Positions 1-64,000 of a stretch of DNA of 64,000 nt are shown here, piece after piece; position 1 is the stretch's first letter; the number at the start of each line of letters is the position of its first letter. The DNA comes from Crambe crambe. Taxonomy: Eukaryota > Porifera > Demospongiae > Poecilosclerida > Crambeidae. The position numbers and the translations under genes are program-made. Below the pieces are notes generated by a model. The model made no database searches. It saw nothing but the letters and a program-made list of their open reading frames with translations, and was not told the origin of the DNA. The stretch lies in the NCBI GenBank assembly GCA_963924555.1, contig OZ004588.1, forward strand, positions 4,774,001 to 4,838,000, written 5' to 3'.

Positions 1-1626
1 TTGGAGTTTAGACATAGATATACAATTTAAATGAGTCATGATGACCTGAGAGTCAGCTCGCTCGCATCAATGATTATGCGCGCTTTCACGTTCGCAAATC
101 TCACGATATTTAAAATTTTTAAGCTGTATTGTATTATAAGAAGTTATTCAAATTCCTTTTTCCATAGTTAATTTTCAAGCTTACACTCCCGCTATTGTAC
201 GCAGTAGTTAATGGATTTGTATTTCATTCTCGATCGACATGCAGACTCAATCGTACATGAATCGCTCGCTATACTAGGGAAATAATTTTGACAGCAAGTT
301 AATTTTTCTGTTGAGTTTGCACTTAGCAATGTGCTGGATTTGACAGTGAGCAAGTGAGCAGCTGATAGGCTCCAGTGTAAGAGTCATTTAAGTTGTGGTT
401 CCAACAAGGAAGCTCAATACATAGAAAGTTGTAAATACTTGCCACAAACACTTAAATAAGCCAAGCGCCTACATAAGCCTAGCGCCTCTATGATAAAAGG
501 TTAGCTTGATTAAAATCGGAGCATGCGCATTATGCACGCGCGCAGCGCAATTATTTCGGGACACGTAACATGCCTGGGGCATTTTGGAGTGTGTACACAT
601 AATAGATATATATATTAAAAAATTCGCGCGCTTTCACGTTCGCAAATCTCGCGATATTCGAAATTTTTAAGCTGTATTGTATTATAAGAAGTTGCTTTTT
701 TATAGTTAATTTTCAAGCTCACACGTACATGAATCGCTCGCTATACTAGGGAAATGTGCAACATTAATTTTGACAGCAAGTTAGCAATTTGCTGAGTTTA
801 TATGCAACAAAGTACTTAGCAATGTGCTGCATTTGACAGTGCTTGATATTGCTATCAGAGACAAGAGTCATTTAAGTTGTTCCAACCGGGAAGCTCAACA
901 CCGAGAAAGTTGTAAATACTTACCACAAGCACTTAGATAAGCCACGTGCCTACATAAGCCTAGCGTCTCTATGACAAGAGGCTGTAGAAAACAATCTAGT
1001 GATTACAATTTGAGCATGCGCATTAAGCACGAGCGCAGCGAAACTATTTCGGGACACGTACCATACGTACGCGTATGCCTGGGGCATTTTGAAGTGTAGA
1101 CATAGATATATATTTAAAATTTCATTGAGTCATGTCATGACCTGAGAGTCAGCTCGCCAGCCGCGCTCACTCGCTGCAATTATTTTAGAAGGCTGTATAC
1201 GTCCCAGCATTGTTTATAACAGGATCACACCATTAAATAAAATATCAAAAAAGGTGAACTTTTCTAAATTATGAATTACTCTTTCAACTGAACCTTTAAA
1301 ATATATTTTCATTTCACCCCAGTAGAGTAGTTGCAATAGTAGAGTAGATTTTCAATTATCGACCGCTATATATGAACGGACACTGCAGAGGACAGCCTGG
1401 ACATTAATAAAATAAAATTACAGGGTCTGACTAAAACACGGACCGGACCGGACCACCGGACCACGATAATTTTTTGCGCACGAAGTCAAAAATGCTCATG
1501 CGCGCTTAATTGCAAAGATCTGGGACAAAGCGGTACCAAGGCAATACAGTCATTATTTCAAAGAAATGACCAGACCCGTATTTTGGCAGCATCCCATGCA
1601 GCCTATGCGATCAGTCAATTCCAGAG

Positions 1627-1830
1627 TCCAAGGAAGATATCGAAAAGACCCTTCCTGGACCTTGCACCTGTTTTCTACCACACCCACCTGACGGGGGCAG
1701 TTTTCTCGTTTCATCGACATTATGATAACAATAACTAAATTACGATAGAAATTTATTCCCACCTTGCACATTACTGCTGAGTACTTGATCAAGGAAGATA
1801 TCGTAAAGACCATTCCCGGACCTTCAGAGT
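1627..1830 (+). repeat. Short spaced direct repeat
   Basis: The ~35 base block 'caaggaagatatcg(a/t)aaagacc' followed by a 'ttcc(t/c)ggacctt' tail occurs at about 1,627-1,662 and again at about 1,790-1,826. It lies inside the large inverted-repeat element. No coding function is evident. Confidence 0.5.
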
Positions 1831-2845
1831 CTAGGGTAGATCACTAAGTGAATGATAGGGTACGTATGTTGTGTGCTGCAACATATAACAAGTCTATATA
1901 TACTGTATGCAGTAGCTATATAATATGGTTTGCTCAGATCGTAGACTTCTACTTATTTTTGATTGCGGAAGAATGCAATAAGAAACTTGAAAAAGCTAGT
2001 GTCTACTGTGTCAACTTTTTTTATACAAGCTCCTACTTGGATGTTCTGAATTTGAATCTTGGATTAAAGTAATTGATAAGATAGGTAACAAAACTTATAG
2101 GCTAATAATTGTGCTTATAATTATAGGTGGATATAGCTAGCACAGTACAAGAAATCTATCATACCAATATTTTTGGGGTGTCATTGGACTCGATTTTGAG
2201 AAGTATGAGATCAGATATTATGATTCATTAGCTATTGGGTGACAACATGAAATGCTTACAAAATGTGCAGTAAGTCAAGTAGCTATATAGCTACTCTATC
2301 TATACCACTAGAGGATAATATTTATGTCTACACAGCAAATAGTTATATCATGACTAAACATCTCAGCTCAAAATGGAGCTGTCCAATTTTCGGGCACGCG
2401 AACGAAAGGAGCAACCTTCGTATGGATTACATCGAAAAAGTTAATAATCACTGAGTAGTTTTGCACAATTATATGAGCCTGCTTTCTGTAACAATATGAT
2501 GAAATTAATATTATCGCTCGCGATTGCTCTTTAAATATTCCAGTTAGTTTCACAAAACAGTAATTACATTTTTTTAATCTTAATTGTAATTTAACAATTG
2601 ATAAGATTGTACTGTATTCTTAAGTTAAGATTTTAATATTAACTTTAAATCACAATTATTTTTTTAAAGTTCCTTTAGTACCGTAAAGTAATAATCAACA
2701 GATTCAGCCTAGATCTTGTTCAATAATTCTAAGAAAATAGACATGTTTAAAGATGCAAAGTTCTGACTTTACCAATAATCAAACCTTAAAGTAATTTTAA
2801 ATTAAAGATAGTTCCTATCACACGGTGAGCTGTGAAGACTGAAGT

Positions 2846-2905
2846 GCCCAAACTGTCGCAATGTTCACACAAAATGCAATTTGGTGTGAACATCGCGACA
2901 ATTTG
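2846..2905. repeat. Short perfect-stem hairpin
   Basis: The block 'tgtcgcaatgttcacac' is followed after a short loop by its near-exact inverse 'gtgtgaacatcgcgaca'. It could be a small terminal-inverted-repeat remnant. Confidence 0.6.
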
Positions 2906-4076
2906 GTTTTATGCACACTTTAATTTTTAGCTCCGCCGAGTTTAGAATTGTTGAATGATTGTAGTAGCAGCTTGGGCTACCAGTTAGTCGTCAGACTTAG
3001 TTGGTATGTGATTTTACTACAAATCCATCAACTACTGCGTACAATAGCGGGAGTGTAAGCTTGAAAATTAACTATGGAAAAAGGAATTTGATTTTTAATA
3101 CAATACAGCTTAAATTTTTTTGCGAGATTTGCGAACGTGAAAGCGCGCATTTAAAAATCATTGCAGCGATCTAGCTGACTCTCAGGTCATGACTCATTGA
3201 AATTGTATATCTATGTCTACACACCAAAATGCCCCAGGTGTATGTACGGTACGTACGTGTCGTGCGATAGTAGCGCCCTGCGCGTGCATGATGTGCTTTC
3301 TACAGCTTTTTGTCATAGAGGCCCTTGGCTTATCTAGGTGATTGTAGGCGCTTAACAATATCAAGGGCTGAAGCTATCAGCTAGCTTGCTAACTTGGTCA
3401 CTTCAAATGCTGCACATTGCTGTATTAGTAGTTATAGAGGTTCTATAGGCTTATCTAAGTGCTTCGTTACATATAAACTCAGAAGCAAAATCTTCTAAAG
3501 AGTTGTAGCACTAAAGAATAATTGCTTGCTCTCTTGCTGTTAACTGAATGTTGAACATTGCCCTAGTAGATAAAAAAACAGGCGAAACTGATGCAGAGTT
3601 GATTAATTTAAGCTAAGTAGTAAATAAGATAAAATAAGAATTTTAAAATATGCCATTTGCGTGCGCGCAAATACGAACGTGAAATTCGTTGTTCTAAATT
3701 CAGGATCAAATGCAAATATTAATGAATTGGAGATCAATTCTATTGCTCTATATGTGACAGGGTAAAGGGTATAACGCGGCATTTATAAATTATTTTGATG
3801 TTCACAAATTTCAAAGATTTAGGTCCAGAAATAGTTCTTAGTAACCTAAATTAGCTTTTTATTTATTTTTTATTAAGTAATGCCAGACATATTATAAACT
3901 ACGTAACAGAATATCTCTAAATTAGAGTACCAGATCACCGAAAGCGTATGGCGTAGCCGATCCTTCATCAACACCGGTGCTGCCGTTTATTCTTTAGCTG
4001 TGAAATTTTGTCGCGGCGATCACTAACCGGAGATTATTAAGGTTTTATGCTTTGTGTTGCCACAACAATCATTCAT

Positions 4077-4105
4077 AATAATAATAATAATAATAATAAT
4101 AATAT
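4077..4105. repeat. (AAT)n microsatellite
   Basis: About nine consecutive AAT triplets just upstream of the 4,144-4,770 inverted-repeat element. Confidence 0.9.
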
Positions 4106-4143
4106 AGAGCGACAAAATCTTATTCTCCTAGAATTGTTGCTCA

Positions 4144-4770
4144 CTATGTGACCGGGTAGAGGAAGATTGTGCATAATGCGGCACTAAAAAAAAATTTGAT
4201 TTGCCGTTATCTTTGGCCGCTCTCCATCGCGCAAATTTCAAAGCTTCAGGGTCCATTAGCGTTTTAGAGAAAAGGCTCATTTCCGGCAACGCCCGTGCAC
4301 TATCAAATTGAAGTGGGCTGGAGCCTCGAACTAGAGTTAGAGAGAAGCTATTTCTCCCCTCTTGACGCTAATAAGTACCAACTAAAGCCTAGAAAAGAGT
4401 AACAAGGTACCGAAGGTAGCGTAAGAAAGCTTAGTTAGTTCATATTTCTAAGCGTATAAGCTGGAAAGCCTACCTTAGTTCTGGTAACAAAACGAAAATA
4501 TCACTTCATCAACCATTAATTATCAGCTGCTGGATTTTCCGTGCACCAATGCGCGAAGGTTTCATGGCTGACGAGCTAACTTTAATGCTTCATTTGAAGC
4601 CTTTCTACTTTATTCTAAGTTCTAAACTTGATCAGAAGTTTGTTCAAGGATCATAGTTTTGATCTATACAGAAAAGAATTTTTGTTGCATGACTCGCTAA
4701 AACCGCTCCTACGTAGAAAATTGTTCTGCCGCGTTATGCCCGATTTTCCTCTACCGGGTGACATATAGCT
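4144..4770. mobile_element. MITE-like element with ~40 bp terminal inverted repeats
   Basis: The left end reads 'tatgtgaccgggtagaggaa' and continues through a 'cataatgcggca' block; the right end at about 4,728-4,769 carries 'tgccgcgttatgcc' and 'ttcctctaccgggtgacata', the inverted counterpart. A third, more diverged copy of the end sits at about 3,748-3,783 ('gtgacagggtaaagggtata'), so a nested or compound structure of about 1 kb is possible. No transposase is encoded; it would need a transposase supplied elsewhere. Confidence 0.65.
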
Positions 4771-5283
4771 ATTGCTAACTAGCTATTATCTACTATAGCT
4801 AGTAATAAAATCTCCTGTGTTATAATAAAATCTTCCAGGATATTACTTATCTAGCTCTATTATTAGGTATAGTTATATATGTAGCTAGCTATTGAGCTAT
4901 GTTATTGCAGTATATATTATATAAAATTATAATTTTTACTTTCTATAGTAGCTAAGAGACGTGTTGCTCTGTAGCATCTAGCTAGCTATTATGCGTAAGT
5001 AGCTATCTAGAATATTTTTCAATACTGATTTGTATAAAGCTCAATCATGCATTCACATCAATATAGATCAATTATAAATATTCCATCGCTGTACACTTGC
5101 AAAAAATATTAACCTTCTAAGACGCTAGAAAAAAAACATGCTCCTTTGAAGTAGAGCGAATACACCCAACTATAAAGGTGAATAGCTAACAAGCTTGAGA
5201 TTTTGATGCACCTATAAACAGCATAGAAATGTAGCCAACTAGGAGATATTATCATTTATGATTATAGAAGAGATTCATCACTA

Positions 5284-5510
5284 AGACAGAAACGATATAG
5301 GAGATTTTTTATTGCTAGGGCAATTTGTTAGTGAGCGATTGTCTTTGTATAATCAGATATAGCTATATACCACCTCTCCAAAAGCTACTTTATATGCAGC
5401 GACATGGCGGCGACGAAATATCCTAGGAGATTAGGTTGCTCGAGACAGAATTTCCTAGGATATTTTGTCGCCGCGACAGAATCTCCCAGCGATAAAATAC
5501 CAGTAAATAT
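5284..5510 (+). repeat. Direct repeat copy 1 with internal palindromes
   Basis: This segment matches 6,300-6,515 almost throughout, including 'gagcgattgtctttgtataa' and 'gacagaatctcccagcga'. Within it, 'aatatcctaggaga' appears in both orientations next to 'gcgac' blocks, giving several small palindromes. The two copies bracket about 800 bases and may be the ends of one element. Confidence 0.6.
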
Positions 5511-5765
5511 TGACACCCGGACTATGTATTATAATGGCTCCTACAAGGGAGCGACCGTTATATCCCTTTGGCTTCCAAAACCGTGCATTTTTGCACATCC
5601 AGTTATCCGGGAGAAAAACGGGAAATATCCTGCTGATGAATATTCATTGTCGGCATGTCGGCACTATCAGTAAATAGAGATCTCAGTGAACAATAGAAGG
5701 ATCGATAAGCGCTTTGATTCAAGTGCTTTTGCTTTGAAGAAGCTTTGATGTTTGCTTTCATCACT

Positions 5766-5787
5766 CTTTTTTTTTTTTTTTTTTTTT
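5766..5787. repeat. Poly-T tract
   Basis: An uninterrupted run of about 21 T. It is A-rich on the complementary strand and could be the tail of a minus-strand retrosequence. Confidence 0.8.
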
Positions 5788-6009
5788 AAGGAATGACTAG
5801 ACATGCATGCCTCTACTTGCCTACGTAGCCTATAGTTGTTTGGAGGTCTTAGCAGGAGAAGAAGCGGTGGAAAGGAGTGGCTCGTGCAGCTCGAGCTGCA
5901 AGTCAGGTTGCCATGGGGAGCATTGATGACGTAAGATTGGCCGTCCAATTTGCCACTGGTGTGTCGATCCTTTCTCGAGAGGAGAAGACAGCACTACTGA
6001 AGGTAAAGG

Positions 6010-6260
6010 GATATAGGAGTATGGGACGTACTATTCACGCACTGTTGTGGCAGGCCCAAAGGGTTCCCTAAGGCAACCAAAGAGTTTGAAGTTAGAAGGT
6101 GTTTTATACCGTAGCGCATCGGTTAATATTACACGTGTCTGGTTAGTACTGCGTGATATTGAATGTGTGGTCTCGCGTTCGATTCCCGAATTTTTTCAAT
6201 CTTTGAAAAACATTTTAAGTGTCCTGGTGCCGGGACCAGTCTGAATCTGTGAAGAATCCC
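6010..6260 (+). mobile_element. SINE-like repeat copy 1 with tRNA-like boxes
   Basis: The copy begins near 'gtactattcacgcactgttg', passes through 'cctaaggcaaccaaagagtt' and then carries a tRNA-like module: 'gtagcgcatcggtta' resembles a Pol III A box and 'gcgttcgattcccg' matches a B box, about 60 bases apart. The same block order recurs at about 7,008-7,265. A bona fide tRNA is unlikely because no clean acceptor stem is visible. Confidence 0.55.
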
Positions 6261-6299
6261 GGGTGCCGCGACTGTTGGCCTGAACGGACTGTAGGCACA

Positions 6300-6515
6300 G
6301 GAACTCTGTAGTAGAAACGACCTAGGAGATTTTTATTGCTAGGAGAGCAATTTGTTGGTGAGCGATTGTCTTTGTATAATCAGATATAGCTATACCACCT
6401 CTCCGATAGCTACTTTATATGCAGCGACAATATATCCTGGCGGCTACGAAATATCCTAGGAGATTAGGTCGCTCGCGACAGGATATTTTTTCGCCGCGAC
6501 AGAATCTCCCAGCGA
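6300..6515 (+). repeat. Direct repeat copy 2 with internal palindromes
   Basis: Second copy of the 5,284-5,510 block, same orientation. It differs by small indels around the 'cagcgaca' and 'gcggc' stretches. Confidence 0.6.
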
Positions 6516-7004
6516 CTGTGACACCGGAAGTTAGACCTGCCCATATATAACTAGCTCTATCTCAACGATCAATCAACATATAAACAAGTAACTCATATCC
6601 AGCAGCAGCTTAATAATGTACTAACTACTCAAACACAAAATGAACCAGTGTGCTATGTTCACAGTTAGCGCCGTTGATTTTAGTTCTATGGAGATTAATA
6701 TGGGGAAAACCGTAGATCTGTATGTGCTTAACCCACGCCAGCAGGTCTATAACCGTAAGGCGGGCACCCCATATATACTCGCCTTAGCTAGCTCTGCGGG
6801 TTATCTCATAAAACCCTTGCACCAATGTTACTCTAGAGCCGCACCCGGGTCAACGCGGCGACAAATCGCGCGTGAGCGACATAATCATAGAGTATAGTAT
6901 TTATAGATGTGTAGCAATAGAGTGATAAAACATTTTGTTGCTAGAGAGGAGGGCTAGGTTATAGGCTTGGCTATGGCTCCTGCAAGAGAGCGAGCGCAGC
7001 GAGC

Positions 7005-7265
7005 GTTAGGTGTATAGGACTTACTATTCATGCACTGTTGTGACTCCAAAGGCTAGGCAACACTCGCCCAGCTTGCAGTGCAGGCCCGAAGGGCTCCCTA
7101 AGGCAACCAAAGAGTTTGAGGTTAGAAGTATTAATATTGCTTTCAAGAGGGTGTTTTCAATGTTGCCACTGTAGCACATCAGTTTAATAGTGCCTGGCCT
7201 TTGGAACCGTCAGGCCATGGGTTCGAGTCCCTGAAATTTCTGTAGGTGACAATCCCGGGTTGCTC
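7005..7265 (+). mobile_element. SINE-like repeat copy 2 with tRNA-like boxes
   Basis: It shares with the 6,010-6,260 copy the 'actattca.gcactgttgtg' block, the 'ctccctaaggcaaccaaag' block and a tRNA-like module. Here the A-box-like stretch is 'gtagcacatcagtt' and the B-box-like stretch is 'gggttcgagtccctg', which can form a T-arm stem. The middle part can form a short anticodon-like stem. This supports a tRNA-derived SINE family rather than a functional tRNA. Confidence 0.55.
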
Positions 7266-7632
7266 TTAATAACTAGCAGCTTTAACATAACTATAATTAT
7301 CACTCTCAGTTCAACGTGACCACTAATAATTTGTCACTTATTATAGATATTTTCCATTAATAAAGATCAATGGATAAATTATTTACTGCTATAAACTTGT
7401 GAGATATTCCTTCGTTACACTTGGCTACATAGCTAAGACAGAATAAAGATATAGTCATTTTTATTGCCACTGCAAACACTGATACTTGTTAACATTGGAA
7501 TTGTGTGCACTCTTAGACTCTCAGTAGCTTTGTATAACAGCAGAAAATTATTGTGCCTTATGAGGGCTAATTAGCTGAAATAATTTTTTAAACCAATGGA
7601 AAAGATATTGTGAAAATCAGTCTACATGTTCA

Positions 7633-9734
7633 TCAGAGAGTCAAAGTAAATATTTTAACACAGTGATCAAGACTACATGATGCCAGTGAAATATCCGTTG
7701 AATTTGGTCTCCACTTGAGTCTTTTTACAGCTGAAGTATGAGAAAGCATGCCACTCAGAGTACAGAACAACCTACACTCAAGATTGCTGTCAAGTCCTCT
7801 AGAGCAAATGTATACAAACATCGCACCATTTTCAAGTCCTATGGCAAGAAGATACCTGCAAGTACAACATTAATGAATTTAAGTTACTGAATAGAGAGCA
7901 CATGGTGCAAAGGTTCACTTTTTGTCATAATCAAATGGAGAAAAATCCACAGCTGTTATGGCATGATCGAATTGCAATCCCTTGACAGCAACAACACTAC
8001 AGCACTTGCCACTACTTGATATGGACCAAAAGTGCACCTAAAAACAAGATATCACTCTTAAGCTAAAGAAACCCACTCTTAACAATTATGCTATCAGCAA
8101 AATAGACTTACCTTTTTATCTCGAGAACCAGTCACAAAGTAAGCATCATCATATGTCCAACTACAAGACCAGATAATCCTGCTGTGTACAGAGGTATGAA
8201 CAGTTTTATCTAATTTAGCCACGAGGCAGAATGAACCTGGATATTAAAATTAACACACAATAGATATATGTATATGGGTTTATGGGATTGGAAATAAGCT
8301 TGTTAACAATGACAAAACATCTGAGATGTGTTGATAGCAATGGAAATAATCATAGTACTGAAAGTTGCCTGCTTCTGACAAGAACTAATTTATGATACCG
8401 ACAGTAAAGTATATTATGGCATAATAACTACTGCTTATAAATTTTGGTTCAGGATTAAGGGGCTCTCACACTTTGTGCATCAATTGTTGTTGCTTAAAAA
8501 AAATTAACTGTGCAATGTTAGTTTTTGTATTATGACATTAATTATTGTCACTTGCATTGCAAATGATGGCATCACTTTCTAAAGGAACAGGTTAATGCTG
8601 TATAAGTTACTTCAGGGAGAGGTTAGAATAGTTAATGGTTTGTTTTCAAACTTTAAAGAAGTAGCTAGCTAGCTAGTCAAGCTTTGAACTAACAAAGAAG
8701 AAATATGCTACCGCTACCTGTGTGTGTGTGTGTATCTAATAATGGGCCTCAGTTAAACAGTTGATTAGGCATTTCCAATCCTGTAGTCATATCTATCTAC
8801 GTTCACATCATCCAGTATGTCCCAAAGACCACCACATCACGAAACTAACATAGTTCTGAAATCATAAAAATTCTATGTACCTTCTTCTTCCTGTCTCCAT
8901 AATGACCAAGTTCTGTCACGAGAAACGGCAAGGAGGAATTCAGAGGAGTGAGAGAAAGCAAGCTGTGTAACTGTCAGTGCATGGTGGATCAGGGTTTGAA
9001 ATTGGCGCCAGCAACTTGTATCCCACAACAAGATAGCAGCATACTCTTGTTTAGAAGCCTGCATTGTGATCATCATTCAAATGCTAAATAATAGTATGAC
9101 TACTGACTGCTGCAGACAATAGGAGGACTTGCACTAGCAACTATGCTTCATCTATACACCAACTTCTCCTCCAATGGGTACAAGGCCTCGTTGATATAGC
9201 TATATAATCATTGTACCCAAATAAAATTTAAAAACGAGGGATCAAAGCCAGTTAACACTTTGTACTGGACTGGATCTTAGCTAAGAATTTATCTGAGGTT
9301 CTAAATACTGTACACAGTCAAAAAACAAGTAAAGAAATAACACAAAACAAAACAAAAATAACAAACAAAAAAAACAACAACAAAAACTCACCATGCACGC
9401 AGAAGCTACAAGTTTGCCATTTGGGCTACTATCAATACAGAAGATTTCATAGGAATGACCATAAAGTTTATGAATCTCAGGCCATAAGGTGTTTTGCAGC
9501 TGACCTTCAAACAGGGCTGCTGAGAAAAAAATCACACAATCACAGTGCATCTGGGAATGGCTCAATACCCATAGGCTTAAAAATATCATAATCATAGTGC
9601 ATCCGGGGAGTGGCTCAATAACCTTAGGCTTAAAACATCACAATCATAGTGCATCTGGGAATGGCTCAATAACTTTAGGCTTAAAAGTTTCAATGGACTT
9701 TATCCAAACTGGCATTACTGGCATTAAGCAGGCT

Positions 9735-9770
<36 letters not shown>

Positions 9771-12630
9771 AATGCAGTATGATGAATGAGAATACAAATT
9801 CAAAATAATTATTATAGAAAGTGCTTAAAGAAAGGATATATACATAGGGCCATGTACGCCTGGTACCCCTTCCCTCCTTCTTTCACTACATATGAACAGT
9901 ACCTGTGGAATCTGTAGAAGCTTGTTCCTCTGCAGATTTAGCACTCAAACTTATGGCTGACTCAGTGCTGAAGTCTACAGGAAGACATGCAATCAATAAA
10001 AGAGTATATTTATGACAAGTGGATTTCACCTGCTTTATTGGATAAGCCAAGACTAGGCACACTTGCAGCGGAAGGAAATCTGGAGGGATCCTATGCACAT
10101 GTAACTAGTCTACAGTAAAATGTAACACTTCAAAACTTACCACGTCCAAGTGAACTTTACTTATGTTGAAGAGGCTGTCAACAAAATTCTTAGGACTATG
10201 AAAGACTCGAAGAACCTATTATACAGAGCACAGATATGAGAGGCATGTATCATGACTACAGCTGGAAGCACCAAACTAACAATCCCACGGTATGCTGGGA
10301 TTTTATGAACTATGACTCATAATTATCTACATTGTACACTGGTAAATTATTGATGTCTAACAATTAATTTTACAACTGCTTAGTTGTAACTGACTTGTAA
10401 TCAGTTCTTACAATCATGTAAGGTATGTATGCAGTTCTGAAGGAACAATTGCTTACTTGTAACCAGTTCTTACAATCATGTAAGGTATGCACATAGTTCT
10501 GAAGGAACAACTGTTTACTTGTAACCAGTTCTTGCAATCATGTAAGGTATGTATGTAGTTCTGAAGGACAGAGTTGAGTAAGCCATGTATGGTAGTAACA
10601 TGGAGTATTTACTCACCTTTTCTTCAGCTCCAGAAACAAAAAGGACTGATGTAACCATGCACACACACTGCATATTATAGCCATGTATTTGAGGTCGGGC
10701 CAGCTCTCTCCATGCCACTTCTTTCTCATTCTGGATCCAAGGTGCATGGGCCCTGGTAGTCTGATCCAAACTCACAGACAGCAGAAATTTTCCATTAGTT
10801 GGTTCCCATTGAATATCTTGCACTGCACTGAAATGACCACTGATTGTAGGAACAGATTGCCAGTGATCTATGGAGTAATTACATCAAAATATTTGCTTAA
10901 ATAGGTACGTGACACCTGACCACCAATCAAATCATGAGATCTACCTCTGTCCAGGTGAACTTGATGAACCATGTTTAAAGGTTCCAGTACAGTACTGTAG
11001 CACAATTCTCATAGCTACATAAAGTTTTTTTGTGATGGCCATTAATTAGGCAACCGAACATGCACACTCTTTGCATGCACTGCAAAATATGGGGTGGTGG
11101 TCAGAAGTATCATAGAAGCACAGTTGACTGTCAAGGAAGCAACCAAGGGTTACACTTTTGCACAGGCACACAACATCCACCGTTGTTAGTAGCATACAAA
11201 ATCAGTATGTACCTGATGCAATTTTCTTCCACAAGCGAAACTCTCCTTGATAGCCATGGGCCAGGATATGGTTTCCATCAGGCCCAAATACCGCTCCATA
11301 AAGTCCCAATGAGTTCCCTCCAACATCACCAACACGCACCTACAAGTGAAAAAGCACACAATAGCATGAAACCATGTACTAATTAGCCACTGAGAGAGCT
11401 TTCAACTCCACATGGCCTACATACCTACAAGTAAATGCATCTTTGATAGTTTTGAAATCTTGTTCCTAAACTGAATGTTGCAAACACAATAATAATTGCA
11501 TGGGGAAATGCCCACCCCCAGCCCTTCCAGAAAGAAACCCTGCTACCTTCACAATTTGGCCCAAGAAAAAGACCACTTTTGGGTGTTTAGAATAGCGGTA
11601 AGAATCTTTGCTATTTCTAGCACTGAAAGCATGTATGTGTGCAGTTTGTTTATGGTTCAGCATGGAAGCAACACACTAGATTAGTTACCTGCTCAATCCA
11701 CAGATTGGAGGTGGGATCTAACGACCAGAGTACCATTGTCTTGTCCATGGAAGAGCTAAGGAGACATAGTGACTCAGATCCATGTCTTGGCTGCCATCTA
11801 ACACTATAAACCCAATCTTCATGTCCTGTATATTATGATGTACACATATTATACCAACTTAATCCTTGCACACTGCTATTAGAATCTATGTATCCACTGT
11901 TAATTATTGCCACTACTGATTATTTGATATTGGTGGTTTGGAATATGTAGATCTAATCAATAGGTCTATATATATACGTAAGCAATCTCACTTGTTTCCA
12001 ATTACCAACCTATTAGCACAGATTCCAGTGTGACAACATATTCTAATTCCACTCCCTCAGAATCCACCAAAATAAATTTGTTTTCTGTCAGCTTCAAGTC
12101 ACCACTGCCATCAGCAGGTGGAGCCGAGTTTCTTCTGAAGAGTTTCCACAATCTGATAGAGGAGTCCTGAGAACACGAGGCCAAAACACAAAATGCATCT
12201 GGAAAAAAAAAGTGCGATAATTATTTTGAAACCACATACATTTATGCATTAGAAGCTATCTGAGAGACTTGTCAAGAGGTAATGGAAAGTGCTGAAATAT
12301 TTGTGTTTTATGTGCTAGATTTCTAAATATTATCAAACTTCTTGGTGAAAGATAACAGAGAATGGCATGCACTGTTTTAAGAACAAGTATTAATATTGGA
12401 ACCATATGTACATACTTCATTGCACAAACAGAGAAAACGGCATGCAATTTAGTTACATGTAGGTGTGTAGGACAGAGAATTCCATATAGATTGACATTAC
12501 ACATGAACTGAGAGTGTCATGCATGGTGGGATTTGGGTATCACAGTTTACTGAAAGATAACAGAAAGGTGTGTATATATAAGGCACAATCAAACAATATC
12601 ATGGTTTAGTTTTATGGTATTGACCCTATG

Positions 12631-12713
<83 letters not shown>

Positions 12714-15700
12714 ATGACTTGGTTATGACATAATTTTAAGTGACTGAAGGATTCTCAATCTACTCAACCAAATATTCTATCAAGGACATTAAATATTAGT
12801 GATTGATTATTAAAACAACAACCCAGTTAAGCTATGAGTGGCATAAAATGGATAAAAGGCTATAAAGAGTGATTACAAACATCTCTACACTCAATGAAAT
12901 AAAAGGTCTAGAGGAGTAGACTAGTGTATACTTATAGGAGATGTCAGTCTATGCGGAAGACTTGTATCAGTTGTGCATTTTGAAACAGTCTCAATCTGGT
13001 GTTTCTGATAAACTTATGACAGCCTATCATGAAGATTAACCTTCGAATAAATGCAGCTGGGAATAGAATTGATGGAAGTAACATCAGCAACATAAGCTAT
13101 AGGTTTGAGTGATCTAAATCCCACCAAAATCTCACTGCTCCACCCATGAGTATATTGCAGCATAGGCATATAATACACCTTCACTAATATTCATGTAGTT
13201 CTGCTGAATAACAAAGCAGTAAACTGATAAACATATCAGTAGCATGATGTAGTATTGGCTCACTTCCTTGGAAGCGTGCTTGTGTTGTAATAACTATCAG
13301 AGCTATGACTGGAATGAAATAAGGCAAATGTACAGCACTTGGTTCATAGGGATTATAGTACAGCGCATTGTAAGTGGATGATATATTCACCTGGTATACA
13401 GAGTTGATACTAGTAAATACATTCACCTGGTACACAGAGTTGATACTAGTAAATACATTCACCTGGTACACAGAGTTGATACTAGTAAATACATTCACCT
13501 GGTACACAGAGTTGATACTAGTAAATACACAGTTCAATGAGAAGATAGGTCAAAAGCATCAGGACAAGAGGATAGAAAGCCGAGATTAGTCCCATAAATA
13601 GAATATGGATGTTTGTGAGACTACTGCTCAGGCAAAATGGAGGAATAAGGTGCTGAAAAAAGTCCAAACTCCACACGTCAATCAAAGTGAAGACCAATTT
13701 GTACACATAAAGTTATCAATGTATATTTGGAAGTAAGGATTTGGACTCAGTTTGTACATATTAGTGAAGTACTGGCAGAACAATATGTAGGCAGTGAAAG
13801 GTGGTGAGATTGAAAATGATGACTATAAGGTAGAACACTGTCAGAGGGGTGAGTTTCAGAAAGAAAAACAATATCCACTTCTGATAAGAATGCTCATCAT
13901 CACATTTCACACAGTTCAGAGCAGCAGAATACAGTGCAGGACCGAAATCAGGTATACACTTACTACACAAGAGTCCTTCTCTGTTTATCTGTCCACATAA
14001 TACATCATTTACCTGAAGGCAGGAGGTGACATCGATGGTGATAAACTTATTCATATGTACTTTGGAGTTAGCTGTATGGATAATAACCTGTATACATCAC
14101 ATTGTTGGTCTCATTATAGCTGACGCAGGAACCAATATATATTCCACATGTCCACAGTGATGTGCCAGTGCACTGCTATTATGATGCAAGTCTGGAATAG
14201 CCTCCAGGCATACAACCAAAAACAATAGGGTTCACCTTTCATCTTGAACAATTCTTGAGCTGATTTTAGCCTTAGTGAATATCAGCATGTTAAATAAGCA
14301 TGCATCCTTGATATGAAACCTAGCAGTGGTATGTTTGCACTATAAGGCTCCCTTTTTTACTTCCGGTAGTATAATTATCATAACAGCATAATCAACTGGC
14401 TAGCAGCATGGTGATAAATTCTACGATTTAGCCAGGTCTTTCAAAAGTAGTGACTTTTTCCATGCACTCTGTGAAGGAGAGGACATAACCCCCTCCCATA
14501 TTGCATCCAGTTAGGGTAGCTCAGCCAGAGGGGTATTACTTTTTAATTAGCTACTGGACATGTACATAATTATAAGCTACTATGTTCATGACAACTTACC
14601 CCTTACCCCTCCTACCATAATTAATTTTGTCATAATAATTATGTTTTGCTAATATTTTGTACACTGAATATTTGTGTACAAAATTATTTTCAACAAAATG
14701 TGTAATGAGTGTTAAGCTATTAGCTGTAGAGATAAAATATAATTGTCCCTACAGCTTTCATTTTAGGTTTTGGCCTTAGAGCACTCAGACTGGAATCACA
14801 TCCTATCATGGATAGTTGGAAATAGGATGTACAATTCTACTGCTGATAATTTCACAGTCATGTTTCTTTCTTTTTTATTACAAGATAAAATTGGGAATAC
14901 ACATGCATTCATGTTGAAGTTGATATCTATAAAACTAAATTGGGAACTTCCATATTGAAGATAATTTTTACAAGACACTATAGAGGAGAAGGATGGAACT
15001 GAAGGCATCCATGTTGGCCTTCACAGGTGTTGATATTGAAAATGTACATGTACAGGTTGTTTTTTTATTTTATGGTTTGTCTAAACTTGACTGAATCGTA
15101 CACTATGTAATGAATCATGATGTTTGAGAAAGACATCATGTTTTGTATGTATTATGTGCCTATAATAATCATATGCTCACTGGAAGGGATGCAGAATCCA
15201 TGCATTGCAGCGAATACATTGAAGAAAGCTTCATGATACACTACTATTCTTTTTCAGGATGATAATGTTTCCCTAAATTAAAAAAAAGTTCACTCAAACC
15301 ATTAGTGGCACAAAAGAAAAAGGCTGCTATGAAGAGGGTGATTATAAACTATCTCTACACTCAATTAAATCTGCTTGCTGGGATAACAGTATAACTAAAA
15401 GGTTTAGAGGAGTGGTGTATACTTAGTAGGAGATGTCAGTCTATGTGGAAGACTTGTATCGGTTGTGGTAGTAGCTGCATTTTGAAACAGTCTCAATCTA
15501 GTGCTTTTATGACAGCCTGTCATGAAGATTAACCTTTGAATAAATGTAGTTGCGAATATGATTGATGGAAGTAACATCAGCAACATTACTAAATAAGCTA
15601 GGCTTGAGTGATAGAAATCCCACTGAATATTCACTGTTCCACTTATGAGTGACAATATTGCAGCATAGGCATATAATACACCTTCACTAATATTCATGTA

Positions 15701-18700
15701 GTTCTGTTTGAATAGCAAAGCAGTAAACTGATAAACATATCAGTAGCATGATGTCAATTTTCATATGTGATAGTATTGGCAGACTTGCTTGGAAGTGTGC
15801 TTGATTATAAATGAATACTCCCCTTGCTATGAACTGCAAGCTTGCCAGTGCTCTGTAGTCACGTGTTCCATTGGTCCCATCTTTATAATAACCTTGAAAA
15901 GGATCCACAAAGGACTGGATACAACGAAGGTCCTTGCAGGAAATGAAGTACATGACTTTCCTGATGCATTTGATGGGATAGAGACAGAAGACTAGAATGG
16001 GGAATAGTGTTGTAATAACTATCAGAGTTATGACTGGAATGAAATAAGGCAAATGTACAGCACTTGGTTCATAGGGATTATAGTACAGAGCACTAAACTT
16101 AGTACCATGATGGAGAGGATTTACATTCACCTGGTATATTGAGTTGATACTAGTAAACAGAATTTTTGAGAAAGAAAGAAGCAGAAATGTAGCAAATGGA
16201 TTAAAGATGGATGCTTGGGATCGTAAGATCTTCTTAGTTTGGCCACACACTTATTGAAAGGCTTCCACACTTGGACGATCAGGTACACATTCCTAGCATG
16301 CAGTTCAATGAGAAGATACGTCAAAAGCATCAGGACAAGAGGATAGAAAGCTGAGATCAGTCCTATAAATAGAACATGGATGTTTGTGAGACTACTGCTC
16401 AGGCAAAATGGAGGAATAAGGTGCTGAAAGAAGTCCAGACTCCACACGTCAATCAAAGTGAAGACCAATTTGTACACATAAGGATTGATGAAGTTATCAA
16501 TGTACATTCAGAAGTAAGGATTTGGACTCAGTTTGTACATATTAGTGAAGTACTGGCAGAATAATATGTAGGCAGTGAAAGGTGGTGAGGTGGCACGCAC
16601 ATTGAAAATGATGACTATAAGGTAGAATGCTGTCAGAGGGGTGAGTTTCAGAAAGAAAAACAATATCCACTTCCAATAAGAATGCATTTCACACAGTTCA
16701 GAGCAGCAGAATACAGTGCTGGACCAAAACCAGGTATACACTTACTACACAAGAGTCCTTCTCTGTTCAGTTTTCCACATATTATATCATTTACTTGGAG
16801 GCAGGAGGTGATATCGATGGTGATAACCCTACGGACATTCAGCTTGAAGTAGAAATGAAGGCTGTATGGACGATAACCTGTATACATCACATTGTTGGTC
16901 TCATTATAACTGACGCAGGAACCAATATTCATTTCCACAGGTCCACAGTGATGTGCCAGTACACTGATGCAAGTCTGGAATAGCCTCCAGGCACAGAGCT
17001 AAAAATAATAGGGAGAGAATCAGTCCACTTTTCATCTTGAACACTTCTTGAGCTGATTTCAGCCTTAGTGAATATCAGCATATTAAATAAGCATGCATCC
17101 TTGATGTGAAACCTAGCAGTGGTATCTAACTGTTTACACTATAAGTTTCTTATAAAACCAACTCATGGAATACTTATGTGGCAAGGTCACATTAGCTCCC
17201 TTTGTACTTCCGATAGTGTATAATTAACCAGCTAGCATGGTGATAAATTCTACCATTTTTCAAAAGTAGTGACTTTTTCCTTGCATTCTGTGAAGGAGGG
17301 GACATATCCCCCTCCCATATTGGATCCAGTTGGGGGAGGTAGAGGGGTATTACACTCTCTTGTTCATGAACTTTTTTGAACCTTACACACAGCCATTCCT
17401 ACTTGTTTATCGATATAATGCAAATATGGTGATGTATCCAGCTGGCATGAGAATATGGAGTCAGAGACACTTTCTTATAGGCTCACTAGCTAGTATGGTT
17501 CCCCCTGATATCGTACTTAGCTGACTAATCAACCCTCAGCGCATGTGCAGGGGTTATAGTTGGTGTGTGTACCTGTTACATTGATAACGCAGCCAGTAGC
17601 GATTAGAGCACTTTAATATCAATGTTTAGATAATGCTCTTCAGTGTTTAAATTGAGCTGATTTTTGGAAAAAGGCTTTATACAGAAGGCAGCCTGTACTA
17701 TAATACTCCATATAATGTGCATGCATGCTCACTACTGTATGTTTCTTGACCATTACCTATTCATCTACAGGTGAGTAGTGTAGAGCAACAGCATAATGAG
17801 CTAGCTGGAGCATTTTAAAACTAGCTATAGCTTCTACAGTACGTACTAGTCTACTGGATGTATCCAAGTGCATGTTGTATAGCAAGTACATCAAGGTGTA
17901 CTGCGGAATGGCAGGATAGGTGAAGTCTTGAAAGAAAGAATGGTATTAAAATTTGTAACTCTGAAAGATGATAACTTTTGTCCCAATTATATGCAGGATT
18001 TCATCATTCATATGTACTTTGGGTGGCATATTAGTATTGTAGCAATCATCTGCAAGGTTTTGAGCATAGAGTAACCAGTGCCAACAACCACTCATAATGC
18101 TCTGAGCTTCGAAAGACCAGCCTGAGCCCTCACAAGAGAAAGTTCATTTGTAAGTAACACTTCCTTGACCAATCAATTGTTACAACACACAGAGTGACAG
18201 CATTATTTGCTTCATTTGCACTGCTAGTCATAAGATCCAAGAATCAAGGGGTTGGGGGTGTTTCTATATAGGGCACTGCAAAAATGTTTGCCGTGTTGTA
18301 GATTGAAAATGACGTGCTATTTCAAATTGTCATAGTAGCTAAGTTGAAGGTAAAGTGTGTACTTACACATACAGTTTTAAGCTGGTAAAAAGAAATGGTG
18401 GTGCATATTTGATAAGAGGATGATTAGCTATCATGAAAGGTGAACTGATCCTGTTGCTATAGTTTTCGGTTGCTACCTGGAGGTCATTCTACAGCTAACT
18501 CTGCACCTTTTGCTGCAAATAATGTTTGTACACAAATAAGTGTACAGAATTGGCTAATGACTATGAACATGTGGAATTACATGTTGTTAAAATGAAAGCT
18601 GAAAGAGGCAATAACCAACATTGCTGGGCTGATGCAAGTGCCAACATAATAGTTCCTCATGTCCACAGTCATTTACAGTGCACTACTATTATGATGTGAG

Positions 18701-21700
18701 TCTGGAATAGCCTCCAGGCACACAACCAAAAACAATTATAGTAACAGAATCAGCTAGATTCAAGACCAGACCCATGCCTCCTTGACCTTGAATATACTCC
18801 TCCAATGCTCTTGTGGATTACTCCTCCCACTATAAACTATCTATGATCACAATATCTATTACCAGGAATTTTCTTATATTCTATCATGAATATATAATGG
18901 TCCATACATAGCTGGTTACATAAAGTCCAACAAGTTGCACTGAATTATAGTGTATAACAAAGCAAGTAGGTAACCAATCATGGCAGTTGCTGAAAGGAAA
19001 AATTTGAGAGAAGTTCTGGGACGATTCATTGTTACAGGCCTGGAAAAGACAGGTATTTCACTGGGTAGGGGTGCATATGGTGAGGTGCTTGAAATGAAGA
19101 TGAATGGAGAAAGGGTGGCTGTGAAGAAGATACATGAAATGTTTGTGGGTGCTGAAGGCTGGGAGGCCAACTTACTAAAGTTTGAAGAAGAATGTGTAAG
19201 GTAGGCAATTAATTCTTGCATACAGCTATGCTAGCTAGCTCATACAGTTTGCATGTACTTTGGTCATTAGATTGCTCTAAGCAAGGGACTAGTGCTGTTA
19301 CTAATTTTATTATAGGCTCAGTGAAATAAACCACGCCAACATAGTTGCCTTTCGTGGTATATCCTTTGAAGGAAATTCAAATATCCCGATGTTGGTAATG
19401 GAGTATGTACCAAAATCACTAAGGCATTATGTGGAAGGAAACATTCCTCCAGATGATAAAAAGAGAAGCATTTTGCTTGACATTGCACAAGGACTGAGTT
19501 ATTTGCATGGACTCGATCCCCCACTGATACATCGCGATCTCACCTCAAATAATGTCCTTTTGACGGATGATCTCCATGCCAAAATAGCTGATCTGGGCGT
19601 GTCTAAACTGTTGAATCGTGCATCATTTCAAAAGATGACAAACGTTCCTGGTACTGAATCACACATGCCCCCAGAGGCCCGAGTTGTGGACCAGCAAGCA
19701 TACATGCAGCCCACCAATAAAGCAAAAAAACTGGACGTGTTCTCATTCGGAAATGTCATGATAAATGTACTGACTGGTGAGTTTCCTGTTGCTACTCAAG
19801 ATCGTGACGAGAAAGGCAAACGCAGGACTGAAGTGCAAAGACGTCATGAACTATTGATAAAAATACAAAAATCGAAAGAGAAAGATCTTATTATTCGCTG
19901 TCTCAACAATAACCCAGATCATCGTCCTGTGACAGATGAATTGGTTCTTTTTTTTCATGAAGGCTCAACAGTTGAAGAAGGTGAGTTTAGCCATAGCTAC
20001 GTATCTTGCACTGGTTTAGTTAGTGAGTTAGCATGTTAGCATGGATAAAGTGTGCACTACTTGATGCAATGGCATTATCCCATAATAATAAGATATAAAT
20101 ATCATTATTATTATTATCAAGCAATCAAATTCTCTAATATTCACAGTGATAAAAATGGTGCAGCTCGTAAAATATGAATATCTTTGTTAGCCAGACTACA
20201 ACTTTTATTTACTGTTAACATTCTTGTATAGAAATTTTGCCATTGAAAGAAGAAGAACAAGAAATCTCCTTCGTCGATGAGCCTACTTATGATGTGAAGT
20301 GCCTGGTGTGTTTTGAAATCTTTGAAGAAGCTCACCAGACGTCATGCTGTGGTACACACATATGTAGTCAATGTGTTAAGAAGATAACCACCTACTCACA
20401 GTGCAGAAATTCCAAACTTAGCAGCACATTGGATGAATTTTTCTCACGGCAGGTTCAGGGTTTGCGAGTTGAATGTTACAATTCCAGGCTGGGCTGCTCT
20501 TGGACTGGTGAATTGCGTGCATTGAAGAAACACTTTGATGATGAGTGTGAAAAAAACGCAGTGAAGTGCAAATACTGCCTTCGTCAATGTCACTTTAAAG
20601 CATACTCAGAACATGTCCAAGCCTGTTCAGAAATCCCACAACCCTGTCCCAACGGGTGCACAGCTGCGTGAATGTCCCTTCAGAGTAGTTTGGTAGTAGC
20701 CCTGTGCCTCATACAGCCAATAAGGTTATCCGGGTAGCTCCATTGGCCATGACTATGACAAATTACTCAGAGTATGTCAAGTCAGGCAGGACGTGGTACA
20801 GTGCACCTTTCTATACACATAGGAATGGGTACAAGCTTCAATTGAGGGTGGATGCTGATTGGTACAAGAAAGGTTTTGTATCTGTACTTGTGTGTGTGTT
20901 CAAAGGTGAAAAAGATCACACACTCACTTGGCCCCTTCATGCTAAAGTAGAAGTAGCATTGTACAATTGGCAAACCAACAAGCCTCTCTTCAGAAGGATA
21001 CTTCATTTGACTGGGGATGGATTTTGCTCACGCAACATGACAGACCTCCCAGCTTCATGGGGCAAGGGGGAGGTTGAGTTCATATCTCACAGTGCTTTAG
21101 CTTATGACGTGGCCAAAAACACAGCATATGTTCAACAGTTACATGATTGCTTGAGTTTTCAGATCAAAAATGTTACTTTTTAAAAATCCCCAGTTATACC
21201 AAAGCTTCCCTCGTGGGCTGGTGATAACTGCCTCGTTCCTTACTTTTCTTTCTTGAAGCAAAATAACTTCCTATTTTATGGTAACCCATTTTATACTCAT
21301 CAAAGGGGATATAAACTTTGCACTCGAGTTGATCCAAATAGATATGCTGATGGAAAAGGGAGCCATTTGTCTGTGAGTTGTACACTCATGAAGGGTGAAT
21401 ATGACAATGAATTGTCTTGGCCAATATCAGCTGATGTTATTGTCAAAATGCTCAATTGGAGGGAAGATAACAGTTCCAACTTTTCATTCAACAAGGGAAG
21501 TGATAGTAAAAGCAATTCAAGAGTGGCCATTGATGGTGTAGCTGAAATGTGTTGGGGATCAGCCAAATTTGCAACCCATTCAAGTCTTCCCTACAACCAG
21601 ATTGCCAACACCCAATACTTGAATGAAAATTGCCTCCTTTTTAAAGTCGAGTTCTTTGCTTACACTGACAGAGTTCTAGTTGCTAAGGTTCCAAATCCAG

Positions 21701-24700
21701 CTGTGGCCCCTCTCTATCCTTGCTTCACTTTGTCTGAATTTACTAAACGTAAAGCCTTTGGAAACTTATACTATGGTGACCCTTTCTTCTCTCATTGTAA
21801 TGGGTACAAAATGCAGCTTCTGTTTATGCTGCAAAGGGTACAAATGTTGGCCTGTATGTTAATTTGATGAAGGGCCCACATGATAATCAGTTACAGTGGC
21901 CATTTAATGGTGAGGTAGTGTTGGAGTTGGTCAACTGGCGAGGTGATGAACATCATCATAGAAAAGTCGTCACTTTATCATTCCATTGCACCAATAATGC
22001 TTGTGATAGAGTCATACATGGTGACAGAGGCACTTCCTGGGGGTTTGAATATTTCATCCCCCACAGCTCTCTTCCTTTTAATGCTGAAACAGCTGCGGGA
22101 AGATTGCTTACATTTCAGGGTAAAAGAAGTGGTGGTGCACTCTGTTCCATCACTACATAACATTCCCACATGGCAAAGTTATCGTTCCATACAACCTTCC
22201 TTTCAATTCATAATAAATAACTTTGGCAAAAGAAAGTCTTTAAATAGAGACAGCTTTGGCCCAGCATTGTACACTCACCAAGGTGGATACAAGATGCACC
22301 TTAATGTTGAGCCCTGTAAAGGGAACTATATTGCTATTTATGCCTGTTTGCTTTAATGAGAAAATGATGCTACACTTAGTTGGCCATTCCTTGCCAATGT
22401 AGTTGTGGAGCTTCTGAACTGGAGAGAAGATAAGAATCATCACAGCTATAACATCCAATTTCATGAGCGTGTACCTGGTGAAAACAACAGACGAGTTGAA
22501 GTGAGTGGAGATAGTAAAAATTGGGGGAATGGAAGTTTCATATTCCACTACTCACTTTCCTATAATAACTCCACCAATACAGAGTATCTAAAGGATGATT
22601 GTCTGTGCATTAGAGTCAAGAATGTAGCAACTTACTCCACGAGGTTGGTCAGAAAAGCACCAAGATGGCAGGCACAGAACATAGCTCCCAGCTTCACCAT
22701 AACCAATGTTACCAGTCGCAAGCAAATTGGTAATCTTTACTTCAGTCCTCCTTTTTATGTTACTAAGTATAAAATGTGCCTCAAAATATACGTTGGAGGA
22801 TCAGGGGCTGGCAAGAACACATATGTATCCATGTATGCCTGCTTGCTCAAGGGTGAAAATGATCACACACTGGAGTGGCCATTTTGTGGTGATATTACTG
22901 TTGAGGTCTTGAATTGGCGTGGAGACCATGGGCACTACAAGAATGTTCTCTGTCTGGATGCTCCCCATCTTAATAGTCATTCCAGAGTCATGACTGATGT
23001 CACATGCCCTAGTGGTTATGGCGAGTATAAGTTTATGCCAATATCCACACTCTTGTCCAAGTATCTTGAAGACGACTGTATGCGTGTACACGTAACCAAC
23101 GTGGTCATGTACAACACACCATTGAGGTTAAAGACCCCAAGATGGCAGAATTGGTGGAATAAAAGTTCAAATCAACTATTGGAGTTTACTGTCACTGGTG
23201 TCTCAAGTTGTCTGGCCAATAAGAGTTCATATTACAGTCCACCATTTTACACACACTCAAATGGATACAAGCTGAGGCTGGAAGTTGAACTGGCGAATTC
23301 AGAAGGACAAATGGGACTATATGCAAGACTCTTGGCAGGCGAGTACGATTCGTCGCTGAAATGGCCGATGAACGTCGAGGTGACCGTAGAGATGGTCAAT
23401 TGGGTCAGCAACAATTTCCATATTGTTGAAATAATCAAGTTTGGAAGAGCAAGTTTAGATGCTCGTAGATGTGTACCTAAGGAAGAAGAGAGTGCTCAAG
23501 TTTCATGGGGATATCCTGAATTCTGCTCTCATGCAAAATTATTTGGTGGGCCACGTCATATTCAGTACGTTGAAGAGGATTGTATACACATTCGTGTGAA
23601 AGGATGCATTATACACTCTCGAAAAGGACTTTTCTTTTAAATTGAATACTTAGAAAAGGATTGCCATTTATAAAAAATTGTTATCAGCTAGCTCTTTTTT
23701 GCTATGTTTCACATTTTGTGTGCTGTGATACATGTAGCTCTTCTGAAGTAAAACTACCTATTGAACAAGTAAGGGAAAAAACATTTCTGTGAAATGAAAA
23801 AATGTAGGGATGACCATTGCTCAAAAAAGTAAAGAAACAAGGGTAGGTATGAAGGATGGAAGGATGGAAATGGGATTAATCTTTGTTCTGTATATCCAGC
23901 CAACAATCCCTACATATACGTCAGGTAGCTTCAAATAATAGTGTGTAATGTAGGGATTGTTGGCTGGATACACAGAACAAAGATTGATCCCATTTCCTTC
24001 CTTCCATCCTTCATACATACCCTTGTTTCCTTACTTTTTTGAGCAATGGTCATCCCTACATTTTTTCATTTGACGGAAATGTTTTTTTCTCTTACCTTTT
24101 TTTTCATGGTTTTATGTATAAAGTTCATTTTTCTATGTGTATGCAGGGACAGATGAGAGAAGGATAGTTCTCTGATAGCAGAATATTGGATGTCCAGGAT
24201 GCAGATGAATCTGAAATAGAGTCTACGGATTGGTGAATCTGAGATCCCCGAGTTGATAGAGTAGTCTATGATCTAGTACGCACATTATCTAGAGAGCGCT
24301 AGAGCTAGAGCCTAGAGCAGAGCTTAGCTGAGTAACATTATAATTTCGAATAATTGGATATCAAATACATGCGCATGGTTATTATTGAAAAAAAAAAAAA
24401 AAAAAAAAAAAAAGGCTTCCTGATATAAATTAAGTTAGACTATAGCTAGTCACAATCAAGGAATCTCATTGGTCCATTTGGTGAATTTTATTCACACCTT
24501 ATGGCACTTAGAATTCACTTGCCTTAGGATGAAAACCCGGTAAAGACGGTCATTCAAATTGGTCCAACTCTTGCAACGCATCACAGTGGCCATGGTTATT
24601 GTTTCTAGGTGCGCTCTGATTCATTTTTAAAATCATGGTTATTGTTTCCAAGTGCGTGTTGAGGTAAGTTAAACAACTCCAGTGATTAATAAGTTAGACA

Positions 24701-27700
24701 CCTTGACCAACGGGATCTACAGTCTGTTTAGAAACCTTCGGGCCCTTAGTAGCGCCCTCGCTGTGCTCGGGACGCTACAGCCCAGGGCTCTCAGGTTTCT
24801 AAACAGACCGTAGATCCTTTGGTCTCATTGTCTAACTATTATTTAGTCAAGTACAGTGCTCCATAGTGTCTCCTTCTACATCGACTCTTCAAGTTTGACG
24901 AGTGCAAAAGATCGTAGCTGGTTGAATTTGGACCAGAAATCATAGCTGTAGCTTGAGTGGTTCGAGAGATATGGTTGTCTAAGAATAATAATAATAATAA
25001 CAATAAAGAAGAAGAATCCAGCGATTTACCTGCTTGCCGTATTTCTGATACGGTAAGCTCCTTGGTCCTGAAACTTGGTCTGCACTTTGTAGTAGGTTCT
25101 AGTAGGCTGGATAATCATTCACAGTAGCTTTAGCTAAGTCTCTAAGTGGGGGAACTAGAACTTTGCTTTTGTATTAGTCTATAGGCAGCGCGCGGTGCCG
25201 TCTGTGTCATCCCTACATAGCAATCTCTGCTTATAGTCCAGGCCTACATCTAGATATACAACATTTGAAAGTAAGCAAGCAAGCAAGTAAGCAAAATCAA
25301 ATAAATAAACCAAAACAAAAACAACAAACAAACAAACAGCTTTCCTATAGCTTAAGCCTTTCAAGAGGCTCCAACTGGAGGCAGGAGGTGATGCTGATGG
25401 CAATGAGATCATGAAGATTTAGTTTGGAGTTAAAATGAAAGCTGCATGGACAATAATTTGACATTGCAACAAAATCAGTTCACCTTTCACCTTGAACATT
25501 AAGCTGATTTTGGTGTTTATTATTGATACGAAACTTAGAAAGTGCTATTAAACCACTTGTACTAATACAACAAAATAACTACTTGTTAGCATGGTCACCT
25601 TACCTGGTTGCAGCCCTTCCCTCTTTAAGTATACAGACAAGTAGGGATGGCTGTGTGTAAGTTCATAAACAGCCCTCCTAGTTTCAATATAGTTGCACAT
25701 GTCCACATGCAGTCATTTTACAGTGCACTGCTATTATGATGCAGGTCAAAAACAATCATAGTGACAGAATCAGATTTCAATTGGTGGAAAGACTGGATCC
25801 ATGCACCTACACCCCTTGACCTTGAATATACTCATCCAATGCTCTTGAGGATTAGTCCTCCCACTATAAATTATCTATGATCACAATACATAGTACAAAA
25901 CCCATTTTAGGTTATCAAGTTGCAATTTGCAACTCAGATAACCTAAAAATGGGTTGTTTTTACACATTTGTTTTTACAGTGTATCTATTACCAGGAATTT
26001 TCTCATATTCTATCATGAATACCATCATAATGGTCCATATATAGCTGGCTACATAAAGTCCAACATCAGTTGCACTGAATTATAGTGTATAACAAACCAA
26101 CTAGCTGACCAATCATGGCAGTTGCTGAAAGGAAAAATTTGAGAGAAGTTCTGGAGCGATTCATTGTTACAGGCCTGGAAAAGACAGGTATTTCACTGGG
26201 TAGGGGTGCATATGGTGAGGTGCTTGAAATGAAGATGAATGGAGAAAGGGTGGCTGTGAAGAAGATACATGAAATGTTTGTGGGTGCTGAAGGCTGGGAG
26301 GCCAACTTATTAAAGTTTGAAGAAGAATGTGTAAGGTAGGCACTTATTCTTACATACAGCTATGCTAGCTAGCTAGCTAGCTAGTCCATACAGTTTGCAT
26401 GTACTTTGGCCATTAGATTGCTGTAAGCAAGGGACTAATGCTGTTATTAATTTTATTATAGGCTCAGTGAAATAAACCATGCCAACATAGTTGCCTTTCG
26501 TGGTATATCCTTTGAAGGAAATTCAAATATCCCGATGTTGGTAATGGAGTATGTACCAAAATCACTAAGGCATTACGTAGAAGGAAACATTCCTCCAGAT
26601 GATAAAAAGAGAAGCATTTTGCTTGACATTGCACAAGGACTGAGTTATTTGCATGGACTCGATCCCCCACTGATACATCGCGATCTCACCTCAAATAATG
26701 TCCTTTTGACGGATGATCTCCATGCCAAAATAGCTGATCTGGGCGTGTCTAAACTGTTGAATCGTGCATCATTTCAAAAGATGACAAACGTTCCTGGTAC
26801 TGAATCACACATGCCCCCAGAGGCCCGAGTTGTGGACCAGCAAGCATACATGCAGCCCACCAATAAAGCAAAAAAACTGGATGTGTTCTCATTTGGAAAT
26901 GTCATGATAAATGTACTGACTGGTGAGTTTCCTGTTACTACTCAAGACCGCGACGAGAAAGGCAAACGCAGGACTGAAGTGGAAAGACGTTGTGAACTAT
27001 TAGTAAAAATACAAGAATCGAAAGAGAAAGATCTTATTATTCGCTGTCTCAACAATAACCCAGATCATCGTCCTGCGACAGATGAATTGGTTCGATTCTT
27101 TGAAGGCTCAACAGTTGAAGGTGAGCTTAACCATAGAATTATGTATCTTGCACTGGTTTAGTTTATGAGTTAGCACGGATAGTGTGCACTACTACTTGAT
27201 GTAGTGACATTGTCCCATAATAATAAGATATAAATATCATTATTATTATCAAGCCATCAAATTCTCTAATATTCACAGTGATAGAATTGCAAAATATGAA
27301 TATCTTTGTCAGCCAGACTACAACTTTTATTTACTGTTAACATCCTTGTATAGAAATTTTGCCATTGAAAGAAGAAGAACAAGAAATCTCCTTCGTGGAT
27401 GAGCCTACTTATGATGTGAAGTGCCCAGTGTGTTTTGAAATATTTGAAGAAGCTCACCAGACGTCATGCTGTGGTACACACATATGTAGTCAATGTGTTA
27501 AGAAGATAACCACCTGCCCACAGTGCAGAAATTCCAAATTAACCAGCATATTGGATAAATTTTTCTCACGGCAGGTTCAGGGTTTGCGAGTTGAATGTTA
27601 CAATTCCAGGCTGGGCTGCTCTTGGACTGGTGAATTGCGTGCATTGAAGAAACACTTTGATGATGAGTGTGAAAAAAATGCAGTGAAGTGCAAACACTGC

Positions 27701-30700
27701 CTTCGTCAATGTCACTTTAAAGTATACTCAGAACATGTCCAAGCCTGTCCAGAAACCCCACAACCCTGTCCCAATGAGTGCACAGCTAAATCAACAAAGA
27801 GAAAAGATTTGAAGAAGCATCTTGAGCGTGAATGTCCCCTCAGAGTAGTTGGTAGTAGCCCTGTGCCTCATACAGCCAATAGGGTTATCCGGGTAGCTCC
27901 ATTGGCCATGACTATGACAAATTACTCAGAGTATGTCAAATCAGGCAGGACATGGTACAGTGCACCTTTCTATACACATAGGAATGGGTACAAGGTTCAG
28001 CTGAGGGTGGATGCTGATTGGTACAAGAAAGGTTTTGTATCTGTACTTGTGTGTGTTCTTAAAGGTGAAAAAGATCAGACACTCACTTGGCCTCTTCATG
28101 CTAAAGTAGAAGTAGCATTGTATAATTGGCGAACCAACAAGCCTTTTTTCAAAAAGGTACTTCATTTGACTGGGGATGGATTTTGCTCACGCAACATGAC
28201 AGACCTCCCAGCTTCATGGGGCAAGGGGGAGGTTGAGTTCATATCTCACAGTGCTTTAGCTTATGACGTGGCCAAAAACACAGCATACGTTCAACAGTTA
28301 CACGATTGCTTGAGTTTTCAGATCAAAAAGGTTACTTTTTTAAAATCCCCAGTTATACCAAAGCTTCCCTTGTGGGCTGGTGATAACTGCCTTGTTGTTC
28401 CTTACTTTCCTTTCTTAAAGCAAAATAACTTCCTATTTTATGGTACCCCATTTTATACTCACCAAAGGGGATATAAACTTTGCCCTCGTGTTGATCCTAA
28501 TGGATTTGGTGATGGAAAAGGGAGCCATTTGTCTGTGAGTTGTAACATCATGAAGGGTGAATATGACAATGAATTGTCTTGGCCGATATCAGCTGATGTT
28601 GTTATCAAAATGCTCAACTGGAAGCAAAATAAAAACCATAGAAGTTACACAGTTTCATTCAACAAGGGAAGTGATAGTAAAAGCAATTCACGAGTGCCCA
28701 TTGATGGTGTAGCTGAAATGTGTTGGGGATCGCCGAAATTTGCTGCGCATTCAAGTCTTCCCTACAACCAGATTGCCAACACCCAATACTTGAATGAAAA
28801 TTGCCTCCTTTTTAAAATTGAGTTCTTTGCTTACATGGATAAAGTTTTAGTTGCTAAGGTTCCAAATCCAGCTGTGGCCCCTCTCTATCCTTGCTTCACT
28901 TTGTCTGAATTTACTAAACGCAAAGCCCTTGGAAATGTATACTATGGTGACCCTTTCTTCTCTCATCGTAATGGGTACAAGATGCAGCTTCAAGTTGATG
29001 CTGCAGTGGGTACAAATGTTGGTCTATATGTCAATTTGATGAAAGGTCCACATGATGATCAGTTACAATGGCCATTTAATGGTGAGATAGTGTTGGAGTT
29101 GGTCAACTGGCGAGGTGATGAACATCATCATAGAAAAGTGGTCACTTTATCATTCCATTCCACTGATGGTGTGCGTGATAGAGTCATACATGGAGACCGA
29201 AGCACTTCCTCAGGGTATAAAGAATTCATTCCACATAGTTCTCTTCCTTTTAATGCTGAAACAGGTACAGAATACCTGCGGGAAGATTGCTTACATTTCA
29301 GGGTAAAAGAAGTGGTGGTGCACTCTGTTCCATCACTATACAACATTCCAACATGGCAAAGTTATCGTTCCATACAACCTTCCTTTCAATTCACAATAAA
29401 TAACTTTGGCAAAAGAAAGTCTTCAAAAAGAGAGAGCTTTGGCCCAGCATTTTACACTCACCAAGGTGGATACAAGATGCGCCTTAATATTGAGCCCTGT
29501 AAAGGGAACTATATTGCTATTTATGCCTGTTTGCTTCAAGGAGAAAATGATGCTACTCTTAGTTGGCCATTCCTTGCCAATGTAGTTGTGGAGCTTCTGA
29601 ACTGGAGAGAAGATAAGAATCATCACAGCTATAACATCCAATTTCATGAGCGTATACCTGGAAAAAACAACAGTCGAGTTGAAGTGAGTGGAGATAGTAA
29701 AAGTTGGGGCACTGGAAGTTTCATATCCCACTACTCACTTTCCTATAATAACTCCACCAATACAGAGTATCTAAAGGATGACTGTCTGTGCATTAGAGTC
29801 AAGAACGTAGCAACTTACTCCACAAGGCTGGTCAGAAAGGCACCAAGATGGCAGGCACAGAACGCAGCTCCCAGCTTCACCATAACCAATGTTACCAGTC
29901 GTAAGCAAATTGGTAATTTTTACTTCAGTCCTCCTTTTTATGTTGCCAAGTATAAGATGTGCCTCAAAATATACGTTGGAGGATCAGGGGCTGGCAAGAA
30001 CACATATGTATCCATGTATGCCTGCTTGCTCAAGGGTGAAGATGATCATATACTGGAGTGGCCATTTTGTGGTGATATTACTGTTGAGGTCTTGAATTGG
30101 CGTGGAGACCATGGGCACTACAAGAATGCTCTTTGTCTGGACACTCCCCATGATGATAGTCATTCCAGATGTACGACTGATGTCACAGTCCCTAGTGGTT
30201 ATGGCAAGAATAAGTTTATGCCAATATCCACACTCTTGTCCAAGTATCTTGAAGACGACTGTATGCGTGTACATGTAACCAACATGGTCATGTACAACAC
30301 ACCATTGAGGTCAAAGTTCCCGAGATGGCAGAATTGGTGGAATAAAAGTTCAAAGCAACTATTGGCATTTACTGTCACTGGTGTCTCATGTCGTCTGGTC
30401 AACAAGAGTAGTTACTACAGTCCACCATTTTACACACACTCAAATGGATACAAGCTGAGGCTGGAAGTTGATATAGCATATTCAGAAGGACAAATGGGAC
30501 TATATGCAAGACTCTTGGCAGGTGAGTACGATTCATCACTGAAATGGCCAATGAACGTTGATGTGAGCGTAGAGATGGTCAATTGGGTCAGCAACAATTC
30601 TCATATCATTGAAATAATCAAGTTTGGAGAATCAAGTTTGGATGCTTGCAAACGTGTACCTAAGGAAGAAGAGAGTGCTCCAACTGCAAGGGGATATTCT

Positions 30701-33700
30701 AAATTCTGCTCTCATGCAAAACTATTTGGTGGGCCACATCATATTCAGTACGTTGAAGAGGATTGTATACACATTCGTGTGAAAGGATGCACTATACACT
30801 CTCGAAAAGGACTTTTCTGAATACTTAGCCATTTTTATAATTATTAGAAAAGGTATTTAAATAAAAAAAACTGTTCTCTGCTAGTTCTTTTCTGCTATGT
30901 TTTATATTGTGTGTGTTGTGATACATGTAGCTCTTATGTAGAAAAACTACCTCTTATTTTTATTGAATAATGGAATGCAATCTCTGCTTTGAAATTCAGG
31001 TCTACACAACATTTGAAAGCAAGCAAGTGAGCAAGCAAAGCATTCCAAAACCAAAATCAAACAAATAAACCATAACAAAAATAACAAAGAAACAAACAAA
31101 CAGCTTTCCTATAGCTTAAGCCTCTCAAGAGGCTCCAACTGGAGGCAGGAGGTGATGCTGATGGCAATGAGATCATGAAGATTTAGTTTGAAGTTAAAAT
31201 GAAAGCTATATGGAGAATAATTTGACATTGCAACAAAATCAGTTCACCTTTCACATTGAACATTAAGCTGATTTTGGTGTTTATCATTGATACGAAACTT
31301 AGAAAGTGCTATTAAACCACCTGTACTAATAAAACAAAATAACTACCTGTTAGCATGGTCACTTTACCTGGTTGCAGCCCCTCCCTCTTTAACTATACAT
31401 ACGAGTAGGGATGGCTGTGTGTGAGTTCATGAACAGCCCTCTTAATTTCAGTAACCACACAACTACTCCACTCTAATGGAGGGATAGAGTAGCTGGGTGT
31501 TGTTATTGAACTAGGAGGGTGTTCATCAAATTTTTTGAAATAGAGAGGTATTCTGGAGTTATGGAAAAAAAAAAGTCCAATGGGGCAATCCGTGCCATCC
31601 CTACTTGGAGAGTACTATGCTATTGTACTCTCTGATAATAATCATACCAGCATAATCAACTATAGTTAGTATGTAGATATTGCTATGCACGTATACACCT
31701 CCAGTAACATTAAGATGCTCCACCCTATGGGGGTATATATCTCACTGGAGGTCACATGATCTGTTGGGTCAAAACCCATGCAACAGAAGGAACTAGCTAG
31801 ACATGCAGAAGGTGGTCTTCACTCACTCACTCAAATGAAGATTGTGGTTCACTGCACCATGTGTTGAAACTACACATGATTGGGCCCCTCCTACAACCAC
31901 ACCTTACTGATTAATTACCTGTACTTGTGAAGTGAATATCCCTTACCCAGTCTTCATGGCCTGTCAGAGATATCACTCTTGTAAACTGTAATTAAACGAA
32001 CTGGTTCACTGTATGAAATCATACACACCACTTAAAACCCTCCACCAGGGGCATAGCTAGACAGATCTATTCCATTTCACAAAATGCACTTGCAAATACG
32101 CAAATCATATATTATTCTGAATTTATCATACGTAATAAAATGATCTCATATGATATATACTCATTGGCATCATTTGCATGTACCATGGCCAGTTATAATA
32201 AATCGTAGTTGATCTGACAATTTGATGACATATGGCACTGAATTTGAACTGCAAACACCCTTTTATTGCACTAGTGTCACATCAACTGGAAAATGGCTGA
32301 TCAAACTGCAGTTTTATCTGGAGACTTTTCCAGTGTCAAATTGTTATAACCCATGCGTAGTAGTACAGACTAAGCTTAAGGCTAGGGCTAGGGCTAGAAC
32401 CTTAGCACACAATATTGACGGACTGACCTGGTCATCTTGTTTTGCATAAATTTCAACTTTTCCTACGTCAGTTCCACATGCAAGAATCACATGACCATCA
32501 TCCACACAGTGAATATCCAGTCCTAACACAAACCCTGAACCACATGCCAGCGTCTGAAGTAACTGAAATTTTCTTTCAGATGATGATTCATCCCTTTGCC
32601 ATATCTTGACAGTAAAGTCCGAAGAGCTAGAGGCGATTGTGGTGGTGATGGAGTCTTTTGATGATTTGTGATGTATGCCAGCAACACAGTTTACAGGGTC
32701 AGTGTGACCAACCAAACTCTCATCAAGTTCATACTGCAAAAAATAAGTAAATAATGTACATACGTAGGCCTTTGCCATGGCCACTTATGTTCAGGAGTGT
32801 AAAAAATTTCTTCTAAATAAAAGTTAAGTAGGGATAGCTTAAAATCTAGCTGGGCTGTATAATGTACTGCAGCCTCGTATGAAAACAATCCCTACTTTTA
32901 CAACTGCCATAGCTAGCTATAGGTAGTGGATGTAAATGTAGGGATTGTTTTCATACGAGGCTGCAGTACATTATACAGCCCAGCTAAATTTTAGGCTATC
33001 CCTACTTAACTTTTTATTTAGAAGAAATTTTTTGCACTCGCTTATTTCCATCCTTTTTCTTGGTTGAATTGTGTATGTAAAGAATTGAGGGTGACTGTCA
33101 CTTCAACTGAGACATGAGGCTACAGTACAGCACTATACAAAGCCAGATCTACATAAACCTCATCTTTATCTTTTTCTTTTGTAGGTACATACAGTCTCTG
33201 GTGATTGCAAGTAGCAAGGCCACGTCTCTCAGCTATATATCAAACCTTTTGATCTTCTTGTGTAAATTCTTTTGGCAATGGCTGAAATTGACAGCTACTC
33301 CTATTCACTTAACCTCACTTACCTATTTAATGATTTTCAGGATGAAAATAGTTAATTTCTGTTCGATATATGTAACAAGAGCTACCAAGTATAGTAAAAT
33401 GTAAAACAGTTTTAGAAGAAATGGAGAACTAACCTAGCAGTATCTGGAAGTGTAGCTGCAGTTAAAGTGTTTGGTAAAGGATGCTGTGGTTCTTGATCAA
33501 AAAATTGCATGGAATGATTGCTTTTGGTAAGGGGTTGTACATGCACGTAATTTGTGTAGGAAAAAATGGCATCTGCTCGTAACATGCATATAAGTACAGT
33601 CCTCTATATTACTCTAATGGCAAAGAAGTTTCACACTAATATGACCAAGTCTAACTAAATAGTTACTAATTTTATAGCTTGATGCCTTTGGACCTCTGCC

Positions 33701-36700
33701 CAGTGCTGTATGTAGCTACTTGCACATTGCAGTACGAGTGATGGTGGATGTGCAGTTTTAAACAGGAAGAGAGCCAAAGTACGTAGCTGAAACAGAAGTC
33801 CACTACTAAGTGATAGGAAATTATGGCCTTAAGGAAATAAAGTTCAAGATTTTATTATAGTCCAGATGACAAAAGTCTTGCTAGTAGTACTTTTTAGAAA
33901 TCACTGAGGCTGTTTGAACTTGATTCAGTTTTCCACTGGAATCCAACTGGCATAGCTTAGGCTAATGTTGTGTTATTTTATTTTCTGGTCATTCAATAAC
34001 CTGAAGATTGCATCATGAGATCATGAGCGTTTTAGTTTTATGGATGTTGATGAGGGCATTAATGACTAAGTATTATAATAAACGAACATTTATTAAGAGG
34101 GAGCATTAATTGAGATTAATTGAACTTTAGTTCCTGCTGGAGTTTTAATATTGATTTGTTAAGGTTATTATATTTGATGGATGAAATGAACTAAAATTAG
34201 TTACCATGTACAAAATTTTATAAGTAAGCTGTAGCTAACTATGGAAATAATCAACTAGCTTAGTACCTACCTGATCTAAGGAAGAACACTTCCACACCAA
34301 AACCTTTCCATCCACAGCTCCAGATACCAGTAGAGAAGCCCTACCAGGTGATTTGGGGTCAGCTAAGATCCATCTTATACAGTTGACACGACTGCTGTGA
34401 CCATGAAGCATGAAGAACACCTTCTCTAGACCAACATCAAACTACAAACAATAATAATGAATTGAAGTGATAACTCCATGGAGTAATAGCTCTGGGCAAG
34501 GCACTTTATTATGTAGCTGGTGAAGTCCATGCTAATTGCTATTATTATATATATACACATGGATTCAAGCAATCTGATTGGTCCATTACTGTTGAATAAT
34601 TCACGGTATTCAATGGCATTATTCAACGCCTCGTCTACGCATGCGCAGAAAATAAATTGTGCCTAGTAACCATTTTCTAGGATGGCCAAGGCAAGTCCTA
34701 TTAGATTTTGCTAACATTACTGAAGATTATAGCCACATTGCTGAGCAATAAAGATAGCCAGAATACTGAGAGAGCTACTAAAGTAGCGGGTGGGAGTTTT
34801 CCAACTATATTTGGGACTTTGCTTCATTTCCGATGCCAGTTTTGAACAACTTGCTAAAGAAATTTTACATAGAAGCAAGAAGAAAGGATAAACAACCATA
34901 CTCAAAGTCAAGTCTCACAGCCATAAGGTTTGGTTTATGCTGTTTTATCAAGAGTAGTAGGCCAGATGTAGACATTATTAATGGTAGCGAGTTCAACGAA
35001 GTGAACCATGTATTTAAAGCTAAGGTAGTAGAATTAAAGTAGAGCACAAGCCTGCTATTGCCAAGGAGGACCTGAAAAAATTATACCAAAGTGTGGCATT
35101 TGACACTGCAACATCCACAGGTCTGCAGAATAAAGTTTGGTTTGAGATAATGCTCTTCTTTTGTAGATGTGGGCAGGAAAATTTGAGAGCTTCAGACGGA
35201 TTCTTTTGGATTTGGTACAGATCCATCTGGCAGGAAATATGTTTTTCGACTGAAGTTACCAAGAATAGAAGGCAAGATAAAGAAGCAGAGGAAGGTGGAT
35301 TTATGTTTGAGAGACCAGGAGACATTTTGTGTCCAGTACAGTTGATTGAATATATATATATATATATGCTGAATCCTAAATGCAGTGCTTTCTTTCAGCG
35401 TCCTAAGAAAAAGGGAGACATAGAGGACCCTGTTTGGTACGATAATCAGTGTATCGGTGTAAACACTCTTGCTAACAAGATGAAAGTGATATCAAAGGTA
35501 GTTAATCTATCAAGAGAGTACACTAACCATTTAATTCGAGCCACTTCTGTCACCATTTTGGATGAATGTGGATTTGAAGCTTGTCAAATTATGTGTGTGA
35601 GTGGACATAGAAGTGAAAGCAGTATTTGTAGCCATGCAAGCAAGACTGCAAATGGTATTAAACTGGCAATGTCTGAAAAATTGAGCAGTGCACTATGTGG
35701 AAAGCCAGACGATTCTTTGCCACTTCAAGATATGCAGGCATCATTAAATATTGAAAATAAGAGTGTAAAGGTTGATTCAAGAAATACGAGTCAGTTTAAC
35801 TTTTATAACTGTTCAGTTAACATTATGAACAAGTAAAGACACTCTGCCTGTGCATTATGTATGATTTTTGCTTGTATATATAATAAAATACTTATTGCAC
35901 ACTCCTTTGTTGAATATCAAATTTAATACTACCCTTGGTTGCGCACTCAGGTAGTAATAAATCATGATATTCAACAGAGGAGTGTGCAACAAGTAATAAT
36001 TATTCAAAAAATTTCAATGATAAAAGCATCAGTCTATTTTGAATAATTGTTATTCCTACTTTTGAATTAGCAAGTCCAAAAGTAAATTTTTAATTTTCTT
36101 CTGCATATTAATTTAGAACATATCACATGGCACAATTGTTTGGCAAGGTCTTGGCTGCAACTGAAGCTTGGTAGGGTTTGTTAGGGTGCTAAACATCATG
36201 GTGAGCAGTAGTATAAAGTCTTAAACTCTGCTTATTTTTCTCAGCTAACATGATAAAAATTCAGTTCTCATAAATTAGCTTATGAAACAAACCACCAACA
36301 TATCACATGGCAGAAGCTAATTTTATGAGAATTAATTCTATTGAAGTATAAAGTCTTGTTTAAACCACATGCATGCATGTCACTGTAGAGACTTGTTGAT
36401 GAAAACTACCACTCCAGTATAGCCCAAGTACCTTCGAAGGGAGTTTTACTCCAAATCTTTGCTGTTTACTGCAAAGGACTAAGAACTGCTCACTCAAATT
36501 TGTTACATTAAAAATTAGGCTGGACTTGTACAGCTCTTGAAGTACCCAACATTACAAATTAAACAAAAACTCTACATGCACTTACTACATGTCTAGGCAA
36601 GTCGTTATTATATGGTGGTAGTTGGCCAAAAGTCCATTCAGTAAGACTTTCTTCATATTAAAAAAATTCCCTCCTCTGATTAAAAATCCAATCACTTTTT

Positions 36701-39177
36701 TTAGCCAATCTTATAAGTGTATTTGTTAAACATGGTAAGGTGAGTTTTTATTATGTTCATGATTAAAGGAAAAAGTCAGTGAGTCTAGAAAAAAAAGATA
36801 AGCACGGAAATAGGCAGAAGAAACTGAAAAGGAGAGAATTGCAAACCACACAAATTCAGTGATAAAAACTTCTAAGTCAATTGCAAACTAAAAAGTGAAA
36901 GCAGAGATTATTGACCAAGACACAGAGCTACTTACTGGCGATCTAATGTAGCAATAGTAACAGTGTAGCCGCCAGTCTCATTGCAAAGAAAAGTCTTTGA
37001 AAGAGATGGAACTGAAGAATAATATTATGGCGGAAAACAGTGAGAGAATTATTACATCAAATTTTGAAGATGGAAGGTACGGTACACTGATGATGTAAGA
37101 GCATGCTGCCATGAATTACACCTAAATGTTAGTGTAAGAAATGTAAAATCAGCTATCAAGGAAATGTTGCACATAGAGGAGTTGATTGTTTACCTATTGT
37201 GCATGATATGATGCTCAAGTGCCATACAATTGCTCAAGCTCATATTGGTGAGAAGTTATAGGATGATGGAGTGCACTACACCTAGCAGACAGATGGCAGG
37301 ACAAAACATGGCAGCATTTTATGTAACAGAAACATTTTGTTTGGGTTTCAAACACATTTTTCAGGATCTGCGCAAACTCTTGATTGATTTAAATGTCATC
37401 AGAAAAGAGATTGGAGAAGAGTCCGATTATTGTAAACTGAAGAACACCATTTCAGATTGACATGCAGCTGCTTCTGTCCGAGTACCAAGGTAAAATATTT
37501 TGCCCGATATTGTATCTGGATGGGATCAGATGACTAGTGGTGAACATAAGCAGTTGACCAGGATGACTATTTTTATTGTGGGCTACATTTTTAGTCGGCT
37601 TGGCTGAGGGACTTTTCAAAGTTGGATTTTCAATGAAGATGATACTAAAGTCCTTCAATGATCAAAGACTTGTTAAGAACCACTTGTAAAACTTTCCACT
37701 GCAGAGGATCATAGTCACCATTAATATTGCGGCATATAAAGCACTGGAATCAATTATTGGTGACTGGCCCATATTGGAGGTACTTACAAACTTCTCCTGT
37801 GGAGCTTACAGATGAGTAGATTTCTTCGAGAAGTGGAGTCAAGATGCTACTGGATAATGAAGCTCTGCTTTTTTCCAATTGTACATCTGCAATGGATGAT
37901 TAATGGAGTGATGCCCATCTTGTTCAAGAAAGGTTGCTGATACGGGAGTGAATTTCATGATATAATTGACCTTTTCATTGTGTCTGAAACACTTTGTGTC
38001 AACTAATGAAAGAAATTCTGCCATTCTTGATAGATTACTCTCTCAAAGGCTAAATGATTTGTATATATAGCGAGGTTGAGACACAGTTAGCACTTTTGAA
38101 AAGTATGAAAGCGAAATTGGATGCCCTAAAGATTTTAAGAAAGTGCTTAGGGTCATGACAAACACCTTTTTCAGTTCTCGCCAGAACCATAGGCATTTAC
38201 GTAGCACAAAATTTGATAGATACACTAGTCTCAAAATTGAAGACGTTTTGAAAGACCCAGAACTTCTTCTGTCAGACGCATCAAGCATTTGTTCTTTTGT
38301 GATGGTAAAGATATATGCAGTGGAACAGTGAACCAAAGAGTTTCGATGTCTCATGGAGCCACCTGTACTAGTAGTGTGGTAAGGTCTCTTACCTGTTGGC
38401 CACAGACTATTTACTAGTAAGACACCTCACCACAGGCAGTAAGAGCTAGCTTGTTTTAGTTGTCTTTATGGACCTCTTCCCATTTTCTAAACAAGTATTC
38501 GCCTCGGTGATCACATACACCCTCAGTCTTTAATTCTATAAAGAATCCCCCCATACGAAGATACTTTTTTTCCTTTCCTCTGCTGGATGACCTTAAAATG
38601 GAGATTATTGATATGTTGTTTTTACTACTTTCTTTAGTTGATATAATATGATGTTACTATGTTTTTGTCATTTGCTTTGTTAGTTTCAGCTTCAAAATGA
38701 TATTTTTTGTTGCTATGTTTGTTTTGACAGTATTATTGTGTAATGAAAGTATGGTGAAAAATTGAAATCACCAATATTAGCCATTTTGCACATATTAATC
38801 AAAGTGGATATTATTGCATATCAGAGTGATGATTCTGTATACATTTCAGAAATATATATATATATTGTTTGGAATCACTGAATTATTGTAACAGATGTTG
38901 CAGGTGAAAATGCAATCGGTATTTTGAACTGATGTTGCAGGCGAAAAATGCTTGCATGCAGTGCATGAAACAAACCATTCTAATGGTATGACTTCATCAC
39001 TAAGATTATCAATAAATTATGTATGTCATCATTGCTTGTATACGTACTAACCTCTCCCTTTCTAGCCAAGGCAACAGAATTTCCGGCTCCATAAGCTAAA
39101 AGGCCTTCAGAACTCCAATCTACATTGTGCGGGGTTTGATTACAACCAACAGAAACATACTGCAAAGATGCTGCCAT
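7633..39177 (-). CDS. ELP2: Elongator complex protein 2 (WD40 scaffold), 16 exons
   Basis: ELP2 is the WD40 double-propeller subunit of Elongator, the complex that modifies wobble uridines of tRNAs. Reading the minus strand, 16 exons join in phase at GT-AG borders: 39,177-39,052; 34,441-34,271; 32,733-32,428; 31,985-31,919; 12,198-12,010; 11,825-11,689; 11,339-11,213; 10,867-10,617; 10,215-10,141; 10,090-10,030; 9,974-9,903; 9,516-9,392; 9,058-8,881; 8,236-8,112; 8,037-7,919; 7,855-7,633. They give 783 codons plus a stop, near the ~826 of human ELP2. Diagnostic stretches include [80 protein letters not shown] and the C-terminal [12 protein letters not shown]. The start MAASLQ is the only ATG close to the conserved first blade. 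Intron 4 is about 19.7 kb and contains other genes; intron 1 (4.6 kb) contains transposon debris. Confidence 0.93.
9533..9692. repeat. Three ~53 bp tandem repeats in an ELP2 intron
   Basis: Three successive copies share 'atcatagtgcatc' and 'ggctcaata', each ending in a 'taggcttaaaa' block. They lie between ELP2 exons 11 and 12 and end just before a poly-C tract. Confidence 0.8.
9737..9768. repeat. Poly-C tract of 32 bases
   Basis: An uninterrupted run of about 32 C within an ELP2 intron. The complementary strand is a G-run that could form quadruplex-type structures, and its length is likely to be variable or mis-assembled. Confidence 0.9.
10382..10570. repeat. Three ~65 bp tandem repeats in an ELP2 intron
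   Basis: Three copies carry 'cagttctt(a/g)caatcatgt' followed by 'aaggtatg' and 'agttctgaagga'. They lie just downstream (minus sense) of ELP2 exon 8, whose border at 10,617 is unaffected. Confidence 0.85.
12634..12710. repeat. (GA)n microsatellite
   Basis: About 38 GA units in an uninterrupted run, near the exon-5 end of the giant ELP2 intron. Confidence 0.95.
13184..14245 (-). pseudogene. Multi-pass membrane protein, REGLLCSKC family, copy 1 (shrunken)
   Basis: The reading runs from high to low coordinates. It has a Cys-rich extracellular stub with [11 protein letters not shown] and [12 protein letters not shown], then hydrophobic segments ([46 protein letters not shown]). I associate this architecture with an expanded, uncharacterised sponge membrane-protein family. 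Compared with copy 2 (15.4-17.0 kb) it lacks about 11 bases near 13,823, which shifts the frame, about 135 bases of a cytoplasmic loop where a 36 bp unit is repeated four times, and about 225 bases near 13,265. The N-terminal part (about 14,150-14,220) retains an ..[18 protein letters not shown].. reading. It is almost certainly non-functional. Function of the family is unknown to me. Confidence 0.65.
13386..13532 (-). repeat. Four in-frame 36 bp tandem repeats in membrane-protein pseudogene
   Basis: The 36 base unit encodes the 12-residue block [12 protein letters not shown] four times on the minus strand. The homologous position in copy 2 has the unit once ([12 protein letters not shown], about 16,130). 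The expansion sits exactly where the preceding loop has been deleted. Confidence 0.9.
15404..17035 (-). pseudogene. Multi-pass membrane protein, REGLLCSKC family, copy 2
   Basis: A start at 17,035 gives a good signal peptide ([18 protein letters not shown]). Frames then switch repeatedly: an N-terminal Cys-rich part with [11 protein letters not shown]; hydrophobic segments near 16,670-16,600, 16,490-16,300, 16,190-16,140 and 16,060-16,000; a soluble stretch with [16 protein letters not shown]; then a C-terminal hydrophobic part with [15 protein letters not shown] near 15,690-15,500. Relative to copy 1 there is an 8-10 base loss near 16,970 and a 10 base loss near 16,684, and single-base shifts are needed near 16,220 and 15,710. 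With four shifts it is probably a pseudogene, although sequencing error could explain one or two. It is a tandem duplicate of the 13.2-14.2 kb copy. Confidence 0.65.
17040..18640. other. Non-coding spacer with membrane-gene remnants
   Basis: About 17,190-17,350 matches 14,340-14,560, so the tandem duplication includes the region upstream of the membrane gene. I see no convincing exon in the rest. Confidence 0.5.
18650..18740 (-). pseudogene. Remnant of membrane-protein N-terminus
   Basis: The block containing 'gagtctggaatagcctccag' and 'gcacacaaccaaaaacaat' matches the N-terminal exon of the membrane-protein copies at 13-17 kb. Only this fragment remains. A similar fragment lies at about 25,690-25,760 in front of the second kinase gene, so it belongs to the duplicated unit. 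Confidence 0.6.
18980..23640 (+). pseudogene. Kinase-RING-TRAF zinc finger-MATH gene, decayed tandem copy
   Basis: Exons 18,980-19,200, 19,316-19,980 and 20,232-23,640 match the intact copy at 26,115-30,820. The kinase part is still open ([30 protein letters not shown]). In the RING, the penultimate zinc ligand Cys is Tyr (TTYSQC against TTCPQC). The third exon is then broken by a 38 base deletion creating a stop at 20,669-20,671, a base insertion near 20,691, a stop at 21,181-21,183, a base deletion near 21,822, an 11 base deletion near 22,091 and a TAA for CAA at 22,354. The last two and a half MATH domains (22,405-23,640) remain open. A truncated kinase-only product of about 440 codons could still be made; whether it is expressed cannot be seen here. 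Confidence 0.85.
23770..24098. mobile_element. Long hairpin MITE (~150 bp arms)
   Basis: The arm containing 'gtagggatgaccattgctca' and 'tttgttctgtatatccagcc' is repeated inverted around a ~27 base centre near 23,920-23,945, and the symmetry extends outward through the 'aaaaaacatttctgt' flank. No ORF of its own is meaningful. It lies directly 3' of the decayed kinase copy and is absent after the intact copy. Confidence 0.85.
24388..24413. repeat. Poly-A tract
   Basis: A run of about 26 A in the spacer between the two kinase-TRAF copies. It may be the tail of a retroposed sequence. Confidence 0.85.
24692..24836. mobile_element. Short inverted-repeat element (~44 bp arms)
   Basis: The left arm contains 'gggatctacagtctgtttag' and the right arm its inverse with 'ctaaacagaccgtagatcc'; the symmetry extends to 'gttagaca' and 'tgtctaac' at the ends. 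The ~55 base centre is GC-rich. Confidence 0.8.
25899..25955. repeat. Short hairpin upstream of intact kinase gene
   Basis: 'cccattttaggttatc' and 'gataacctaaaaatggg' pair around a 23 base loop. It is missing from the corresponding place in front of the decayed copy, where the flanking 'tatctattaccaggaatttt' sequence is continuous, so it is a copy-specific insertion. Confidence 0.75.
26115..30820 (+). CDS. TKL-like kinase fused to RING, TRAF zinc fingers and six MATH domains
   Basis: Exons 26,115-26,335, 26,462-27,120 and 27,354-30,820 join in phase to 1,448 codons. Residues ~25-285 form a protein kinase: glycine loop [14 protein letters not shown] lysine, HRDLTSNN catalytic loop, ADLG metal-binding motif (DLG, not DFG), PPEA and DVFSFG, most like TKL kinases. 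Residues ~313-350 are a RING finger (CPVC...[10 protein letters not shown]...CPQC). Residues ~365-455 carry TRAF-type zinc fingers ([23 protein letters not shown]). From ~477 come six MATH/TRAF-C domains, starting near 477, 647, 806, 970, 1134 and 1295, each with an (S/G)xPFYTHxxGYK-type strand and a GExDxxLxWP turn. Known TRAFs have one MATH and no kinase. The expected activities are phosphorylation and ubiquitin ligation with multivalent MATH binding in the cytosol; no signal peptide or membrane segment is seen. It is nested in an ELP2 intron on the opposite strand and has a decayed tandem copy. Confidence 0.92.
30985..31450. repeat. Downstream copy of the kinase-unit flank
   Basis: This block matches about 25,215-25,680, including 'aacaaacagctttcctatag' and 'gaggcaggaggtgatgctga'. 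The shared flank marks the edge of the ~6-7 kb tandem unit that duplicated the kinase-TRAF gene. Part of it resembles the Cys-rich exon of the membrane-protein family in minus orientation. The remaining spacer to 31,918 shows no other gene. Confidence 0.65.
32778..33050. mobile_element. Long hairpin MITE (~115 bp arms)
   Basis: The arms contain 'aaaaaatttcttctaaataa' and 'tactgcagcctcgtatgaaa' and their inverse, around a ~45 base centre near 32,900-32,945. The inner border 'gtagggattgtttt' resembles that of the 23,770-24,098 hairpin, suggesting one family. It lies in ELP2 intron 2, about 45 bases upstream of the exon 3 acceptor. Confidence 0.85.
33051..34270. other. ELP2 intron 2, no gene seen
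   Basis: AT-rich intronic sequence between exon 3 and exon 2. Short ORFs here have no recognisable content. Confidence 0.6.
34555..35995 (+). pseudogene. Crypton-like tyrosine recombinase (DUF3504 type), degraded
   Basis: The segments 34,760-35,042 and 35,093-35,836 are offset by a frameshift and together read like the Crypton/DUF3504 recombinase also domesticated in KCTD1 and ZMYM proteins: [87 protein letters not shown] and SGHRSESSI. Close to the expected catalytic tyrosine the text reads ICSHAS, so the nucleophile may be gone. Inverted 'gttgaata'-containing hairpins flank it: about 34,588-34,628 on the left and 35,896-35,991 on the right ('cacactcctttgttgaatat' against its inverse). It sits in ELP2 intron 1. 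Confidence 0.75.
36050..37010. other. ELP2 intron 1 spacer with a small inverted repeat
   Basis: No gene is seen. 'gttctcataaattagctta' at about 36,264 and 'gaagctaattttatgagaa' at about 36,313 form an imperfect hairpin, and 'acatatcacatggc' occurs twice beside it (36,118 and 36,299). Confidence 0.5.
37020..38345 (+). pseudogene. Degraded transposon-type ORF, copy 1
   Basis: Several frames carry fragments of one repetitive [23 protein letters not shown] near 37,350, the block around [17 protein letters not shown] near 37,555-37,606, and [17 protein letters not shown] near 38,085. I associate similar sequences with a transposon-linked family common in cnidarians and sponges, but I cannot name it. 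Stops and shifts are frequent. Its second half recurs at 60,530-61,290, where the middle part is inverted. Confidence 0.55.
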
Positions 39178-39302
39178 GTGATAACACTTCACAACTCGAT
39201 CGATCCTTTCCTACTCTTTCTCCTTTAATGGGTAAAGGGTAAGCACTCAAACTAGATCTTGCATGCTCCACTTGGTAAAGGGATTACTCGTTCGATATGT
39301 CA

Positions 39303-39322
39303 TGTGTGTGTGTGTGTGTGTT
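39303..39322. repeat. (TG)n microsatellite
   Basis: Ten TG units about 130 bases upstream of the ELP2 start. The duplicated copy near 62,178 has only a trace of it. Confidence 0.8.
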
Positions 39323-40052
39323 GTAATGGGTATAAATATTATAAGGAAGATGCAGAGCACAGAAAGTAGCCTGAGGTGGTCATAGAAAGATAAAAGGGAG
39401 TTTTGAAAACTAAAATAAATGTGCAAAATGAGTTATGACTGGTGAGTTCCTGGAGAGGATGCTGTATTATTCCGTCCCCAGCTGTGAGTGGGCAATATCC
39501 ATGGGCTACTCTGGTAACTGGATGAGTTGGAGATCTTTCTGGGGAGGATGGGTTCAGTGTGAAAAGGGAACCAGACTCCTCATTCTTCTGTCCAATCTCT
39601 ATTGTCTTTGAAGGTTGACTTAAATCCTACAAAGAACAACAACGGCAACAACAACACAATAGATAATGTTGTCCCAAGAAGCTGGGAAAGGTGCCCAGTA
39701 TAATACAGGAGTTAAAACTGATCTCTCATGATTTCATAAACTGTGTGTGCACTGTGATGATGAAGAGGTTACCAATTTTCGGTTAGAGGAATATAGCTAA
39801 TACTTACTGGCTTATCAGCCCAGGAGAAGGTGTCTGTCTCCTCTTGTTGATGCAGGGAAAGTGGACGTCTTGTTTAAGGGGTGTGCAATATACAATACTG
39901 TTACAACAATGGGATGCTTTCCCTGCACAAATATTTTACCTTTCTGGTAGCCACAAAATATTTGGTACAGGGTGGGATTGAGGGGGTTTGCAACCCTGTG
40001 CCCTAGAAATCTAGGTATGGTAACACCTGGCTTCTATCTACATGATTGTGGT

Positions 40053-40312
40053 GTTACCTGGATACTTGGTGACTTGGTAACGGTTATACCTATGGAATCA
40101 GTAACTTAATTTAAGAATCCGTATTATATCTGGTAACCAGAGGTAACTGGGGAAAGGAAATATGATCACTATCTTGTAACCCCTGGAACCAATGGAACCA
40201 ATGGCAACCGAAAGTAACTACCATTATTACAGCAATTAATTTCATATCCTTCCCTGCTTTAACTTATAAACTTAGATTCGTTCAAGTTACCAAGTTACCA
40301 AGTATCCAGGTA
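40053..40312. mobile_element. Inverted-repeat element present only in duplication copy 1
   Basis: The ends read 'ttacctggatacttggt' and the inverse 'accaagtatccaggtaa'. The corresponding place in copy 2 (near 63,060) is continuous from 'aacacctggctt' to 'atgtaatgaag', so the element was gained in copy 1 or lost from copy 2. Confidence 0.75.
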
Positions 40313-40492
40313 ATAACCCCCTCCCCCTCCTCCCATATCTTGCCATATCTAGGCGTATGTAATGAAGACATCAGAATTACTTGGCTAGCCATATCAATGA
40401 TCTAAGATTGGTGTGAATAGAAGAAATAGTCTATGTATACATCACACATCCTATTGCAGTTTACTTTGGCTTGTACTTTCAAGGTTGCACTT

Positions 40493-40619
40493 TACACTGT
40501 AAAAATTAAAGTGTTTACTGCACACCATTTTGCCCCAATACACACAGTGTTAGTGTATATAGCTATAGGGACAATTTAGTGTGCAGTCTGCACAGTACAC
40601 ACTTTCATTTTACAGTGTA
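40493..40619. mobile_element. Small MITE present only in duplication copy 1
   Basis: The ends are 'tacactgtaaaaattaaagt' and the near-inverse 'acactttcattttacagtgt', 127 bases overall. Copy 2 (near 63,175) reads straight across from 'cgcactt' to 'aggtaggg'. Confidence 0.75.
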
Positions 40620-41343
40620 CTTAGGTACAGGCACACACACCTTGATAATAAAATTAATGGGGAGGGGGCATGGAAGGGTTGTTAGGGTAATATCCCTGCC
40701 CCCTAAATGATAATAATTCTGACATTGAAGGTCCTGCTTTGTGAGCTGTGTGGTCAGTCATAGTGTAGGCAAAGTGGTGAATCACCCCCAAAATTGTCAT
40801 CACACACCTCTAAATGTCAATCCAGAGATTATATGTCCTATACAAAATCACCACAGTTCATGTAACATAGTTATTATCATCATGAAAAGTTATATAACCA
40901 GTCCATGCCTGTATCAGCTGAAGCACAAAAATAAGGCCACACCAAGTCTATTAGTTTCTGGTCCCCCGCCCGCCTGCTAATCACGCTCGCGGGAATTTGA
41001 GGACTATAATGATAATTATGTAGCAAAAGAAGTAGAAGAACAGAGGACCTCGTGCGTGTTGTGTGAAATAATTATTGTGAAATGTTGTACTAGTTGCTCC
41101 ACCAGCCATGCCTTTGATCAACGTAGAACTGTTATATCTGAACATTCTACCCTTTTACCGTGGAAGATTGCAAACTTGCAGCAGCCATGATAGTCGCAAT
41201 TACCGCCCGCCCGCATGTTAATTTAAAAGGGGAAAGACCAGAAACTAATAATTGACTTGGTGTGGCCTAACATACTGTATTTATCATTAACTAAGAGTCA
41301 TCGAGTGCGTGCAGTGCAAGCGTAGTATACTAGCTGCAAAGTC

Positions 41344-44300
41344 ATGAATTTTTTTTCTCTTTGCATAATCTGCATTATATTTCTAATCAGAGTAGTTAAT
41401 TGTGTCTCGGGACAGGCTCCAGGAGATCATGAGGAGAGATGCAGAACTGGTATTAGCTAATGCACCCAGGCACCATTTCCCAATGGAGTGGAGAGTTTTA
41501 ATGGACACATACGATTACGGAAATTTATTGGGCTCTAGAGGAGTCTGGACGTCTACATCCTGGCTTCAAGTCGTTGGAGGCAGTTGTTCATGGCAATTGA
41601 CCGCCTCATCTTGCAGTCAAACGCAGTCACAAAATAACTGGGTCTTCTCACAGCATATTAGTTTTGAGGATGCTAATGAAATCTTCTTCAATGTCTCTAT
41701 CAGGATAGATGAATGCAATAATGAGCCTAACTGCAGAGATTATGTCACTCTGTATAGATATTACAGTGATCGTATGGTTAGTAATGCAGAACGGATAAAT
41801 ACTAACAACTATCAACCATTAAATGGCACTGTTGAACAGTCACGCCTGCAACGGACTTCAGAGCAGACTCTGAGTCACACTCGACCTGCAGATCAGAATG
41901 GTTTCTACCTGGCAGTGAGAGATGAAGGAGCATGTGGACAATTTGTGCGAATGATAGTGTATTATGTTGTCTGTAAATCGGCCTCGTGACTTATCCACAG
42001 ACTGCCGTCCCTGTCCAAAACTCAAGGGACATGGTATTTGATGCAATGTGTGCAGCTAATGCCTACAACACTACAAGTCTTCAAGTGGTAGCATCCAGCA
42101 GTACCAGTACTTGTAGTGATAGAGCACCAGGAGGGGCTGTTTGCGAATGTGATGCAGGATATGTGGTCTCAAGTAATGGAATGTCATGTCAAGGTAAGTA
42201 ACAACCAGATAGCTACATTGTTTGGTCACTATTCATGTCATTTGTAGGTTGTGGTGCTGGAAACTATCGTAGTTTAAGTGACATTTCCTGCCGGCTGTGT
42301 CCTGGGAATACTGTCACAGATGTAATGGATGCTGCTGAGTGTAGGTGTTTGGAAGGATTCTACAGGAATGATTCTCCACAGGAAGGACCAGAAGTAGCCT
42401 GTACAGGTGAGTTTGCATAATAATATGAGGAGAGCAGATACACTCTGTAACACTAGTATGCTAGTATGCTATGTAAAGTTTATCTAAGTCTCTTATAACC
42501 AATGAATGTTTGCTTTCTGTAGCTTGTATATGATCATATGTAGGGCTGGCAGGTCAAAGTTCATAAGACTGTATAAATAAAAAATCTCTTTCTCTCCTAC
42601 CCTTCTTCTACAGTTTTTCAGAAGGCTATAATTATAATAATGAATTACTATATATCTACATCGTAGCTCCTATATACATTATAGCATTGATGTAACAAAA
42701 TTATAAATAGAATCATTTGATTGCATGCAGGCTTGCAAGCCCTCATACTGCTCAAGCTACTTTTGTTTGTAAACTATAGCACCTCCAAGTGAATGCAGAA
42801 ATATACGAGTGATATCAAGAACTTCTACTGCCATTACTGTCAGTTGGACACGACCTACAAATACAGGAAGACCTGACTTCTTCTACAGAGTGCAACATAG
42901 TGATCCTAATAATGTTGGGCAGTTTATTACAGTTGTGGTATCTTGTGCACTAGCTTTAGATTAAGTAAGAACAACTTTTTATGAAACATCAAACATGAGG
43001 CAGAGAACAAGTGCTAAACACGCATGTGCACAAATCACATAAAAAACATTACATCAGTGAATAATAATCTGAGAGATAGTGGGAATGAAGTGACTTATAC
43101 AGTATCTGGACTAGTTCCATTCACTACCTACATAGTGAGAGTCTCGACCCACAATGGAGTGAGTGACCAGGACCCTGATAGTCATCTGCGCCAGTGTCAA
43201 GTCACCAATGGGACAGTGGAAGGAAGTAAGCTGTATAGTCACATTTCACGAAAATTAATTCATATCATATGATTTCCTAGTTCTTGGTGCACCCATTGTT
43301 CAGCAGTTCTGTACTGCAATATTGTGGCAACCTCCATCTCAACGTAATGGGGTTATCACTGGATATCGCATTAAATTTTCATCTGAATCTTCATTTATAG
43401 CACTCAACAATAACACTAATTTCCATGTTACCACAGAAGTTCAAAGAGATCAGCAAGTTACTGTGCAGGTATAATTAGTCATGACAATTGTTATATTTTT
43501 TTATTATTTTATTTTGTTTGATTAAGGTTGGAGCTGTTAATAGTGCTGGAGATGGAGTATTGTCTCCACCACATCTTGTATGTCCAGGTAATAGTTATTC
43601 TACCTGTTAGACTTACTCTCAGGCACTTCTCTTTGCATAATACATGATGACCTCCTTTTAGTGCCATGCAGGCTAAGTTTGACAACTATATCACAAACTG
43701 ATACTACAATTAATATCACTTGGACTCCTCCTGACCCTGTCAATGGTGATATATTATCATATACCATCGAGAGAAGACTTAGTAATGATGGAATGTTTAT
43801 AAAAGCTGGTAACCTAACCAGTAACAATCGTAATCTGAGCTATACTTTATCAGGTCTATCTCCATTCACGACATATATAATGAGAGTTAATGCCAGCAAT
43901 AGCACACACATAGCAGAAATGTGTGAAATTGCAGGCAAAACTATGGAAGGAGGTATGTACCCTTTTAAAATTGTTATGTTTTGTTTTTAACATAGCTTTT
44001 ATTAATAGTTTCATCCCAACCAACCATTGTTGCTCAAGAATGCACTGTGTTAGTATGGAGACCACCTACTACACCCAATGGTGTTATCACTAGATATGAA
44101 ATTGAATTTTCATCTACTGAAATGTCATCACAGTCTACCATGAATACCTTCTACTTGACTGAGAGTAGTGAGCAGAAAAATATAAACTTTAGAGTAAGTA
44201 GCAAGTATGTATATTCAGGTGAAAGTTGATGTTTGTTCCTGGAGGGCTTATTCCCATGGAGAAGCATTGTATAACTCTTATATTTATGTTTATAGATTAG

Positions 44301-44365
44301 AGCACATAATGGTGCTGGGCCTGGAGAATGGACCGACTTCATTTCCAATGGTAATATACCTGATT
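41344..44365 (+). pseudogene. Eph receptor ectodomain, probably truncated/decayed
   Basis: 41,470-41,985 encodes an Eph-type ligand-binding domain (WRVLMDTYDYGNLL, NNWVFSQHISFEDANEIFF, NGFYLAVRDEGACGQF, IVYYVVC). Next come Cys-rich/EGF-like parts (41,990-42,193 with CECDAGYVVSSNGMSCQG; 42,248-42,406 with CPGNTVTDV, CRCLEGFYR), then four FN3 modules to about 44,350, two of them with PFTTYI(V/M)RV. ATG 41,344 gives a signal peptide (MNFFSLCIICIIFLIRVVNC) but in a different frame from the ligand-binding domain. Frames also fail to join near 41,985 and between 42,931 and 43,058. After the fourth FN3 the frame stops (GNIPDLLV) and repeats follow; no transmembrane or kinase exon is found. It is either a broken Eph receptor or a secreted form with base errors. 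An Eph family in sponges is known, as I recall. Confidence 0.75.
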
Positions 44366-44411
44366 TACTAGTGTGATTATAGCATTGAGGATTTCTGCAT
44401 AATATTATTAC

Positions 44412-44454
44412 AATGTAATCAATGTAATCAATGTAATCAATGTAATGTATCTAG
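44412..44454. repeat. (AATGTAATC)n short tandem repeat
   Basis: Four to five units of about 10 bases just after the last FN3 exon of the Eph-like gene. Confidence 0.8.
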
Positions 44455-44827
44455 TGAATATTTATTCCATACTTGATATAGTTACAATAGCATCCTCCCA
44501 TAGGCCAAGCATGAGATAACTGAGGTTTGCATGGTTCTTGCAATGGAAGTATTAAAGTGCCATGTGCTCATGCTCAGTAAATAATATATACTTAGCAACA
44601 AGTAGGTTGTAGTTACTTCCCTTCGAAGACAGTGACTTTGGTCCTACTTGTACAAGTACTACTGAAAATAGTTATTATCAGCCCACTAAAAGTTTAGAGA
44701 TACGTAAGTATTATTCATTTTTAGAATATATTATTGCTGTTTAGTATTGCATCTGCTGGCACCATAGCCAAGCGGCTATGCAAACTGCCCCTGACTGTGC
44801 CTTGCTCCTGCTGCACCAGTTTCTTGT

Positions 44828-45006
44828 ACTGTAGATTTTAGGTTGGTTGTCAGAAAGGTTAGGGGAATAGGTGGATACAGTTTGTCCTATGGTTTACACA
44901 ACTGCATGGATTGAATAGGACATAAAAGGATTGGGTTTCTTAGGTCCTTGTAAGCCACTACCTATTTCTCATTCCTTATGGACAACCATCCTGAAATCTA
45001 CAGTAG
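44828..45006. mobile_element. Inverted-repeat element (~45 bp arms)
   Basis: 'actgtagattttaggttggt' on the left is matched by 'accatcctgaaatctacagt' on the right, with further pairing around 'ataggtgg' and 'ccactacctat'. Confidence 0.7.
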
Positions 45007-45269
45007 TACCACAATGTTCAGCTGTGCCTGCCCATGTTTTACTCCTGCTGCACCACAGCCTTGTCCATTTGGCTGTGCCACAATGCTAACCCAGCACCAC
45101 TAGATTTGCAGACATGCAGCTATTGGTTGCGCCACACACTCTTACACCTATGCAAAGCATGCACAGCTCCATCCTTGCTATCCTTTATTATGCACGCATT
45201 ATTCATGTATAGCCATGGAAATTATTCACTAACTGGCTGCACTTTGCACACACCCATGCACCTTCCTTT

Positions 45270-46276
45270 ATGCTCCCACCTTCCTTCATGCTCCCACGTC
45301 TTTTGACTAGGTACTCAGCCTTCACTAAACATATCTGCTGTAGGCCTGCCTACATTTTCACCTACTCTGTCAACCCTTTGGCTCGTGCACCCACAACTAG
45401 CACTGAACATATGCTGGTGCTAGCAACCCACTTTCCGGCTCAAATCCCCAAATTAATTTCCTACCAACTCTTGATTGTACAACATGCTAAGAAATTCCAA
45501 TATCCTGCTTGGCTCCAGTACGATATGGAATATCAACAATGGGCAGCTGCCAATAAGCACAAGGCATGGTCGCAAATCCACCCTCAGCTCTATGCTTATG
45601 CCTTCACATCTAAACCTGGTGCCCTATCTGCCAGGTGGACGGCAGCAACCACAGATTTGACTGTCAGTACTCTCACCTTACCCTGCTGTTAACATTATAA
45701 TCATAGTTTCACTGTTGTGGCATTAGCTTGTATATATGACCATATTTATTACACATTCTATGTATGTCCACATGCACACGATCATAATGTAGGTACCTTG
45801 TTTTCCCACCTCTACATGCTTGACTTAACCAGTGCTCTCATTATGCACATAATTACACATTACAGTGTGCTACTTCAAGGAGCAATGCATGCTATACCAC
45901 ATTATATGTACACAACTGTCCTGCTTGCTCTTGCTGCTCAAATTAATCCCTCACCACTGGCTTTGCCCTCATCTCTCTCTTACATCACACCCAGCCACAG
46001 AACACACCCTGTGGCAGTTTGCCAGTTACTTGGAAAAACAGAATCTTAAGCACGAGACAACAAAGTGCTACCTCTCAGGTATCCGCTTCTACCACATCTG
46101 GCAAGCTAGCAATGATATCTTCCTTAGCGAAATGCATAAACTCAAATACATCCTCTGCGGAATCAAAATTGAAGAAGCAAAGAAGGGACCCTCACTCACT
46201 AAACGACTACCAGTAACCCCCTCCCTACTCACACAGATTTATGGCATCCTATCAAGGAATCCTACAGACGCATGAT
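45270..46276 (+). pseudogene. DIRS/Ngaro-type retroelement fragment (tyrosine-recombinase N-terminal part)
   Basis: 45,976-46,276 encodes HTLWQFASYLEKQNLKHETT, then CYLSGIRFYHIW, LKYILCGIKIEEAKKGP and RLPVTPSLL, which reads like the SAM-like N-terminal domain of tyrosine recombinases in DIRS-like retroelements. The upstream ORF 45,270-45,692 (IPKLISYQLLIVQHAKKFQY, PAWLQYDMEYQQWAAANKH) fits an associated gag-like region. The catalytic half is absent here. Confidence 0.6.
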
Positions 46277-46279
46277 AAT

Positions 46280-47415
46280 ATATATCCCATCTAGTACATT
46301 TACTCCCATAGGAGGGGCCCCTGGACATTAACTGTAATACTGGCCTCCCCCGTCTCTAGGCCATCTATAATGGCCTCTTCTAAGAATTGTCTTTTCTATA
46401 GCTAGTCACAAGAGATCATGATAGTGACCAAAAAGAGTAATATTATAGTCACACTAATAATTACTATACAATCAATAAAGCCCACTTTTTTTTTTTTGTG
46501 TGTGTGTGTTCTGTGGAACTATCTCCCCTGCTAACTTTGCTTGCTCTTTCTCAGAGGTGAATTCAAAATGCAGTACATTTCCCATTACCTTTAGCTCTAA
46601 CTCAGCTGTAGCTGTGGACTTGGGGGCGGGGAGGAGCTCGTTGCTAGCAGCACCTGCATGCTCACCAAGGAAGACGTCAACTTCATCATCAGCAAGTGGT
46701 TGTAAACGAGCTGCAGATGTGGGCAGAGACTCGCCAAAAGCCCTGGGACAGCCAGTCCACTCACATGCCTAGGCAGTACCTATCGTATGGGCATGCAAAA
46801 GTAATAGGAGACTCAGAGGTAGAAGTGGATTCTGCCATGATTGTTGCTATGGCTAGGTGTCTATGGTTACTGCACTAGGATTCTAGCCAATCAGGTGGGA
46901 TATATAGTTGCCTTGGAAATTATGGCTGTGAATGCCCGAATTCGAGGGCACATTTCCTCAGCACCATACTACATAATGCTCTGGGCAGTGCTCCTCCTCT
47001 GTTTTTTTTTTTTTTTTTTTTTTTTGGCTTTCTCCGTTCTGGGGAGATAACCACAGTCTTATGACCCAACAGTCCATTTGAACTTTGCAGACATTTCAAA
47101 TAGATACTTGCACCCCTCCTAACCGCTGTAGGATTTTTTCCCACCAAGGGGCGTGGTAGATTCACTTCCTGCTAGGTTAGCAAATTTTATTGTACGTGAA
47201 ATATAGTGTAATTTTTGTGGAAAAGGTCTATTGGTATATATTATAGTACTCATTTAATAGCCTAGCATTTGTGATTATACATACCTCTGTCATTCTATAA
47301 CTACCAGCTGCTATTATTACCTTAACTCATGGATTCAATTTTTTCCCCTACCATCCATTAATGGCATAGTATATAAATTGATAAAAAAAAAATATGATGA
47401 TTTGTGATAAAGTTT
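46280..47415. other. Spacer with poly-T tract, no gene recognised
   Basis: A run of about 24 T lies at 47,002-47,025, and a 'tttttttttttgtgtgtgtg' tract at about 46,488-46,510. Short ORFs between are not supported by anything recognisable. The segment 46,500-47,060 may be a retroposed repeat ending in the T tract. Confidence 0.5.
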
Positions 47416-47455
47416 CTATGGTTAGCTGTTCGATTTGTAGCAGTTACTAAGGGTT

Positions 47456-48098
47456 TCGTTTGGTCTTCCGCCTGTGAAACTTATCGAGACTGAAACACTT
47501 TGAAGCCAGTAGGGAGAGTTGGCTGCTTGGCAATTCACTAAAGGGGATAACTCTGGTCTGAGTGAAATCACTGAGAAATACCCACTGATCTGGAACTCTG
47601 TAAAAATAAACAAATGACAACTACGTAACTAGTGCCCAATACCACCTTACATTCTGGGAGTCCATCGAACTAAAACTTCCTCTTCCTCTTCGAAATTTTG
47701 CTTCCTCTTACCAAGAATCTGATGGAAAAGATTGGTACAGTCACGGGCCAGTTCAGTGCCAGCTGCCACCACAATGTCAAGGAATGAGAGTGACAAGGGT
47801 TGTATTTAGGAGGGGAGCATTTGTCCCTTTTGCCGAACCTTCACCCTCCTTGAGATTTAGTAACCTGTTATGTATTCTAACAGACATAAACTATACTTGC
47901 TCCCCCCAGATCTAAATTCTTAACACCTTGATTATTACAACCACCCCCTTAATCATATTCTAGTATAGCACCTACTTGAGCTGTGAGAGTGATGGAAGGT
48001 AAGGGAGAAACCAAGTCCTGTTGTGCTAAGCTGTTTGTGGTGTGACGTATCACTGACATTGTTCTTCTATCCATTGCTTCACAATGAAAGTGAGCACC
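47456..48098 (-). CDS. Unrecognised gene, at least three exons
   Basis: Three minus-strand exons with GT-AG borders join in phase: about 48,096-47,970 (EAMDRRTMSVIRHTTNSLAQ, then QQDLVSPLPSITLTAQV), about 47,784-47,654 (GTELARDCTNLFHQILGKRK, then an acidic stretch) and about 47,599-47,456 (VPDQWVFLSDFTQTRVIPF to a basic end, FHRRKTKRNP). The first ATG may be the M of MDRRTM. It could be the 3' part of the gene starting at the LYAR-type exon just upstream, but the strong donor there is in the wrong phase. I do not recognise the protein. Confidence 0.45.
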
Positions 48099-48223
48099 TA
48101 AAAAAAAAATTTATATCATGAATATTGAGCAAACTGTTGTCCCACAATCAGTCAGTCTAGTCAAGTCTGCCATCACAATAAGAACCTCAAAAGCAGCACA
48201 TTCAGCGCAACAAATTATAATTT

Positions 48224-48239
48224 GGGGGGGGGGGGGGGG

Positions 48240-48290
<51 letters not shown>
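48224..48290. repeat. Poly-G followed by (AG)n
   Basis: About 19 G then about 24 AG units, in a minus-strand intron or spacer just 3' of the LYAR-type exon. Confidence 0.9.
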
Positions 48291-48292
<2 letters not shown>

Positions 48293-48349
48293 GACAATAA
48301 TTTTTTATCTTATAAATAAAACTATTGATAAGTCAAATAGCTAAAACAT

Positions 48350-48591
48350 ACATCCAGCCATTCCTGCTGCTTCTTGTCTCCTTTATTACCAGTCTCCTTG
48401 TACATGCCACCTTGATACTTTTGGGCCTCTGAAATACATTTAGTGTGGTTGGCATAATTGTTTCCATAGAAGTCCTGCCCACAATCCATGCAGGATAACA
48501 CTTCACATCTTCTGCACTCATTCTGATAGTGCTTTTCCACTTAATTCTTCTTTAAAGATGCACCACAGGCATTGCATGTGAAGAACACCAT
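48350..48591 (-). pseudogene. LYAR: LYAR-type zinc-finger exon with in-frame stop
   Basis: From ATG 48,591 the minus strand reads MVFFTCNACGASLKKN, then TAA (48,543-48,541), then VEKHYQNECRRCEVLSCMDC, GQDFYGNNYANHTKCISEAQ and KYQGGMYKETGNKGDKKQQE. This follows human LYAR closely: its N-terminal C2HC zinc-finger pair, and a glutamine where the stop stands. LYAR is a nucleolar growth-regulating protein. The exon probably ends before GTATGT near 48,350. The stop could be a real null mutation, an allele, or a base error; everything else in the exon is well conserved. Downstream LYAR exons were not identified with confidence. Confidence 0.75.
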
Positions 48592-48716
48592 TGGCCTTGG
48601 GGGTACACGAGGGATATACGGTAAGGGTCGCCGTCGATCGTGTGATCGTGATGTATGTCATGTGATAATTATTAGCAGCACGTGCACACAAGCTAGATTT
48701 TGATTGGTCCGTTTGA
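48592..48716. promoter_or_regulatory. Divergent LYAR/INCENP intergenic promoter region
   Basis: Only 125 bases separate the two divergent start codons, so one bidirectional promoter is likely. The region contains CG-rich pieces ('cgtcgatcgtgtgatcgtga') and no obvious TATA box. Confidence 0.55.
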
Positions 48717-51700
48717 ATGAATTACAAACAGACGGCGCGCGAGTTGAAAATGACTGAAGAAGGGTTACCCAAAGAAATGATGGATTCATTCATATGGCGC
48801 TCCAAGGATCATTGGAGTTGCATTGAGGACAAGAGGAAGGAAATGTTCAGGGAATTTCGCGACTCTATAAAGATTGTTTTCGACGAAATGTATGCAAAAA
48901 TCAATGGAGAAAGGTGAACATAGTTCATGAGCTCACGGGATCAAAGTGCTACTTTCAATTTTTATCTATAGTTTAGTATTAAAATTGGTCATGTGGTTCT
49001 GGCTAGCTAGACGTTATTTCCCTCCACCTCTGTCTGAAGCACTGGCAGTACTGTTTGAATGATAGTCATCATGGTTGTACTATCTAGTGGTAACACTCCT
49101 GGCAATATAGATAAAACATCTATTACAATGGTCTTACTATAGGCAAAGTTCATCTCCAATTCCCACCTTCCCCTCCTTCACCCCAGCTGCAACTAAGCAT
49201 CGTTCACGTCTGCAGAAACCCCCAAGAACAAGGAAAGGTGGGAAGAAGTCTGCAACGGCAACACCTGTGGTGCGTGTTACTCGGGCACGTGCAAGAAAAG
49301 CCAAAGGGTTTGCTACATGCCAGGCTCAAACTCCTCCCTCGACCTCAACTCCAGTCACTCCCCCGTCACATGACTCCCCTACTCCTACTTCTGGAGAGCA
49401 CCAAGCCATCATCTCAAGTTCCTCCCCCAAATTTACCACACCATCTTCAGCTCTGCGCTTCTTCAACAGGGGAGGGAATGGTCTTCATCTCTCACAGGAA
49501 GAACACAGGAAGAGAACAGGAAGTGGGAAAGTCGTCACTTTGCAGGATCTTACTCCAAGGTATGTGTGATAGACTGTCATAGGAAAATCTCTGTCCTATC
49601 ACTACTATCTGGACAGTATAATTGTGCATTTTTGTATGACCTTATTGTCTGATTTGCAGTCCCAGAAATTCTGCTCGAAAAGCCAAAGCGTTTGCTACAT
49701 GCCAGGCTCAAACTCCTCCCTCGACCTCAACTCCAGTCACTCCCCCGTCACATGACTCCCCTACTCCTACTTCTGGAGAGCACCAAGCCATCACCTCAAG
49801 TTCCTCCCCCAAATTTACCACACCATCTTCACAGGAAGAACCCAGGAAGAGAACAGGAAGTGGGAAAGTCGTCACTTTGCAGGATCTTACTCCAAGGTAT
49901 GTGTGATAGACTGTCATAGGAAAATCTCTGTCCTATCACTACTATCTGGACAATATGATTGTGCATTTTTGTATGACCTTATTGTCTGATTTGCAGTCCC
50001 AGAAATTCTGCTCGAAAAGCCAAAGCGTTTGCTACATGCCAGGCTCAAACTCCTCCCTCGACCTCAACTCCAGTCACTCCCCCGTCACATGACTCCCCTA
50101 CTCCTACTTCTGGAGAGCACCAAGTCATCACCTCAAGTTCCTCCCCCAAACTTACCACACCATCTTCAGCTCTGCGCTTCTTCAACAGGGGAGGGAATGC
50201 TCTTCATCTCTTACAGGAAGAACACAGGAAGAGAACAGGAAGTGGGAAAGTCGTCACTTTGCAGGATCTTACTCCAAGGTATGTGTGATAGACTGTCATA
50301 GGAAAATCTCTGTCCTATCACTACTATCTGGACAATATGATTGTGCATTTTTGTATGACCTTATTGTCTGATTTGCAGTCCCAGAAATTCTGCTCGAAAG
50401 CACATCATTGCAGCTTCTGGGCTTAAGATGTGCAATAAGTTACCCTTCCCTTGTCAAAAGTTCATGGGGGGAAAGAGACTCCGATCTGTTTCCATGGAGA
50501 GGCTGTCCATGTCTGATGATAGCGTCAAGAGGAAATGTAGTGGTGTGACTTCCTCAAACAGTGAGGAGAAGACCATTCTTTCGAGAGGTGAGTGATAGCA
50601 ATATTTCATCTCCCCAAGGCATAGTGGGCCAGGATTTATTGAAGGCATAGGGGCAAGACCATGATCATCGTGAAGGAGAGGGGCCCAATGATTGCTGTAG
50701 AAGCCAGCCACCAGTATTGATGAGGCATAGGGAGAAGAACTGAAGGCATAGTCACAAGATATAAGGCCTAGAGGGTGGGAAATGATGGACCTGATCTAGG
50801 TCATAAGCAATTTTTGACATCCAGTACTTTATTTTTCTGTCTTTGATAGACGATTACAATCTGTATGTATTTTCAGGTGCAGGAGTCAAATCTTTTATCC
50901 CTACAAAGTGTGTGAAGAAACAAACACAGAGCAAGGAGGTATGGTTGTATATGCGTAAGTCTGTCTAGGGGATTAGTTAAATTTTGGCCTTTGAAATGAT
51001 CATAATATGATCATTTACACTGATCATATCATGATTTGTGTGTGCAGGCCCAGCAGGCTAAACTTGCAAAGAAGGAAGAGACAGAGGCTCGTAGGAGAGA
51101 GGAACTAGAAGAACGACGGAAGATGGAGATCGAGAAAAAGAAACAGCGTAGGGAGGAGAGAGCCAGAAAGGTGGCTGAGAAACAGGCTGCTCTCAAAATG
51201 CAGAATGAGTTGAAAAATAAAAATGTTGGCAATGGAAAGGTGAGCAGGGACTTTTTACTTAGAAAGGTCAAAGTTGATATGAAGCATAATAGAAAGAGGG
51301 TAGTATCTATGGATGTTTGTAATTCGAAATCTAGACACGGGGATTTTAATTTTAATGGGGGGGGGCTAAGTGTTGGCTCCTGATGTGCTAAGAGTCCCCT
51401 AAAAAGCCTCCATTTTCTTCCTCTTTCTCTCTGAAGTTGCGAGTGGAAGAACTGAAGAGAAAGAAAGCGAAAGAGGTAGAGGAGAAAAACCGAAAGCGGA
51501 AGGAGAGGATGGCTGCAGCTGAGGCTCGCCGCAAACAAGAAGAAGAGGCCCAGAAGAAGAAATTGCAGCAGATGGAAGACGAGAGAAGGATGGCAGCTGG
51601 TCTAGCTGCAATGAGGCGTGAGGCTGAGGTGAGTGGACTATAAACTTGTGACCTGGACTGCAAACTGGACAGTGTCTCCCCTAGCTGGACTTTCAATGCC

Positions 51701-53056
51701 ATAGACCCAGCCCACTTTCTTTGAAGTTTCAAACAGGGTGGTCCATTCTGCATTTAGGAAAGTATCAAGGAAATTTTTTTTCCCATAACAAACTATTGAG
51801 TGACTTGCTAACATTATAAGCATGCTTAAACGTAGAGATCAGAAGTAAAGAACCAAACTTTGGATTTTTTTAAGCTTGACATGTCTTCTTGTTTCTTTTA
51901 GGAAGATGAAAAACGCCAGCGGCGATTAGAAAAACATCGTCAGGAACGAGAGAGGCTGATGCAGCATGAGGCAGAGATGAGAGAAAAGGAATTAGAGCTG
52001 AAGAGGAAACTGGAAGAAGAAGATGCAGCTCAGAGGAAACTGGCAGAACAGCGGGCAGGGAAAGGAGTAGGGATGACAGGGGAACATGCACTGAGTCGTG
52101 TCAATGGTGTCGATCTCCACAAGCAGTTGGAGAACCTGCTGGCTGGGACAGCCAGGGTTGTGCTCTCTGAATCATCTTCCGTCAAAAAGACAAACCAGCC
52201 ATCTTCCTTTGCTACGGATCAAGAATCTAGCAGCAGCAAAAAGTATGTAAAACTTGTATATATAAACCCTGCCCTTGAATCTCATCTTGTGGATCATACA
52301 AGACATTTGGAAAATTGGGGGGTATCATTTTTTTTTAATGGTCATCTGTAAGGAACAGGGTAATAAAATTTCCAGGAGGGAATATTCCGCCCCCTAAATG
52401 AAACCCTGAAGGTTTTAAGACTATTTACTCATGTAGGTTCAAGTTTCTGCAAGGTTTTTATAATGCTGTGGTCACTGGAAAACCAGACCCTAACAACTCC
52501 ACGGCCATGAAAACAAAAACCACACAGTTTGCCTCAGACGCCACACCTGTCGGACTCAACACCACTTTCATCAAAGAAAAGAGTGACCGCTCAATGATTG
52601 TAGTCACGCCTGACAGTGGATCAGCAGGGTCAAAAGACACTGGTTCCTATAAGATGACTCCTATGGATTCACTGGTAGAGTGCGATAATTATGATATAGA
52701 TGAACTAGGCAGTGAGGACTCTACAGATGAAGAGGATAATCCTAAAAAGGTATCTTATTCTATATAATGCCCATTTATCTTATTTAGTGCACACCATTTT
52801 TATTTGATGCATGCTGGTTTGTTGATTTTAATTGCAGGCAATTCCCAAGTGGGCAAGGCCTGAATATTTGAAGAGAGTGATTGCACGCCAAGAGGAAGCC
52901 TTGGACCAGAATAAGCTGAACATCGAAAATATCTTCCCTCCAGAACAACTGCTGAAAGATTGCGATCTTACCAAGATATTCAAATTCAAGCGGAGGCGTT
53001 TCATCCAGCGCTCCAGCTCTGCTCAATGGACATCCCCAATGATCAAGCAGACTTAA
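48717..53056 (+). CDS. INCENP: Inner centromere protein INCENP, 11 exons
   Basis: INCENP is the scaffold of the chromosomal passenger complex and binds and activates Aurora B. Exons: 48,717-48,913; 49,143-49,559; 49,660-49,896; 49,997-50,278; 50,379-50,587; 50,877-50,938; 51,048-51,239; 51,437-51,628; 51,902-52,242; 52,437-52,749; 52,838-53,056. The N-terminal helix (SFIWRSKDHWSCIEDKRKEM) fits the survivin/borealin-binding region. A basic Ser/Thr/Pro-rich middle comes from repeated exons 2-4. GVKSFIPTKC precedes a long charged helix (exons 7-9), and the C-terminal IN-box has YKMTPMDSL, DSTDEEDNPKKAIPKWARPE and QRSSSAQWTSP, the last matching the TSS region phosphorylated by Aurora B. All tested joins are in phase. 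ATG 48,717 is the first in the open frame; a second M lies 11 codons later. Confidence 0.93.
49295..50375 (+). repeat. Tandem triplication of an INCENP exon with its intron
   Basis: Exons 2 (3' part), 3 and 4 with their following introns are near-identical ~337-380 base units: each starts with 'gccaaagcgtttgctacatg' (49,301 has g for c) and ends with 'tgtctgatttgcag'. Each codes for FATCQAQTPPSTSTPVTPPS, SSSSPK(F/L)TTPSS and KRTGSGKVVTLQDLTPR. The middle unit lacks 45 bases (the ALRFFNRGGN block), keeping the frame. Confidence 0.95.
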
Positions 53057-53059
53057 CCT

Positions 53060-53145
53060 TGAAAAAAAAAGAAAGAAAGAAAAAAAAAAAAAAGTCAGTT
53101 ACAAAAAAAAAAAAGAAGAAAAAAAACAAAAAAAACTTAACCTTT
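53060..53145. repeat. A-rich low-complexity tract after INCENP stop
   Basis: AAAG- and A-rich sequence directly following the INCENP stop codon. An ORF reading through it is an artefact of the composition. Confidence 0.8.
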
Positions 53146-53372
53146 GTGCTGATCAACAGTCTTAATGTTTGTGTTTCATGTGTGTAGCAATAACCAATAT
53201 TAATAGCAAAACTTTTTTCTATTCTTCAGTGATAAAAATATTACAATTTTGTGATGTGTATGTATGCATGTAAATTTTCATCCAGTTTCAGTATCTATTG
53301 GTTCTGTTTCAGGGTGAGACGGTTCCTGTCTGTGTGATGATTCTCTGCTGGGTTCCTTTGACTGCCTTCTCC

Positions 53373-56300
53373 TTAAGGGGGTGGGGCAGTATGACTTGGC
53401 TGATCTATAGGTGAGGCACCATCACTCCATGAAACTCTACGAGAATGTTTCTGGAAAGGAAAAAAAATCACAGCCTTGTTATAATTCTTATGACCCCTTG
53501 ATCACAATGCTACTGATGCATAAGAGATGGAAAATAGAAAGGTTATACAGAGGAACCTTGTGGGCTACCATTGGGGAATGAAGTTCTGTCCTTTATATGT
53601 CGAGGGGTAATTTATTTTTTCAAGGTACTGCACTGAATAATGATGCAGTTGGGACCAAGGAGAGTGGCCAACTGGCCATGATAGGCAAGGTGACCATGTT
53701 ATGAGGGGAATCACTGTAGGTTGAAAGGTATGGTTACTATGTGTAGCCCAAAAATTTGCAAAAAAAAAATTGAAGTGTGAACCATGAAATCCACATGTCA
53801 CCTTAACAATACATTTCAATTGAGGGTATGTCTTTACCTTCTTTTTTCTGACACCATCTACTCCCTCTCTCACAAGAGAGGATGGTAGCATCCCAGTTCT
53901 GAAGATGGGGGCAATGAGGACTGCTCTTTCGGAGGTGAAGCAAGATGTATATTTCCTGTCCATATTATGTTGAAGCTAAAGATACCGAATTTGCTTGACT
54001 CCAGTTCGATCCATTCTGCCTGTTTGAGTGGAGAATTGTTTATGGTAATCAAGTCCTTATTTCAAGCAGAACAAAAACTTTGAACTAGCTAAAAAAATAT
54101 TAAGTAAATTCCCTTGCTCAAAACCATAAAAATCCACAAAATGAAATGACCTCACGATTATACAGTAATTGATAGTAGCTCCATTCTTGTATTAACTCAC
54201 ACCCTGATGATCATGGCATTTGTTTCTGGTCCCCAAAGTGTGCCATAGCTATTGATATTGAAAGGCTTCTCAAGTAATGTAGCTAGCTACTTGCCTCTCC
54301 TGGATACGCATTCTGGTACACCATGAGTAAGAGAAGCCTAGCAATGGGTGCAAAGTCCTCCATCGTCATTAGACCTTGGGTCTGAGAGGTGGCATTACCA
54401 TAGTGGATCAACAACTCCTCTGTCTGCTTGCTATCGAGAGTGGACACTGTTAGCAACTGGAGAAGAAGAAAAAAATTATTATTACATTGGCCACCCATGC
54501 CCTTAATTATGAACTCCTATTAAGGACACTCCAAATGAAACCTCCTAAAGAGAGACAAACTCAGGACAAAAGGATTGGTCTCAAGTGTATTCATTGCTCG
54601 GAGGTTCCACTGTATCAAAGAATTGACTTACTGAAGAAAAATCATTATAGTCGATCACTCCATCTTTATCAATGTCTGCAGTCTCAAAGAAATCAATGAT
54701 TGCTTCTTCAAAAACATCATCCTATAATACAGCAAGAAATCTTTAATTATGGGGGGGGGGGGGGCACAGAGCAGGAAATCTTTATTACAGGGGGGGCACA
54801 GGAACATAATTATAGTACTCCAATCAGGAAAACTGCATTTTTGGCCAGCCATTCTTTCTGCTGGTCTGACACTAGAAAGAAGTGTTTGCAAATTCTGAAT
54901 TTGCACTACCATCAAAATATCAAGTAAAACTGCAATTCATTAATCAGTGTAAATTCTGAATTTGCGCTATATCAAAATGTCAGGCAAACTGCAATTTATA
55001 GCATGAGATCCACGTTAACAAAGAGGATTACAAAATTTAAAGTGGCTAAGCAGGAAATGGAACAATAATAACAGTTCATGTATCATACCTTCAAGAAGGG
55101 TCGAAAGTCATCAGGTCTTCCCCCTATTTGCATGGCCCCTGTTAATTTGTGAAGGTAGCATGCACCACCCTTGTCCCCATGTGGGCGGAGCTCGCACCAC
55201 TGCTCTTCAGGATACACTCCATATATTGTCTGATGTAAACAACAACAACAGTAATAACAATAACAACAAGAAAAACAAACAAAGGAACACCATGATAATG
55301 CAAAGACTAGTCTATAATCTGTGTCACCCCTCAAATAAGAACAGATGAATGGCTAAGCTTTTTGCTGAATGCAGTACTACATCTCACACTTTCACTCTAA
55401 GGGTCCATGAGTCAGCAATTTTGGCCATCGAAATGCAGCTGAAGGAAGCGCAAGCAATCATCCTAGTTTAGCTATCTTCTATGTCCTGATAGCATAATTA
55501 GTAGTGATATAAAATAAGTGGGGCTCACTTACCAAGGATTGTTCTGCTCGTTGATGGTAAAGTGCAAGCAAGACCCCAGGCAGTTGTGGAACGACTTCGA
55601 GGATTGGAATGTTTCCATCCTTGTAGATGTTGCTCTGCTCGGCCAGATAGAGGATCTCAGACTCGTTAAGCTGCAGGCCAATGTCCCGGGAGATCAAGAC
55701 CTTGATGAAATTATCTGTGCTGATGTACCCTGATCCATCAAGATCCTCTCTAAAGGATAAACAATAACAATAACATCAATACTAGATTGGTAAACAATAA
55801 TAACAACAACAGACAATCCCTATGGTGTAACTGCTCTGCCCTAGTGTTGTTGTTGTTATTGTTTTTGTTGTTGTTGTTTTCATTATTGTTGTTGTTGTTG
55901 TTGTTGTTGTTGTATCGTACCGACTGAAAGCATCCTCTAAAATTTGTGTCAACTGTTCCATCCCTTGTGGATCTAGTGCTATCACTTCCTCTGCTTCCTT
56001 CGATATGGGTGGAGCCTCCTCATCTGAACCTTGAACTTCCACCTCCTCACTCTGACCTTCGTCCTCTTGAACTTCTTTACTAGTGGGGACCTTATTTCCT
56101 GAATTGCTGATATCCAAGTCCAGGACCTTCTCAGATATTTCATCATCTACATTCTCTTCGCCAGGCGAGGTCACAATCTCAGAAGTGGAATCTTTTTCAG
56201 TTTGTGTGGTGTAGTGTGCTTCTTCTGTTTTCGGTGAAATTGGAACTATAGCTGGCTGCTGCTCTGTGCTTGGTGAAATTGGAATCAGACCATCTATCTG

Positions 56301-56707
56301 TTCCACTTCTATGCCAGCAGGGATTTCATTGGTCGACTGATCGGGTGTGTGATGGTGTGAGTGGTCTGATATTATGTTTGGAAGTGTGGGAGTGGCAGCA
56401 CTGAGGGAAGATTGGGCATTCATTGGAGAGTCATGACTACTTGCAATTATCAATCCTTCAGCTGAATAACTCTGAACAGAGAGGGAAAGTAAATGAGCTA
56501 ACAACTAAGAGTACACTTCAGGTCAGTTGCAAAGCAATTGCATTTGAGAAGTTTCACTACATTGTAGTTTGTATGGAAGCTGTACCTGATCCTTAACATG
56601 CTGAATCTGTACTCTCCTTGACCAGCGCTTCCTCTCCATGGCTACCATCCTGTATGTACGAATCACAGATCATAAAACCTTTATTTATTTTTTCATCAGC
56701 CCCCTCG

Positions 56708-56768
<61 letters not shown>

Positions 56769-58430
56769 CTCTAAACTTTGCTTACTGGTTGTGTATCCTG
56801 TCAGCATCTCTATGCCAAGCAGCCATCCTTTGTCCGTACTTTCCATACTGCTTTTGATAAGCTAGTGCCTCTGCCATCTCCTGCTGAGCACGTGCAGCAT
56901 TTCTCCGTGCCTGATCCATTAGAGTCGCCTCCTCCATTGCTGCTTTCAATTTCCTCTTTCTCTCACCTTGCCTCTTCTTTTCCATTGCAATTTTCTCCTT
57001 CAAAACAACAGTAGAATCTTCAATAAAGTACACTCCAAGAAAGGACAAACCCCTCATAAAATGTACATAGCTAAACTCATACAAACCAAAAGAGGACAGC
57101 CTGTTTAAAAGGCCCCAAGAGTGTGTCCATTAGAGGTTACAGTTAAACCTCTAAATACTGCAGACTTGCTTGGCTAATTTATTGTACCTCCTCTGCTTTC
57201 ATAAGTTTCTCCATTTTGAGTGCCTGGATCTTCTCTGCTCGTTCTTTCCTCTCCTCTGCTTTCTGCAAGTTTTCTTGATAGCGAACAGGCACATGTGGGC
57301 TCCTCTGGAGCTTATCTATACGTTTCTTTTCATGACTTTCCAATTTCTAATAAAATGGGGGGAAGTTTAAATTGTATATAGCTATCTGCTATACAGTGGA
57401 TGTCCTACAGGACAAGCCTCTTAACAAAGGACAATCTAAAACCTGTGTATTAATAACTTCCAGAAGAGGATAACCTCTCTATAAAGGATCTGCCCCAAGC
57501 ATTCTTTATTGGCCAGAATGAGATACGTATGTAACCAGAAGAATGGTACAAGTAAATTTAATTTTTAGCTTAAATATGATGGACCTGGAATAGTCGCTCT
57601 TTCCTCTCCAGCAGCTCATGAGCCCGTATCTTCTGCCTCTGCTCTGCTGTTGTGGCCACAACCTTCAAGTCTTCAGTAATCTAGAAATGATGCTCAGGAT
57701 ACATCAACAGCTAGCTATACAGTGTCATGTACTGCTGCCCAAGCTAATTGTAATACAAATTTAGTGCTTCACTTTGCGGTGATGTACAACTTCTAAACCT
57801 GCTAACTTTGTGCTGAAGCTGGCACATCCCATCTCTATTTGTAAGCTTCTAGCTAGTGACTCATGGTCTGACTTACCAATCCTAAATGCATGAGGTGAGA
57901 ACGCAATTGCTTGTTCTTGAGAAACAACTTGCGACAGTGAGGGTCATGTAGACTGCAAGAGAGATACAGATATGTAGCTATGGCTTGTATAACAGCTAGT
58001 GTAACAACTTGTATAACATCATACCTGCTGTACCCAAGGGTATTAAGTGGTGAGGAAATCTTGGGTGTGTTTCTACTTAACAAGAGTTGTCCTTTCTTGT
58101 CAAAGACGTCATCAAACATGGCTGCATCTCTGTAGATGTGTTGGGGGACATCTTGACGAGGAGTACCCCTTTTAATTAATATTAAACGATATGAGAATTA
58201 TAAAGATGTTAGTTTCACTTCTCAACGTACACAAAGGCAGTGTAACTTGGTTCAGATATGGCTCTTCTGTGGTGATCAGAGGCTGCAGGGTGAGGCTGGA
58301 TGGCCCGAGGGCTAGTTGCTCGTGCATGTTGAACACTAAAATAAAGAATACTGATTGCAATCGATCTTGTCTATGTAAAAATCTACTCACGGTAGTCTAG
58401 GCAGCGATATTCCCTCAGTTCGACCATATG
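53373..58430 (-). CDS. EF-hand and coiled-coil protein, multi-exon
   Basis: On the minus strand: about 58,155-58,023 (MFDDVFDKKGQLLLSRNT, SSPLNTLGYS), 57,953-57,878 (DPHCRKLFLKNKQLRSHLMH), a coiled-coil region rich in Glu/Lys/Arg in exons at ~57,680-57,585, ~57,346-57,188 and ~57,005-56,786 (KERAEKIQALKMEKLMKAEE; YGQRMAAWHRDADRIHNQ), then an acidic low-complexity exon at ~56,473-55,920. It ends with EF-hand-type exons: ~55,752-55,533 (EDLDGSGYISTDNF), 55,229-55,089 (YPEEQWCELRPHGDKGGACY), 54,721-54,632 (ETADIDKDGVIDYNDF), 54,456-54,295, 53,975-53,838, and 53,450-53,373 with the stop. The loops DLDGSGYI and DIDKDGVID are canonical Ca-binding. A calcium-regulated cytoskeletal or ciliary role would fit, but I do not recognise the ortholog. 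The first exons (58,475-58,240) could not be joined unambiguously. The junction at 54,295 uses a GC donor. Confidence 0.75.
55845..55915. repeat. (TTG)n microsatellite
   Basis: Interrupted TTG/GTT triplets next to the acceptor of the acidic exon of the EF-hand gene (minus strand). The polyThr reading in that frame is intronic. Confidence 0.85.
56709..56757. repeat. (CT)n microsatellite
   Basis: About 24 CT units in an intron of the EF-hand/coiled-coil gene. Confidence 0.95.
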
Positions 58431-58465
58431 ATCCAAGTCAATATTAAAGACTGACCTGTTCCGCC

Positions 58466-58710
58466 ATGGTATGCACATATATAGGTAGAATAGATACACT
58501 GCTCTGCCCTGTTTCAGCACTACTGAATTATTTAACCATTCGTGGAAGCAGCCCAGGCTTGCTCTTCTGCTTCCAAGACAACTCCCCACTGCTACTGCAA
58601 TACCGCACCTCTCCTTTGGGGTCAGCATGCAGCTCCATGCACATGCGCATGATGCACAAGCTATGCAGATCCCACACCCCCCCTCCCCCCAGGGCAAATA
58701 ATTATTGAGC
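58466..58710 (+). pseudogene. DIRS/Ngaro-type tyrosine recombinase, catalytic-half fragment
   Basis: The frame encodes YIGRIDTLLCPVSALLNYLT and IRGSSPGLLFCFQDNSPLL, typical of the catalytic domain of DIRS-like tyrosine recombinases just upstream of the HxxR motif. It then loses the frame. It overlaps, on the opposite strand, the probable first exon of the EF-hand gene. Confidence 0.6.
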
Positions 58711-59149
58711 ATGGATTTTTTAAGCAGCTTCACTAGCTTGAGACTTGGTACAGATCAGGATAACCAGGCTCGCCCCACAATGGTCTAGTCATTGGTCTTG
58801 GTGCTGGAGTGCCAAGATGTCATTAGCTGTGTGGATGTGCTATAGCTACTTCAAGCCAGCCAGATCTTGCAACCCAGAGCTTCAGCATGAAAAAAGTAAG
58901 AGATTGAACCAGGAGATTACGAGAAAATGAGCTAGAGACTCCAGACCAGATGTCCATGCAATGACACAGGTAAGGAAGAAGTGAGGCAGCAACAAGAACA
59001 CCACCTTGAAGCATACTAAGTTAGACAGTTAGACTCAAAGACTGTTGTATATAAATCCTGGTGGTCATTTTGAGAGAAAGAAGTCATTCATTCTAGGAAG
59101 TCACCAGCCACCTCTAAAATTAATGAGTCGCAGTTATAATTATCATTAG

Positions 59150-59288
59150 CAATAAGGGAGTGAACTTCAGTAAGTAACATCACCAATATTACCAAACTAT
59201 GAGCTAACTATTCCAGTTAGCTCGTAGTTTGGTAATATTGGTGATGGGCAAGGGGTTACTTGACTGAAGTTCACTCCTTTGTTACTGA
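59150..59288. mobile_element. Hairpin MITE (~60 bp arms)
   Basis: 'agggagtgaacttcagtaag' and 'tcaccaatattaccaaacta' are repeated inverted after a 9 base centre, ending in 'tgaagttcactccttt'. Confidence 0.85.
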
Positions 59289-59664
59289 ACTTTTTTGAAC
59301 ATATTTTCCCTTGTTCATCACCTTTTTTTGATGTAATGCAGATAGCCATTATGAAAATATGGTGCATGTATCTATAGTCTCTTTTTACTATAGACAACTG
59401 GATGCTGTGATCCTCCTATCCACCTCAAACATGTATTTAAGCTATGCAGTCATCCAAAAGGAAGGATAAATGCTTATGGAGCTATGGTCAATGACAGTAA
59501 ACTGTATATTATAGTGCTTATTGTCATTGACTATAGTTTTTTAAGGCCTTTACTGGAGTCGTACCTTATATACTTGATTAGTGTTGCATTAAAGGATTAT
59601 AGCACAGTCAATTTTGAGTAGTGTTATAAAATTGTAGCATTTAAATGAACTATTTCTGAAATAA

Positions 59665-59936
59665 TGACGTGAAAGATGATGAACAACCAGATGAAAACAG
59701 CAATTTTAGAAATTGCTGGAAAATGGCACTGCTTTATCTTCTGCTCTTCATATTTGAGTCCTGAGCACATTGAAGGTGTTCTGTCTTTAATGCCCACCCA
59801 GGTTGGGGCAAGTTTTGACCTAAATGAAAACCCATCGTATGGGTCCTCAAGGAGTAAGCCACAAGCTAACATAGAGGGTGAGTCCGAGATGATAGGTGAT
59901 GATGGAAACTATGAAGTTATTGACCATGCACAGTAA
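59665..59936 (+). other. Small ORF, unrecognised
   Basis: An 86-codon frame (from ATG 59,679) ends with an acidic tail (EGESEMIGDDGNYEVIDHAQ). No domain is recognisable. It could be a terminal exon of an unseen gene or chance. The rest of 58,950-60,530 contains only the hairpin and T-rich tracts (60,459-60,487). Confidence 0.2.
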
Positions 59937-60530
59937 TAGTCAATCATGTTGTAATCATCCTTCCCTGTTAGATAACTACATAGTTTCATTTGTGCATTTG
60001 GTTAACTTGCTTATTGATCTTTGATTATTTTATAGCACTAGCTAGCTGTGTGTCTGCTATACAATTTACAAGAGTTATACAGCTACTAATGTTGTAGGTG
60101 TTTGATTTTATTAATGGTGTTCATTTCATTACTATAAAATCATCAGCTCCACAGAGGGGAAAGGAAAAGATTGGAAGCAAAATTATCTCACTAACGTGAA
60201 AATATAGTAATTTCCCGATTCATGGTAGCTAGTTACTAATATTATTCCCAGCATCAGCATCAGAAATGGTAACTTTTTTGTCAGACATCAAGTTATGTGC
60301 CACTGTATACTGAAAATTGGCCAGTCATTTCTTGCTGTGATATCTGTAGTGTAGTCCATTGTTACAGCTTACTTGTAATTTCCCAACTTATGGTATCAGA
60401 TGTACAGACTGAACAGTGCACCTGGATTTGGTAATACAAGCATGTAAATGTGAGTTGTTTTTTTTTGTTTTTTTTGTTTTTTTTTTTGAGTTTTTGAGTG
60501 CTTTGGACAGGCAAATACAACTGCACATCA

Positions 60531-61290
60531 ACAGATCGACATGGAGCTGCTTCTGTCCGGAGTACCAAGCTAATATTTTACCTGATATTGTATCTCAGTT
60601 GACCAGGATGACTATTCTTATTGCGGGCTACATTTTTAGTCAGCTTGGCTGAGGCTTACTGAAGAGACTTTTCAAAGTTGGGAGTTAATTTTCAATGACC
60701 CTAAGCACTTTCTTAAATTTGAACTGAATCTTTAGGGCATCCAATTTCGCTTTCATACTTTTCAAAAATGCTAACTGTGTCTCAACCTTGCTATATATAC
60801 ACGAAGCATTTGGCCTTTGAGAGAGTAATCTATCAAGAATGGCAGAATTTCTTTCATTAGTTGACAAAGTGTTTCAGACATGATGGCAGGGTCAGTTATA
60901 TCATGAAATTCACTCTCGTATCAGCAACCTTTCTTGAACAAGATGGGGATTACTCCATTAATCATCCATTGCAGATGTACAATTGGAAAAGAGCAGAGCT
61001 TCATTATCCAGTAGCATCTTGACTATCATTATCGGAGGACTTTTGTAAATGAGAGTATCATCTTCATGACAAATACCTTTTTCAGTTCTCGCAGAACCAT
61101 AGGCATTTACGAGCTAGCACAAAATTTGTGTGCTACTAATACACTTAGTCTCAAAATTGAAAACATTTTGAAAGACCCAGAATTTCTTCTGTCAGACGCA
61201 TCAAGCATTTGTTCATTTGTGATGGTAAAAATACATGCACAGTGGAACAGTGAACCAAAGAGTTTCGATGTCTCATACTAGTAGAGTGGC
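60531..61290. pseudogene. Degraded transposon-type ORF, copy 2, partly inverted
   Basis: 60,531-60,697 and 61,066-61,290 match the plus-strand copy at 37.5-38.3 kb, while 60,698-61,060 matches it on the opposite strand; there the minus strand reads [14 protein letters not shown] and [18 protein letters not shown]. Stops are present throughout. Confidence 0.65.
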
Positions 61291-61914
61291 TAGGTCTCTT
61301 ACCTAGTAAGACACCTACTGGCCACACCGTAAGACACCTTACCACAGGCAGTAAGAGCTTGTTTTAGTCGTCTTTATGGAGAATAAGACACCTCTTCCCA
61401 TTTTCTAAACAAGTATTCACCTCAGTGATCATTATACATCACCCTCAGTCTTTGCTGGATGACCTTAAAATGGAGATTATTAAAGATATGTACTTTGTGT
61501 TATCTATAGTTGATATAATATGATGTTACTATGTTTTTGTTATTTGCTTTGTGTTAGTTTCAGCTTCAAAATGATATTTTTTGTTGCTATGTGTTTTTTT
61601 TAACAGTATTATTGTGTAATGAAAGTATGGTGAAAAATTGAAATCACCAATACTAATAAATGAGCTGTTTTGCACAGAAATCAAAGCTAAAAGTGGATAT
61701 TCTCACATTTCAGAAATAATTTTTTTTTTGGAATCACTATTTGAGTTATTGTAACAGATGTTGCAGGTGAAAATACAATCGCTATTTTGAACTGATGTTG
61801 CAGGCGAAAAATGCTTGCATGCAGTGCATGAAACAAACCATTCTAATGGTATGACTTCATCACTAAGATTATCAATAAATTATGTATGTCATCATTGCTT
61901 GTATACGTACTAAC

Positions 61915-62020
61915 CTCTCCCTTTCTAGCCAAGGCAACAGAATTTCCGGCTCCATAAGCTAAAAGGCCTTCAGAACTCCAATCTACTCTGTGCGGGGTTT
62001 GATTATAATACAACCAACCA
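61915..62020 (-). pseudogene. Orphan duplicate of ELP2 exon 1
   Basis: The minus strand reads [20 protein letters not shown] followed by [10 protein letters not shown] and a GT donor, nearly identical to ELP2 exon 1 at 39,052-39,177. The start-codon region is replaced ('accaaccaacgttgcaaca'), and no other ELP2 exon follows downstream. Confidence 0.85.
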
Positions 62021-62296
62021 ACGTTGCAACAGAAACATACATGCCACACTTCACAACTCGATCGATCCTTTCCTACTCTTTGTCCTTTAACGGGTAAAAA
62101 AGCACTCAAACTAGATCTTGCTCCACGGCCACTTGGTAAAGGGATTACTCGTTCGATCATCATAATAAATCATGTCATGTGTTGTAATGGGTATAAATAT
62201 TATAAGGAAGATGCAGAGCACAGAAAGTAGCCTGAGGTGGTCATAGAAAGATAAAAGGGAGTTTTGAAAAAAAAAATTTTGAAGTGCAAAATGAAG

Positions 62297-62910
62297 TTAT
62301 GACTGGTGAGTTTTTCCTGGAGAGGATGCTGTATTATTCCGTCCCCAGCTGTGAGTGGGCAATATCCATGGGCTACTCTGGTAACTGGATGAGTTGGAGA
62401 TCTTTCTGGGGAGGATGGGTTCAGTGTGATTAATTGAAAAGGGAACCAGACTCTCCTCCTCATTCTCCTGTCCAATGCCATCTCTATTGTCTTTGAAGGT
62501 TGACTTATAATCCTACAAATTAAAAACAACAACAGCAACAATACAACTGACAGTGTTGTCCTGAGAAGCTGGGAAAAGTGGAAATAGATGTAGCTAGAAC
62601 ACACTAATATTATTAGCCCAGTTCAAAGCAAACTTCACATAATACAGGAGTTAAAACTGATCTCTTATGATTTCATAAACTGTGTGTGCACTGTGATGAT
62701 GAAGAGGTTACCTAGTTTTGGTTAGAGGAATATAATACTTACTGGGTTATCAGCCCAGGAGAAGGTGTCTGTCTCCTCTTGTTGATGTCGGGAAAGTGGA
62801 CGTCTTGTTTTAAGGGGCCCAAACACCACACAGATAGTCCACTGTGGTATTAGATACTTGACAATCTTGTGCGCAATGTACAATACTGTTACAACGATAG
62901 GATGCTTTGC
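62297..62910 (-). CDS. 3' end of an unrecognised gene (two exons)
   Basis: Exon 62,910-62,743 (56 codons: AKHPIVVTVLYIAHKIVKYL, IPQWTICVVFGPLKTRRPL, HQQEETDTFSWADNP) is flanked by a TTTGTGCAG acceptor and GTAAGT donor. Exon 62,512-62,297 follows in phase (DYKSTFKDNRDGIGQENEEE to the end GKTHQS). The first part has one or two hydrophobic segments, the tail is hydrophilic. I do not recognise it. The duplicate at about 39.4-39.9 kb is broken by a deletion, frameshift and stop. Upstream exons may lie beyond 63 kb. Confidence 0.45.
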
Positions 62911-63439
62911 CTGCACAAACAAAAATATCATTTTAGAAATACCTCTCTGGTAAAGGGTAGCCACTAAAGAAAATGAAAATATTTGGTACAGGGTAAAATT
63001 GAGGGGTTTACAACCCCCAAGATGGTGCCCTAGAAATCTAGATATGGTAACACCTGGCTTATGTAATGAAGGCATCAGAATGATTTAACTAGCCATATAA
63101 GATTGGTGTAGTCTATGTATACATCATGCATCCTATTGCAGTTTACTTTGGCTTGTACTTTCAAGGTCGCACTTTAATTAGGTAGGGGGACACACACACT
63201 TGACAGTGGGGAAGGGGCATGGAGGACTGCTAGGTGCCCCTAAAATGATTCTAATGTTGAAGGTCCTGCATGGCATGCTTTGTGTGCTTTGTGGTCAGTC
63301 ATAGGCAAAGTGGTGAATCACCCCCAAAATTGTCTTCTAAATGTCACTCCAGAGATTATGTCCAATACAAAATCACCACAGTTTATGTAACATAGTTATT
63401 ATCATCATGAAAAGTTATATAACCAGTCCATGCCTGTAT

Positions 63440-64000
63440 GTAGGAGGTTAGCACATTAGAAAACTCCAGAAAACAAGCTATGTATGCATGGTATGGGATT
63501 CAAATCAATTAGGTGCTGTTCTAAACTATCAATGCAAATTAGTAATTATAAACTCATCAAGGGAACAAAATAGTTGTTGAACAAAACAAAAAATCAGACC
63601 ATGGATTATACCGACTCAATTTGAAGTATGGTAAAGATAAGCAACGCCAAGGAAACAGCACTATAATAACCAGTCCAGATCCTTACTCTATCCTTCCTAA
63701 TTTGGAATTCCTTAAAGGAATATATCATAGAGTAAATGTTATTAAAGTTGTGAAACCTTAGTGGTGCCTATTTGCATACAAACCTGTTTCAAAGGCTTCA
63801 AATAACGAGCCATCCAGATTTTAAGTGGGTGAGTGCCTGTTCACCACATCCTTTTAAACTCATCTACTTCCTTTTAAAAGGTTAGATCAAGACTAGCAGT
63901 ATTCCCAATTAAGGCAACTTTGTGGAGACGAGTGGCACCCTAGTTCTTTGGGGTAGAATCCTTAGCCCTTCAGCCAAAAATTGATGCAATAATTATGTGA
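63440..64000. other. Right edge, no gene seen
   Basis: Unique sequence after the end of the segmental duplication, with no recognisable exon, repeat or RNA gene. Confidence 0.5.

Follow-up and report, generated by a model that had tools for sequence, protein, structure and literature searches.

A candidate sponge gene joining a TKL-like kinase, TRAF-type RING and zinc fingers and six MATH domains

Described systems and the Crambe crambe gene

TRAF ubiquitin ligases carry a RING finger, TRAF-type zinc fingers, a coiled-coil TRAF-N segment and a single C-terminal MATH domain, with no other known enzymatic domain. In the animals studied, TRAFs associate by recruitment with IRAK/RIPK kinases, in which a TKL-type catalytic kinase accompanies a Death, RHIM or CARD domain. 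We analysed a window of 64,000 nucleotides from the sponge Crambe crambe (contig OZ004588.1, positions 4,774,001 to 4,838,000) and identified a gene, hereafter copy A, whose predicted protein has the RING, TRAF zinc finger and MATH order of the TRAF ligases, which also provide its best matches among solved structures. The zinc fingers are recognised by Pfam and the RING, under the Pfam cut-off, by its TRAF6 matches and ligands. Copy A differs from TRAF ligases by an additional N-terminal kinase, by the lack of an evident coiled coil (by eye) and by six MATH domains instead of one. Its kinase domain resembles in sequence those of IRAK/RIPK and other TKL/Pelle-like kinases and is likewise of the catalytic TKL type. 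Unlike in IRAK/RIPK, no Death, RHIM or CARD domain was found by Pfam in the copy A protein (E<=0.001), and the ligase is fused rather than recruited.

MAP3K1 belongs to another kinase family, has another domain order and is not known to carry TRAF zinc fingers or MATH domains. The TRIM37-like and amphioxus TRIM proteins have B-boxes where copy A has TRAF zinc fingers, and are not known to carry a kinase. MAP3K1, a dual kinase-E3 protein in the available part of PMC13072407, likewise carries kinase and ubiquitin ligase on one chain, so that the earlier proposition of an invariably separate kinase protein was too strong in general. According to the available part of PMC3503706, the TRIM37-like and amphioxus TRIM proteins combine a RING with zero to two MATH domains, thus sharing RING and MATH, at times more than one MATH, with copy A.

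The kinase-RING-TRAF zinc finger-MATH architecture was not found described in the literature searched, whose coverage leaves out most subscription journals. Sponge TRAFs and kinases appear as responsive genes, without mention of a fusion, in the available parts of PMC8242945 and PMC6208332. The terms TRAF and MATH are absent from PMC7385117 and PMC12465263, and MATH and 'traf' from PMC12909245; in organisms with TRADD-N expansions, MATH is not correspondingly expanded in the part of PMC8195603 available. Two virus- and prokaryote-centred collections, uninformative for other sponges, produced 1 (viral_contigs) and 40 (genome_contigs) pattern matches and no confirmed relative. What is new in copy A is the way in which known parts are combined.

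Gene structure and domains of copy A

Copy A is accompanied by a broken tandem copy (copy B), by a third, also broken copy about 128 kb distant on the same contig (copy D; contig C11) and by a diverged relative on another contig (C16). The features of the window are as follows.

18980..23640, + strand: tandem copy B, broken by four frameshifts and three in-frame stop codons; one RING Cys is Tyr
26115..26335, + strand: exon 1, start codon and kinase N-lobe (VAVKK); GT donor AAG/GTAGGC, identical in the tandem copy
26336..26461, + strand: intron 1, 126 bp, GT-AG, splice sites conserved across A, B and D
26462..27120, + strand: exon 2, remainder of the kinase, with the kinase motifs
27121..27353, + strand: intron 2, 233 bp, GT-AG, without AATAAA or ATTAAA; splice sites conserved across A, B and D
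27354..30820, + strand: exon 3, RING, zinc fingers and six MATH domains, through the stop codon
27422..27526, + strand: RING finger, aa 317-351 (TRAF6 structure matches and ligand list)
27596..27835, + strand: TRAF-type zinc fingers, aa 375-454, three by CCHC spacing (two zf-TRAF stretches, TRAF6/TRAF4 zinc fingers, Cys/His positions)
27878..28351, + strand: MATH1, aa 469-626 (Pfam; AlphaFold2 pLDDT 76; TRAF folds in PDB)
28376..28843, + strand: MATH2, aa 635-790 (Pfam; TRAF5 TRAF domain, E 1.2e-19)
28877..29332, + strand: MATH3, aa 802-953 (Pfam; counterpart C16 MATHa)
29372..29827, + strand: MATH4, aa 967-1118 (Pfam; counterpart C16 MATHb)
29861..30307, + strand: MATH5, aa 1130-1278 (Pfam; counterpart C16 MATHc)
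30350..30817, + strand: MATH6, aa 1293-1448 (Pfam; counterpart C16 MATHd)
30860..30865, + strand: AATAAA, polyadenylation-signal-like, 39 bp past the stop

The joined frame (26115-26335 + 26462-27120 + 27354-30820) comprises 1,448 codons plus a stop, in exact agreement with the coordinates, three exons and length of the preliminary description. Read from the DNA sequence, the kinase, the TRAF-like RING and zinc fingers and the six MATH domains are a fusion within one gene. It is very improbable that copy A corresponds instead to two adjacent genes, a kinase and a TRAF-like gene with an unrecognised 5′ exon, the joined frame being a modelling artefact. Read-through of intron 2 would add 13 codons before a stop (ORF 26451-27161), making a kinase-only product possible. 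However, the open frame of exon 3 (1,159 codons, starting at 27341) has its first Met at codon 479, downstream of the RING and zinc fingers, which therefore require an upstream exon. Moreover, intron 2 is just 233 bp long and devoid of a poly(A) signal, in contrast to the AATAAA after the stop, and its splice sites and phase are conserved across the three C11 copies as well as in the diverged C16 gene. No other kinase lies less than 42 kb from a MATH place among the places listed. Frame and splice sites thus back the single covalent protein proposed earlier.

The kinase core claimed in that description is borne out by a Pkinase match (aa 27-284, E 2.8e-36) with the catalytic K, HRD and D(F/L)G all present. 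Copy A retains 48 of the 52 positions invariant across eight sister kinases, HRD included, and may be an active kinase. The best PDB matches of the kinase are BAK1, TNNI3K, CTR1 and Roco4; the TKL label presumably holds for it, going by the group names of these matches.

For the RING and TRAF zinc fingers, the claim stood in full by Pfam only for the latter, with zf-TRAF above cut-off at aa 421-457; the RING scores 18.1 bits against zf-C3HC4_3 (cut-off 27) and is recognised by other means. The RING/zinc-finger stretch matches TRAF6 RING-zinc finger structures (best E 2.9e-8), and a complete set of possible zinc ligands is present (C317, C320, C332/C333, H336, C338, C341, C348 and C351). The CCGxHxC spacing also occurs in an ordinary TRAF of the same genome (L024), whose RING is likewise under the Pfam cut-off (24.1 bits). 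The AlphaFold2 model of this region is unreliable (pLDDT 39; 2 rows) and lends the RING no backing. Ubiquitin-ligase activity is predicted from the zinc-ligand pattern and the similarity to TRAF6.

Pfam detects six TRAF-mep_MATH stretches (E 1.2e-121), as had been described. Among solved structures, the MATH domains are nearest to TRAF5/3/2 and the RING/zinc fingers to TRAF6. Among the 50 PDB matches listed for the MATH1 model, 49 are TRAF domains and the last is SPOP; the chains of 9ogv and 9olb among them carry the name TRAF4. The 40-aa stretch between the zinc fingers (ending at aa 454) and MATH1 contains four Pro and, by eye, no evident coiled coil, in agreement with the earlier description on this point. 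The TRAF2 peptide-contact positions, which we take to be R393/Y395, are mostly changed in the MATH domains, K-I-Y occurring only in MATH5, so that TRAF-type peptide binding is not assured.

A chance frame is excluded by the six MATH domains (E 1e-121). A product of a mobile element was also rejected, no such domain being present among the six Pfam families found in the protein, as was an assembly artefact fusing two genes, since the same structure is present on C16.

Relatives and genomic context

The C16 relative is an intact gene of 1,199 aa, its two introns matching those of copy A in position and phase and its four MATH domains corresponding to MATH3-6. This common layout implies that the fusion is old; judged by it, the fusion is older than the C11/C16 split. 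In the C16 protein the catalytic loop HRD has become HCN, without the catalytic Asp, and the RING is reduced to a stub missing its first zinc ligands. It keeps 40 of the 52 sister-kinase invariant positions, and the eight lost by it alone include the R and D of HRD and three activation-segment residues, T, G and T. Both enzyme activities thus seem to have been lost from the C16 protein.

Between copy A and the C16 gene (dS about 0.7-1.1), dN/dS is 0.253 for the kinase (281 codons) and 0.217 for MATH3-6 (627 codons), pointing to long-term constraint on both halves; these values average over all the time since the split and do not demonstrate present constraint on either gene. Copy B, which the preliminary description does not mention, is 91.6-93.6% identical to copy A in DNA (in-frame stops in the copies were scored only at fully aligned copy A codons). 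The MATH substitutions since the tandem duplication (synonymous/non-synonymous) are 34.5/43.5 in A, 29/36 in B and 42/49 in D, with no apparent sign of stronger constraint on copy A than on the broken B and D. With two of the three C11 copies broken, copy A could be headed the same way.

In the 143 Mb host genome, only four of the 179 listed kinase places, A, B, D and C16, have a MATH place at a distance of 2.3 kb or less; the next-nearest pair is 42 kb apart. The 179 places result from the hand-merging of two kinase listings, leaving out duplicates, RING/MATH-only rows, C11-copy exon fragments and short partial rows. Candidates scored were 69/741 and 121/1944 for kinases, 150/239 for MATH and 150/388 for zf-TRAF, and as only listed places are covered, further kinase-MATH genes could be missed. 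Kelch, NHL or SH3 tails follow the kinase in four of the eight related kinase frames scanned. Three genes of the kinase-Kelch and kinase-NHL kinds (L012, L026 and L027) have kinases 35-38% identical to that of copy A joined to a different C-terminal recognition module, with propellers where copy A has MATH domains. Another gene (L023) combines a RING/zinc-finger-like start, 33% identical over a stretch to that of copy A, with an NHL propeller instead of MATH; no Pfam RING was found in it (E<=0.01). Kinase and RING occur together in none of 10 scanned frames of this genome.

The same genome encodes silicatein-like proteins with Ser active sites (SYAFS) in L042 and L044, in keeping with the sponge origin proposed earlier; Cys active sites are present in L036-L039 and L043, and no motif was seen in L040 and L041. 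We take the Ser active site to be a silicatein hallmark that marks the host of L042/L044 as a siliceous sponge.

A proposed single-chain signalling protein

We favour, with a probability of about 0.55, a real siliceous-sponge fusion gene whose product would be a covalent kinase and TRAF-type ligase working on MATH-docked complexes. The N-terminal half would derive from a sponge TKL-like kinase family and the C-terminal half from a coiled-coil-less TRAF-type ligase whose MATH domain was multiplied to six. The MATH string may dock on a number of ligands, clustered or of different kinds (receptor tails, adaptors), and their clustering would bring kinase and RING domains into proximity. In this arrangement the kinase could cross-phosphorylate itself or bound partners and the RING/zinc-finger module ubiquitinate the same complex, a single chain thereby doing the job of separate TRAF and IRAK/RIPK proteins. 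The C16 protein would probably share these ligands and serve as scaffold, competitor or decoy. Ligand docking, both activities, the way the two genes relate and any part in immunity are what we infer from these features, and the signalling and cell-recognition roles proposed earlier are likewise conjectural.

That copy A acts primarily as a multivalent adaptor or scaffold whose MATH string does the work, the enzymes being incidental, appears unlikely: the C16 protein does retain MATH3-6 and a kinase fold without catalytic Asp or RING, and the MATH region is large and constrained in the long term, but copy A has kept its core catalytic residues and zinc ligands. We regard as about equally unlikely, or slightly more so, a real but decaying fusion, i.e., a lineage-specific family made mainly of remnants with little present function. 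The broken copies B and D, the residues lost on C16 and the recent substitutions of copy A, which show no clear excess of constraint over B and D, are all in line with decay, yet the 1,448 codons of copy A form an uninterrupted frame whose catalytic and zinc residues are intact, and the C16 gene has remained open over 1,199 codons at a dS of about 0.7-1.1, with dN/dS of 0.22-0.25 in both halves.

A more elaborate form of the covalent kinase-ligase reading is tentative. In this form, six MATH domains of different specificities would read clustered ligands and drive their own kinase and ligase, with the enzyme-less C16 protein as a built-in competitor, as part of a sponge system where a single kinase family is joined by recombination to Kelch, NHL and TRAF modules.

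The sponge fusion offers a natural test of whether tandem MATH domains can replace a coiled coil and of the need for phosphorylation and ubiquitination to act on one complex, with the C16 relative, devoid of key residues of both enzymes, serving as its naturally matched control. Beyond this, the gene suggests that kinase and TRAF-like families in this sponge are large and recombine, which is relevant to the way early-branching animals assembled their intracellular recognition.

Structure and domains of the kinase-MATH gene

The host genome comprises 143 Mb in 119 contigs, and the window lies on contig 11 (C11:4774001-4838000). The preliminary description of three exons forming one 1,448-codon frame was borne out for the gene under study, here called A. 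Pfam detects a kinase, a zf-TRAF and six MATH domains, whereas the RING region scores under the family cut-off; this region nevertheless matches TRAF6 RING-zinc finger structures and has a complete complement of candidate zinc ligands.

26115-30820 (+): gene A, three exons joined by GT-AG introns into a 1,448-aa frame
A, aa 27-284: protein kinase (Pfam)
A, aa 421-457: zf-TRAF (Pfam)
A, C-terminal array: six MATH domains (Pfam)

The CCGxHxC spacing of this RING recurs in L024, a TRAF of the usual layout in this genome (RING-like, zinc fingers, MATH), whose RING has a similarly low Pfam score. By spacing, three CCHC fingers follow the RING of A, where Pfam counts two zf-TRAF stretches; AlphaFold2 yielded no confident model of the RING and zinc fingers (pLDDT 39). 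MATH1, which sits on the longest branch of the MATH tree, gave an AlphaFold2 model (pLDDT 76) resembling TRAF domains of the PDB.

Four features of the sequence point to one gene rather than two. The first methionine of exon 3 is codon 479, past the RING and zinc fingers, which therefore need an upstream exon. Intron 2 (233 bp) contains no AATAAA or ATTAAA, and an AATAAA lies downstream of the stop codon. Both other contig 11 copies (B and D) retain all four splice sites, and both introns of the diverged relative on contig C16 match those of A in place and phase. If intron 2 were read through, the product would be the kinase alone (ORF 26451-27161), and such a short form may exist as an alternative.

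The kinase-MATH genes of the window are flanked on both sides by minus-strand exons of ELP2 (Elongator subunit 2), and thus appear to be nested within ELP2 (9281-32784) on the opposite strand.

32344-32784 (-): ELP2 residues 103-199
10515-10883 (-): ELP2 residues 377-462
9281-9637 (-): ELP2 residues 550-588

The window also carries two similar gene copies (12897-17125, -), with no Pfam match in three of the four frames scanned and one weak, sub-cut-off JAMP match; ephrin-receptor ligand-binding and fibronectin III frames (41396-41989 and 43595-43990, +); one segment in two diverged copies (37837-40914 and 60727-63439; pieces 82-96% identical, one inverted); and a tandem repeat (49295-50399). 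Elsewhere, L042 (C15:877600-878000) and L044 (C15:865500-865900) are silicatein-like exons with the protease Cys replaced by Ser; such serine active sites speak for a siliceous sponge as host.

Related copies and sequence constraint

18980-23640: copy B, 91.6-93.6% DNA identity to A, four frameshifts, three in-frame stop codons
C11:4666313-4671669 (-): copy D, nine frameshifts, two internal stops and one at the last sense codon
C16:856469-852329 (-): C16 gene, open, 1,199 codons

In this assembly, B and D look like pseudogenes. The C16 gene is a pseudokinase relative: its kinase is 68% identical to that of A, with the catalytic loop HRDLTSNN changed to HCNLTSNN. Its RING is a stub whose first two zinc cysteines are tyrosines, preceded by 15 in-frame copies of a 12-aa unit after the kinase; Pfam detects no zinc finger after the stub. 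Lacking the catalytic Asp and the RING, this gene could encode a scaffold or competitor. In a tree built from 11 MATH domains, each of its four downstream MATH domains has a single partner among MATH3-6 of A (ultrafast bootstrap 93-100), which indicates that the MATH array and the fusion predate the A/C16 split.

Nei-Gojobori estimates (custom script) between A and C16 gave dS 0.74 and dN/dS 0.253 for the kinase (281 codons) and dS 1.12 and dN/dS 0.217 for MATH3-6 (627 codons), ratios that average over the entire period since the split, which counts against reading them as present constraint. Also against it, the substitutions of A after the recent contig 11 duplications show no clearly stronger constraint than those in the broken copies. 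Among 52 kinase positions invariant in eight sister kinases, A keeps 48 and C16 keeps 40; the catalytic R and D are among the eight lost only in C16, as are three activation-segment residues (T, G and T). Relative-rate chi-square exceeded 3.84 against three of eight outgroups, C16 being the faster.

Relation to TRAF proteins and a proposed origin of the fusion

TRAF-type RING/zinc finger/MATH proteins, TKL kinases and kinase-E3 combinations are known, the last for example in MAP3K1 (PMC13072407). The preliminary description knew of no protein with the architecture of A; likewise, a search of part of the literature found no kinase-RING-zinc finger-MATH combination, and a database record of a kinase-RING-MATH combination without a paper is quite possible. 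Judged by its sequence, A is not a TRAF but a variant combining known parts, because it has no coiled coil evident by eye, six MATH domains instead of one, and a kinase where TRAFs have no other enzyme.

In the most likely mechanism, the MATH string would bind several ligands simultaneously and so stand in for the coiled-coil trimer of TRAFs; clustering would let the kinase domains act on one another and on bound partners, and would place the RING in the same complex. At the positions of R393 and Y395, which contact receptor peptides in TRAF2, MATH1 to MATH6 differ, carrying R-D, R-D, Q-D, N-E, K-Y and E-D in turn; they may recognise different ligands, or may bind no classical TRAF peptide.

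The TRAF-like expansion of this genome is very large, mostly at C8 0.26-2.01 Mb and C3 8.2-9.5 Mb, with at least 150 MATH and at least 150 zf-TRAF places above family cut-offs. PMC8195603 reports no matching MATH expansions in organisms with TRADD-N expansions. Among the matches listed, zf-TRAF lies within 2.5 kb of 91 of 150 MATH places, and 4 of 179 kinase places (A, B, D and the C16 gene) lie within 2.3 kb of a MATH place, the next-nearest kinase being 42 kb away.

A Pfam scan of eight related kinase frames detected a Kelch tail in L012 and L026, an NHL tail in L027 and an SH3 tail in L019, and no further recognition domain in the open frame of the other four. By their predicted domains, the kinases with such tails form a mix-and-match family. 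Another locus, L023, ends in NHL and begins with a stretch resembling the RING/zinc-finger stretch of A, in which Pfam found no RING at E<=0.01. Given these tails and L023, the fusion appears to be one outcome of a tendency in sponges to shuffle kinases and ligase-like modules among varied recognition domains.
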